A stretch of DNA of 42,934 bases from Frankiaceae bacterium (GTDB taxonomy: Bacteria > Actinomycetota > Actinomycetes > JAFAQI01), in NCBI GenBank assembly GCA_025929365.1, contig JAICMG010000007.1, positions 1-42,934 on the forward strand, written 5' to 3'. A model generated the notes under the pieces. It was not told where the DNA came from. It worked only from the letters and a program-made list of their open reading frames with translations, and did no database searches. This document shows, piece after piece, positions 1-42,934 of the stretch. The translations under genes and the position numbers were made by a program. Positions within the stretch are counted from its first letter, which is position 1. Every line of letters begins with the position of its first letter.

Positions 1-25
1 CGACGCTTGCTACGCTGTGCGACGC

Positions 26-101
26 GCGCCGCTAGCTCAACTGGCAGAGCAGCGGACTCTTAATCCGCGGGTTCGGGGTTCGAGTCCCTGGCGGCGCACC
101 A
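26..101 (+). tRNA. tRNA-Lys (anticodon CTT), CCA encoded
   Basis: Cloverleaf by eye: acceptor GCGCCGC/GCGGCGC, anticodon arm GCGGA-CTCTTAA-TCCGC, T-arm with GTTCGAGTC, discriminator A98 plus CCA 99-101; anticodon CTT at 59-61. Confidence 0.96.
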
Positions 102-107
102 AAAGGA

Positions 108-923
108 GTGGGGACGGACCGGCGACGCAACAAGGTGCTTCGCACTCTTCTGAATGCGTTGCACGAGGTCGACCGCGCCTGCAAGACGCTGGGGATCACC
201 TACTGGATTGACGGCGACACGCTGGTCGGCGCGTTCCGCGACGGGGCGCCGATCCCGTCTGACGACGACGTCGATCTCTGCATGCTTCCTCGCGACGTCG
301 CGCGGTTCGTCGAGCTTGCCCCCGACCTGCTCGGACCCGACTTCAGCGTACAGACGCCGGCGGACGACCCGGCGATCACGTCGACGGTCAAGGTCTACGT
401 CAACGGGACCCACGCACCGAGTCTGTTCCACGAGCTGCACGATCTGCCGAGACCGATCCACGACGGGTTGTTCGTCAGCATCATGGTCGTGTCGGCCGTG
501 TCCGAGTTTGCCGTCGTGCGACGGATGGAGCGAACGATGGCGCTCGTCGTGAAGACCGAGAGCTACGCCGCGGCGATGGCGCGCTCACCCGAGGTCCGTC
601 GTGGCCGGCAGCGGCTCAAGTGGATGCTCATCGCGCGGGTTCCGCGCACCGCGATCCGCTGGATGGCGCGCTGGCTGGCCTCACGGCAGTCACGGCGTGA
701 CGGCAACCTGCTGGGCATCCCGTCTTCCGGCACGCCCGGCGTGGTCCGCCGACGGGTGATCTTCCCGGTCAGCCCGCTTCGCCTCGGTGGGCTCACGGTG
801 CCGGCACCGGCCGATCCGGAGACCTACTTGCGCGCTCAAGCCGCACTCGTCGACCTGATGCCAAGAGCAGAAGTGGACGAGCCGGTCGACAACACGGGCT
901 TGCTGACGGCCGACGAGCCTTAG
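108..923 (+). CDS. LicD family protein (nucleotidyl/phosphocholine transferase-like)
   Basis: ITYWIDGDTLVGAFRDGAPIPSDDDVDLCM matches the LicD core G-T-LLGA-R-(x)-IPwDDDiD; C-terminal VPAPADPETYLRAQ also LicD-like. Start codon uncertain (GTG 108 or GTG 135). Confidence 0.8.
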   Translation: MGTDRRRNKVLRTLLNALHEVDRACKTLGITYWIDGDTLVGAFRDGAPIPSDDDVDLCMLPRDVARFVELAPDLLGPDFSVQTPADDPAITSTVKVYVNGTHAPSLFHELHDLPRPIHDGLFVSIMVVSAVSEFAVVRRMERTMALVVKTESYAAAMARSPEVRRGRQRLKWMLIARVPRTAIRWMARWLASRQSRRDGNLLGIPSSGTPGVVRRRVIFPVSPLRLGGLTVPAPADPETYLRAQAALVDLMPRAEVDEPVDNTGLLTADEP

Positions 924-951
924 GAGTGGCGGGCCCTGTTACCGTGCCCGG

Positions 952-1602
952 ATGCTTGAGAAGGAACGTTCGCAGCTTGCGTCGGCTTGCCATCGGGTCG
1001 CCGCCAAGGGCCTCGTCACCGGCACCGCAGGCAACCTGTCGATCCGGGCCGGCGACCACGTCGTCATCACCCCGACCGGCGGCGTCCTTGAGGACCTGAC
1101 GCCCGAGATGATGACCGTCATCGACTTCGATGGTCAGATCATCGACGGCGACCTTGCTCCCACGTCGGAGACTGAGCTCCACCTTCTCGTCTACACGTCG
1201 TCCTTCGCGAAGGCGGTCGCTCACGCGCACGGACTGGCGTCGACGGCGGTCGCCTGCACGCACGACGAGCTGCCGGTCATCCACTACAGCCAGCTGATGC
1301 TCGGCGGCTCGGTGCGCACGGCGCCGTACGCGACCTTCGGCAGCCCGGAGCTGGCGAAGAACGTCGTGGCCGCGCTCGAGGGCAAGACCGCCGCGCTGAT
1401 GGCCAACCATGGTTCGGTCGCGCACGGCCAGACGATCGAGAGCGCGTGCGAGACGCTCGAGATGCTCGAGTGGAGCTGCGAGCTCTACGCCAGGGCGCTC
1501 AATCTCGGGACGCCGAGGCTGCTGACCGACGAGGACCTGCAGAAGGTCATCGAGGCCGCCATGAAGCGCGGATACGGCAGCACGAAGAAGGCCGACAACT
1601 AG
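952..1602 (+). CDS. Class II aldolase/adducin family protein
   Basis: GLVTGTAGNLSIRAGDHVVITPTG and metal-site AHAHGLASTAVA motifs; TACCGT 6 nt before ATG. Confidence 0.9.
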   Translation: MLEKERSQLASACHRVAAKGLVTGTAGNLSIRAGDHVVITPTGGVLEDLTPEMMTVIDFDGQIIDGDLAPTSETELHLLVYTSSFAKAVAHAHGLASTAVACTHDELPVIHYSQLMLGGSVRTAPYATFGSPELAKNVVAALEGKTAALMANHGSVAHGQTIESACETLEMLEWSCELYARALNLGTPRLLTDEDLQKVIEAAMKRGYGSTKKADN

Positions 1603-1609
1603 CCGGCGG

Positions 1610-2413
1610 TCAGCCGTCCCACACCATCGCTTCGGACGGATCCGTGTTCATCAGCAGGTCGAGCGGGCGCTGCTTGTCGATGTGGCCGATCAGTCCCCGG
1701 TAGACGTCGTACCCGACGAGCTGTTGCAGGCGCGCAGGGAAGCGCCGGACGAGATCGGCCGGGATGCCGAGCTGCTGGTTCTCCTGCTGCCGGATGAAGC
1801 CGGCGCAGTAGTTCATCGCGATGCCGTAACGACGTTCGGTCGTGCGGTTCGCACCGCCGCCGTGCCACAGCGCGCCGTCCCAGACCAGCACGCTGCCCGT
1901 GCCCATCTCCGCCGGGACGGTCTCGTAGTCGCCGCCGTACTCCGGGTTCTCGCGCAGGTGCGAGCCGGGCACCAGCCGCGTGGCGCCGTTGGCATCCGTG
2001 AAGTCGGTGACCGCCCACATCGTGTTGCAGACGATCGGCGCGTGCGGCTTCGCGAGCGGGATCAGGATGTCGTCGGCGTGGATCGGCTGCGCCTTCTCCT
2101 CGGGACAGATCACGATCGAGGACAGCGAGGAGATCAGGCAGCCCGGATCGAGCACGCCCTCGACCACGGGCAGCACGGTGTCGAGCAGCGGGATCTGTTC
2201 ATAGAGCACGCCGTGCACGAGCAGGTTGTAGATGCGCAGCGTGCGGGCGCCTTCGAAGTCGTTGCCGGCCGGTACGACGCCGAGCTCGGCCTCGAGCCGG
2301 TCGAGGTCGGCCCGCAGCCCATCGGCGAGGACGGCATCGAACGCGTCCTCGATGATCGTGTAGCCGTCGCGCTGGACCGCCGCGACGTGCGCCTTGACCG
2401 CATCGGCATCCAT
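1610..2413 (-). CDS. Phytanoyl-CoA dioxygenase family protein
   Basis: QPIHADDILIPL...GATRLVPGSHL...LWHGGGANRT: HxD...H Fe(II)/2OG site; ATG chosen at 2413 (MDADAVKAH). Confidence 0.88.
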   Translation of the reverse strand: MDADAVKAHVAAVQRDGYTIIEDAFDAVLADGLRADLDRLEAELGVVPAGNDFEGARTLRIYNLLVHGVLYEQIPLLDTVLPVVEGVLDPGCLISSLSSIVICPEEKAQPIHADDILIPLAKPHAPIVCNTMWAVTDFTDANGATRLVPGSHLRENPEYGGDYETVPAEMGTGSVLVWDGALWHGGGANRTTERRYGIAMNYCAGFIRQQENQQLGIPADLVRRFPARLQQLVGYDVYRGLIGHIDKQRPLDLLMNTDPSEAMVWDG

Positions 2414-2454
2414 TTGTCGGCGGATACTACGCGGAAACAACAAGGAGGGCGGGC

Positions 2455-2883
2455 GTGGCGCTCACCGAGGACGAACAGCTGGCACGGCGGCAGGCGATCC
2501 GTGAGCTCATGCCGGCAACACCGTTTCTGAAAGGGCTCGGGGTCGTGCTCGACCGCTACGAGCCGGACGACGTGACCTTGCGCGTGCCGTTCCGCGACGA
2601 CCTCACCAACGACGGCACGCACTACCACGGGGGCGTGATCGCCTCCGCCATCGATACGGCGGGTGCTGCCGCCGCGTGGTCCAACCACGACTTCGACAAG
2701 GGCGCCCGCGCCTCGACGATCGCGATGAGCGTGCAGTACGTCGGGGCGTGCAAGAGCTCCGACCTGTTGTGCCACGCCCGCACGGTGCGCCGCGGCAAGG
2801 AGCTGACCTTCACGGAGATCACCGCCACCGACGCCGGCGGCAACGTGGTCGCGCACGCGGTGCAGACCTACCGCATCGTCTGA
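2455..2883 (+). CDS. PaaI/hotdog-fold thioesterase family protein
   Basis: HYHGGVIASAIDTAGAAAAW hotdog signature; AAGGAGG upstream of GTG. Confidence 0.87.
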   Translation: MALTEDEQLARRQAIRELMPATPFLKGLGVVLDRYEPDDVTLRVPFRDDLTNDGTHYHGGVIASAIDTAGAAAAWSNHDFDKGARASTIAMSVQYVGACKSSDLLCHARTVRRGKELTFTEITATDAGGNVVAHAVQTYRIV

Positions 2884-2930
2884 CGCGCTCCTCGGATAGG
2901 TTCGTGGCGAGTACCTCTTAGGGGGTCGCG

Positions 2931-3371
2931 ATGCCAACGTCTGACCGCGTGATCGGTGCCGGTGCATGGACACTCGAGCACGGTCATCGCTTCCTGCTGG
3001 CGATCACGGGTGGCCGGTTCCCGAAGAAGGTCGCCGGGATGAAGACCCTCGAGATCCACGTGAAGGGGCGCAAGTCCGGCAAGGTCTACTCGAACATGCT
3101 GACGACGCCCGTCCACGAGGACGGCAAGTACGTGATCATCGCGTCGAAGGGCGGGTCGCAGGACCACCCCGACTGGTACAAGAACCTCGTCGCCAACCCG
3201 GACATCGAGGTCACCGTCGACGGCGAGCGGAAGCCGATGCGCGCGCGCACGGCGACCCCGCAGGAGAAGGCAGAGCTGTGGCCGCGCGCGGTCGCGGCGT
3301 ACAAGGGCTACGCCGGCTACCAGCGCAACACCGACCGTGACATCCCGGTCGTGATCTGCGAACCGCGCTAG
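2931..3371 (+). CDS. Nitroreductase/deazaflavin (F420)-dependent oxidoreductase family protein (DUF385-like)
   Basis: GRKSGKVYSNMLTTPVHEDGKYVIIASKGGSQDHPDWYKNLVANPDIEVTVDGE is the family signature. Confidence 0.92.
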   Translation: MPTSDRVIGAGAWTLEHGHRFLLAITGGRFPKKVAGMKTLEIHVKGRKSGKVYSNMLTTPVHEDGKYVIIASKGGSQDHPDWYKNLVANPDIEVTVDGERKPMRARTATPQEKAELWPRAVAAYKGYAGYQRNTDRDIPVVICEPR

Positions 3372-3404
3372 GCACTAGGGCGTGGCGCTGCCCACCCCCG
3401 ACCC

Positions 3405-3433
3405 TGACGCGAGCGTCACCTAACCGCTAGCGT
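3405..3433 (+). promoter_or_regulatory. Putative promoter with overlapping perfect palindrome upstream of the enoyl-CoA hydratase gene
   Basis: TGACGC-GA-GCGTCA (3405-3418); TGACGC -17 nt- TAGCGT (3428-3433), 8 nt before ATG 3442. Confidence 0.45.
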
Positions 3434-3441
3434 CCCTGCCC

Positions 3442-4311
3442 ATGGACTTGAACGAGACCCGTGAGCGGATCATCTACGAAAAGGAAGGCCCCATCGCCCG
3501 GGTCATTCTCAACTGGCCCGAGAAGGCGAACGCCCAGGACGAGGTCCTGGCCATGGAGGTTGACCAGGCCCTCTACGACGCCGAGCGCGACTGGGACATC
3601 AAGGTCGTCATCCTGAAGGCGAACGGCAAGGGTTTCTGCTCCGGTCACATCGTCGCGAACATGCAGGAGGCGTACCCGAGCTTCGCCGCGGAGACGGTCG
3701 CTCGCGGCAGCGCCTGGAAGGCGCAGAGCGACCTGTTCGTCAAGCCGGTCATGAACCTCTGGGAGTTCGCGAAGCCGACCATCTCGCAGATCCACGGCTA
3801 CTGCGTCGGCGGCGGCACGCACTACGGCCTGACGACGGACATGGTGATCGCCTCCGACGACGCCTACTTCGGCTACCCGCCGCTGCAGGGGTTCGGGATG
3901 CCGTCAGGCGAGTGCTCGATCGAGCCGTGGGTGTTCATGAACTGGCGACGCGCGGCGTACTACCTCTACACGTCGGAGACGGTGACGGCCGAGAAGGCGC
4001 TGGAGTACGGCCTCATCAACGAGGTGGTGCCACGTGACCAGCTTGAGGACCGCGTCGAGGCGATCGCCCGCCACGTGGCGCAGGCTCCGCTCACGACGCT
4101 GATGGCGACCAAGGCCAACCTGAAGCGGGCATGGGAGCTCATGGGCATGCGGGTCCACTGGCAGAGCTCGAACGACCTCGTCACCCTGGCGTCGATGAGC
4201 AAGGACGTGCAGGCGCTGATCGGCCAGGTCATCGGCGGCAACATGAAGCCCGCCGAGATGGCCCGCAGGCAGGCCGCGGCGGCCCAGGGAGCCGACCCCG
4301 TCGCCGACTAG
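3442..4311 (+). CDS. Enoyl-CoA hydratase/isomerase family protein
   Basis: Crotonase fold: KVVILKANGKGFCSGH, HGYCVGGGTHYGLTTDMVIASDDAYFG. Confidence 0.93.
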   Translation: MDLNETRERIIYEKEGPIARVILNWPEKANAQDEVLAMEVDQALYDAERDWDIKVVILKANGKGFCSGHIVANMQEAYPSFAAETVARGSAWKAQSDLFVKPVMNLWEFAKPTISQIHGYCVGGGTHYGLTTDMVIASDDAYFGYPPLQGFGMPSGECSIEPWVFMNWRRAAYYLYTSETVTAEKALEYGLINEVVPRDQLEDRVEAIARHVAQAPLTTLMATKANLKRAWELMGMRVHWQSSNDLVTLASMSKDVQALIGQVIGGNMKPAEMARRQAAAAQGADPVAD

Positions 4312-5180
4312 AGATAGGTGAACAGCACCATCTGCGTGGCGTAGCCGACCGGGACGCCGGACTCGTCCCAGAGCATCGACTCGACCGACGCCCAGCCCTC
4401 GTCGGCCCACCGGGCGCGGTCGTGGGCCAGCACCCACCCCGAGCGGAGCGGCTCGAACAGGTGCACCGTCAGGTCCGCGCTCGGGGCGAACCAGACCGGA
4501 GGCCGGTGGCCGATGCGCTCGGCGATCGCGCCGGGCATCCGGTCGGCGAGGGCGATGAGCGCGAGCGGGTCGATCGTGCCGTCGCTCCTCACCGGCGGGT
4601 CGTCGAACCGCAGCCAGGTCGCGACCTCCGAGCTGATCGGCTCGTGCTGCTCCCACGGCGGGTGCCTGATCGCGGCGCGCCCCTCGACCCGCTCCCAGAA
4701 CCGTGACGGTGGGAAGCTCTCCGCGCCCGGCGGCAGCGGATCGCGGTACGACGGACACGAAAGCGGCGGGGCAACGACCGGTGGGGTCACGTCGGTGAAG
4801 GTCGGGCCCTTGCGCGTCGCTCCGTAGACCGCGACCGTGGTCGCTCCGCTGTCCGCACCGGCGTTGCGGACCTCGCAGCGCACCTGTGCCGCGGTGCGGC
4901 CGCGCCGCAAGACGTCGACCGTGATCTCCAGCTCGCCCGGCGCGACCGTGCCGGCGAAGACCGTCGTGCAGGTGCGCAGCGCCAGGCTTGCGTCATCGAG
5001 CTCGGCTTGAGCGGCCCGCAACCCGAAGGCGGCAACGACGCCGCCTTGCGGGAAGCGCACGACGTCCCAGCTGTCATCGAGGCCTGCGCTGTACCGGCCG
5101 TCCTCGATCCGGCGTACGACGACGTCCTCGGCGAAGGTCCCCACGCGAAGATCGTGCCGCATCGGCCGCATCGGCCGCAT
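4308..5180 (-). CDS. Acyl-CoA thioesterase family protein (TesB-like double hotdog)
   Basis: DDSWDVVRFPQGGVVAAFGLRAAQAE and C-terminal SADLTVHLFEPLRSGWVLAHDRARWADEGWASVESMLWDESG; N-terminus has three in-frame ATGs. Confidence 0.85.
   Translation of the reverse strand: MRPMRPMRHDLRVGTFAEDVVVRRIEDGRYSAGLDDSWDVVRFPQGGVVAAFGLRAAQAELDDASLALRTCTTVFAGTVAPGELEITVDVLRRGRTAAQVRCEVRNAGADSGATTVAVYGATRKGPTFTDVTPPVVAPPLSCPSYRDPLPPGAESFPPSRFWERVEGRAAIRHPPWEQHEPISSEVATWLRFDDPPVRSDGTIDPLALIALADRMPGAIAERIGHRPPVWFAPSADLTVHLFEPLRSGWVLAHDRARWADEGWASVESMLWDESGVPVGYATQMVLFTYL
5156..5180. repeat. 9-bp tandem repeat (GCCGCATCG, about 2.8 copies) covering the thioesterase start codons
   Basis: gccgcatcg gccgcatcg gccgcat; encodes MRPMRPMR on the minus strand. 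Confidence 0.85.
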
Positions 5181-5221
5181 AGCCTCGAGCCATATCCGAC
5201 ACTCACGGGGGAGTGAGACCC

Positions 5222-5641
5222 ATGACAGAGCTGTCCTTCGGCGGGCTTCACCACGTCGCGATCAACGTTCGCGACCTGGATCGTTCGGTGCAGTGGTACG
5301 GCGATGTACTGGGCTTCGCACCGCTGTTCCCGTACGACACCGACGACTTCGAGCGGCGCATCATGCGGCATCCGAGCGGGGTGGTCGTCGGGCTGACGAG
5401 ACACCGCCATCCCGACGCGGAGGTCGCGTTCAGCGAGCGCCGCACCGGGCTGGACCACCTCGCGTTCGCGGTGGCGAGCGAAGCGGAGCTGCAGGCATGG
5501 GCGGAGCGCCTCGACGCCGCCGGAGTGACGCACTCCGGCGTCAAGGTCGCGCCCCAGACCGGCTCGGCGCTGATCGCCTTCCGCGATCCCGACGACATCC
5601 AGCTCGAGCTCTACGTCGCGCAGGGAGCGACCGCTCGGTAG
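5222..5641 (+). CDS. VOC family (glyoxalase/bleomycin resistance-like) protein
   Basis: LHHVAINVRDLDRSVQWYGDVLGF ... GLDHLAFAV ... DPDDIQLELYV. Confidence 0.9.
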   Translation: MTELSFGGLHHVAINVRDLDRSVQWYGDVLGFAPLFPYDTDDFERRIMRHPSGVVVGLTRHRHPDAEVAFSERRTGLDHLAFAVASEAELQAWAERLDAAGVTHSGVKVAPQTGSALIAFRDPDDIQLELYVAQGATAR

Positions 5642-5741
5642 GGCGGCCCGGCGAAATCGACCTGACGGCGATCCGCCGCGATGAAACGCTGCGGGCTGGC
5701 TCGTCTGCCTCTCCGACGACCACCGCGACTGAGGGATCCCC

Positions 5742-7025
5742 GTGCTGCGTACGACGCTGGCCGACGTCAAGAGCGCGCCCGCACTGCTCGCCAGCATCCT
5801 GCTCGCCACCACTGGGCAAGGCCTGGTGCTGCCCTTCCTGTTCATCTACCTCACCCACGTGCGGCATCTCGACCCGACCTGGATCGGGTTGGCGGGAGCC
5901 TGGATCGGGCTGGCGGGTCTGGCCATCGCGGGGCCCGCGGGCGCGCTTGTGGACCGTTTCGGCGCCCGGCGCGTGTTCGTCGGGCTCGCGCTCGTCGAGG
6001 CGGGAGGGCTCGCGTCGTACGCGCTCGTCCATTCGGTCTGGCAGGCCTTCCTCGCCGCGACGTTCGCGTCGGTGGGCGGGACGCCCGTGATCGGTGCGTT
6101 CAACACACTGCTCACCACGGCGACGCCGGAGGCGAACCGGCAGCGGTTCTTCGGCGTGACCTTCGTCGCGCTCAACCTCGGCATCGGGCTCGGCGGCCTC
6201 ATCGGGGGTGCGGTCGCCGACGTCCATCACGCCCGGTCCTTCGAGATCCTCTACGGCACCGCGGGCGTCACCGGAATCGTCGCCGCGCTGATCGTCGTCG
6301 GACTGCGTGACCTCGGCACGCCGGTCCCGCACGATCCGCAGGCGCCACCACACGGCGGCTACCGCACCCTCGTGCGTGACCGCGTGTTCATGCGCTACCT
6401 GGTGGTCGGTGTGTTGCTGATGGCCTGTGCCTGGGGTCAGCTCGAGTTCGGCTTCACCGCGTTCGCGGCCGACGTCGCCAAGGTGTCGACGCGGGTTGTC
6501 GGGTGGGCCTTCGCGGCCAACTGCGCGACCATCGTGGTGATCCAGCTCGCCGTCCTTCCCCGGATGGAGGGCAGGAGCCGCACCAGGCTGCTCGCCGTCG
6601 CAGCGACGGTGATCGGCAGCTCGTGGCTGATCCTCGCGTGCAGCTCGTTCGATGCCGGTGCGGGCGGCGCGGTCGCGGCCGTGGTCGGGTGCGGCGTTGT
6701 GTTCTCGTTGGGCGAGGTCGTCTTCTCGCCAGTCCTGCCGGCGCTCACCAACAGCCTGGCGACTGACGCGCTGAGAGGGCGCTACAACACGGTGTCGTCG
6801 ATGACGTTCGGGGTCACGACGGTCATCGGCCCGCTCACCGGTGCGCCGCTCATCGGCCACGGTCTGTGGGGAGTGTGGTTGATCCTCGTCGTTGCGTGCG
6901 CAGCCGCTGCCACTCTGGGGGCGCTGAGCCTGCGGCACCGCCTCACGCCGGAGCAGGACGGCCGGGAGCCGCCACTCGCTACTTCCTTCGTCGCGGTGGG
7001 CGGAGCGTGGCAAACGGATCCGTGA
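5742..7025 (+). CDS. MFS transporter
   Basis: Multiple hydrophobic segments; GALVDRFGARRVFV MFS motif A. Confidence 0.9.
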   Translation: MLRTTLADVKSAPALLASILLATTGQGLVLPFLFIYLTHVRHLDPTWIGLAGAWIGLAGLAIAGPAGALVDRFGARRVFVGLALVEAGGLASYALVHSVWQAFLAATFASVGGTPVIGAFNTLLTTATPEANRQRFFGVTFVALNLGIGLGGLIGGAVADVHHARSFEILYGTAGVTGIVAALIVVGLRDLGTPVPHDPQAPPHGGYRTLVRDRVFMRYLVVGVLLMACAWGQLEFGFTAFAADVAKVSTRVVGWAFAANCATIVVIQLAVLPRMEGRSRTRLLAVAATVIGSSWLILACSSFDAGAGGAVAAVVGCGVVFSLGEVVFSPVLPALTNSLATDALRGRYNTVSSMTFGVTTVIGPLTGAPLIGHGLWGVWLILVVACAAAATLGALSLRHRLTPEQDGREPPLATSFVAVGGAWQTDP

Positions 7026-7695
7026 CCGTGAGCTCGTGACTGCGGAACCGGTAGGCCATCGCGGGGCGCCCGCCCGCCCGGCCCGGCGCGCTGAGCCGGC
7101 CGGTCGGCTCGATCAGGTGTCGGCGGTCCATCACCCGCGCCAGGTTGGTCTGCGTGACGGGGTAGCCGAGTGCGGCGCTGAAGATGTCGCGCAGCTCGGC
7201 GAGGGTGAACTCCGGCGGGGCGAGCGCATGCCCGATGTTGGTGTACGACAGCTTCGCGCGGAGCCGCTCGACGGCTGCCTCGATGAAGTCGATGTGGTCG
7301 AACGCCGTCGGGGGCAGATCCTCGACCGGGTGCCACGCCGTGTCTTTCGGCAGCGCAGGGGCGGCGGACGTCGGAACGATGCCGAGGTACGCCGTCGCCA
7401 GCACCCGGCCGCGCGGGTCACGATGAATGTTGCTGTGAGTCGCGAGCTGCTCGAGATGGGTCAGCTCGCGCACCTCCACCTTCTCGGCGAGGTGGCGGGT
7501 GATGGCGGCGCGCAACCGCTCGTGAGCGAGCACGCCCCCGCCGGGGAGTGCCCACTTGCGGGCGAACGGCGCCTTCGCGCGGCGCCACATCAGCACCGAG
7601 AGGCGGCTGCCGCGCACCGAGAGCACGACGGCGAGGACCTCGTGGGGATAGGCGGGCCACTCCGGCAACGCGCCTTCCCCCTCACCGCGTGGCAC
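6979..7695 (-). CDS. nrtR: NrtR-like NUDIX-domain transcriptional regulator of NAD metabolism
   Basis: NUDIX-like N-terminus (WALPGGGV...) plus C-terminal winged-helix-like region (ALGYPVTQTNLARVMDRRHLIEPTG); divergent to nadABC, as for Rv1593c in mycobacteria. Confidence 0.82.
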   Translation of the reverse strand: MPRGEGEGALPEWPAYPHEVLAVVLSVRGSRLSVLMWRRAKAPFARKWALPGGGVLAHERLRAAITRHLAEKVEVRELTHLEQLATHSNIHRDPRGRVLATAYLGIVPTSAAPALPKDTAWHPVEDLPPTAFDHIDFIEAAVERLRAKLSYTNIGHALAPPEFTLAELRDIFSAALGYPVTQTNLARVMDRRHLIEPTGRLSAPGRAGGRPAMAYRFRSHELTVTDPFATLRPPRRRK

Positions 7696-7716
7696 GACCG
7701 GATGCTACGGTGAAGG

Positions 7717-7747
7717 CGAGGTAATCGCCTAACAGGCGAAAACCTCG
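7717..7747. promoter_or_regulatory. 31-bp palindrome in the nrtR/nadA intergenic region, candidate NrtR operator
   Basis: CGAGGT-AA-TCGCCT-AAC-AGGCGA-AA-ACCTCG: 12 of 14 arm positions complementary. Confidence 0.7.
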
Positions 7748-7772
7748 GAACTCGACGCAGGGACGGGATGCC

Positions 7773-8771
7773 GTGACGACGACGCTGTCCGCTCCATCCG
7801 TGGGCGGCGCGCGACCCGGATGGCAGGACGAGGTCCGCGCCCTCGCCGCCGCGCGCAACGCCGTGCTGCTGGCGCACAACTACCAGCTGCCCGAGATCCA
7901 GGAGGTCGCCGACCACGTCGGTGACTCACTTGCCCTCTCGCGCATCGCAGCTGACACCGACGCGGCAGAGATCGTGTTCTGCGGGGTGCACTTCATGGCG
8001 GAGACCGCGAAGCTGCTCTCGCCCGCGAAGACCGTCCTGATCCCGACCGCCCAGGCGGGCTGCTCACTTGCCGACACGATCGACGCCGACGGGCTGCGGG
8101 CGTGGAAGGCCGAGCATCCAGGCGCGGCGGTCGTCGCGTACGTCAACACGAGTGCGGCCGTGAAGGCCGAGGCCGACATCTGCTGCACGTCGTCCAACGC
8201 GGTCGACGTCGTGAACTCCATCTCTCCCGACCAGCCTGTGCTGTTCTGCCCGGACCAGTTCCTCGGCGCGCATGTGCAGCGCATGACCGGCCGCACCAAC
8301 ATGCACATCTGGATGGGGGAGTGCCACGTCCATGCCGGCATCTCGCCCACCGACGTGCGCGAGCAGGTGGCGCGCCACCCCGATGCCGAGCTGTTGATCC
8401 ATCCCGAGTGCGGCTGCGCTACCTCCGCGTTGTGGTTGACCGGGACCGGTGACCTGCCGGCGGAGCGCACCCACATCCTGTCGACCGGTGGCATGTCCGA
8501 CATCGCGCCGACGCTGAAGCCCGGTACGGCGCTCGTCGCGACCGAGGTCGGGATGCTGCACCAGCTGCGCACCCTGAACGCCGACGTCGACTTCGTGCCG
8601 ATGAACCCGCAGGCGTCGTGCCGGTTCATGAAGATGATCACGCCCGAGCTGCTGCTTCGTTGTCTGCGCGAAGGTCGCGACGAGGTCGCCGTACCGGCAG
8701 ATGTCGCTGCGGCGGCGCGGCGCTCGGTCGAGCGCATGGTGGCGATCGGCAACCCGGGCGGCGGCGAGTGA
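7773..8771 (+). CDS. nadA: Quinolinate synthase
   Basis: [25 protein letters not shown] ... [23 protein letters not shown] ... [16 protein letters not shown]. Confidence 0.97.
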
Positions 8772-10336
8772 AGCCGCGCGCCGACCACGACGTCATCGTC
8801 GTCGGGTCGGGAGTGGCGGGGCTGACCTGTGCGCTGCGCCTGGCCGACCATCGGCGGGTCCTGCTGGTGACGGCCGGCGAGCTTCGATCGGGCAGCACTC
8901 CATGGGCGCAGGGTGGCATCGCGGCGGCGGTCGGCGCGGGCGACGATCCACGCGACCACGCGGCGGACACCAGCATCGCCGGTGCCGGAATGTGCGACGA
9001 CGACATGCTCGACGTCCTTACCCGGGCGGCGCCGGCAGCGATCGCGCAGGTCGTCGACGCGGGCGTGCGCTTCGACCCGGGCGCCGGCGGCTCGCCGGCG
9101 TTGACCAGGGAAGGCGGCCACCACCGCAACCGGGTGCTGCACGCAGGTGGCGACGCGACCGGCGCCGAGGTCAGCCGCGCACTCACCGCGGCGGTCGCAG
9201 CGTCCGCCGTCGCCATCCGGGAAGCGACCGCCGTGGTCGACCTGGCGGTGTCCGAGACCCCGGCGGGCCGGCAGGTCAGCGGGGTGATCCTGCGTGGTGC
9301 GGGGGCCTCGACCTCCGAGATGGTGTCGGCGCGCGCGGTCGTGCTCGCCACCGGTGGGATCGGAGGGGTGTTCCGGGCCAGCACGAATCCCGCAGAGGTC
9401 GGCGGCGACGGACTTGCGCTCGCACTTCGGGCCGGCGCCGCGCTCGTCGACCTCGAGTTCGTGCAGTTCCACCCGACCGGCTTGCGGATCGACGGCATTG
9501 GGCAGGTGCCGCTCCTTTCCGAGGCGCTGCGCGGTGAGGGCGCCGTGCTCAGAGATCGCAGCGGTGCGCCGATCATGGCCGGTCACCACCCGCTCGCGGA
9601 CCTCGCGCCGCGTGACGTCGTCGCCCGTCGCATCGACGAGGTGGGCTGGGTCGGTCTCGACGCGACCGGCTTCGGACCGGATGAGATCGCGCATCGCTTC
9701 CCCACGGCGTACCGGATCTGTCGCGAGCACGGCATCGACCCCACGGCCGAGCTGATCCCGGTCGCCCCGGTGCAGCACTTCATGTGCGGCGGAATCCGCA
9801 CCGACAGCGACGGCGCGACCGATGTCGTCGGTCTCTATGCCGTCGGGGAGTGCGCCGCCACTGGCGTCCACGGCGCGAACCGGCTCGCGTCCAACAGCCT
9901 GCTCGAGGGGCTGGTGTTCGGCGCGCGTGCCGCCGCCGCCCTCGTCGCACGGTTGCCGGAGCCGGTCCCCGCCGACAGCGGTGGCGCGCTGGTCCCGGCG
10001 GTCCCCGACAGCGCGATCAGCGTCATCCGCTCGACGATGAGCAAGCACGTGGGTGTACGACGCTCGGGCGGTGGACTCGCCGCGGCGGACTCTGCACTCC
10101 AGGCCCTGCTGCAGCCCGAGGCGGACGCAACCTCGACCGTCCGCGCGGCCAACCGGTGGACCGTCGCCTCGGCGATCGTCGCGGCCGCCGCGACCCGCCG
10201 CGAGAGCCGCGGCTGCCATTGGCGCTCCGACTATCCGGACACCGCCGAGTCGTGGCGGCACCGCATCGTGGTTCGGCTCGACCGCGCCGGGGTGCCGGTG
10301 GCCGAGCCCGAGCTGGTGCTGGGCAGGTCGGCGTGA
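8768..10336 (+). CDS. nadB: L-aspartate oxidase
   Basis: [20 protein letters not shown] motif, [52 protein letters not shown] overlap with nadA. Confidence 0.96.
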
Positions 10337-11220
10337 TCAGCGAGGGGACGACGCTGGCGTTGAAGGCTGCCGGACTGGATCCGGACGATGTGCTGGTCGT
10401 CATCCAGCGTGGCCTCGATGAGGACCTCGGGACCGCAGGCGACGTGACGTCGGCCGCCACTGTTGCCGAGGATGCGCGCCTCACCTGCGCGTTCACCGCG
10501 CGGCGCGCGGGAGTTGTTGCCGGCGTACCCGTGCTCGCCGCGATCGTCGACCACTCTGTCGGTGACGATGCAACGCTGACGTTGCACGTCGCGGACGGTG
10601 AGCAGCTTGTGGCCGGACAGCAGATCGCGACAATCGAAGCGTCCGCTCGCGGTGTCCTCGCGATCGAGCGGCTGTCGCTCAACCTGCTCGGGCATCTGTC
10701 GGGGATCGCGACCGTGACGCGTATCTGGGTGGACGCCGTGGCGGGCACCTCGGCGCAGATTCGCGACACCCGCAAGACCACTCCTGGTCTGCGCGATCTC
10801 GAGAAGTACGCCGTGCGGTGCGGCGGTGGCGTCAACCATCGCCGGGGCCTCGACAGCGGCGTGCTCATCAAGGACAACCACGTGTCCGCCGCCGGCGGCA
10901 TCGCTGCTGCGTTGCAGCGGGTACGCGCGGCCGACGTGGGTGACGACGTCTCGGTCCAGGTCGAGGTCGACTCGATGGCCGAGCTGGCCGAGGCCGTCGA
11001 GCACGGCGCGCTGTCGATCCTGCTCGACAACTTCGGCGACCAGCAGCTCGCGGAGGCTGTGGCGCACGTCCGTCGTACCCGTCCGGAGGTCGTCCTCGAA
11101 GCGAGCGGGGGGCTGACCCTGGAGCGCGCCGCCACTGTGGCGGCGACCGGCGTCGACTACCTGGCAATCGGAGGCCTGACCCACTCCGCACCGAGCCTCG
11201 ACATCGGGTTGGACGCGTAG
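10333..11220 (+). CDS. nadC: Nicotinate-nucleotide pyrophosphorylase (carboxylating)
   Basis: EDLGTAGDVTSAAT ... RDTRKTTPGLRDLEKYAVRCGGGVNHRRGL ... EASGGLTLE; GTGA overlap with nadB. Confidence 0.97.
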   Translation: MISEGTTLALKAAGLDPDDVLVVIQRGLDEDLGTAGDVTSAATVAEDARLTCAFTARRAGVVAGVPVLAAIVDHSVGDDATLTLHVADGEQLVAGQQIATIEASARGVLAIERLSLNLLGHLSGIATVTRIWVDAVAGTSAQIRDTRKTTPGLRDLEKYAVRCGGGVNHRRGLDSGVLIKDNHVSAAGGIAAALQRVRAADVGDDVSVQVEVDSMAELAEAVEHGALSILLDNFGDQQLAEAVAHVRRTRPEVVLEASGGLTLERAATVAATGVDYLAIGGLTHSAPSLDIGLDA

Positions 11221-11322
11221 ATCTTCGTCCACAAGCTGCGTCGCTGACTCGGTCGTCCACAGGTCCGAAACGGGTTGAAAAGCAAGGGGAAACCGTCGTA
11301 GTTCGCGCGTAGGTTTCAGCGC

Positions 11323-12516
11323 GTGGGGAACCTGGCGTCGGCGATCGATGAGCTGGCGGCGGTCGACCTCGATGACCTGCCGGTGAGCGTCATCGGCGAT
11401 GACATCGCTGAGCTGCATCGGCAGCGCAACCGGCTCGACGCGCAGATCGTGCGCCGGGTGGAGCGCTTCGATCGTCGTGGTGGTGCCGTCGAGCACGGCT
11501 CGACGCAGGCGTGGCTTCGCAGCGAGGTCAGGGCGTCCCCGCCGGATGCGCATCGCGACGTCGCGCTCGCCCGCGATCTGGCGGACGTCCTGCCGGCGAC
11601 GATGAAGGCGATGAGCGACGGATCCGTCAGTCCGCAGCACGCCGAGGCGATCGCGCGGCTGCGCCGGACGCTCGACGACCATGTAGTCGTCGCGGCCGAG
11701 CCGCACCTCGCGGATGTGGCGCAGACGTCGACCCCGAAGGAGATGCGGGCGATCACGGCGAGCATCGCCCACTCGTACTCACCGGAGCGCTACGCCGACG
11801 CGGAGCGCGACGACTACGAGCATCGCCGGCTCGACGCCGCCAGCACGATTCACGGGATGGGGGTCGGCGGCTTCACGTTGCACCCGGCGGGCTTCGAAAC
11901 CTTCATGACCGCTATCCACGCCGCGTCGCGACCGTTCACGGGGGATGACCGGACTCCGAGGCAGCGTCGCGCCGATGCGCTGATCACGATCGCCGAGCTC
12001 GCGATGAAGAGTGGCGAGCTGCCGATCACCGGCGGCGTGAAGCCGCACGTCAGCGTGGTGGTGCCGGTCGACACGATGGCCGGCGCCGAAGGCTCGCCAT
12101 CGGCCGAGTGCGGCTTCGGCGCGAGCGTGGGCACGAACTGGGCGCAACGACTGTCCTGCAACGCGGAGATCTCCCGCATTGTGTTCGGACCAGCCGGTGA
12201 GGTGCTCGACTCCGGTCGCGCGACCCGCACCTTCTCAGCGGCGCAGATCCGGGCGATCATCGCCCGCGACAAGCACTGCATCTGGCCGGGCTGCGACGCG
12301 CCACCCGCCTGGTGCGATGCCCACCACGTCATCCACTGGGCAAACGGCGGACCGACGTCCGTCGCCAATGGCGCCTTGCTCTGCGGCCGCCACCACGACC
12401 GGGTCCATCTCTACGACTTCGAGATCGAGACCGACACGGGGGGCGCCTACATGGTCAACCCGTACAAGTTCCGGATCCGCAAGAACCTCGTCCGCAACCA
12501 GCGAGCCGGACCCTAG
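11323..12516 (+). CDS. DUF222 / HNH endonuclease domain protein (13E12-type)
   Basis: C-terminal CIWPGCDAPPAWCDAHHVIHWANGGPTSVANGALLCGRHHDRVH. Confidence 0.93.
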   Translation: MGNLASAIDELAAVDLDDLPVSVIGDDIAELHRQRNRLDAQIVRRVERFDRRGGAVEHGSTQAWLRSEVRASPPDAHRDVALARDLADVLPATMKAMSDGSVSPQHAEAIARLRRTLDDHVVVAAEPHLADVAQTSTPKEMRAITASIAHSYSPERYADAERDDYEHRRLDAASTIHGMGVGGFTLHPAGFETFMTAIHAASRPFTGDDRTPRQRRADALITIAELAMKSGELPITGGVKPHVSVVVPVDTMAGAEGSPSAECGFGASVGTNWAQRLSCNAEISRIVFGPAGEVLDSGRATRTFSAAQIRAIIARDKHCIWPGCDAPPAWCDAHHVIHWANGGPTSVANGALLCGRHHDRVHLYDFEIETDTGGAYMVNPYKFRIRKNLVRNQRAGP

Positions 12517-12581
12517 CGAGCATCACCCATCTTGGACACGCGCTGCCGCCGAACGACACCAGCGGCAAGACAGAACGATGC

Positions 12582-12824
12582 CTATGGCCGACGACCGAAG
12601 GCGTCCAGGAGGAGCTCCAGCGCGGGCGCGTCAGCGGCTTGCAATCCGCTCGCCCCGCGCCCGTACGCGCCCGCCATGCGCTTTTCTTCCAGATGCGGGG
12701 CTACCCGGCGCTCACGGACAGGAACGTCGCACACCGTGGGTTGTTCCCAGGCGGCTTCGTCGAGGCTGACCACGACCCGCTCAAAGTCATCCGCAGCCCG
12801 ACGGAACGCTTCCGCCACGTCCAT
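12582..12824 (-). pseudogene. Probable remnant of a DinB/maleylpyruvate isomerase-like protein
   Basis: EAFRRAADDFERVVVSLDEAAWEQPTVCD resembles the N-terminus of that superfamily; only 80 aa with no convincing continuation. Confidence 0.4.
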
Positions 12825-12881
12825 CGGAGATCAGTTGACCACAGGTCTCCAGCGAGTGGAACGGCACCTCGGTTCGTATGC

Positions 12882-12938
12882 CGAGCCCAACGTAAGTAGT
12901 GAAACTCGCGACAAGTTAGACCCCCTGCGTTGGGCTCG
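12882..12938. repeat. Perfect 11-bp inverted repeat, 35-bp spacer
   Basis: CGAGCCCAACG (12882-12892) / CGTTGGGCTCG (12928-12938). Confidence 0.85.
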
Positions 12939-12976
12939 ACGGGCTGGGGGCCGCTCGGGAGCGCCGATCTGTCCGA

Positions 12977-13849
12977 TCAGAGCGGGAGATCGGCGGCCCA
13001 GGAGGGTTGCGGGTCGCTGAAGATGTCGGGCAGATCTCTGCTGACCTTGTCCGGGAACGCTGCCGCGCGCTTCTCGAGGAACGAGCTGACGCCTTCGTAG
13101 GCGTCCTTGCTCTCGCCGGTTGCCCGCATCCCGCGCGAGTCCGCGAGGTGGGTCCGGTACGGCGTGGGGAAGGCGAGCCCGCGCCACATCATCTGCCGTG
13201 CCAGCGCGACGCTGATCGACGACGTCGACTCCGTCATCTCAGTGGCGAGCCGCCGGGCGACGGTCATCAGCTCGGTGACCGGATGGACGCTGCGGACCAG
13301 CCGGCCGGCCAGCGCCTCATCGGGACCGAAGACCCGCCCCGTCATGAACCATTCCGCCGCTTGCGCCGGACCGACCAACCGCGGGAGGAACCAGGTCGAT
13401 GCGGCCTCGGGCACGATCCCGCGGCGGGTGAAGACGAAGCCGAACTTCGCCGCGTTGCTCGACAGCCGCACGTCCATCGGCAGCGTCATCGTCAGTCCGA
13501 CGCCGACGGCCGCACCGTTGATCGCTCCGATCACCGGTTTGGTGCTCTCGTAGATCCGCAGGCTCACCCGGCCGCCACCGTCGCGGGACGGTTCGTCCGA
13601 GGTCTGGCCGCGGTGCTTGGCGTCGAACGCTTTGCCGCCCGAGGACAGGTCCGCGCCGGCGCAGAACGCCCGCCCGGCACCGGTCACGATCACGCAGCGG
13701 ACGTCGTCGTCGGCGTCAGCAGCATCGAACGCGAGGAGGAGCTCGCTCATCATCACCGGGGTGAACGCGTTCAGCTTGTCGGGGCGCGACAACGTGATGG
13801 TGAGGATGCCGTCGGCCACGTCGTAGCCGATCTCGGTGTAGTCGGTCAT
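12977..13849 (-). CDS. Enoyl-CoA hydratase/isomerase family protein
   Basis: GILTITLSRPDKLNAFTPVMMSEL ... VIVTGAGRAFCAGADLSSGG ... GAINGAAVGVGLTMTLPMDVRLSS. Confidence 0.95.
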   Translation of the reverse strand: MTDYTEIGYDVADGILTITLSRPDKLNAFTPVMMSELLLAFDAADADDDVRCVIVTGAGRAFCAGADLSSGGKAFDAKHRGQTSDEPSRDGGGRVSLRIYESTKPVIGAINGAAVGVGLTMTLPMDVRLSSNAAKFGFVFTRRGIVPEAASTWFLPRLVGPAQAAEWFMTGRVFGPDEALAGRLVRSVHPVTELMTVARRLATEMTESTSSISVALARQMMWRGLAFPTPYRTHLADSRGMRATGESKDAYEGVSSFLEKRAAAFPDKVSRDLPDIFSDPQPSWAADLPL

Positions 13850-13877
13850 CGGGCAAGCATCGCAGTAGCGCGGAGAT

Positions 13878-14309
13878 CTAGGTCCCGAAGTCGGGCAACG
13901 TCAGCGAGCCATCTGCAGCGAGGGTGAACCCGGGGTTGTGCGCGACCTCCCACAGGTGGCCGTCCGGATCGGCGAAGTAGCCGGCGTACCCGCCGTAGAA
14001 CGTCTCCGCCGCCGGCTTCGTGATCGTCGCACCGGCCGCGCCGGCGACCGCCATGATCTCGTCGACCTCCTCGCGGCTGCGTACGTTGTGTGCCAGGGCG
14101 ATCCCGCCGAAGCCGTCGCCGGCGGCGTCGCGGATGCCCGCGTCGTCAGCGAGCTTGGCCCGCGACCACAGCACCACTGCGCTGTTTCCGGCCTGGACGA
14201 AGAAGGTCTCCTCGACTTCCTGCCCCTGCCATCCGAGTGCCTCGTAGAAGGCGCGTGACCGTGCGAGATCGCCGACGCCGAGCGTGACCAGACTGATCCG
14301 CGAGTCCAT
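13878..14309 (-). CDS. VOC family protein
   Basis: ISLVTLGVGDLARSRAFYEALGW ... YAGYFADPDGHLWEVAHNP; start ATG 14309. Confidence 0.92.
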   Translation of the reverse strand: MDSRISLVTLGVGDLARSRAFYEALGWQGQEVEETFFVQAGNSAVVLWSRAKLADDAGIRDAAGDGFGGIALAHNVRSREEVDEIMAVAGAAGATITKPAAETFYGGYAGYFADPDGHLWEVAHNPGFTLAADGSLTLPDFGT

Positions 14310-14329
14310 GAGCGGACCGTACAACTCGG

Positions 14330-14791
14330 CTACGACGCAGCGTCTTGCAGTGACTTCCGCTCGATGAAGCTGATCCGGCCGTTCGCCTCGAGGATCGCCC
14401 AGCGCAGGTCGGAGAACGACATGATCTGCTGAAGCCGCATCTCCTCGGCGACGTCGTCGGCGGTGAGCCGATGCCGGCGCAGGTTCTCCTCCACCAGCCG
14501 GCCGTTGTCGATCAGGACGACCGGGCGGCCCTCCAACACGGCGCGGAGCTTGCGCGAGCGAAAGCCCAGGTACGCGCTTGCCACCTGGAGGACAGCGAAC
14601 GTCGACACGACGATCACCGCGCCCGTGACGGAGTAGTCGTCCTGGGTGAGGCCTTGCTGGATCGCATCACCCATCACGATGAGCAGGACCAGGTCGATCG
14701 CGGTGAGGGAGGAGAGCTCGCGGCGGCCGACCGCGCGCATCACGAAGATGACGAAGCAGTAGAGGATGATCGCGCGGATCGCGAGGTCCAT
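14330..14791 (-). CDS. DUF421 (YetF-like) membrane protein
   Basis: FVIFVMRAVGRRELSSLTAIDLVLLIVMGDAIQQGLTQDDYS and GRPVVLIDNGRLVEENLRRHRLTADDV. Confidence 0.88.
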   Translation of the reverse strand: MDLAIRAIILYCFVIFVMRAVGRRELSSLTAIDLVLLIVMGDAIQQGLTQDDYSVTGAVIVVSTFAVLQVASAYLGFRSRKLRAVLEGRPVVLIDNGRLVEENLRRHRLTADDVAEEMRLQQIMSFSDLRWAILEANGRISFIERKSLQDAAS

Positions 14792-14804
14792 CAGTCCTCC
14801 GGTG

Positions 14805-15335
14805 TCATGGAACGATCGTCATCGTCCGGTGCAGGGAGACGACCGGTGCCTTGTCGCTCATCACGGTGACCACCTGGCTGCGCCGGCTCAGGCTCGTCGG
14901 GTTGACCTGGTACTCGAGGTACTGCACGTAGGCCTGTCCTTGCTGCAACGTGCCGATGTCGAACACCAGCGAGCCGCTGGGTCCGCTCGTCTCCGTGGAG
15001 GGGCTCGGTTCCTCGGTGTTCATCGTGAGCCCGTCGATCCACCCGGAGCCGAGGACAAGCTGCGCCTGCGGCAGCGTCTGCAGTGCGGTGACGGTGATCT
15101 TGGCCTGGTAGAGCAGTCCCGCCCGCACCGCTTCCGGAGCGCGCACCTCGAGCTTCGCGAGCACCGCGTTCGCATGCGCAGTCGTCGCCCGCTGGCCGAC
15201 GACATTGCTCAGCGCGACGACGACCACCGCAGCCAGCAGGCACATCGCGGCTCGGCGCAGCCACACGCCGATGCGGTCACCGCGGTCGCCCCTCGGCGGG
15301 GAGGACTCGATGGATCTGACTGCGTCTGCTGCCAT
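14805..15335 (-). CDS. Hypothetical single-pass membrane protein
   Basis: MAADAVRS...; one TM segment (AAMCLLAAVVVVALSNVVG), then a predicted extracytoplasmic domain; 13 bp upstream of the DUF421 gene. Confidence 0.7.
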   Translation of the reverse strand: MAADAVRSIESSPPRGDRGDRIGVWLRRAAMCLLAAVVVVALSNVVGQRATTAHANAVLAKLEVRAPEAVRAGLLYQAKITVTALQTLPQAQLVLGSGWIDGLTMNTEEPSPSTETSGPSGSLVFDIGTLQQGQAYVQYLEYQVNPTSLSRRSQVVTVMSDKAPVVSLHRTMTIVP

Positions 15336-15400
15336 AGGTGCACAGACGATTCCCGCCGTCGCGGCGGGGCAAACGATCTTGTCCGGAAGGGCCCGGCGCC

Positions 15401-17113
15401 TCAGCCGGCGGCGAGCCGGAACGCCTGTACGCCGGACAGTGGCGACAGCGGCGACTGGCCGATCGTGCGTTCGAGGGTCGGCGGGACGGCGAGGTTGAGC
15501 GCCTTGTACTCGAGGTCGGTCTCGTTGGTGCCGGTGCCGACGTAGATCGAAGAACCGCTCACGACGGCGGTCGAGGAGGGCGGACCGACGATCGGTGCGA
15601 CCCACAGCGGCAGGCCGGTCTTGAGGTCCACCGCGACGACCGAGCTGGCAATGGTGAGCGGGATCAGCGCGATGTCGTTGACCGTCGACGCCGACGCGTA
15701 TGTCGGCGCGACCAGCGGGTCACTCCACAACACCTTCCCCGAGTTGGCATCGAAGGAATGGATGTCCTCCATCGCGCCGGGCCAGCTACCACCGCTCTTG
15801 TACGGGATCGGGATGGCGCTGCCGCCGACGATCTGTGTTGCGCGGCCCCTCGCGTCGGAGGCGACCGCGAGCGACCCGATGAAGCCGCCGACCGCGAAGT
15901 CCTCGCCGAGGTTGCCTGGTGACCCGTCCTTGGACTGCCACAGGCCCTTGCCGTCTCGCGCCATCCGCGCGTAGTAGATCGAGGCCTTCGAGCCGTCACC
16001 CGCGACGGTCTGGCCGTGAGCGTTGCGGAAGATGTTCACCGAAGCGCCGAAGTCGTCGTCGAGGTACGCCTCGTTCTTGCCGGCGTTCGACGAGCCCTGA
16101 TGCTCCGCCGGCGCATACCGCCAGAGGAACTTGCCGGTGGCTGCGTCGACCGCCATCAGCGACTCCGACCAGTTCTGGTGGTGGGCGATCGCTCGCGGCG
16201 GGTTGTCGCAGTTGCCGACGCCATAGACGAGGACATCCGAGCGGACGTCGACGGCGGGGGAGGACCAGACGTCGCCGCACCCCTGACCTTGGCCCGACCC
16301 CTCGGTCAGGCCGCGGCGGCCGTAGTACGTGCGGTTCGTCTCCGCGTCGCTCTTCCAGAGCGGCTTGAACGACCAGCGACCTTCGCGGTTGGCCAGCAGG
16401 CGCAGCGCCACCACTCCGGTACGCCCGACGCCCGCATCGTTGTGCACGTCGAAGCCGACGAAGATCCGCTGCTGCGGGCGGCCGTGCACTTTGACGTCCG
16501 CAGCGGCAGGAGAGGACTCGATCTCGACCGTCGGCGGGTTGGGCTTGGACAGCTGTTCCTTGCGCAGCTTCGGCGTGCGCGGGTCGAGGTCGATGGTCGC
16601 GAGCAGCTTGCCCGTGTCCGCGGCGAGGGCCCACACCGAGGAGCTGCCGCCGAAGACCACGACCTCCTTCGAGGAGTGCGTGCCGGCAACGTGGACCGGC
16701 ACGACCGCCGCACTCGAGACGATCTGGCCGAACGCGACCGGGTTGGTCACGTTGATGTCGAAGACCCACTGCTGCTGCCCGGTGGTCGCGTTGATCGAGT
16801 AGAACTTCCCGTTCCAGGCTCCGACGTACACGCTGTTGCCGACCACCGCCGGCGATGCCGTGACCGAGTCCTGGGTGTGGAAGAACCACTTCGGCACCAT
16901 CGTCGCGACGTTTGCCGACGAGATCGGCGAGCATCCGGTCGCGGAGGAGAAGCTGTGGTCGGAGTCGTGGCCGTACTGCGGCCAGTCGGTGCTCGTACAC
17001 CCGGACAGGTGGAACGCATGTGGTCGCGCGCCGGGCGACACGCCGGCGGCCGCCACCGAGCCCGCCGCAACGACGGCAAGCGTGGCTGACCACACCCCGC
17101 CCCGGCGATTCAT
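15401..17113 (-). CDS. Secreted PQQ-binding-like beta-propeller protein
   Basis: Signal peptide MNRRGGVWSATLAVVAAGSVAAAG; repeats SVYVGAWNGKFYSINATTGQQQWVFD, SLMAVDAATGKFLWRY, IHSFDANSGKVLW. Confidence 0.87.
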   Translation of the reverse strand: MNRRGGVWSATLAVVAAGSVAAAGVSPGARPHAFHLSGCTSTDWPQYGHDSDHSFSSATGCSPISSANVATMVPKWFFHTQDSVTASPAVVGNSVYVGAWNGKFYSINATTGQQQWVFDINVTNPVAFGQIVSSAAVVPVHVAGTHSSKEVVVFGGSSSVWALAADTGKLLATIDLDPRTPKLRKEQLSKPNPPTVEIESSPAAADVKVHGRPQQRIFVGFDVHNDAGVGRTGVVALRLLANREGRWSFKPLWKSDAETNRTYYGRRGLTEGSGQGQGCGDVWSSPAVDVRSDVLVYGVGNCDNPPRAIAHHQNWSESLMAVDAATGKFLWRYAPAEHQGSSNAGKNEAYLDDDFGASVNIFRNAHGQTVAGDGSKASIYYARMARDGKGLWQSKDGSPGNLGEDFAVGGFIGSLAVASDARGRATQIVGGSAIPIPYKSGGSWPGAMEDIHSFDANSGKVLWSDPLVAPTYASASTVNDIALIPLTIASSVVAVDLKTGLPLWVAPIVGPPSSTAVVSGSSIYVGTGTNETDLEYKALNLAVPPTLERTIGQSPLSPLSGVQAFRLAAG

Positions 17114-17186
17114 CCCAAACCCTTCGACACGCGTCGCGCGCTCACCTACCCAACGCGCGGGCTGACCTCCGGGATACTCGGCGACG

Positions 17187-18272
17187 GTGATCAAGTACCT
17201 GGGCTCGAAGCGGACGCTCGTCCCCGTCCTCGGCGCCATGGCGCGCGCAGTCGATGCGCGTACAGCGCTCGACCTTTTCGCCGGGACGACCCGCGTCGCC
17301 CAGGCGCTCAAGCGCTGCGGCATCGAGGTCACGGCGGTCGACATCGCCACGTACACCGAGGTGCTGGCCCGCTGCTTCGTTGCCACTGATGCCCGACGCG
17401 TCGACGAGGTCGCTCTCCGCACCGCGCTCACCGAGCTGTCGGGGCTGCCCGGCGAGCGCGGCTATTTCACCCGGACGTTCTGCGAGCAGGCACGCTTCTT
17501 CCAACCGAAGAACGGGATGCGGATCGACGCCGTCCGCACGGCGATCGACGAACGTTTCGCGGACTCGCCACTGCACCCGATCCTGCTGACGGCGTTGATG
17601 CTCGCGGCGGACCGGGTCGACTCGACCACGGGCGTGCAGATGGCCTACCTCAAGCAGTGGGCTCCGCGTTCGCACCACGAGCTCGAGCTGCGGGTCCCCG
17701 ACCTGTTGCCGGGACCGGGCCACGTCTTGCGCGGAGACGCGCTCGAACTACTGCCAGAGCTGCCGGCGTCGGATCTCGCGTACGTCGACCCGCCGTACAA
17801 CCAGCACCGCTACTTCACGAACTACCACGTCTGGGAGACCTTGGTTCGCTGGGACGCTCCGGAGCACTACGGCGTCGCGTGCAAGCGGCTCGACAGCCGC
17901 GCTGCCGAGACCAAGAGCGTGTTCAACCGCAGACGCGAGATGCCGGACGCGCTGCGAAGGGTGCTGACCGGGGTGCGCGCCGACGTGGTGGTCGTGTCCT
18001 ACAACGACGAGGCGTGGGTCACGCCGGACGAGATCGCCGACTGGCTGCGCGCCGCCGGCCACGACGACGTCCGCCTGCTCGGCTTCGACAGCAAGCGGTA
18101 CGTCGGTGCGCAGATCGGCATTCACGACCCGAGCGGCCGCAAGGTCGGCAAGGTCTCGCATCTGCGCAACACCGAGTACCTCGTCGTTGCGGGCTCGCAC
18201 GACCGGGTCGATGCCGCCATCGCTGCCGCCGCGGAGCTTCGGCCCGCCACTACGTGTGGTGCTTGTGCCTGA
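17187..18272 (+). CDS. D12-class adenine-specific DNA methyltransferase (orphan)
   Basis: MIKYLGSKRTLVPVLGAMA, ALDLFAGTTRVAQALKRCG, DPPY motif in LAYVDPPYNQHRYFTNYHVWETL. Confidence 0.9.
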   Translation: MIKYLGSKRTLVPVLGAMARAVDARTALDLFAGTTRVAQALKRCGIEVTAVDIATYTEVLARCFVATDARRVDEVALRTALTELSGLPGERGYFTRTFCEQARFFQPKNGMRIDAVRTAIDERFADSPLHPILLTALMLAADRVDSTTGVQMAYLKQWAPRSHHELELRVPDLLPGPGHVLRGDALELLPELPASDLAYVDPPYNQHRYFTNYHVWETLVRWDAPEHYGVACKRLDSRAAETKSVFNRRREMPDALRRVLTGVRADVVVVSYNDEAWVTPDEIADWLRAAGHDDVRLLGFDSKRYVGAQIGIHDPSGRKVGKVSHLRNTEYLVVAGSHDRVDAAIAAAAELRPATTCGACA

Positions 18273-19452
18273 CCACCTTGGGCTTCACGTAGGAGATTCC
18301 TAGTCCGACCGGCATCGGCCGCTCCTTGCCGTCTGCCGGGTAGGTCCGCTGGGCCAGCACCCCGGAGCTCGGCAGCCTGGCGAGCATCTCCGTCGAGCCG
18401 GAGCCGTCGACATCCCAGGCGCGGTCGACACCGAGCTGCGCCATGAATCCGGACATCTCGTTCTCGTCGAGCCCGTGGACGGCGGTGCCGGGATGGTCCT
18501 CGACCTCGCCGATCACGAGCGTCTTGCCGTTGTCCGCGATGCCGTACGCCGTGCGTGCGGGCGTTTCCGTGTTGGCGCTGCTGCAGGGCAGGTCGTTGCG
18601 AACCTGGCCGTGGCGCCGCACGACCTCGGCGCCGACGCCGTACGCCTGCACGAACTTCTGTTTCGTGGTTGTGGCGACCTCGCCGGCGAAGCTCGTCTTG
18701 GTATCCGCCGGAAGTGAGTCCAGCCACTGCGACGCACTCGAGCCGTCGGCCCTGAGGACGTACCCGCCGTGCGGGACATAGGTCTGGCGACTGGTCACGG
18801 CTCCGAGACCTGCCGCAGTGACGGCGCGTGCCCGGTCACGCCAGCTGTTGGTGGGGATCGCCTTGCTGCCCCACGCCCCGTTGTACGACTGGAGGCCGCC
18901 GTTGGTCTGTGACTCGTTGATCCCCGTGACGGTGTGCGATTTCGAACCGGCGTACACCGTTGCCGAGAGGTGAACCGTTCCGAACTGCAGCGCCCTGGCG
19001 GCGGTGAATCCGAGGACCGGCTGCTTGCGCGTCGACAGCACCAGAGGCTGCGAGTTCACGATCAGCGGCTGCGTCGGTGCGCCGGACTCGAAGTCGAAGT
19101 AGCCGGTGTTCACAGCGGCGACGAGATGCGAGTGGCCATGTGCCAGCTGGCTCAACGGGGTACGTTGCGCCACCGCGTGCATCAGCGGCTGGAACGAAAC
19201 TCCCGGCTGGCCGACGGTGATGCGCAGCACGTGCATCTTGACAAGTCCGCGGCCGTTCTGGTCGGTCTTGTCGCCCTCGGACAGCACAACGCCGGGGGCG
19301 AGCTTGTGCGTGTGCCAGGTCGTGCCCGGCACGAGGGACTCGGCTGCTGGACAGCTGCGGCCACCCCGGCTCGGCGCCGCGCTGGCGAGCGGACTGACGG
19401 ACAGACCGACGCCCAGGACGGCCGATGTCAGTAGGGCAACTCCCCGAAGCAC
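18250..19452 (-). CDS. Secreted phosphodiester glycosidase (NAGPA) domain protein
   Basis: Signal peptide; HLVAAVNTGYFDFESGAPTQPLIVNSQ ... RTAYGIADNGKTLVIGEV; DVDGSGSTEML near C-terminus. Confidence 0.83.
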   Translation of the reverse strand: MLRGVALLTSAVLGVGLSVSPLASAAPSRGGRSCPAAESLVPGTTWHTHKLAPGVVLSEGDKTDQNGRGLVKMHVLRITVGQPGVSFQPLMHAVAQRTPLSQLAHGHSHLVAAVNTGYFDFESGAPTQPLIVNSQPLVLSTRKQPVLGFTAARALQFGTVHLSATVYAGSKSHTVTGINESQTNGGLQSYNGAWGSKAIPTNSWRDRARAVTAAGLGAVTSRQTYVPHGGYVLRADGSSASQWLDSLPADTKTSFAGEVATTTKQKFVQAYGVGAEVVRRHGQVRNDLPCSSANTETPARTAYGIADNGKTLVIGEVEDHPGTAVHGLDENEMSGFMAQLGVDRAWDVDGSGSTEMLARLPSSGVLAQRTYPADGKERPMPVGLGISYVKPKVVRHKHHT

Positions 19453-19567
19453 AAGGCAGATATCGGTAACTCGTCATGACGTACTCGGGCATCTCGGACA
19501 TGGCCAGGGAAAGATGACTCACACGGGTCAGGTGCGGATCGGGCATATTGGGGGCAGGAGGCCCGAA

Positions 19568-20068
19568 ATGGATGCAGCCGGACTGCGCGAGGCGCAGCAA
19601 CCGCTGAAAGACCGATACCGGCAGGACCCCGGCGCCGCGGCGGTGACACTGCGGGCGTCGGGCTCACTCGACGATGGCGACGTCACCTGCTCAGTGCAGA
19701 CCGGTCAGGCGCTGGTCGCTGCCGGCCTGCACCCCGCGACCGGAGGCGACGGCACCCTTGCCTGTTCCGGAGACATGCTGCTCCAGGCGCTCGTCGCTTG
19801 CGCGGGCGTCACGCTGCGGGCGGTCGCCACGGCCCGCGGCATCGAGGTCGACGGGACCGTGCTCGCCGAGGGCGACCTCGACTTCCGCGGCACCCTCGGC
19901 GTCGACCGGGAGGCACCGGTCGGCTTCCGCGAGGTGCGGCTGTCCTTCGACCTTGAGTCGTCGGCGCCGAAGGAGGACCTCGACGCCCTCATCGACACGA
20001 CGCGGCGTTACTGCGTCGTCTACCAGACGCTGGCCAAGCCGCCCGAGCTGTCGATCAGTTGGGCCTGA
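19568..20068 (+). CDS. OsmC family protein
   Basis: SGDMLLQALVACAGVTLRAVATARGIEVDG ... RRYCVVYQTLAKPPEL. Confidence 0.9.
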   Translation: MDAAGLREAQQPLKDRYRQDPGAAAVTLRASGSLDDGDVTCSVQTGQALVAAGLHPATGGDGTLACSGDMLLQALVACAGVTLRAVATARGIEVDGTVLAEGDLDFRGTLGVDREAPVGFREVRLSFDLESSAPKEDLDALIDTTRRYCVVYQTLAKPPELSISWA

Positions 20069-22598
20069 CCGCAGGCACTGTGATGCCCTTGGCGCCGAAC
20101 GGCGTCACGAGCGCCGCCGTGATCGGCAACAGGTAGTCGCGCGCTGCCGCGTTGCCGACATTTCCGGTGTTGGGCGGCAGGATGAGCTGGTTGTCGGCGG
20201 CGTCCACCTCGTCGACGGGCGTCGTCGCGTCGGCGTTGTCGCTCTCGACCAGGAACAGCATGTGCTGCCCATGAGTCGCCACATCACCCTGCAGGTAGCG
20301 CACGTCGCCTTGCGGGCTGAAGTTCGGGTCCGGGGCGGGGTCCGATGCTTGTGCGCCCTTCGACGGGTCGAACGTCGCGGTCTCCGGAATGTTGTACGGC
20401 GTGCCGTCCGGGTTGTGGTTCCAGCAGCGCCGCTGGTAGGTGTGATCACCGCGGTAGGTGCGACCGCCATCGTGGACCCGCCCACGGAAGCGGTCCGCTG
20501 CGGCTGGCGCCGGGGTCTGCGCGACAGGCTTGCCGTCGATGTCGGCGAACCCCCACGTCGTCGGCTCGTCGGCGCTTCGCAGCTCGACATGCGGCCCTGG
20601 GTTGGTTCCGGTGCCGTCGTCGAAGCACGAGTCGTCGACGTAGTACGGCTGCGCCACCACGGTGGCCTGCGCGTCGCCGGGGGACAGCGGCTGGTTCTGC
20701 GAGATTCCCCATTTCTCGACCATCGTCCCGGCCGGTCCGGTCATCTCCTCCCACGACAGGACCGAGGGTGCGACGCCCGAGTAGGTCACGTCGGGGACGT
20801 TGAACGAGTCGTAGATGCACGCGTCGGACGAGCACTTCGAGTTGTTCGGGTTGCCTACGGTGAGCGGCTTGCCGCCGGTCAGCTTGCTCTCGAGCCGGCC
20901 GACCTGGTCGTTGCTCGACTCGGAGATGCCGTCGGGACCGATGTGGGCGTTGGTGTCGCCGTACAGCACCGGGTTGATGCCGTCGACCGGCACGCCGCCC
21001 GGGTTGTAAGGGTTGTAGTAGCGGGTGATGCGCCCCGCGGCCATGTCCCACTGTGAGTAGATGCCGTCCAGCGGCGGGATCGGGTGCACTCGGACGCCGA
21101 AGTCGTGGACGATCGTGTAGGCGTAGAAGATGTCGGTGCGCGTGACGTTGGTCCCGGAGTCCGATCCCCACGTGACGCGGATGTCGCGTACCGGACCGCG
21201 CTTGATCCCCATCGTGATCGACGAGCCGCCCCAGTTGTTCTGCTCATCCTCGTAGCCACAGCAGGGCGTGTTGCCGCCGGGGGACTGCTGGAAGGCGCGC
21301 GCCTTGAAGCGGTCCACGATGCTCGGCCCGTAGTCGCCGCGGGACAAGCCGCGGTCGTCCTTCGACACTTGCAGGTCGTCCATCACCCAGCGGCCGTCGA
21401 AGCGGAAGCGGTAGCGCGGGGTGGTGACGGTGGCGTTGTCGACGGTCCGCCGCTGCACGTACGTCTTCGGATCGAGCACGACGTCGTGGTGGGTGTTGTA
21501 GCGGAAGCCCTGTCCGATGACAGCCTGACCGTCCGGTGTGCAGACCGGCCCGTACCGGGCGTTGCCGTAGGAGTCATACGAGCTCTGCGAGTAGACCAGT
21601 GTGTTGGCGTCGGCGTCGGGCGTGTAGCGAACGTACGGCGAGTTGGCCGCGGTGTAGCGCGGCGTCACCGCCCAACCGCCCTTGCCCTTGGGTGCGGACT
21701 CCATGACATACGCGTAGCGGGTGGCGCCAGTCGTCGGGTCGACGACTGCCACCTGGTTCGCGGACACGATGCCGCGCGGGAGCGCGGCCGACAGGGGTGC
21801 CGCCGGACCCGCGTCGCGCGCCATGAACGCGAGCTGGTCGCTGTTGATCAGACCGGTGTTGGGGTCGGGGGTGGGATCGGCGACACCGACGGGCGCCCTG
21901 GCGTCACAGACGATGCCTGCGCGCTGCAGCTGGTGCGGCCCGGGCGGGATGCAGCCCGGCGTGACCGCACCCTTGCCGGCCTTGCAGTCGGCGGGCAGCG
22001 GTCGGTTGCTGTACTCCAGGAACGGCTGGTGGTCGAACGTGTAGGTGAGGAACTGGTCGGTCCCCGAGTAGAACGAGAAGCCAGAGGCGTTGTTCGAGAT
22101 GTAGTGGTTCCACATCGTGTCGACCTGGAACGGGATCTGCACGAAGCGCTTGCCGTTCCACGCGTAGCCCCGAAGGCTCGCGGTTGCGACGCCGTGCAGG
22201 ACCGTGCGAACCGGCAGCTGACTCGGCTGGAAGCAGTTGTGGTCGTTGTGGAACCGGTCGACGTAGCCGTTGACGTCCGGTTTCGGGCTCGACTGGTAGC
22301 AGGAGCTCTGAAGCGGCTTCGGCACGTACTGCTGGGTGTTCTCCACGCCGTAGTAGTTGGGCGGCTGCGGCACCCGGGCGGTCACCTCCGGCCCGCCCGA
22401 CCAGCCCGGGAAGTCCGCCCCGCTCAGCACGACCGGCTGGGTCGCAAACTCGGAGACGTCGACCTTCACGGCTGCGGCGTGTGGCTGCACGTGGGCCGCG
22501 TGATGGGTCGCGCGCAGCGGAACGACGAACGCGACCAGACCGACCACGACCGCTGCGAGCTTGGACGGGGCGGCCGTGGTCGATGAAGTGGATCGCAC
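20055..22598 (-). CDS. Large secreted protein of unknown function (847 aa)
   Basis: N-terminal hydrophobic segment KLAAVVVGLVAFVVPL, continuous high-quality reading frame, several Cys; no domain recognised. Confidence 0.75.
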   Translation of the reverse strand: MRSTSSTTAAPSKLAAVVVGLVAFVVPLRATHHAAHVQPHAAAVKVDVSEFATQPVVLSGADFPGWSGGPEVTARVPQPPNYYGVENTQQYVPKPLQSSCYQSSPKPDVNGYVDRFHNDHNCFQPSQLPVRTVLHGVATASLRGYAWNGKRFVQIPFQVDTMWNHYISNNASGFSFYSGTDQFLTYTFDHQPFLEYSNRPLPADCKAGKGAVTPGCIPPGPHQLQRAGIVCDARAPVGVADPTPDPNTGLINSDQLAFMARDAGPAAPLSAALPRGIVSANQVAVVDPTTGATRYAYVMESAPKGKGGWAVTPRYTAANSPYVRYTPDADANTLVYSQSSYDSYGNARYGPVCTPDGQAVIGQGFRYNTHHDVVLDPKTYVQRRTVDNATVTTPRYRFRFDGRWVMDDLQVSKDDRGLSRGDYGPSIVDRFKARAFQQSPGGNTPCCGYEDEQNNWGGSSITMGIKRGPVRDIRVTWGSDSGTNVTRTDIFYAYTIVHDFGVRVHPIPPLDGIYSQWDMAAGRITRYYNPYNPGGVPVDGINPVLYGDTNAHIGPDGISESSNDQVGRLESKLTGGKPLTVGNPNNSKCSSDACIYDSFNVPDVTYSGVAPSVLSWEEMTGPAGTMVEKWGISQNQPLSPGDAQATVVAQPYYVDDSCFDDGTGTNPGPHVELRSADEPTTWGFADIDGKPVAQTPAPAAADRFRGRVHDGGRTYRGDHTYQRRCWNHNPDGTPYNIPETATFDPSKGAQASDPAPDPNFSPQGDVRYLQGDVATHGQHMLFLVESDNADATTPVDEVDAADNQLILPPNTGNVGNAAARDYLLPITAALVTPFGAKGITVPAVRPN

Positions 22599-22632
22599 AC
22601 CTTGGGATTCGCCGTGGACGATCCCCGCTCCT

Positions 22633-23532
22633 TCACCCGCGCCGGACTGCCCGCCAGCCGATCAGGATGAGAAGAGCGGCCACGATGGCTCCGCCGGCGA
22701 TGATGACGTCCTTCGTGGCGCCGTCCGGATCCGCCAGCGATGACGCCTCGGTGTGCGTGGGGCTCGCGGCCGGCGCCGAGGCCGAGGGGGAGTGCGAGGG
22801 GGAGGTGGTGCCGGGCGGTGGCACGGTGCCGTGAGTGGGCCGGGTCTGACGGGTCGGCGGGTGGGTCGTCCGTCCGGGACGTGAGCTGGTCGCGCCCCCA
22901 CCCGGATTGGGGTGATGCGACGGCGTGGGGGGGTGCTGGGTCGACGGCGCCGCGGTCGGGCTCGGAGGCGCGTCGACCGTGATGTCGGCGGCGGTCGGCG
23001 CCGCAAAGGACACGGAGAACGTCGGCGACTGCCCGGCCGTCGGACTACCGCCCGGAACCAGCACGATGCCCTTCGCGGCCTCGGCGGCCGGGAACGTGAT
23101 CGTCATCGTCGTCAGGGCGGCATCGAACTGCCCGCGCGCCGGCTTCGCTCGCGCCCGGTACGACGGTCGCGCCGACCACGGCTGCGGCCCGCCGGTGGTC
23201 CAGTGACTCGTCGCGGGGTAGCCGAGGACGCCGGGTTTTCGGACCTGCTCCTGTTTCGACACGTGCAGTGTCAGCCGCACCACACCGCTGGGGTTCGCCA
23301 TCGTGAAGCGGACCGCGGACTCCGCTTGCGGACCGTTGGGAGCCGACGCGACGTACAGTCCGTTGGACGGGACGCCCGGCACCGGGATCAGCCCGGTGAC
23401 CGGCTCGGGCTGCCACCAGTAGGCGCCCTCGGGGGTGCCGGCGCTTGACGCCGCGGCCATGCTTACGTCGCCGAGCGCGAGGCAGGCGGCGACGCCCGTA
23501 AGGGCGGCGCCCCACCTTCGCGCCCGGGTCAC
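22633..23532 (-). CDS. Surface protein: signal peptide, beta-rich domain, Pro/Thr/Ser stalk, C-terminal TM anchor
   Basis: Stalk PSPTAAPSTQHPPTPSHHPNPGG...; TM DVIIAGGAIVAALLILIGWRAVRRG; GTGA overlap with upstream gene. Confidence 0.8.
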   Translation of the reverse strand: MTRARRWGAALTGVAACLALGDVSMAAASSAGTPEGAYWWQPEPVTGLIPVPGVPSNGLYVASAPNGPQAESAVRFTMANPSGVVRLTLHVSKQEQVRKPGVLGYPATSHWTTGGPQPWSARPSYRARAKPARGQFDAALTTMTITFPAAEAAKGIVLVPGGSPTAGQSPTFSVSFAAPTAADITVDAPPSPTAAPSTQHPPTPSHHPNPGGGATSSRPGRTTHPPTRQTRPTHGTVPPPGTTSPSHSPSASAPAASPTHTEASSLADPDGATKDVIIAGGAIVAALLILIGWRAVRRG

Positions 23533-25181
23533 CCGACCAGTTTTCCACCCACCTTCGCGGTTTTCCTTGCTCCGCTTGGCGCATCCGGCTCCGGCGCTCG
23601 GTCGCCGCCGAGCCTGACGAGCAGGAGCGCGACGTCATCTCGCCGCCGGTTGGGCCCCATCCCGTCGATCAGCCGGTTGCAGAGCTCGTCGGCGGTGGCC
23701 CGCGGCGCGACCGCCGCAATCGTTCGCTTCAGCTGGTCGATGAGGTCGGTGAGGGACTCGCCCGGGGTCTCGATCAGGCCGTCGGTGTAGAGCAGCAGTG
23801 TCGAGGCGGTAGGGATCGTCATGGCGCGCTGCGAGCGTTGCTCGGAGCCGACGTCGGCCGCGCCGAGCAGCAGCGAGCTTGCTTCAGCGAGTTCGGCGAC
23901 CGTCCCGTCCTCGCGATGCAGCAGCGGCGGCGGATGACCGGCATTGGCGAAGACGAGCTCACGCGAACCGTCGACATCGAGTGGGCCCAGCACGCCATAG
24001 AACACCGTGACCAGCCGATCGGTGTGCAGCGATGCCATCAACCGGTCCAGCCGATCCAGGACCGCGCCGGGTTGCTCGCCGACGAATGCGTAAGCGCGCA
24101 GTGCGGTCTGCACGCGCGACATCAACGCCGCTGCGGCGATGTCGTGACCCAGCACGTCGCCGACGGCGATGCCAACCCGGTCGCCGTCGAGCTCGAACAC
24201 GTCGTACCAGTCGCCACCCACTTGTTGTCCGCGCGAGCCCGGCAGGTAGCGCGCGGCAAGCGCCAGGCCGTCAACGGCGGGCAGCTCCGGCAGCAGGTTG
24301 CGCTGCAGCGTCTCCGCCACGCGCTGCTCGTTGCGGTACAGCGCGAGTGCGCTGCGCCGGCGGCGGGTCTCGATCTCGACGATCAGCGCCAGCAAGATCG
24401 ACAGCACCACGCCGCCGCCGAGCGCGAACCACTCGGCGTTCGCGGTGGCGCTCCCGACGAGCGGGTGTGCCGCGCTGACCTGCAGCGCCCACCGAGCGGC
24501 GCCTGCCGCGATCGTGACGACGCGGACGTGACCGCGCAGCGGGATGGCGTCGGTCGTCGTGACCAGGGCCTGCGACGCCACCGGGGTCGGCGTGCCGTAG
24601 AGCACGACGTGCAGCTCGTTGAAGGGCGAGGATCGGGCGGCACGGGGCGGACCGAGCGTGCCGAGACCCACCTGCACGTACAAGACCGTGCCGGCCGGGG
24701 ACTTGGGCGGACCGAGGGCGAAGCCGAGGGCGCGGGTCGCTCCGCTGCCCATGACCTGGGTCGGCACCATCTGATCATTCGCGTCGGCTCGCGACAGCGA
24801 CGCCACGACAGAGCCGGACAGGACCTGCCCGGGATGAAGCGCCGTGCCGTTGGCCAGCCTGACTCGATACCCCGCCGCCGTCCGGCGCAGCAGCGCGATC
24901 GAGTCCTTGCCCTTGGAGCCCGCGACGAGCGCCGCGCTCGCCCGTTTGAACGCGAGCGGTGAGCCGTTCGTGGCCTCCACCACACCGCCGACGGTTTGCA
25001 GCTGGCTCGAAAACGAGTCAACGGCTTCTTTGAGGACGAGGCCGACCTCGTTGGCCCGTTCGTTCAGGAGCCGGTTCTCCTGGCCGCGAACGGTCCCGCG
25101 CACCGTCCACATGGTGAAACCGGTCACCGCGAGCAGGAGCACAAGTGTGGCAGCGGAGAGCCACCCCCACTTGCGCCTCAT
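23529..25181 (-). CDS. Membrane sensor SpoIIE/PP2C-family serine phosphatase
   Basis: Two N-terminal TM segments around an extracytoplasmic region; QRNLLPELPAVDGLALAARYLPGSRGQQVGGDWYDVFELDGDRVGIAVGDVLGHDIAAAALMS; LLLYTDGLIETPGE. Confidence 0.93.
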   Translation of the reverse strand: MRRKWGWLSAATLVLLLAVTGFTMWTVRGTVRGQENRLLNERANEVGLVLKEAVDSFSSQLQTVGGVVEATNGSPLAFKRASAALVAGSKGKDSIALLRRTAAGYRVRLANGTALHPGQVLSGSVVASLSRADANDQMVPTQVMGSGATRALGFALGPPKSPAGTVLYVQVGLGTLGPPRAARSSPFNELHVVLYGTPTPVASQALVTTTDAIPLRGHVRVVTIAAGAARWALQVSAAHPLVGSATANAEWFALGGGVVLSILLALIVEIETRRRRSALALYRNEQRVAETLQRNLLPELPAVDGLALAARYLPGSRGQQVGGDWYDVFELDGDRVGIAVGDVLGHDIAAAALMSRVQTALRAYAFVGEQPGAVLDRLDRLMASLHTDRLVTVFYGVLGPLDVDGSRELVFANAGHPPPLLHREDGTVAELAEASSLLLGAADVGSEQRSQRAMTIPTASTLLLYTDGLIETPGESLTDLIDQLKRTIAAVAPRATADELCNRLIDGMGPNRRRDDVALLLVRLGGDRAPEPDAPSGARKTAKVGGKLVG

Positions 25182-25182
25182 G

Positions 25183-26214
25183 TCACTCCCCCGTGCGCTC
25201 GGCGTAGCGGTAGTACACCTCATCCCGGGTGCCTTGCGCACTGACCCTGTCGAGTTCCTCGGCGAGAACGAGGGAGAACGTCGTGATGGGCGGCGGCGGG
25301 TCGCCGCGGCTCGCCGCGCGCAGCCGCTCGACCAGGGCGCGGACGTACCACTCGCGGAAGACCCGGTGGGACGGCGCCGCGGCGACGGTCAAAAGCCGGG
25401 CGGCTCGCGCCTGCCGGTCGGCTTCGTCCAGTGCGGCGAGGTAGCGCAGACCGGCGGTTGCTGCGGAGACCGGGAGATGCAAGGTCAAGTCGGTGAAGAC
25501 GGCGCCGCGGCGAGCCGCATCAAGGGCTTGGCGTTTGATCTCGTTGCGCGCCTCGGAGAACTCTTCGGTCACGCGCGCGAGCAGCACGATCGTCTCCGAC
25601 GGCAGCCGCTCGGCGTCGTCCGAGGGCGCCTGCATGAGAGCCAGCTCGCGCACGATGTTGTCGATGTGCGCCTTGGCGGCAACCAGAAGATCGGTCGGCA
25701 CCCACCCGAGCTCGATCTCGTACCGCGGCGCCGGATCTGTGCTGATGACGTTGGAGTTAAAGGAATCCGGGTTGTTGCGTGCGTGCCGGCGCAGACTGCG
25801 GCGACGAGGTCTTCCGAGCTCTGCCCACACCAGCTTTCCGTCTTCGGCCGGCTCGATGCCCCACGCGCTGGTGAGCGACTCGACAACGGCGAGACCACGA
25901 CCGGTCATGTTCTCGAGGTTTTTCTGCGCGCGTACCGGCATCGCGAGCCCTGCGTCGACCACTTCGATGCGTACGCGGTCGCGACGGCCACGCACCCGAA
26001 GCGAGATCGGCGGCCGGCCGTGCAGCACGGCGTTCGTCACGAGCTCTGTCGCGACGAGCTCGGCGTCGGATGCCAAGCCGTCGGGCAACGCACGCAGGGT
26101 CGCCGACGTGAGACGCCGAGCAGCCCTCACCCCATCGAGCCCTGGGTTCACCAGGAGCTCGGCCCCTTTTGCCACCGGCTCCGCCCGTCCTGTCAGTAAC
26201 TCCCGCCATTGCAT
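25183..26214 (-). CDS. GHKL ATPase (RsbW-like) with an additional about 190-aa C-terminal region
   Basis: ELVATELVTNAVLHG N-box, VEVVDAG, TGRGLAVVESL G-box; C-terminal alpha-rich region unassigned. Confidence 0.87.
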   Translation of the reverse strand: MQWRELLTGRAEPVAKGAELLVNPGLDGVRAARRLTSATLRALPDGLASDAELVATELVTNAVLHGRPPISLRVRGRRDRVRIEVVDAGLAMPVRAQKNLENMTGRGLAVVESLTSAWGIEPAEDGKLVWAELGRPRRRSLRRHARNNPDSFNSNVISTDPAPRYEIELGWVPTDLLVAAKAHIDNIVRELALMQAPSDDAERLPSETIVLLARVTEEFSEARNEIKRQALDAARRGAVFTDLTLHLPVSAATAGLRYLAALDEADRQARAARLLTVAAAPSHRVFREWYVRALVERLRAASRGDPPPPITTFSLVLAEELDRVSAQGTRDEVYYRYAERTGE

Positions 26215-26283
26215 GCCCGCTGCGACCGCTCGCTAAGCGCCCGCTCGGCCGGATCTAAACCACCCGTACGGAGTAACGCCGGG

Positions 26284-28512
26284 TCAGCCGAAGCTGTGCC
26301 AGGTCACCGATCGGCTCGCCCCGACGCTCGGCCGCGAGTAGTCGCACACACCGCTCGGGAAGATCGCGTTCAGCTGCTCCCACTGCGTGGCCGAGAAAGT
26401 CGCGGCGTACGCCGACTTCGTGACCCTCCTGAGCCGGCACTTCATGACGTTGTCCTGCAGCGGCCCGCCCGCGGCGATGCGCGGGTCCGTGCCATGCGCG
26501 AACATCCTGCGGCACTGGTCCCACGAAAGGATGTGCAGACCGGCCAGCCAGCACTGGTCGCCGGCTGTGGCCGGGCGATCCGCGGCGACCTCGGCGGCGA
26601 GCGTGCGGCCGGTGCGGTCGGATTCGACGTTCGCCAGCCAGTCGTCGAGCTGGTTGAAGGCCTGCGCCGTCACGGTCGGGTCCTGGGCGTCCTCGCCGAG
26701 CTCGAACCACAGCGCCTGGTTCCGGTGGCCACCCGTCGCGGCCTTGAGTCGCGCCCGCTCCACGTAGCTGTCGATGTCGAGGTGGATCTCCTCGTTGTCG
26801 TGTCCGCGCAGGTCGATGATCGGCACAGCGGCTTGCGCGTGCGGGTCGAGGATCTGGCCGGTTCGGTAGCCGACGGACAGTGCACCCGGGTCCGCGACGC
26901 TGCGGGCGCCCGTGTGGTTCCAGTCGATGCTCAGGCCGCCTACCTCGCGGTTGAGGGAGAGGAACTCCGCGACGGAGATCTGGTGTCTGTTGAGGGCCGC
27001 CAGTCCGTACTGCACGCCGACGTTGTCGAACGGCCGGTTTGCGAAGCCCGCCCCCGCGCTTCGCTCGGCCGCGGTCCACACCGACCGCGGCCGGTGGCCC
27101 CAGATCGCGACCTGATAGTCCTGCAGCGTGCACCGGACTCCGCCCGGGTTGGTGGAGGGGTCGTAGACCCACGCCGGGTCCTGCTGGCTCGTGCATGAAG
27201 CGGCGCGCCCCGGGTCGAGCAGCGACTGCGCGTAGTCGGGCACCTTCGTGCTGACGCTGCCCTGGGCGCCGTCGAAGAAGCCGCGGCAGGTCGTCGGCTC
27301 GAGGAAGCCGGTGACCGCGTCCTGCTTCGTGGTCGACCACGTGCCCGAGTGGGCGTCGAAGACACGGTCGAGGAGGTGGCAGTCCTCGGCCTGCTGCACG
27401 ACCTGCCAGATGTCCGGGAAGCTGCACATCAGCAGTGCCCCGTCGACGAGTCCGGGGTAGTTCGACGTCATCGCGTTCAGGATGATCGAGCCACCGGAGC
27501 AGCCCTCGCCGATCGTGTAGCGGATCACGCCGTACTCGTCGACGAGGCGCGACTTGATCATGGCGAGGGCCTCAGCCGCGACGACGGGGTTGCAGTTGTT
27601 GCCGAGCACGTCGAGTGCGCCGGTCACCACCGCGAACCCACGTCCCAGCGCATGCGCGTCGAACACGGACAGGCCCTTGGCCTGGTCGTGCCACGGCCGG
27701 CAGTCACCGCCGATCTCGACGTCGACCTTGTGATTCCACGCGACCGGCGAGGACCACGGCGTATACGCCTGTCCCGGTGTGGCGAGCACACCGATCTGGT
27801 AGGTGTCGCGGTCGATGATGCCGGTCTCGACGCGGATGATGTACGGCACTCGCACGCCCTCGTCAGTGGTGGTGTGCGCGACCGAGTCCGGCGACGGCGG
27901 ATCCTGGGGGTTGTAGGACACGAACTGGTCGGAGCTTGGCGGTGCCCCGACACTCGGATGGTTGCCGACGCCGGCGGAGCTGGCCGGGAGGTAGTAGTAC
28001 GCGTAGTGGGTCGGCACCCGACAGCTCGGGCGGTTCGTCGCCGACGGCTTGTCGATGCAGAACCACGGCATCACGCGCGGCCCCGCGAACATCGGCCCGC
28101 TGTCGTCGTAGTCAGTGATGTGCGCCTCGCTGGTGCGGCCGCTCGGCAACGTGGCGCGCAGGGTGTGCGTGCCCGGGGTCAGCCGTACGAGCCCCACGAG
28201 TGCGTGCGACGAGGGGGACAAGCCGATGTGCTGCGGAACGCGTACGCCGTGCAGGAGCGCGGGCAGCCGGCCGCGGGCCAGCTGGGAGGTGACGTCACGC
28301 ACCCCGTCGGCCACCCGAACCGTGCCGAGGTCCGCGGCCGTCGGCACCACAACCGCGACGAGCGCCTCAGGTCCGGAGACCCACGCGGGTTTGCCCGACA
28401 GCACCAGGACCCGCAGGTTCCCGCCGGCCGCCGCGGCCGCCCGGAACGGCATCGCGGCAGGACCGACCACCGCGACCACCGCGACGACCAGCGCAAGGGC
28501 CCGAGTGCGCAC
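26284..28512 (-). CDS. DUF6351-like secreted alpha/beta-hydrolase-type protein
   Basis: Signal peptide RALALVVAVVAVVGPAAMPFRAAAAAG; nucleophile-like YTIGEGCSGGSIILNAM; CTLQDYQVAIWG; GTG start at 28512. Confidence 0.75.
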   Translation of the reverse strand: MRTRALALVVAVVAVVGPAAMPFRAAAAAGGNLRVLVLSGKPAWVSGPEALVAVVVPTAADLGTVRVADGVRDVTSQLARGRLPALLHGVRVPQHIGLSPSSHALVGLVRLTPGTHTLRATLPSGRTSEAHITDYDDSGPMFAGPRVMPWFCIDKPSATNRPSCRVPTHYAYYYLPASSAGVGNHPSVGAPPSSDQFVSYNPQDPPSPDSVAHTTTDEGVRVPYIIRVETGIIDRDTYQIGVLATPGQAYTPWSSPVAWNHKVDVEIGGDCRPWHDQAKGLSVFDAHALGRGFAVVTGALDVLGNNCNPVVAAEALAMIKSRLVDEYGVIRYTIGEGCSGGSIILNAMTSNYPGLVDGALLMCSFPDIWQVVQQAEDCHLLDRVFDAHSGTWSTTKQDAVTGFLEPTTCRGFFDGAQGSVSTKVPDYAQSLLDPGRAASCTSQQDPAWVYDPSTNPGGVRCTLQDYQVAIWGHRPRSVWTAAERSAGAGFANRPFDNVGVQYGLAALNRHQISVAEFLSLNREVGGLSIDWNHTGARSVADPGALSVGYRTGQILDPHAQAAVPIIDLRGHDNEEIHLDIDSYVERARLKAATGGHRNQALWFELGEDAQDPTVTAQAFNQLDDWLANVESDRTGRTLAAEVAADRPATAGDQCWLAGLHILSWDQCRRMFAHGTDPRIAAGGPLQDNVMKCRLRRVTKSAYAATFSATQWEQLNAIFPSGVCDYSRPSVGASRSVTWHSFG

Positions 28513-28544
28513 CCGGATCAGTTCGCCATGCCCGAGGTGCCTTC

Positions 28545-29027
28545 CTATATGTCGATCGCGCAGGGCTGGTCGACGCCGAGCACGGCGAGCGTCCGCCCGA
28601 GGCCGAGGAACACCGCCACGCACAAGGTGAGGTCCAGGATCTCCTCATCGGTGAACGCCGCGCGCAGCCGCACGAAGAACCCGTCGTCCAGCGAGGAGTG
28701 ATCGGTGGCGAACCGATCGGCGTACTCGATCGCCAGCCGCTGCCGGTCGGTGTAGCCGGGATACGTCGCGTAGTCGGCGACGTGGTCGTAGAGCTCGGCC
28801 GCAACACCGGCCTCGAGGACGGAGGGTGCGCGGAAGCCCGAGCACGCGACGCAGTCGTTGATCTGCGCGATGCGCATCCGAGCAAGCTCGCGCTCGTCAG
28901 GAGGCAGCACGCTCTGCGTGTAGGCACCCTTGATCATCCGCTCGACCATGCCGCCGAGCGGCGGCCGCAGCGTCCAGATCATCGCTGCCTCACCGCCGGG
29001 TCCGGCGGGCACATCGAGTCGAGCCAC
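28545..29027 (-). CDS. Carboxymuconolactone decarboxylase (AhpD-like) family protein
   Basis: MRIAQINDCVACSGFRAPSVLEAG (CxxC-like) ... RLAIEYADRFATD...FTDEEILDLTLCVAVFLGLGR. Confidence 0.85.
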   Translation of the reverse strand: MARLDVPAGPGGEAAMIWTLRPPLGGMVERMIKGAYTQSVLPPDERELARMRIAQINDCVACSGFRAPSVLEAGVAAELYDHVADYATYPGYTDRQRLAIEYADRFATDHSSLDDGFFVRLRAAFTDEEILDLTLCVAVFLGLGRTLAVLGVDQPCAIDI

Positions 29028-29044
29028 CTCTGGAGCGTAGTCAG

Positions 29045-29362
29045 CCGCGGAGCAGCATCCGCCCGAACGCAGACGGTGTCGTCGAGCGGCCCGTCGATCG
29101 CGCGCAGCACCCGGCGGTCGGCAAGCTCCGGCAGCAGGCGCTCGACCGGCTCGTCGAGATCGAGCAGCCTCCGAAACGAGCGTGAGCGCGGACACAGCGT
29201 GTCGCGGCGGACCGGCACGCCATCGCGTGAAAGCGCGCCGCGGGTGACGACGTGCTCCTGCTCGCCGTGGGCGATCATCGCGACGAGTCCGGGTGCACCC
29301 GCCTGCGCGACATGCCGACTCGCGATGGCGTCGAACGCCGCAATCCCCTCGGTTGTCAGCAT
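29045..29362 (-). pseudogene. Decayed serine hydrolase (beta-lactamase family) gene
   Basis: MLTTEGIAAFDAIASRHVAQAGAPGLVAMIAHGEQEHVVTRGALSRDGVPVRRDTL ... LLDLDEPVERLLPELADRRVLRAIDGPLDDTV; the SxxK segment expected between is absent and the C-terminus is truncated. Confidence 0.72.
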
Positions 29363-29395
29363 CGCGGCTCCCTCCTGCGGCCCGGATAGGTCAAT

Positions 29396-29872
29396 ATGTC
29401 CGCCATGGCAGACAAACAGGTCGAGGTGTCGACCGAGATCTCCCGGGATGCCGACACCCTCTACGACATGGTGTCCGAACTCGCCAACATGGGCGAGTGG
29501 AGCCCCGAGAACACCGGGGGTCGCTGGATCCGCGGCGCGTCCGGTCCGGCGAAGGGTGCAAAGTTTCGCGGCAGCAACCGCAAGGGTTGGCGACGGTGGT
29601 CGACGATCGCAGAGGTCACGGCGGCCGAGCGGGGCAAACGCTTCGCATTCCGGGTGACGGCTGCCTCGCTTCCGATCGCCGAGTGGGCCTACGAGTTCGA
29701 GCCGGTACCCGGCGGTACGAAGGTCACCGAGGCGTGGAGCGACATCCGGCCTTCCTGGATGCCAGTCGTAGATCCGGTGATCATGGGGGTGTCGGACCGG
29801 GCCGAGCACAACCGAAAGAACATGGCGACGACTCTGGAAGCGCTCAAGCGCAGCGCAGAGGCCCGCAGCTAA
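29396..29872 (+). CDS. SRPBCC (START-like) family protein
   Basis: VEVSTEISRDADTLYDMVSELANMGEWSPENTGGRW ... YEFEPVPGGTKVTEAW; start ATG 29396 or 29405. Confidence 0.88.
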   Translation: MSAMADKQVEVSTEISRDADTLYDMVSELANMGEWSPENTGGRWIRGASGPAKGAKFRGSNRKGWRRWSTIAEVTAAERGKRFAFRVTAASLPIAEWAYEFEPVPGGTKVTEAWSDIRPSWMPVVDPVIMGVSDRAEHNRKNMATTLEALKRSAEARS

Positions 29873-29881
29873 CCCGCGTCG

Positions 29882-30697
29882 ATGACCCAGCGCCGGTTCG
29901 ATGGCGCGGCGCTGCTCGCGTCGGCCGGGACGGGGTTCAGCGCGGCCGGCGACTTGTACGTCCTGGCGGGCGACACCCTGCTCGCAAGCGTGCGCAGCGT
30001 CGCGCGACGGCGCTTTCCGTGGCGCGAGGCGATCAGCCAGGCGTGGTTCATCGCGAGCGTCTGCATCCTCCCCGCCATCCTCGTCGCGATCCCGTTCGGG
30101 GTGCTCGTGGCCGTCGAGGTCGGCTCGATCGCGCACCAGATCGGCGCCGACTCCTACACCGGGGCCGTGGATGCGCTGACGATCGTGCGAGAAGCCGCGC
30201 CGCTCGTCACGGCGCTGATGATCGCGGGCGTCGGCGGATCGGCGATCTGTGCGGACCTTGGCGCACGCAAGATCCGTGACGAGATCGACGCACTCGAGGT
30301 CATGGGAATCTCGCCCCTCGAGCGGCTGGTCGCACCGCGCCTCGCGGCGGCCGTTCTCGTGACGCTTCTCCTCAACGGCATCGTGCTGTTCGTCGGGGTG
30401 ACCGGTGGCTACCTCTACGAGGTGTGGGTCGGGCACGGTACGCCGGGCAGTTTCCTGCGCACGTTCACCGAGTTCACCCAGTTCAGCGATCTCGTCGTCG
30501 GTGAGATCAAGGCGGCCGTCTTCGGGGTGATCGCAGCGCTAGTCGCGGGCTACAAGGGGCTGTCCGTGAAGGGTGGCCCGAAAGGCGTCGGCGACGCCGT
30601 CAACCAGTCGGTCGTGATCAGCTTCCTGCTCGTGTTCGTCGCGAACACGGTGATCTCGCAGATCTACCTGATCCTCGTCCCGCCCCACGGCCCGTGA
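29882..30697 (+). CDS. yrbEA: MlaE/YrbE family ABC transporter permease (YrbE A position)
   Basis: GSAICADLGARKIRDEIDALEVMGISPLERLVAPR; followed by yrbEB and mce genes. Confidence 0.95.
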   Translation: MTQRRFDGAALLASAGTGFSAAGDLYVLAGDTLLASVRSVARRRFPWREAISQAWFIASVCILPAILVAIPFGVLVAVEVGSIAHQIGADSYTGAVDALTIVREAAPLVTALMIAGVGGSAICADLGARKIRDEIDALEVMGISPLERLVAPRLAAAVLVTLLLNGIVLFVGVTGGYLYEVWVGHGTPGSFLRTFTEFTQFSDLVVGEIKAAVFGVIAALVAGYKGLSVKGGPKGVGDAVNQSVVISFLLVFVANTVISQIYLILVPPHGP

Positions 30698-31560
30698 GCA
30701 ACCGCGCGGCACCACTGGCCCCGCCGCGACCCGTAAGGGTCGCGATGCGGGCCAGCGAACGCGTGGTCGATGCGCTGGCCGAGCTGGGCGAGCAGCTCAG
30801 CTTCTACGCCCGAGCGATGCTGTGGCTGCCACGTGCGGCGAAGCGCTACTGGCGGGAGGTGGCGAGGCTGGTCGCGGACATCAGCTTCGGGTCAGGCGCG
30901 TTGCTCGTGGGTGGCGGGACGGTCGCGGTGATCTTCGCGCTGTCGTTCTTCTCGGGGAGTGAGCTGGGCCTGCAGGGATTCAAAGGCCTGCAGATCATCG
31001 GGCTCGCTCCGCTGTCCGGCGTGATCTCTGCATACGCCAACACCCGCGAGATCGCCCCGATCGTCGCCGGCGTCGGCCTCGCCGCGCAGGTCGGCTGCGG
31101 ATTCACCGCTCAGCTCGGCGCGATGCGCATCGCCGAGGAGATCGACGCGCTCGAGGTCATGGCGATCCCCTCTGTCCCGTACCTCGTGTCGACACGGATC
31201 CTCGCCGCGTTCACGGCCGTCGTGCCGCTCTACCTCGTCGGGCTCTTCGCGTCGTACGTCGCGACCGAGGTCGAGGTCGTCTACCTCAACCATCAGTCCA
31301 AGGGGACGTACCTCTACTACTTCCACCGCTTCCTGCCGCCGCGGGAGCTGCTCTACTCGCTCGTCAAGGTGGTCGCCTTCGCGGTGATCGTGACGCTGGT
31401 TCACTGCTACCACGGCTACACCGCGTCCGGTGGGCCGGAGGGCGTCGGGCGCGCCGCGGGACGCGCGCTACGCACAAGCATCGTCGCGATCGTCATCTTC
31501 GACCTTGTGCTGACCTTCGTGCTGTACGGCGCGAACCCGTCCGTGCGGATCTCCGGATGA
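30694..31560 (+). CDS. yrbEB: MlaE/YrbE family ABC transporter permease (YrbE B position)
   Basis: GFTAQLGAMRIAEEIDALEVMAIPSVPYLVSTR; 4-bp overlap with previous gene. Confidence 0.95.
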   Translation: MSNRAAPLAPPRPVRVAMRASERVVDALAELGEQLSFYARAMLWLPRAAKRYWREVARLVADISFGSGALLVGGGTVAVIFALSFFSGSELGLQGFKGLQIIGLAPLSGVISAYANTREIAPIVAGVGLAAQVGCGFTAQLGAMRIAEEIDALEVMAIPSVPYLVSTRILAAFTAVVPLYLVGLFASYVATEVEVVYLNHQSKGTYLYYFHRFLPPRELLYSLVKVVAFAVIVTLVHCYHGYTASGGPEGVGRAAGRALRTSIVAIVIFDLVLTFVLYGANPSVRISG

Positions 31561-32666
31561 GGCGGCTCCGTGCTGCCCTGGCGGGGCTGCTCTTCGTCGT
31601 GCTCGTGGCGGGAGCATCGGTAGTCGGTGTCGCGTACGGGTTCGGCGCGTTCTCGTCCTCGAAGGTCGTCACGGCGACGATTCCCGAGGCCGGCCCGGCG
31701 CTGGGGCCCGGTGCGGAGGTCGAGTTCCGCGGAGTGCTCGTCGGCTCGCTCGGCAGTGTCCGTCGCAGCCTGCGCGATGCCGTGCTGACCCTGAAGATCC
31801 AGCCGTCGCAGCTGTCGCGGATCCCGGCCGGCGTGACGGTGCGCCTCGTGCCGCGCAGCGTGTTCGGGGACCTGTACGTCGACCTCGTCCCGCCGCCGGA
31901 GACCACGGGGCCACTGCAACCCGACGCCCACCTCGTCGCAGACACCTCGACGCCCACGGTCGAGCTGGACCAGGCACTCGACGCCGGGTACCGGCTGCTG
32001 ACCGCCGTGCGGCCCAGCGAGCTCAGCACGACGCTGACCGCGCTGGCTACTGCCCTCAACGGTCGTGGCGCGAAGCTCGGTCGGCTGGTCGACCAGCTCG
32101 AGCACTACACAACCGAGCTCGAGCCGCACACCCAGCAGTTCCTGCACGACATCGCGACGGTCGGCACGGTTGCGGAGGAGCTGTCGAGCGATGCTCCCGA
32201 CCTGCTTCGCACGCTGCGCAACGCGGTTGCCGCCGCGGAGTCGGTCGCCGAGAACCAGCCGAACATCTCGAAGGTGCTGGCGCAGGGCCCTCCGCTGGCG
32301 GCGCGGACACAGCGCCTCCTGGCCGTCAACCAGGCAAAGCTCGACAGGCTCTTCACACTGCTGCGGCCGGTTGCCCGAGTGCTGCGCAGCCATCGTTCGA
32401 ACCTCGTAGAGGGGGTCAAGCAGCTTCGCGCCTTCCTGCTCGGTGCGGCGGCCGCGCTCGGTCACGGGCCGTGGCTGCAGGTCACGGTCGCACCCGACGT
32501 CGCACCCCAGGACAGCCGGACCTATACCGCAGCCGACTGTCCCCGCTACGCGGGAACACCGGGCAAGAACTGTCCGAAAGGGGCGAGCGCCGCGAGCGGC
32601 GTGAGCTGGACGAAGTGGTTCTTCGAACCGCTCATCGCGGCGGTCTCGCTGCTGGTGGACCCATGA
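31557..32666 (+). CDS. mceA: MCE family protein (A position)
   Basis: N-terminal TM then MCE domain PGAEVEFRGVLVGSLGSVRRS; ATGA overlap. Confidence 0.92.
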   Translation: MRRLRAALAGLLFVVLVAGASVVGVAYGFGAFSSSKVVTATIPEAGPALGPGAEVEFRGVLVGSLGSVRRSLRDAVLTLKIQPSQLSRIPAGVTVRLVPRSVFGDLYVDLVPPPETTGPLQPDAHLVADTSTPTVELDQALDAGYRLLTAVRPSELSTTLTALATALNGRGAKLGRLVDQLEHYTTELEPHTQQFLHDIATVGTVAEELSSDAPDLLRTLRNAVAAAESVAENQPNISKVLAQGPPLAARTQRLLAVNQAKLDRLFTLLRPVARVLRSHRSNLVEGVKQLRAFLLGAAAALGHGPWLQVTVAPDVAPQDSRTYTAADCPRYAGTPGKNCPKGASAASGVSWTKWFFEPLIAAVSLLVDP

Positions 32667-33685
32667 GCATCCGGCCGGCCGCGATCAAGCTGGCGATGTT
32701 CGTCGTCGTCTCCCTTGCCCTGACACTGGTCGTCACGAACACGGTGACCAGGCCGCTGGGCAAGTCGACGTACACCTACCGCGCGCTGTTCATCGATGCC
32801 TCCGGCCTTCGCCCCGGCGACGACGTCGACATCGCGGGTGTGCGGGTCGGCAAGGTCACGGGGGAGCGGCTCTCGGGCAACGACGCCCTGGTCACCTTCG
32901 TCGTCGACCGCTCGCAGCGGTTCACGACGGGCGCGGTGGCGGCGATCCGGTACGAGGACCTGCTCGGCGCACGGTTCCTGGCGATCGAGCAGACCCACCC
33001 GACGGCGACCACCATGGCGCCGGGTGCGACGTTCGGCCCCGACCGCACCCGTCCGGCGTTGTCCCTCACGGTGCTCTTCAACGGCTTCAAGCCGCTCTTC
33101 GACGCGCTGTCTCCCGCCCAGGCGAACCGGCTGGCCGCCGATGTTGTTGCCGACTTCCAGGGAACCGGCGGCGCGGTCACCGCGCTGCTCGACAACATCG
33201 CGCAGCTGACCGGCAACCTCAGCAAGCGCGATGCCCTGATCTCCCAGGTCGTGGACAACCTCGACGTCGTGCTCCGCGGCGTCGCCGACCACAACGGTGA
33301 CCTCGCCGCATTGATCAGCCGGCTCGGCGCGCTGACGCACGGCCTGTCGATGGACCGTCACCGAATCGCCGGTGCGTTGTCCGGCGTCGATGCGGTTGCG
33401 GCATCGCTGTCCGACCTGCTGGGCAAGGGCGAGCCGCTGCTTCATCACGACATCGCCGACCTGTTCCTCGTTGCCGGCACGCTGGTAGGCAACGAGGGAA
33501 GGCTCGCGGCCGCGGTGAAGGCGTTGCCCGGTGGCGCGGCCGCGTTCACCCGCAGTCTCGGCTACGGCACCTGGCTCAACGGCTACGTCTGCGCGGATGC
33601 GATCCAGACCGGCGCGCTGGTCGTCCCGATCGTCGTCAACGGCAAGACCTGGCATTCCGCCGTCTGCCGAACGGGGCAGCGATGA
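32663..33685 (+). CDS. mceB: MCE family protein (B position)
   Basis: DASGLRPGDDVDIAGVRVGKVTGERL MCE motif; ATGA overlap. Confidence 0.93.
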   Translation: MSIRPAAIKLAMFVVVSLALTLVVTNTVTRPLGKSTYTYRALFIDASGLRPGDDVDIAGVRVGKVTGERLSGNDALVTFVVDRSQRFTTGAVAAIRYEDLLGARFLAIEQTHPTATTMAPGATFGPDRTRPALSLTVLFNGFKPLFDALSPAQANRLAADVVADFQGTGGAVTALLDNIAQLTGNLSKRDALISQVVDNLDVVLRGVADHNGDLAALISRLGALTHGLSMDRHRIAGALSGVDAVAASLSDLLGKGEPLLHHDIADLFLVAGTLVGNEGRLAAAVKALPGGAAAFTRSLGYGTWLNGYVCADAIQTGALVVPIVVNGKTWHSAVCRTGQR

Positions 33686-34668
33686 GGAGAGAGCGAAGCT
33701 CGCGATTCATCGGCCTGGTCGGGACGGCTGCGCTCATCGCCGCTGTTGCCGGGGTCATCCTGCTGCCGCGGGCGTCGTTCCTCTCGTCGAACCGGTCGTA
33801 CTCCGCGAACTTCGCCCAGGCGGCCGGGCTGTCCAGTGGGGACGACGTGCGGGTCGCCGGCATTCCCGAGGGGAGCGTCACCGGCGTCCATCTCGACCGC
33901 GACCTGATCCGGGTCGACTTCACGCTGCCGAAGAGTGTGCGGCTCGGCGCGGCCACCACCGCCTCGATCGAGGTGGCAACCCTGCTCGGCACCAAGTACG
34001 TCGAGCTCGCCCCGGCCGGGCCAGGGTCGCTGTCGACCTCCTCACCGATCCCGCTGTCGCGGACCCGTGTCCCGTTCGACCTCGCCGACGTCACCAACGG
34101 GTTGTCCCACACGGTCGGCGGCCTCGACATCCCGACCTTGCGGAGGGCGCTGCGGACGGTCAGCAACACCTTTGCCCACACGCCGAGCGCCACTCGTCGA
34201 CTGCTCCGCGGGGTGGCCGGGATCTCGAGGGTGATCGGGACGCGGCACTCCCAGCTGCAGGAGCTGATCGTCAGCACGCGTGACGTCACGGCCACCCTTG
34301 TGGCGCAGCGTCACAGCCTCGATGCACTCTTCACCGATGCCGACGAGGTGCTCGCTACGTTGCACGCGAGGCGCGTCATCATCCGCTCGATCCTTCAGGA
34401 CGCGAGCCGGCTGGGCAGCCAGCTGGACCGTCTCATCACGCACAACAAGGCCACCCTCGGGCCGCTGCTGGACCGGCTGCATGTCGTCACGACGCTGCTG
34501 CACCACGACGACCACGTGCTCGCCCGTGCGATCGAGCTGCTCGCTCCCGCAAGCCGCGGCCTCACCGATGCCACCGGCGACGGCCCATACATCGACATCA
34601 ACCTGCCCTACCTGTTCGTCCCCGACAACGTCCTCTGCGGCTTCTCGATCGCAACGGAATGCCGATGA
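33682..34668 (+). CDS. mceC: MCE family protein (C position)
   Basis: AAGLSSGDDVRVAGIPEGSVTGVHLDRDLIRVDFTL; ATGA overlap. Confidence 0.93.
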   Translation: MRRERSSRFIGLVGTAALIAAVAGVILLPRASFLSSNRSYSANFAQAAGLSSGDDVRVAGIPEGSVTGVHLDRDLIRVDFTLPKSVRLGAATTASIEVATLLGTKYVELAPAGPGSLSTSSPIPLSRTRVPFDLADVTNGLSHTVGGLDIPTLRRALRTVSNTFAHTPSATRRLLRGVAGISRVIGTRHSQLQELIVSTRDVTATLVAQRHSLDALFTDADEVLATLHARRVIIRSILQDASRLGSQLDRLITHNKATLGPLLDRLHVVTTLLHHDDHVLARAIELLAPASRGLTDATGDGPYIDINLPYLFVPDNVLCGFSIATECR

Positions 34669-35729
34669 CCCGCCGGCACGGAGCGGCGACAGCCGCGATC
34701 GCGATGGCAGCGGCGGTAGCTGTGATCGTGGCGTTCGCCGCCGTAGACGTGTTCCGGGGCGGTAAGCGGATGCACATCACGGCGTACTTCACCGAGAGCA
34801 ACGGCATCTACGCCGGAAACCACGTCGACATCCTCGGCTTGCCGGTCGGCACCGTCTCGTCGGTCACGCCTGAGCCGCATCGCGTCAAGGTGGTGCTGAG
34901 CCTTCCGGCGAGCACGAAGGTCCCGCTCGGCGCGCAGGCGTTCATCGTCCCGCCATCGGTGATCAGCGACCGCTACGTCGGGCTGAGCCCGGCATGGGAC
35001 GGCAGCGGCCCGACGATGCCGGACGGCTATGTCCTGCCGACCACGCGCACCCACGAACCGGCTGAGTTCGACCAGCTGGTCGGCTCGCTGACCACACTGT
35101 TCAACGCGCTCGGCCCGCATCAGGCCGGCGCGAAGGGCGCGGTCGGACGTTTGATCTCGGTGCTGTCGGCCAACTTGGCCGGTAACGGTGCGAAGCTGCG
35201 CCGCAGCATCGTCGGGCTGTCCAACGCGACGGGTGCGCTGACCGCGGATGGCGGCGCGTTTGCCGACCTGGTCAGGAACCTCGACGCCCTGAGCAGCAAC
35301 CTCGCGGAGCGGACCGGGCGCATCGGCTCTTTCGAGTCAGACCTCGCCGCGGCGTCCGGGGAGCTGGCCCACGAGCGAGGCGACATCACCGCGGCGGTCG
35401 ACAACCTGTCGACCGGACTGATCGCGTTGGCGTCGTTCATCCGGTCGCACCGCGCGGCACTGCACGGCGACGTGCATGACCTCGCGGTGACGACGAGCGT
35501 GCTGTTGGCGCACCAGCGCGCGCTGATCGAGACCCTGGACAACCTCCCGCTCGGCGCCCAGAACCTTGCCCGCGTCGGCAAGAACGGGGCGATCATCGTC
35601 AAGCACGCCGACATCGGCCAGAACCAAGCGTTCAACGCGATCGCGAGACAGATCTGCCAGATGCTCGGCCCGGTGTGCTCCGCGACAGCGGGAGACGCGC
35701 TCGACCGCCTCTTCGGAGTCGGGCCATGA
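34665..35729 (+). CDS. mceD: MCE family protein (D position)
   Basis: ESNGIYAGNHVDILGLPVGTVSSVTPEPHRVKVVLSL; ATGA overlap at 34665. Confidence 0.93.
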   Translation: MTRRHGAATAAIAMAAAVAVIVAFAAVDVFRGGKRMHITAYFTESNGIYAGNHVDILGLPVGTVSSVTPEPHRVKVVLSLPASTKVPLGAQAFIVPPSVISDRYVGLSPAWDGSGPTMPDGYVLPTTRTHEPAEFDQLVGSLTTLFNALGPHQAGAKGAVGRLISVLSANLAGNGAKLRRSIVGLSNATGALTADGGAFADLVRNLDALSSNLAERTGRIGSFESDLAAASGELAHERGDITAAVDNLSTGLIALASFIRSHRAALHGDVHDLAVTTSVLLAHQRALIETLDNLPLGAQNLARVGKNGAIIVKHADIGQNQAFNAIARQICQMLGPVCSATAGDALDRLFGVGP

Positions 35730-36673
35730 TGCGGGCAGCGCGATTGGCGGCTGGCGCGGCGATCGCCGCAACCACTGTTGCGGCATGCGGCCCCGGCCTG
35801 CAGAGCCTGTCGGTCGGCCGCGGGGTCAGTGGCCCGTCGTATCGGTTGACCGCCGTCTTCGCCGACGCCGCAGGCCTGCCGATCGGGGGCCGGGTCGAGC
35901 TGCACGACGTGACGGTCGGCCGCGTCAGCTCGCTCACGACGCAGGGCTTCCATGCCTACGTCCATATGGTCATCTCGCGGTCCGCGCGGCTGCCGGTCGG
36001 CACCCGCGCCACCCTCGCGCTGACCACACCGCTCGGCGAGGAGTACGTCGACCTGCTCCCGCCCGCAGCGGCGGGAGCAGGCGGTTACCTCGCGGGAGGC
36101 GAGGTGATCGAGGCGACGCACCGATCGCCGGACGTCGAAGACCTGCTGTCCGCGTTCTCGGCGGTGCTCAACGGTGGCGGGATCGGCCAGATCTCGACGA
36201 TCGTGAAGCAGCTCGACCTCGCGCTGCACGGCAGGGCGAGGACCGGGAGGGCGTTGATCGCGCGGCTCAACAACGTGCTCTCGCAGCTCAACGCCCACTC
36301 CGCAGCCATTGATCGAACGCTCGCGCAGGTCGCGGACCTAGCGAGCGAGCTCGCGAAGCAGCACAAGCTGCTGGTACGCGCCCTGACCGCGTTGCGACCG
36401 GGCATCCGCGATCTGCACGCGGACACGGCGGCGTTCACCAACCTGCTCACGAGGCTCTCGACACTGGGGCGGACGGCGACGCAGGTGCTCGGCTCGGTAC
36501 AGGGTGCGTTCCTCGCGGACCTCAGCGATCTCGCACCGACGCTCGACACCCTCGTGTCGCTGCGCGGCCGGCTCGGCTCGACGCTGGTCGGGCTGCGCAA
36601 GTTCGCTTCGCTGCTCGACCGCGCGATCCCGGGCGACTACCTCGACCTCGTCGGAAACATCGTGGTGCCATGA
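35726..36673 (+). CDS. mceE: MCE family lipoprotein (E position)
   Basis: Lipobox AATTVAACGPG; MCE motif AAGLPIGGRVELHDVTVGRVSSL. Confidence 0.92.
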   Translation: MMRAARLAAGAAIAATTVAACGPGLQSLSVGRGVSGPSYRLTAVFADAAGLPIGGRVELHDVTVGRVSSLTTQGFHAYVHMVISRSARLPVGTRATLALTTPLGEEYVDLLPPAAAGAGGYLAGGEVIEATHRSPDVEDLLSAFSAVLNGGGIGQISTIVKQLDLALHGRARTGRALIARLNNVLSQLNAHSAAIDRTLAQVADLASELAKQHKLLVRALTALRPGIRDLHADTAAFTNLLTRLSTLGRTATQVLGSVQGAFLADLSDLAPTLDTLVSLRGRLGSTLVGLRKFASLLDRAIPGDYLDLVGNIVVP

Positions 36674-37839
36674 GCAGCGTCAGGTTCCGACTCGGGCTGT
36701 TCGGCCTCGTCGGCGTGCTCTGTCTCGGCTACGTGCTGTTCAGCGTCGTCGGCGCGAAGACGCTCGAGGGCAGCTACCGCGTCGTGGTCGACATGCCCGT
36801 GACCGGCGGGCTGTTCCCGGGTAGCCAGGTCACGTATCGCGGCGTACCGATCGGCACGGTCAGCTCGATCGACATCACCGCCGTGGGCGTCGCCGCGAAC
36901 CTCGACATTCACGACTCGGTGCGTATCCCCACCGCTACCAAGGCTGTGGTCGCCGACCGGTCACCCGCGGGGGAGCAGTACCTCGACATGCAGCCGACCG
37001 GCAGCGGTCCGCCGTACCTGCACGACGGGTCGGTCATCTCACCCGCCGACACGGTGCAGCCACCGTCGCTCGCCGACCTGCTCAACGCGATCAGCGACTT
37101 CGCGAGCTCCGTGGACCTCAGCGAGCTCCACACCGTTGTTCGCGAGCTCGATACGGCCTTCGGGGGGACCGGACCCGCGCTCGGCGCCCTGATCGACCAC
37201 GGCGCCGCGCTCGTCGCCCGGCTCGAGCGCATCACGCCGCAGACGATCGACCTGCTGAGGTCGGCGGGTGCTCTGCTCGACACCCAGGTCGCTCACGAGG
37301 GCGACCTGCGATCGTTCGCCGGGTCGCTGCGCCGGCTGTCCGACACGATCCGCGCCGACGACCCGAAGACCGCGCGGCTGGTCGACGCGGCGCTGCAGAC
37401 GACACAGCAGCTGGCGCCGGTGTTGCTGAACGACTCGCATGACATCGGAATCCTGCTGGCCAACCTGGTGACCGTCGGGCAAATCACGGTGGAGCGGTTG
37501 CCGGGTCTCAAGGCGCTGCTGCTCGCCTTGCCGGACGGGCTGTACGCGCTCGCGAGCTCGGTTCACGGCGGGCACGTCGCGTTCAAGCTGATCGACCAGC
37601 CCGGCACCTTCTGTGCCTATGGCGGGACGCGGCGCCGAGCGCCGTTCAACCCGCACCGTGGGCCGCCGATCACCAACGGCTACTGCAAGCACCCGCTGCC
37701 GATCCAGCAGCAGCGAGGTGCGGCGAACGAGCCGCGGCCGCCCGGCGACGACACGGCAGGACCACCCAGGTCGCACCACGCGAAGTCAGCACCGGCAGAC
37801 TCCGACTCATGGGAGAAGGTCTACGCGGCCGGTGGCTGA
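36670..37839 (+). CDS. mceF: MCE family protein (F position) with Pro/Ser-rich tail
   Basis: TGGLFPGSQVTYRGVPIGTVSSIDIT; ATGA overlap. Confidence 0.93.
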   Translation: MSSVRFRLGLFGLVGVLCLGYVLFSVVGAKTLEGSYRVVVDMPVTGGLFPGSQVTYRGVPIGTVSSIDITAVGVAANLDIHDSVRIPTATKAVVADRSPAGEQYLDMQPTGSGPPYLHDGSVISPADTVQPPSLADLLNAISDFASSVDLSELHTVVRELDTAFGGTGPALGALIDHGAALVARLERITPQTIDLLRSAGALLDTQVAHEGDLRSFAGSLRRLSDTIRADDPKTARLVDAALQTTQQLAPVLLNDSHDIGILLANLVTVGQITVERLPGLKALLLALPDGLYALASSVHGGHVAFKLIDQPGTFCAYGGTRRRAPFNPHRGPPITNGYCKHPLPIQQQRGAANEPRPPGDDTAGPPRSHHAKSAPADSDSWEKVYAAGG

Positions 37840-38312
37840 TCGCCGTGATCGCGAGCGGAGTGTTGGTCGCGGATCTGATGGTCGCCGGTGTGCGCGCCCA
37901 CGACCTGGCATCGAGGAACGCTCGCCTCGAGCACGGGTTCTCGTCGTTCGAGCGGGGTGCGCTGCGGGTCGCGCGAAGCTACACCGTCGCGTTCGCGACG
38001 TACACCTACGACGACCTCGACGCCGACTTCGCCGCGACGGAGGCGCACTCGGTCGACCCCTTCCTGTCGCAATACCGCAGCAAGACCGATCTGCTGCGGA
38101 GCACGCTCGTTGCCGCCAAGGCGAGCTCCACCGCGAAGGTCATCAGCGCCGGCCTGGCGTCGATCAGCGCGACGCGAGCGGTGGTCGATCTCTTCCTCGA
38201 CCAGACGATCGTCAACGTCAGAGGCTCACAGCCAGCGGCAACGCAGCGCGTCGAGCTGACGATGGTGCGCCGCAACGGCCGGTGGCTGATCAGCAACGTG
38301 GTCTTGAAGTAG
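37809..38312 (+). CDS. Mce-associated membrane protein (Mas-like)
   Basis: N-terminal TM, SYTVAFATYTYDDLDADFAATEAHSVDPFLSQYRSKTDLLRSTLVAAKASSTAKVISAGLASISATRAVVDLFLDQT, C-terminal RWLISNV; position after mceF. Confidence 0.87.
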   Translation: MGEGLRGRWLIAVIASGVLVADLMVAGVRAHDLASRNARLEHGFSSFERGALRVARSYTVAFATYTYDDLDADFAATEAHSVDPFLSQYRSKTDLLRSTLVAAKASSTAKVISAGLASISATRAVVDLFLDQTIVNVRGSQPAATQRVELTMVRRNGRWLISNVVLK

Positions 38313-38314
38313 CT

Positions 38315-38875
38315 CTACTCCGTGAGCTGGTCCGCGACCGCCGACATGAGCGGCAGCAGGTCGACCACCGAGAAGGCGGCGACTTCGGAGGCGATCCGCT
38401 CGCGCACGTAGCGCGCGATGTTCTTTCGCATCTCGCGTTCGACGATGCCGGAGCGTGCCAGCACCCGGGCCTGCAGACCTCTCGGATGTATGTCGACGTC
38501 GACGTCGCGATAGGTGGGCGACGCGGGGACGATGCAGATCGACAGCGGCAGCGCGAGCGCGACGGTCAGCGAGACGCGGATGGTCGCATCGACGTCGAAG
38601 TGGTGCTTCGTGCCCGCCGCCGTGACATCGACCTCGAGCTGCGCGGGCAGCGTGACCTGATAGCTGAGCGGGTCATGCCCGGTCGTCTCCACAGCCGGCT
38701 CACCGATCCGGCCCACGGCGTTCGCGGTCGCAACGCCGCCGGGCCCGGCCTCGATCGGGCCCACGCTGATGGCTTCGTCGGTGATGCCACGGATGACCGC
38801 GCTGATCCGTTCCGGGGTGACGGCCTCGCGCACGAACGCCTCGCCGAACTCCGCGTAGGTGAGCTGGGTCATCAT
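38315..38875 (-). CDS. Hypothetical protein, 186-187 aa
   Basis: MTQLTYAEFGEAFVREAVTPERISAVIRGI...; beta-rich middle and helical C-terminus by eye; start ATG 38872, 38875 or 38890. Confidence 0.72.
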   Translation of the reverse strand: MMTQLTYAEFGEAFVREAVTPERISAVIRGITDEAISVGPIEAGPGGVATANAVGRIGEPAVETTGHDPLSYQVTLPAQLEVDVTAAGTKHHFDVDATIRVSLTVALALPLSICIVPASPTYRDVDVDIHPRGLQARVLARSGIVEREMRKNIARYVRERIASEVAAFSVVDLLPLMSAVADQLTE

Positions 38876-38901
38876 TGGATTCTCGTCCATGGAGCCCCGG
38901 G

Positions 38902-40665
38902 GTGATTCGCGTGGCGGTTGCAACGTTCTTCGTCGAGTCCGGCGGCGTGAAGCTCGCTGTCCACGAGCGCGGTCATCGCGATGCACCGACCATCCTGCTC
39001 GTCCACGGCTACCCCGACACGTCGGCGACGTGGGACGCGGTCGCCGAGGAGCTCGCCAGCCGCTTCCATGTCGTGACGTACGACGTGCGTGGAGCGGGGG
39101 AGTCGGACCGGCCGCGGCGCAAGGCGGCGTACAAGCTCGTCGTGCTCGCGGCCGACATCCGCACCGTCGCCGATGCGGTGTCGCCGCACGCGCCGGTGCA
39201 CCTCGTGGGTCACGACTGGGGGTCGGTGCAGTGCTGGGAGGCCGTGACCGATCCGGAGACCCAGTCGAGGTTCGCCTCCTTCACGACGATCTCGGGCCCC
39301 GCCATCGATCACGCGGCGGCGTGGATGCACGCGCGGCGAAACCTGAAGGGTCTGCCCGCACTGCTACGGCAGGGCATGCGGTCCTGGTACCTGGCGCTCA
39401 TGCAGATCCCGGGGTTCGTGCCGTTGATGTGGCGCACGTGGATGACGAAGACGTTCGCGCCGACGATCAGGCGGGTGGAGGGCCTGCCCGAGCGGGACGG
39501 CTGGCCCGCGCCGACCCTCGCGAAGGATGGCGCGCGAGGCGTGCTGCTCTACCGGGCCAACGTGCTGTCCGGGATGCGGAGTCCGCGCGAGCGGCGGACG
39601 ACCGTGCCGGTGCAGGTCGTCGTGCCGACCGGCGATCGTTACATCTCGCCGAAGCTCGCCACGTCGGATCTCGCCCAGTGGACCGACCGGTTGTGGGTCC
39701 GGCGCGTCAACGCGGGCCACTGGGTCCAGCAGAAATCCCCTGACGGGCTCGCGCATGCCATCACGGACCTTGTGAGGCACGTCGAGGGGGAGCCCGAGAG
39801 CAGAGCGTTGCGCCGGCATCGGATCAAGGGAGCAGAAGTGGCAGACCGCAAGGACTTCACGAACCAGCTGGTCGTCGTCACGGGTGCCGGCAGCGGGATC
39901 GGCCGCGAGACCGCGCTGGCATTCGGCCGGCTGGGCGCCGAAGTCGTCATCGCCGAGCTCAAGGCGGATGCGGGTGAGCAGACGGCGGCCGACCTGCGGG
40001 CCGGCGGCACGACGGCGCACGCCTACCAGGTCGACGTCTCCGACCTGGCGTCCATGGAGGAGTTCGCGAAGCGCGTCATCGCCGACCACGGCGTACCCGA
40101 CATCGTCGTGAACAACGCCGGCATCGGGATCGCCGGCCGCTTCCTCGACACGACCGCCGCCGACTGGCAGCGGATCGTCGACATCAACCTGCTCGGCGTG
40201 GTGCACGGCTGCCGGCTGTTCGGGGCGGCGATGGCGGAGCGGCTCGAAGGCGGCTACATCGTCAACGTGGCGTCGGCCGCCGCCTTCACGCCGAGCCGGA
40301 TGCTCAGCGCCTACTCCGCGACCAAGGCAGCAGTTCTGTCGCTGTCGGAGTCGATCGGCGCCGAGTTCCGGGACTACGGCATCGGGGTGTCGGCGATCTG
40401 TCCGGGCCTCGTGAACACGCCGATCACCACCTCCACGCACTACGTCGGGGTGAGTGCGGACGAGGAGCGCGAGGCGGGCCTGAAGATGCGCAAGCGCTAC
40501 GAGCGGCGCAACTACCCGCCGTCGAAGGTGGCGGACGCGATCGTCAAGGCGGTCCGTGACCGCAAGCCTGTCGTACCGGTCACGATCGAAGCGCGCGGCG
40601 CCCGCTTCATGTCGCGGCTGTCGCCGGCGTTCATGCGAAGGCTCGCCCGCGTCGAGGTGAAGTAG
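38902..40665 (+). CDS. ephD: EphD-like fusion: epoxide-hydrolase-type alpha/beta hydrolase + SDR oxidoreductase
   Basis: LVHGYPDTSATWD, nucleophile GHDWGS (Asp), VVPTGDRYISP, NAGHWVQ; then VVVTGAGSGIGRETALAFG, NNAG, YSATK in one uninterrupted frame. Confidence 0.85.
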   Translation: MIRVAVATFFVESGGVKLAVHERGHRDAPTILLVHGYPDTSATWDAVAEELASRFHVVTYDVRGAGESDRPRRKAAYKLVVLAADIRTVADAVSPHAPVHLVGHDWGSVQCWEAVTDPETQSRFASFTTISGPAIDHAAAWMHARRNLKGLPALLRQGMRSWYLALMQIPGFVPLMWRTWMTKTFAPTIRRVEGLPERDGWPAPTLAKDGARGVLLYRANVLSGMRSPRERRTTVPVQVVVPTGDRYISPKLATSDLAQWTDRLWVRRVNAGHWVQQKSPDGLAHAITDLVRHVEGEPESRALRRHRIKGAEVADRKDFTNQLVVVTGAGSGIGRETALAFGRLGAEVVIAELKADAGEQTAADLRAGGTTAHAYQVDVSDLASMEEFAKRVIADHGVPDIVVNNAGIGIAGRFLDTTAADWQRIVDINLLGVVHGCRLFGAAMAERLEGGYIVNVASAAAFTPSRMLSAYSATKAAVLSLSESIGAEFRDYGIGVSAICPGLVNTPITTSTHYVGVSADEEREAGLKMRKRYERRNYPPSKVADAIVKAVRDRKPVVPVTIEARGARFMSRLSPAFMRRLARVEVK

Positions 40666-40672
40666 CGCCGGG

Positions 40673-41083
40673 CTACAGCCGTTCGCAGTAGACGTTGACG
40701 TGCGTCGTGTGCCCGGCGCGGATTACGACCACGGGCCGGATCGGACGGCAAGCTCCCTTGCTGCCGTCGACGTGGAACTGCGGCGTGTAGCCGACCAATG
40801 AGTAGCGGCCGGGCAAGGTGGCGATGCGGAACCCGCCGTTTCGCGGAACCCGCACCGTCAGCAGGAGCCGGCCGTGTTTGCGAACGATGATGCGCCCGCG
40901 TTGCGGGGACGGCTGCGCACCGAACGGCCCGCCGACAGCGAGGAACTGGCCGGCGATCACACCGCGACCCGCCCGGTCGGGGAGTGGTGAATGAGACAGC
41001 GTCGGGTGTGCCGTGCCGCCACTGCCGCTGCTGCACGCCGCGAGAGCCAGCGCGGCGACGCCGAAGGCGAGCGTCCTGGTCAC
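40673..41083 (-). CDS. Small secreted lipoprotein of unknown function
   Basis: VTRTLAFGVAALALAACSSGSGG lipobox; carboxypeptidase-regulatory-like fold hint (NGGFRIATLPGRYSLVGYTP); GTG 41083. Confidence 0.75.
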   Translation of the reverse strand: MTRTLAFGVAALALAACSSGSGGTAHPTLSHSPLPDRAGRGVIAGQFLAVGGPFGAQPSPQRGRIIVRKHGRLLLTVRVPRNGGFRIATLPGRYSLVGYTPQFHVDGSKGACRPIRPVVVIRAGHTTHVNVYCERL

Positions 41084-41141
41084 ACTGGTGAGACGCCTCC
41101 CGACGTGGGTTCGTTCCCGTGAGCGTGACAGGCTCGGAGCC

Positions 41142-41534
41142 GTGGGTGAGGAGCGGAACGTTCTCGGCGACCCGCTCGAGCCGTGCGGCACGGACCCGGT
41201 CACCGGCTTCTACCGCGACGGCCACTGCAACTGCGGGCCCGAGGACGTCGGCAACCATTCCCTCTGTGCCGTCGTGACCCGCGAGTTCCTCGCGCATCAG
41301 GTCGCGGTCGGCAACGACCTCGTCACGCCCCGCCCGGAGTGGGCCTTTCCTGGTCTCGTCCCCGGCGATCGCTGGTGCGTCGTTGCGGCCCGGTGGTTGC
41401 AGGCCCACCTCGACGGCATGGCGTGCCCGGTCGTCCTCTCGTCAACCAACCGACGCGCGCTGGAGATCGTCCCACTGGAACTGCTGCAGCAGTACGCCGC
41501 GGACGTGCCAGGAGATCTCAGCGGCTTGCTCTAG
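41142..41534 (+). CDS. DUF2237 family protein
   Basis: NVLGDPLEPCGTDPVTGFYRDGHCNCGPEDVGNHSLCAVVTREFLAHQVAVGNDLVTPRPEWAFPGLVPGDRWCVVAARW. Confidence 0.95.
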   Translation: MGEERNVLGDPLEPCGTDPVTGFYRDGHCNCGPEDVGNHSLCAVVTREFLAHQVAVGNDLVTPRPEWAFPGLVPGDRWCVVAARWLQAHLDGMACPVVLSSTNRRALEIVPLELLQQYAADVPGDLSGLL

Positions 41535-42223
41535 CGACGTTCGGCGCGAAACGCCAGGCACCAGGGGACCAGGTTCCGCCCCGACTCGCTGAAACCGGTC
41601 AGCGCAAATCCCTTGGCGAGCAGCGGACCGAAGTAGTCGGCGAGGGGTCGATGCACGCTCGAGAAGGTCGCGGCGAGGCCCTCACGTTCGACCCGGTCGT
41701 CGTAACGACGCACGGTCAGGTACGGCTCTGGAACGTGCAGGTCGCCGTCTCGCATTCGGGCGGCGTCGAACATCGACACGGCCGGATGCACGATCGCCGC
41801 GACGACGACGCCGGTTGGCGCCAGAACCCGGTCGATCTCCGAGAGTGCTGAATCCAGATCGTCGATGTCGAGCAACGACATGCAGGCGAACGCGAGCGAG
41901 ACGCTGTGCGAGGCGATGGGCAGCCGGGCCGCATCCGCGCGCAGCACCGTCGTACCGCGTTCATGCGCCGATCGCGAAAGTGTCGGCGAGGTGTCGACGC
42001 CAATGACCCGGTGACCGAGCGCGGTGAGCTCGCGCGCGCCCCTTCCCTCACCGCAGCCGATGTCGAGCGTCAGACCGCGCGGTTCGGGCAAGAGTCGCGC
42101 AAGGGCCGGCCAGGTGGTGTCCCAGAATCCGTCCCCACGATTCATGCCGTCGCGCCCGACGGCTGGGTCCACCCACGCCAGCCACTCCTGCGCGTGTGCC
42201 TCCCATGCGGCGGCCGTATCCAT
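41531..42223 (-). CDS. Class I SAM-dependent methyltransferase
   Basis: LTLDIGCGEGRGARELTALGHRVIGVDTSPTL ... VSLAFACMSLLDIDDLDSALSEIDRVLAPTGVVVAAIVHP. Confidence 0.95.
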   Translation of the reverse strand: MDTAAAWEAHAQEWLAWVDPAVGRDGMNRGDGFWDTTWPALARLLPEPRGLTLDIGCGEGRGARELTALGHRVIGVDTSPTLSRSAHERGTTVLRADAARLPIASHSVSLAFACMSLLDIDDLDSALSEIDRVLAPTGVVVAAIVHPAVSMFDAARMRDGDLHVPEPYLTVRRYDDRVEREGLAATFSSVHRPLADYFGPLLAKGFALTGFSESGRNLVPWCLAFRAERR

Positions 42224-42250
42224 GTGCCCATCTTGCGGCAGGATGGCGGC

Positions 42251-42607
42251 GTGAAGCCGTTAGCCGTGCACCATGTCTCGATCAATGTCAGCGATGTCGA
42301 CGAGGCGATGGCCTTCTACGTCGATCGGCTAGGCCTGATCCCGCGCACCGATCGGCCCGACTTCGGCTTTCCGGGAGCGTGGCTCGATGCCGGTAACCAG
42401 CAGGTACATCTGATCCAGGGCCAGGCGCCCGCCAACGTCGGGCAGCACTTCGCCGTCCAGGTGGCGGACATCGACGCCGCCATTGCCGAGCTGCGCGCCG
42501 CGGGTGTCGAGGTCACCGATGCGTTTCCCGTGGGCACGGGACGACAGGCGTTCCTGTCAGACCCGGCCGGCAACGGCATCGAGCTGCATCAGGTCGCGAG
42601 CGGCTGA
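42251..42607 (+). CDS. VOC family protein
   Basis: VKPLAVHHVSINVSDVDEAMAFYVDRLGL ... FLSDPAGNGIELHQV. Confidence 0.93.
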   Translation: MKPLAVHHVSINVSDVDEAMAFYVDRLGLIPRTDRPDFGFPGAWLDAGNQQVHLIQGQAPANVGQHFAVQVADIDAAIAELRAAGVEVTDAFPVGTGRQAFLSDPAGNGIELHQVASG

Positions 42608-42641
42608 GGTTCGCCTGCCTGTCCGAGGGCAGATCACAACC

Positions 42642-42934
42642 GTGCCCGCGACGAAGTCTCGACCGCGTTCGAGCAAGTCGAAGCCCGAGCAGGCACTGGC
42701 GAAGGCGGCTCGGTTCGGGCTCGTCGCGCGCGGTTGCTTCTACCTGCTGCTCGGGGGGCTCGTCATCAACGTCGCGGTCGAGGGCACGGACGGTCCGCAA
42801 GCCGACGCGAACGGCGCCTTGTCGACGGTGGCATCCAACCCCGCCGGCGAGGCCGCCGTGGTCGCGGTGGCGCTCGGCTTCTTCGCCTTCGGCGCGACAC
42901 GGTTGTGGAGCGTGTGGCGCGACCGGCGGCCGAG
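42642..42934 (+). CDS. DUF1206-like membrane protein, truncated by window end
   Basis: Translated by hand from GTG 42642: EQALAKAARFGLVARGCFYLLLGGLVINVAV ... AVVAVALGFFAFGATRLWSVWRDR; no stop before the window edge. Confidence 0.7.
   Translation, partial: MPATKSRPRSSKSKPEQALAKAARFGLVARGCFYLLLGGLVINVAVEGTDGPQADANGALSTVASNPAGEAAVVAVALGFFAFGATRLWSVWRDRRP

Follow-up and report, generated by a model that had tools for sequence, protein, structure and literature searches.

Candidate input arm of a partner-switching pathway encoded by a GHKL-GCD and membrane SpoIIE phosphatase gene pair in a Frankiaceae bacterium

Partner switching usually involves a kinase, a phosphatase, a STAS protein and a sigma factor, and in such systems the STAS and sigma genes are commonly, though not universally, located at the same locus. 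The RsbU/RsbW/RsbV pathway of sigma-B and the BldG/RsbW-homologue network are built on a phosphatase, a GHKL kinase and a STAS antagonist, and in S. coelicolor BldG is common to several kinases (PMC8346170). In Mycobacterium tuberculosis, Rv1364c (PAS-PPM phosphatase-anti-sigma kinase-STAS) unites both enzymes with a PAS sensor and a STAS domain of its own in one soluble chain. SiaA, of the SiaABC system of Pseudomonas aeruginosa, is a phosphatase of the SpoIIE type that spans the membrane twice and forms a partner switch with a kinase (PMC7647112). The locus described here lies in the window, by which we mean the whole 42,934-nucleotide stretch of contig JAICMG010000007.1 that was analysed, and comprises the following features:

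20055-22598, minus strand: gene for an 847-aa exported protein, of a family without a Pfam or PDB match
22633-23532, minus strand: gene for a 299-aa membrane-anchored surface protein, without a family match
23529-25181, minus strand: gene for a membrane-anchored SpoIIE/PPM phosphatase (550 aa)
24429-25100, minus strand: segment for the extracytoplasmic sensor domain (about residues 28-251 of the phosphatase)
25183-26214, minus strand: gene for a GHKL (HATPase_c_2) anti-sigma-kinase-like protein with a C-terminal GCD (343 aa)
25297-25725, minus strand: GCD, a GHKL-associated domain (about residues 164-306 of the 343-aa product; iterated HMM)
26284-28623, minus strand: DUF6351 (tannase-like) gene upstream of the GHKL gene (PF19878, 3.3e-186)

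The preliminary description of this DNA had placed four minus-strand genes at 20055-26214, and its account of their junctions holds in full: a single nucleotide separates the TGA of the GHKL gene from the ATG of the phosphatase gene, the TGA of the latter overlaps the GTG of the 299-aa gene as GTGA, and 34 nt lie between the 299-aa and 847-aa genes. A congener (G001) retains all four in the same order, with identities of 65, 64, 53 and 78% (GHKL, phosphatase, 299-aa and 847-aa proteins, respectively), which shows that the four open reading frames are real coding sequences; there the GHKL and phosphatase genes overlap as ATGA and the last gap is 33 nt. The DUF6351 gene ends only 69 nt before the GHKL start on the same strand, occupies the same position in G001 (67% identity) and may possibly be the first gene of the GHKL transcription unit. 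At the other end of the locus, an OsmC gene on the plus strand converges tail-to-tail on the end of the 847-aa gene. The DUF6351 gene, the OsmC convergence and the second domain of the GHKL protein had been passed over in the earlier reading. A scan of positions 19900-29000, of a kind that is weak for high-GC Actinobacteria, found no promoter-like or minus-strand terminator-like sites.

The phosphatase is a member of the SpoIIE/PPM (RsbU-type) family (PF07228, 1.4e-42; 146 bits against a curated cut-off of 25) and retains the metal-coordinating aspartates (GGD, GDVxGH, TDG, DD) within the intact motifs GGDWYD (322), GDVLGH (341), YTDG (465) and RDDVALL (514), in agreement with the residues given for SiaA and Rv1364c (PMC7647112). 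Its nearest solved structure is that of Rv1364c (3ke6, 9.7e-25). Hydropathy analysis places its two transmembrane segments at residues 9-27 and 252-270, with about 225 extracytoplasmic residues between them, and so agrees with the membrane topology first proposed. Full-length homologs are present in G001, G002, G003, G005, G007, G009 and G011. The loop matched no Pfam sensor family, of the CHASE or dCACHE type or otherwise, either in the phosphatase or in a kinase that shares it, and a PDB profile search with the sensor alignment returned nothing meaningful; an AlphaFold2 model of the phosphatase from one sequence was unusable (pLDDT 37). The same sensor region also precedes HisKA/HATPase in histidine kinases (L062, L064 and their homologs), as is expected from the exchangeable coiled-coil-linker model for PPM phosphatases and kinases (PMC12143880).

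For the two remaining products, hydropathy bears out the architecture that had been read from the sequence. In the 299-aa protein a hydrophobic N-terminal segment, which would serve as its export signal, is followed by an N-domain of about 155 aa, a stalk of 85 residues (21 P, 14 T and 13 S) and a C-terminal transmembrane segment (275-293), and the 847-aa protein has a single N-terminal hydrophobic segment, consistent with export. The 299-aa protein matched no family, and a PDB profile search with its domain alignment gave nothing meaningful. Family and profile searches with the 847-aa protein found no match in Pfam or PDB, its family alignment (A1; 16 members, about 100 invariant columns) retrieved no relatives from viral contigs, and an AlphaFold2 model from two sequences was again unusable (pLDDT 25).

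The preliminary description had joined all four genes into a module dedicated to surface sensing, where the 299-aa and 847-aa proteins would provide or present a ligand to the phosphatase loop or would form the structure under its control. The single strand, the overlaps or short gaps and the identical order in G001 are consistent with this, and the 299-aa protein could act as a tether for the 847-aa protein, which is without the C-terminal transmembrane segment and Arg-rich tail of a 59%-identical homolog (L081). However, neither surface gene adjoins GHKL or SpoIIE genes outside the genus, where the co-occurrence of the four families breaks down. Homologs of the 299-aa protein (G001, G008, G012) are unlinked to GHKL/SpoIIE outside the genus, and at L059 a large secreted protein carries an N-domain of this type as a fusion. 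Members of the 847-aa family are present in 14 of 60 relatives; the copies outside the genus are stand-alone, none of those examined, the L081 homolog included, adjoining either signalling gene. Both surface genes lie beside the GHKL/phosphatase pair only in the two congeners covered, in which synteny extends to the flanking genes, so that conservation of order within the genus says little on function. Furthermore, the phosphatase sensor is kept in G002, G003 and G005, where a 299-aa homolog was not found, and no fusions joining either surface protein to the signalling pair were detected. A four-part surface-sensing module is not supported by these data and we consider it unlikely; the 299-aa and 847-aa genes are a local addition to the signalling pair, observed in this genus only, and this part of the locus is of low general interest.

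The GHKL protein contains a HATPase_c_2 domain (PF13581, 8.8e-11, residues 27-130) with an intact N-box (ELVTNAVLHG), as in RsbW/SpoIIAB-type GHKL kinases, and its G1 box is degenerate (VVDAGLAM), which makes kinase activity uncertain. No equivalog-level anti-sigma kinase match was obtained in NCBIfam, where the best match was an RsbA-type anti-sigma factor below its cut-off (RsbA_anti_sig, 35 bits against 210), and spIIAB scored 12 bits against a cut-off of 135. Nearly half of the protein is taken up by the GCD, a second domain of about 140 aa that had no match in Pfam, NCBIfam or PDB searches. The GCD was present in 17 of 297 Actinomycetota genomes, and 18 of the 19 copies sampled were fused to a GHKL gene or located at most 1.3 kb from one. 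In many genomes it is a separate small gene directly downstream of the GHKL gene, and in L105 it is C-terminal to both phosphatase and kinase (SpoIIE-GHKL-GCD). The domain is probably dedicated to GHKL proteins of this type, with a putative role in partner choice or oligomer state. Comparisons supported neither a divergent STAS domain, to which similarity was undetectable, nor a second ATPase lobe.

The window holds neither a STAS nor a sigma gene, as had been stated before, and departs in this from the same-locus arrangement of partner-switching systems. A search of the genome by family found exactly two STAS proteins, on contigs C22 and C29, both outside the window, as are the sigma genes, among them one for a SigF-type sigma (C179). 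In relatives, STAS genes do adjoin homologous loci: in G005 (L053) the GHKL/phosphatase pair has a divergently oriented STAS antagonist gene next to it, and in another family (L135, L139, L140, L142) STAS genes are found beside GHKL/GCD/SpoIIE loci. The target of the phosphatase and GHKL protein is likely to be a trans-encoded STAS protein. The best candidate, chosen by similarity alone, is the STAS protein of C22, which is 56% identical to that of G005 and the closer of the two, and which belongs to a bldG-like pair, a HATPase_c_2 gene following its own. A SigH-like sigma gene that adjoins the phosphatase in the g7 genomes was also considered as a target; it is conserved family-wide and located elsewhere in other genomes, and its adjacency is only suggestive. 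A switch that dispenses with STAS, in which the GCD would be phosphorylated by the GHKL domain of the same protein and reset by the membrane phosphatase, could accommodate a window without a STAS gene, the separate GCD genes just 3' of GHKL and the L105 protein, whose GCD holds the place of STAS in Rv1364c (PMC12143880), yet it appears improbable given that STAS genes coexist with GHKL/GCD/SpoIIE at the loci named above, that the GCD has no detectable likeness to STAS and that Ser, Thr and His are all missing from its four strictly invariant columns (P, E, L, W).

The GHKL and membrane SpoIIE genes are a real recurring unit, found together in other genera of the family, and their initial assignment as a partner-switching pair is supported. 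In G005 the orthologous membrane phosphatase and GHKL/GCD are encoded by overlapping genes, and in G003 phosphatase, GHKL and GCD genes follow in series, the GHKL gene being of another lineage than that of the window; the phosphatase of G002 and the g7 genomes has no adjoining GHKL gene. The sensor-bearing phosphatases form one clade (97% SH-aLRT) and their GHKL/GCD partners belong to two clades or more, and the pairing therefore arose more than once. The window GHKL protein is itself placed inside a clade of GHKL-GCD-GAF-SpoIIE fusions (18-row clade 100/100, nested starred forks). This position, and the long GHKL-GCD-SpoIIE fusion paralogues elsewhere in the genomes of G000 and G001, might suggest a decayed piece of such a fusion lying by chance beside an autonomous membrane phosphatase, which is very doubtful when the frame is intact and 65% conserved across two species, the N-box and the coupled junction are preserved and the pairing is also seen in G003, with its different GHKL lineage, and G005.

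Our analysis suggests, with a probability of roughly 0.6, that the functional core of the locus consists of two genes forming the input arm of a partner-switching pathway, with its STAS target in trans and the surface genes as cargo. Through its extracytoplasmic loop the phosphatase would sense a ligand or envelope state, and sensing would alter dimerisation of the PPM domain in the cytoplasm via the helix after the second transmembrane segment. The co-translated GHKL-GCD protein would act as the kinase of a STAS antagonist encoded away from the locus, for which the bldG-like STAS of C22 is the best candidate, and the phosphatase would strip that phosphate, whereupon the antagonist could free a sigma factor, such as the SigF-type sigma, from its anti-sigma. 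The GCD would probably set the partner choice or oligomer state of the GHKL protein, and the 299-aa and 847-aa proteins, possibly with DUF6351, would be cargo specific to the genus and carried on the same transcription unit. We further propose, tentatively and at slightly less than even odds, that the GCD represents an undescribed domain with a regulatory role in the GHKL anti-sigma kinases of Actinobacteria, whether fused, a separate neighbour or within GHKL-GCD-GAF-SpoIIE fusions, and a fourth switch component that permits exchange of kinases between soluble and membrane phosphatases. The wider interest lies in a recurrent extra domain attached to kinases across Actinomycetota and unnamed in the libraries searched (Pfam, NCBIfam, PDB), and in one membrane phosphatase lineage whose GHKL/GCD partner genes differ in origin; both the matching of kinase to phosphatase and the role of the extra domain are directly testable with small soluble proteins.

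Among the described systems, SiaA resembles the window phosphatase in being a two-span SpoIIE-type enzyme paired with a kinase, but it carries a HAMP domain, acts on a target (SiaC) from the same named set and works in a pathway that involves the diguanylate cyclase SiaD; at the level of the sensors, that of the window matches no solved structure. The RsbU/RsbW/RsbV and BldG networks share its logic of phosphatase, GHKL kinase and STAS antagonist, whereas in the window the phosphatase is membrane-anchored with an extracytoplasmic sensor, the STAS and sigma genes are unlinked and a GCD is added. Rv1364c likewise has a PPM phosphatase and GHKL kinase as a unit, which in the window is divided between separate genes with a membrane sensor, the GCD replacing STAS on the GHKL protein and STAS being encoded elsewhere. 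The actinobacterial GHKL-GCD-GAF-SpoIIE fusions (about 730-950 aa; e.g. L103, L108) have the same GHKL and GCD domains in one soluble chain with GAF sensors, a GHKL-GCD-SpoIIE fusion being carried also on pSCAT of S. cattleyicolor (L151), while the window has the GHKL-GCD half on its own beside a membrane phosphatase.

The four minus-strand genes at 20055-26214, which encode a GHKL ATPase (343 aa), a membrane SpoIIE phosphatase (550 aa) and two surface proteins of 299 and 847 aa, are all present in the window with the junctions and topologies that the preliminary description had assigned to them, and a Pfam search bore out its HATPase_c_2 and SpoIIE domain assignments. The active sites of both the GHKL protein and the phosphatase appear intact from their sequences, apart from a degenerate G1 box in the former. 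No family in Pfam or NCBIfam matched the 299-aa or the 847-aa protein, and the sole named relative of the latter is a Centralia MAG. All four genes are found in the congener G001, the only other genome of the genus compared, with their order kept (53% identity for the 299-aa protein, 64-78% for the other three), and the GHKL/phosphatase junction there is ATGA, a coupling tighter still than in the window. The assemblies of the window genome and of its kin, which belong to an Actinobacteria lineage, are fragmented.

The conserved gene order between the window and G001 is largely ordinary synteny, because the flanking genes match too: the G001 stretch carries, in matching order, mce-type genes, a polyketide-cyclase-like gene, DUF6351 and a NAGPA gene, while the position of OsmC in the window is occupied in G001 by a convergent gene. 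The mce-type operon adjoins the cassette, and its first genes are also kept in G001.

Other features of the window
17187-18272, plus strand, D12-class adenine-specific DNA methyltransferase (PF02086, 1e-31)
29882-38312, plus strand, mce-type operon with YrbE-like and Mce-like proteins (judged by eye)
38875-40665, plus strand, one protein with alpha/beta-hydrolase and short-chain dehydrogenase domains

Beyond the genus, the four families were never found together in ten other genomes of the family. Members of the 847-aa family turned up in 14 of the 60 relatives, and outside the genus every copy examined lies away from GHKL/SpoIIE genes, including one that is 59% identical to the window protein (L081:10004-12673); this homolog has a C-terminal TM segment and an Arg-rich tail, both absent from the window protein. 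Some relatives of the 299-aa protein are encoded beside genes that look like those of an ABC transporter and a glucosidase (sequences judged by eye), and others are fused into a larger secreted protein. At L059:1621-4416, a 931-aa secreted protein has the N-domain of the 299-aa protein as its N-terminus and shows weak alpha/beta-hydrolase matches. Since both families occur apart from GHKL/SpoIIE outside the genus, the 299- and 847-aa genes are a genus-level addition, and the single surface-sensing module proposed earlier, in which the switch is coupled to the two surface proteins, found no support beyond one genus.

The membrane phosphatase has full-length homologs in seven relatives (46-64% identity), and the catalytic domains of these sensor phosphatases form one clade (97% SH-aLRT). 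Their GHKL/GCD partners, where GCD denotes the approximately 140-aa C-terminal domain of the GHKL protein, belong to more than one lineage in the tree. The GHKL-GCD proteins of the window and G001 fall inside a clade of soluble GHKL-GCD-GAF-SpoIIE fusions (18-row clade, 100/100; seven-row subclade, 96/92). The GHKL/GCD pair of genome G003, in which the phosphatase gene is followed by the GHKL gene and then by a separate GCD gene, falls in a clade where GHKL and GCD are stand-alone genes (100/97 and 100/99). For the partner in genome G005, where the GHKL-GCD gene and the phosphatase gene overlap, the tree gives no settled position. Because the partners come from different lineages, the GHKL/phosphatase pairing was made at least twice; this repeated pairing speaks more strongly for a functional link than conserved order does. 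In three related genomes (L055, L056 and L057, of group g7) the membrane phosphatase gene directly follows a SigH-like sigma gene, which is conserved family-wide and in other genomes is unlinked to the phosphatase.

The extracytoplasmic loop of the phosphatase (about 225 aa) gave no family or PDB match. The same region also heads histidine kinases, some of them adjoining response-regulator-like genes, in several of these genomes, the window's own included. It has been proposed that PPM phosphatases and histidine kinases generally exchange sensors by way of a coiled-coil linker (PMC12143880).

GCD spans residues 164-306 of the window GHKL protein, carries the conserved motifs HxD, REF, LDEAD, LLTL and RWY, and had no match in Pfam (2025), NCBIfam (2026) or PDB profile searches. 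With a profile built on GCD alone, 17 of the 297 Actinomycetota genomes searched were found to carry the domain, which also occurs on the S. cattleyicolor plasmid pSCAT. At 18 of 19 GCD loci a GHKL domain is either fused to GCD or encoded no more than about 1.3 kb away, a proximity expected by chance at roughly 1% per locus by our own arithmetic (given some 12 GHKL matches across 3.3 Mb), and SpoIIE is found within the fetched stretch as well at 12 of these 19. In a distant family, L126:2838-4937 holds a soluble overlapping three-gene set in the order GHKL-GCD-phosphatase. STAS genes coexist with GCD loci, which argues that GCD does not stand in for STAS.

The GHKL/phosphatase core pair is likely a membrane-sensing variant of partner switching, with STAS acting in trans and an unnamed kinase-associated domain added. 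As had been remarked previously, the window carries no STAS or sigma gene; a family search of the window genome found two STAS proteins, and SigF-type and WhiG-type sigma factors are encoded outside the window. G005 has a STAS gene divergent from its GHKL-GCD/phosphatase pair; the protein of the window genome that matches it best (56% over 97 residues) is the STAS protein of another contig, C22. The window pair may act on this candidate STAS protein. The C22 STAS gene is followed by a HATPase_c_2 gene, and in both arrangement and sequence the two resemble Streptomyces BldG and its neighbour, which we take as a lead only; a 71% match was found in Nonomuraea. BldG is a shared antagonist that is phosphorylated by several RsbW homologues (PMC8346170).
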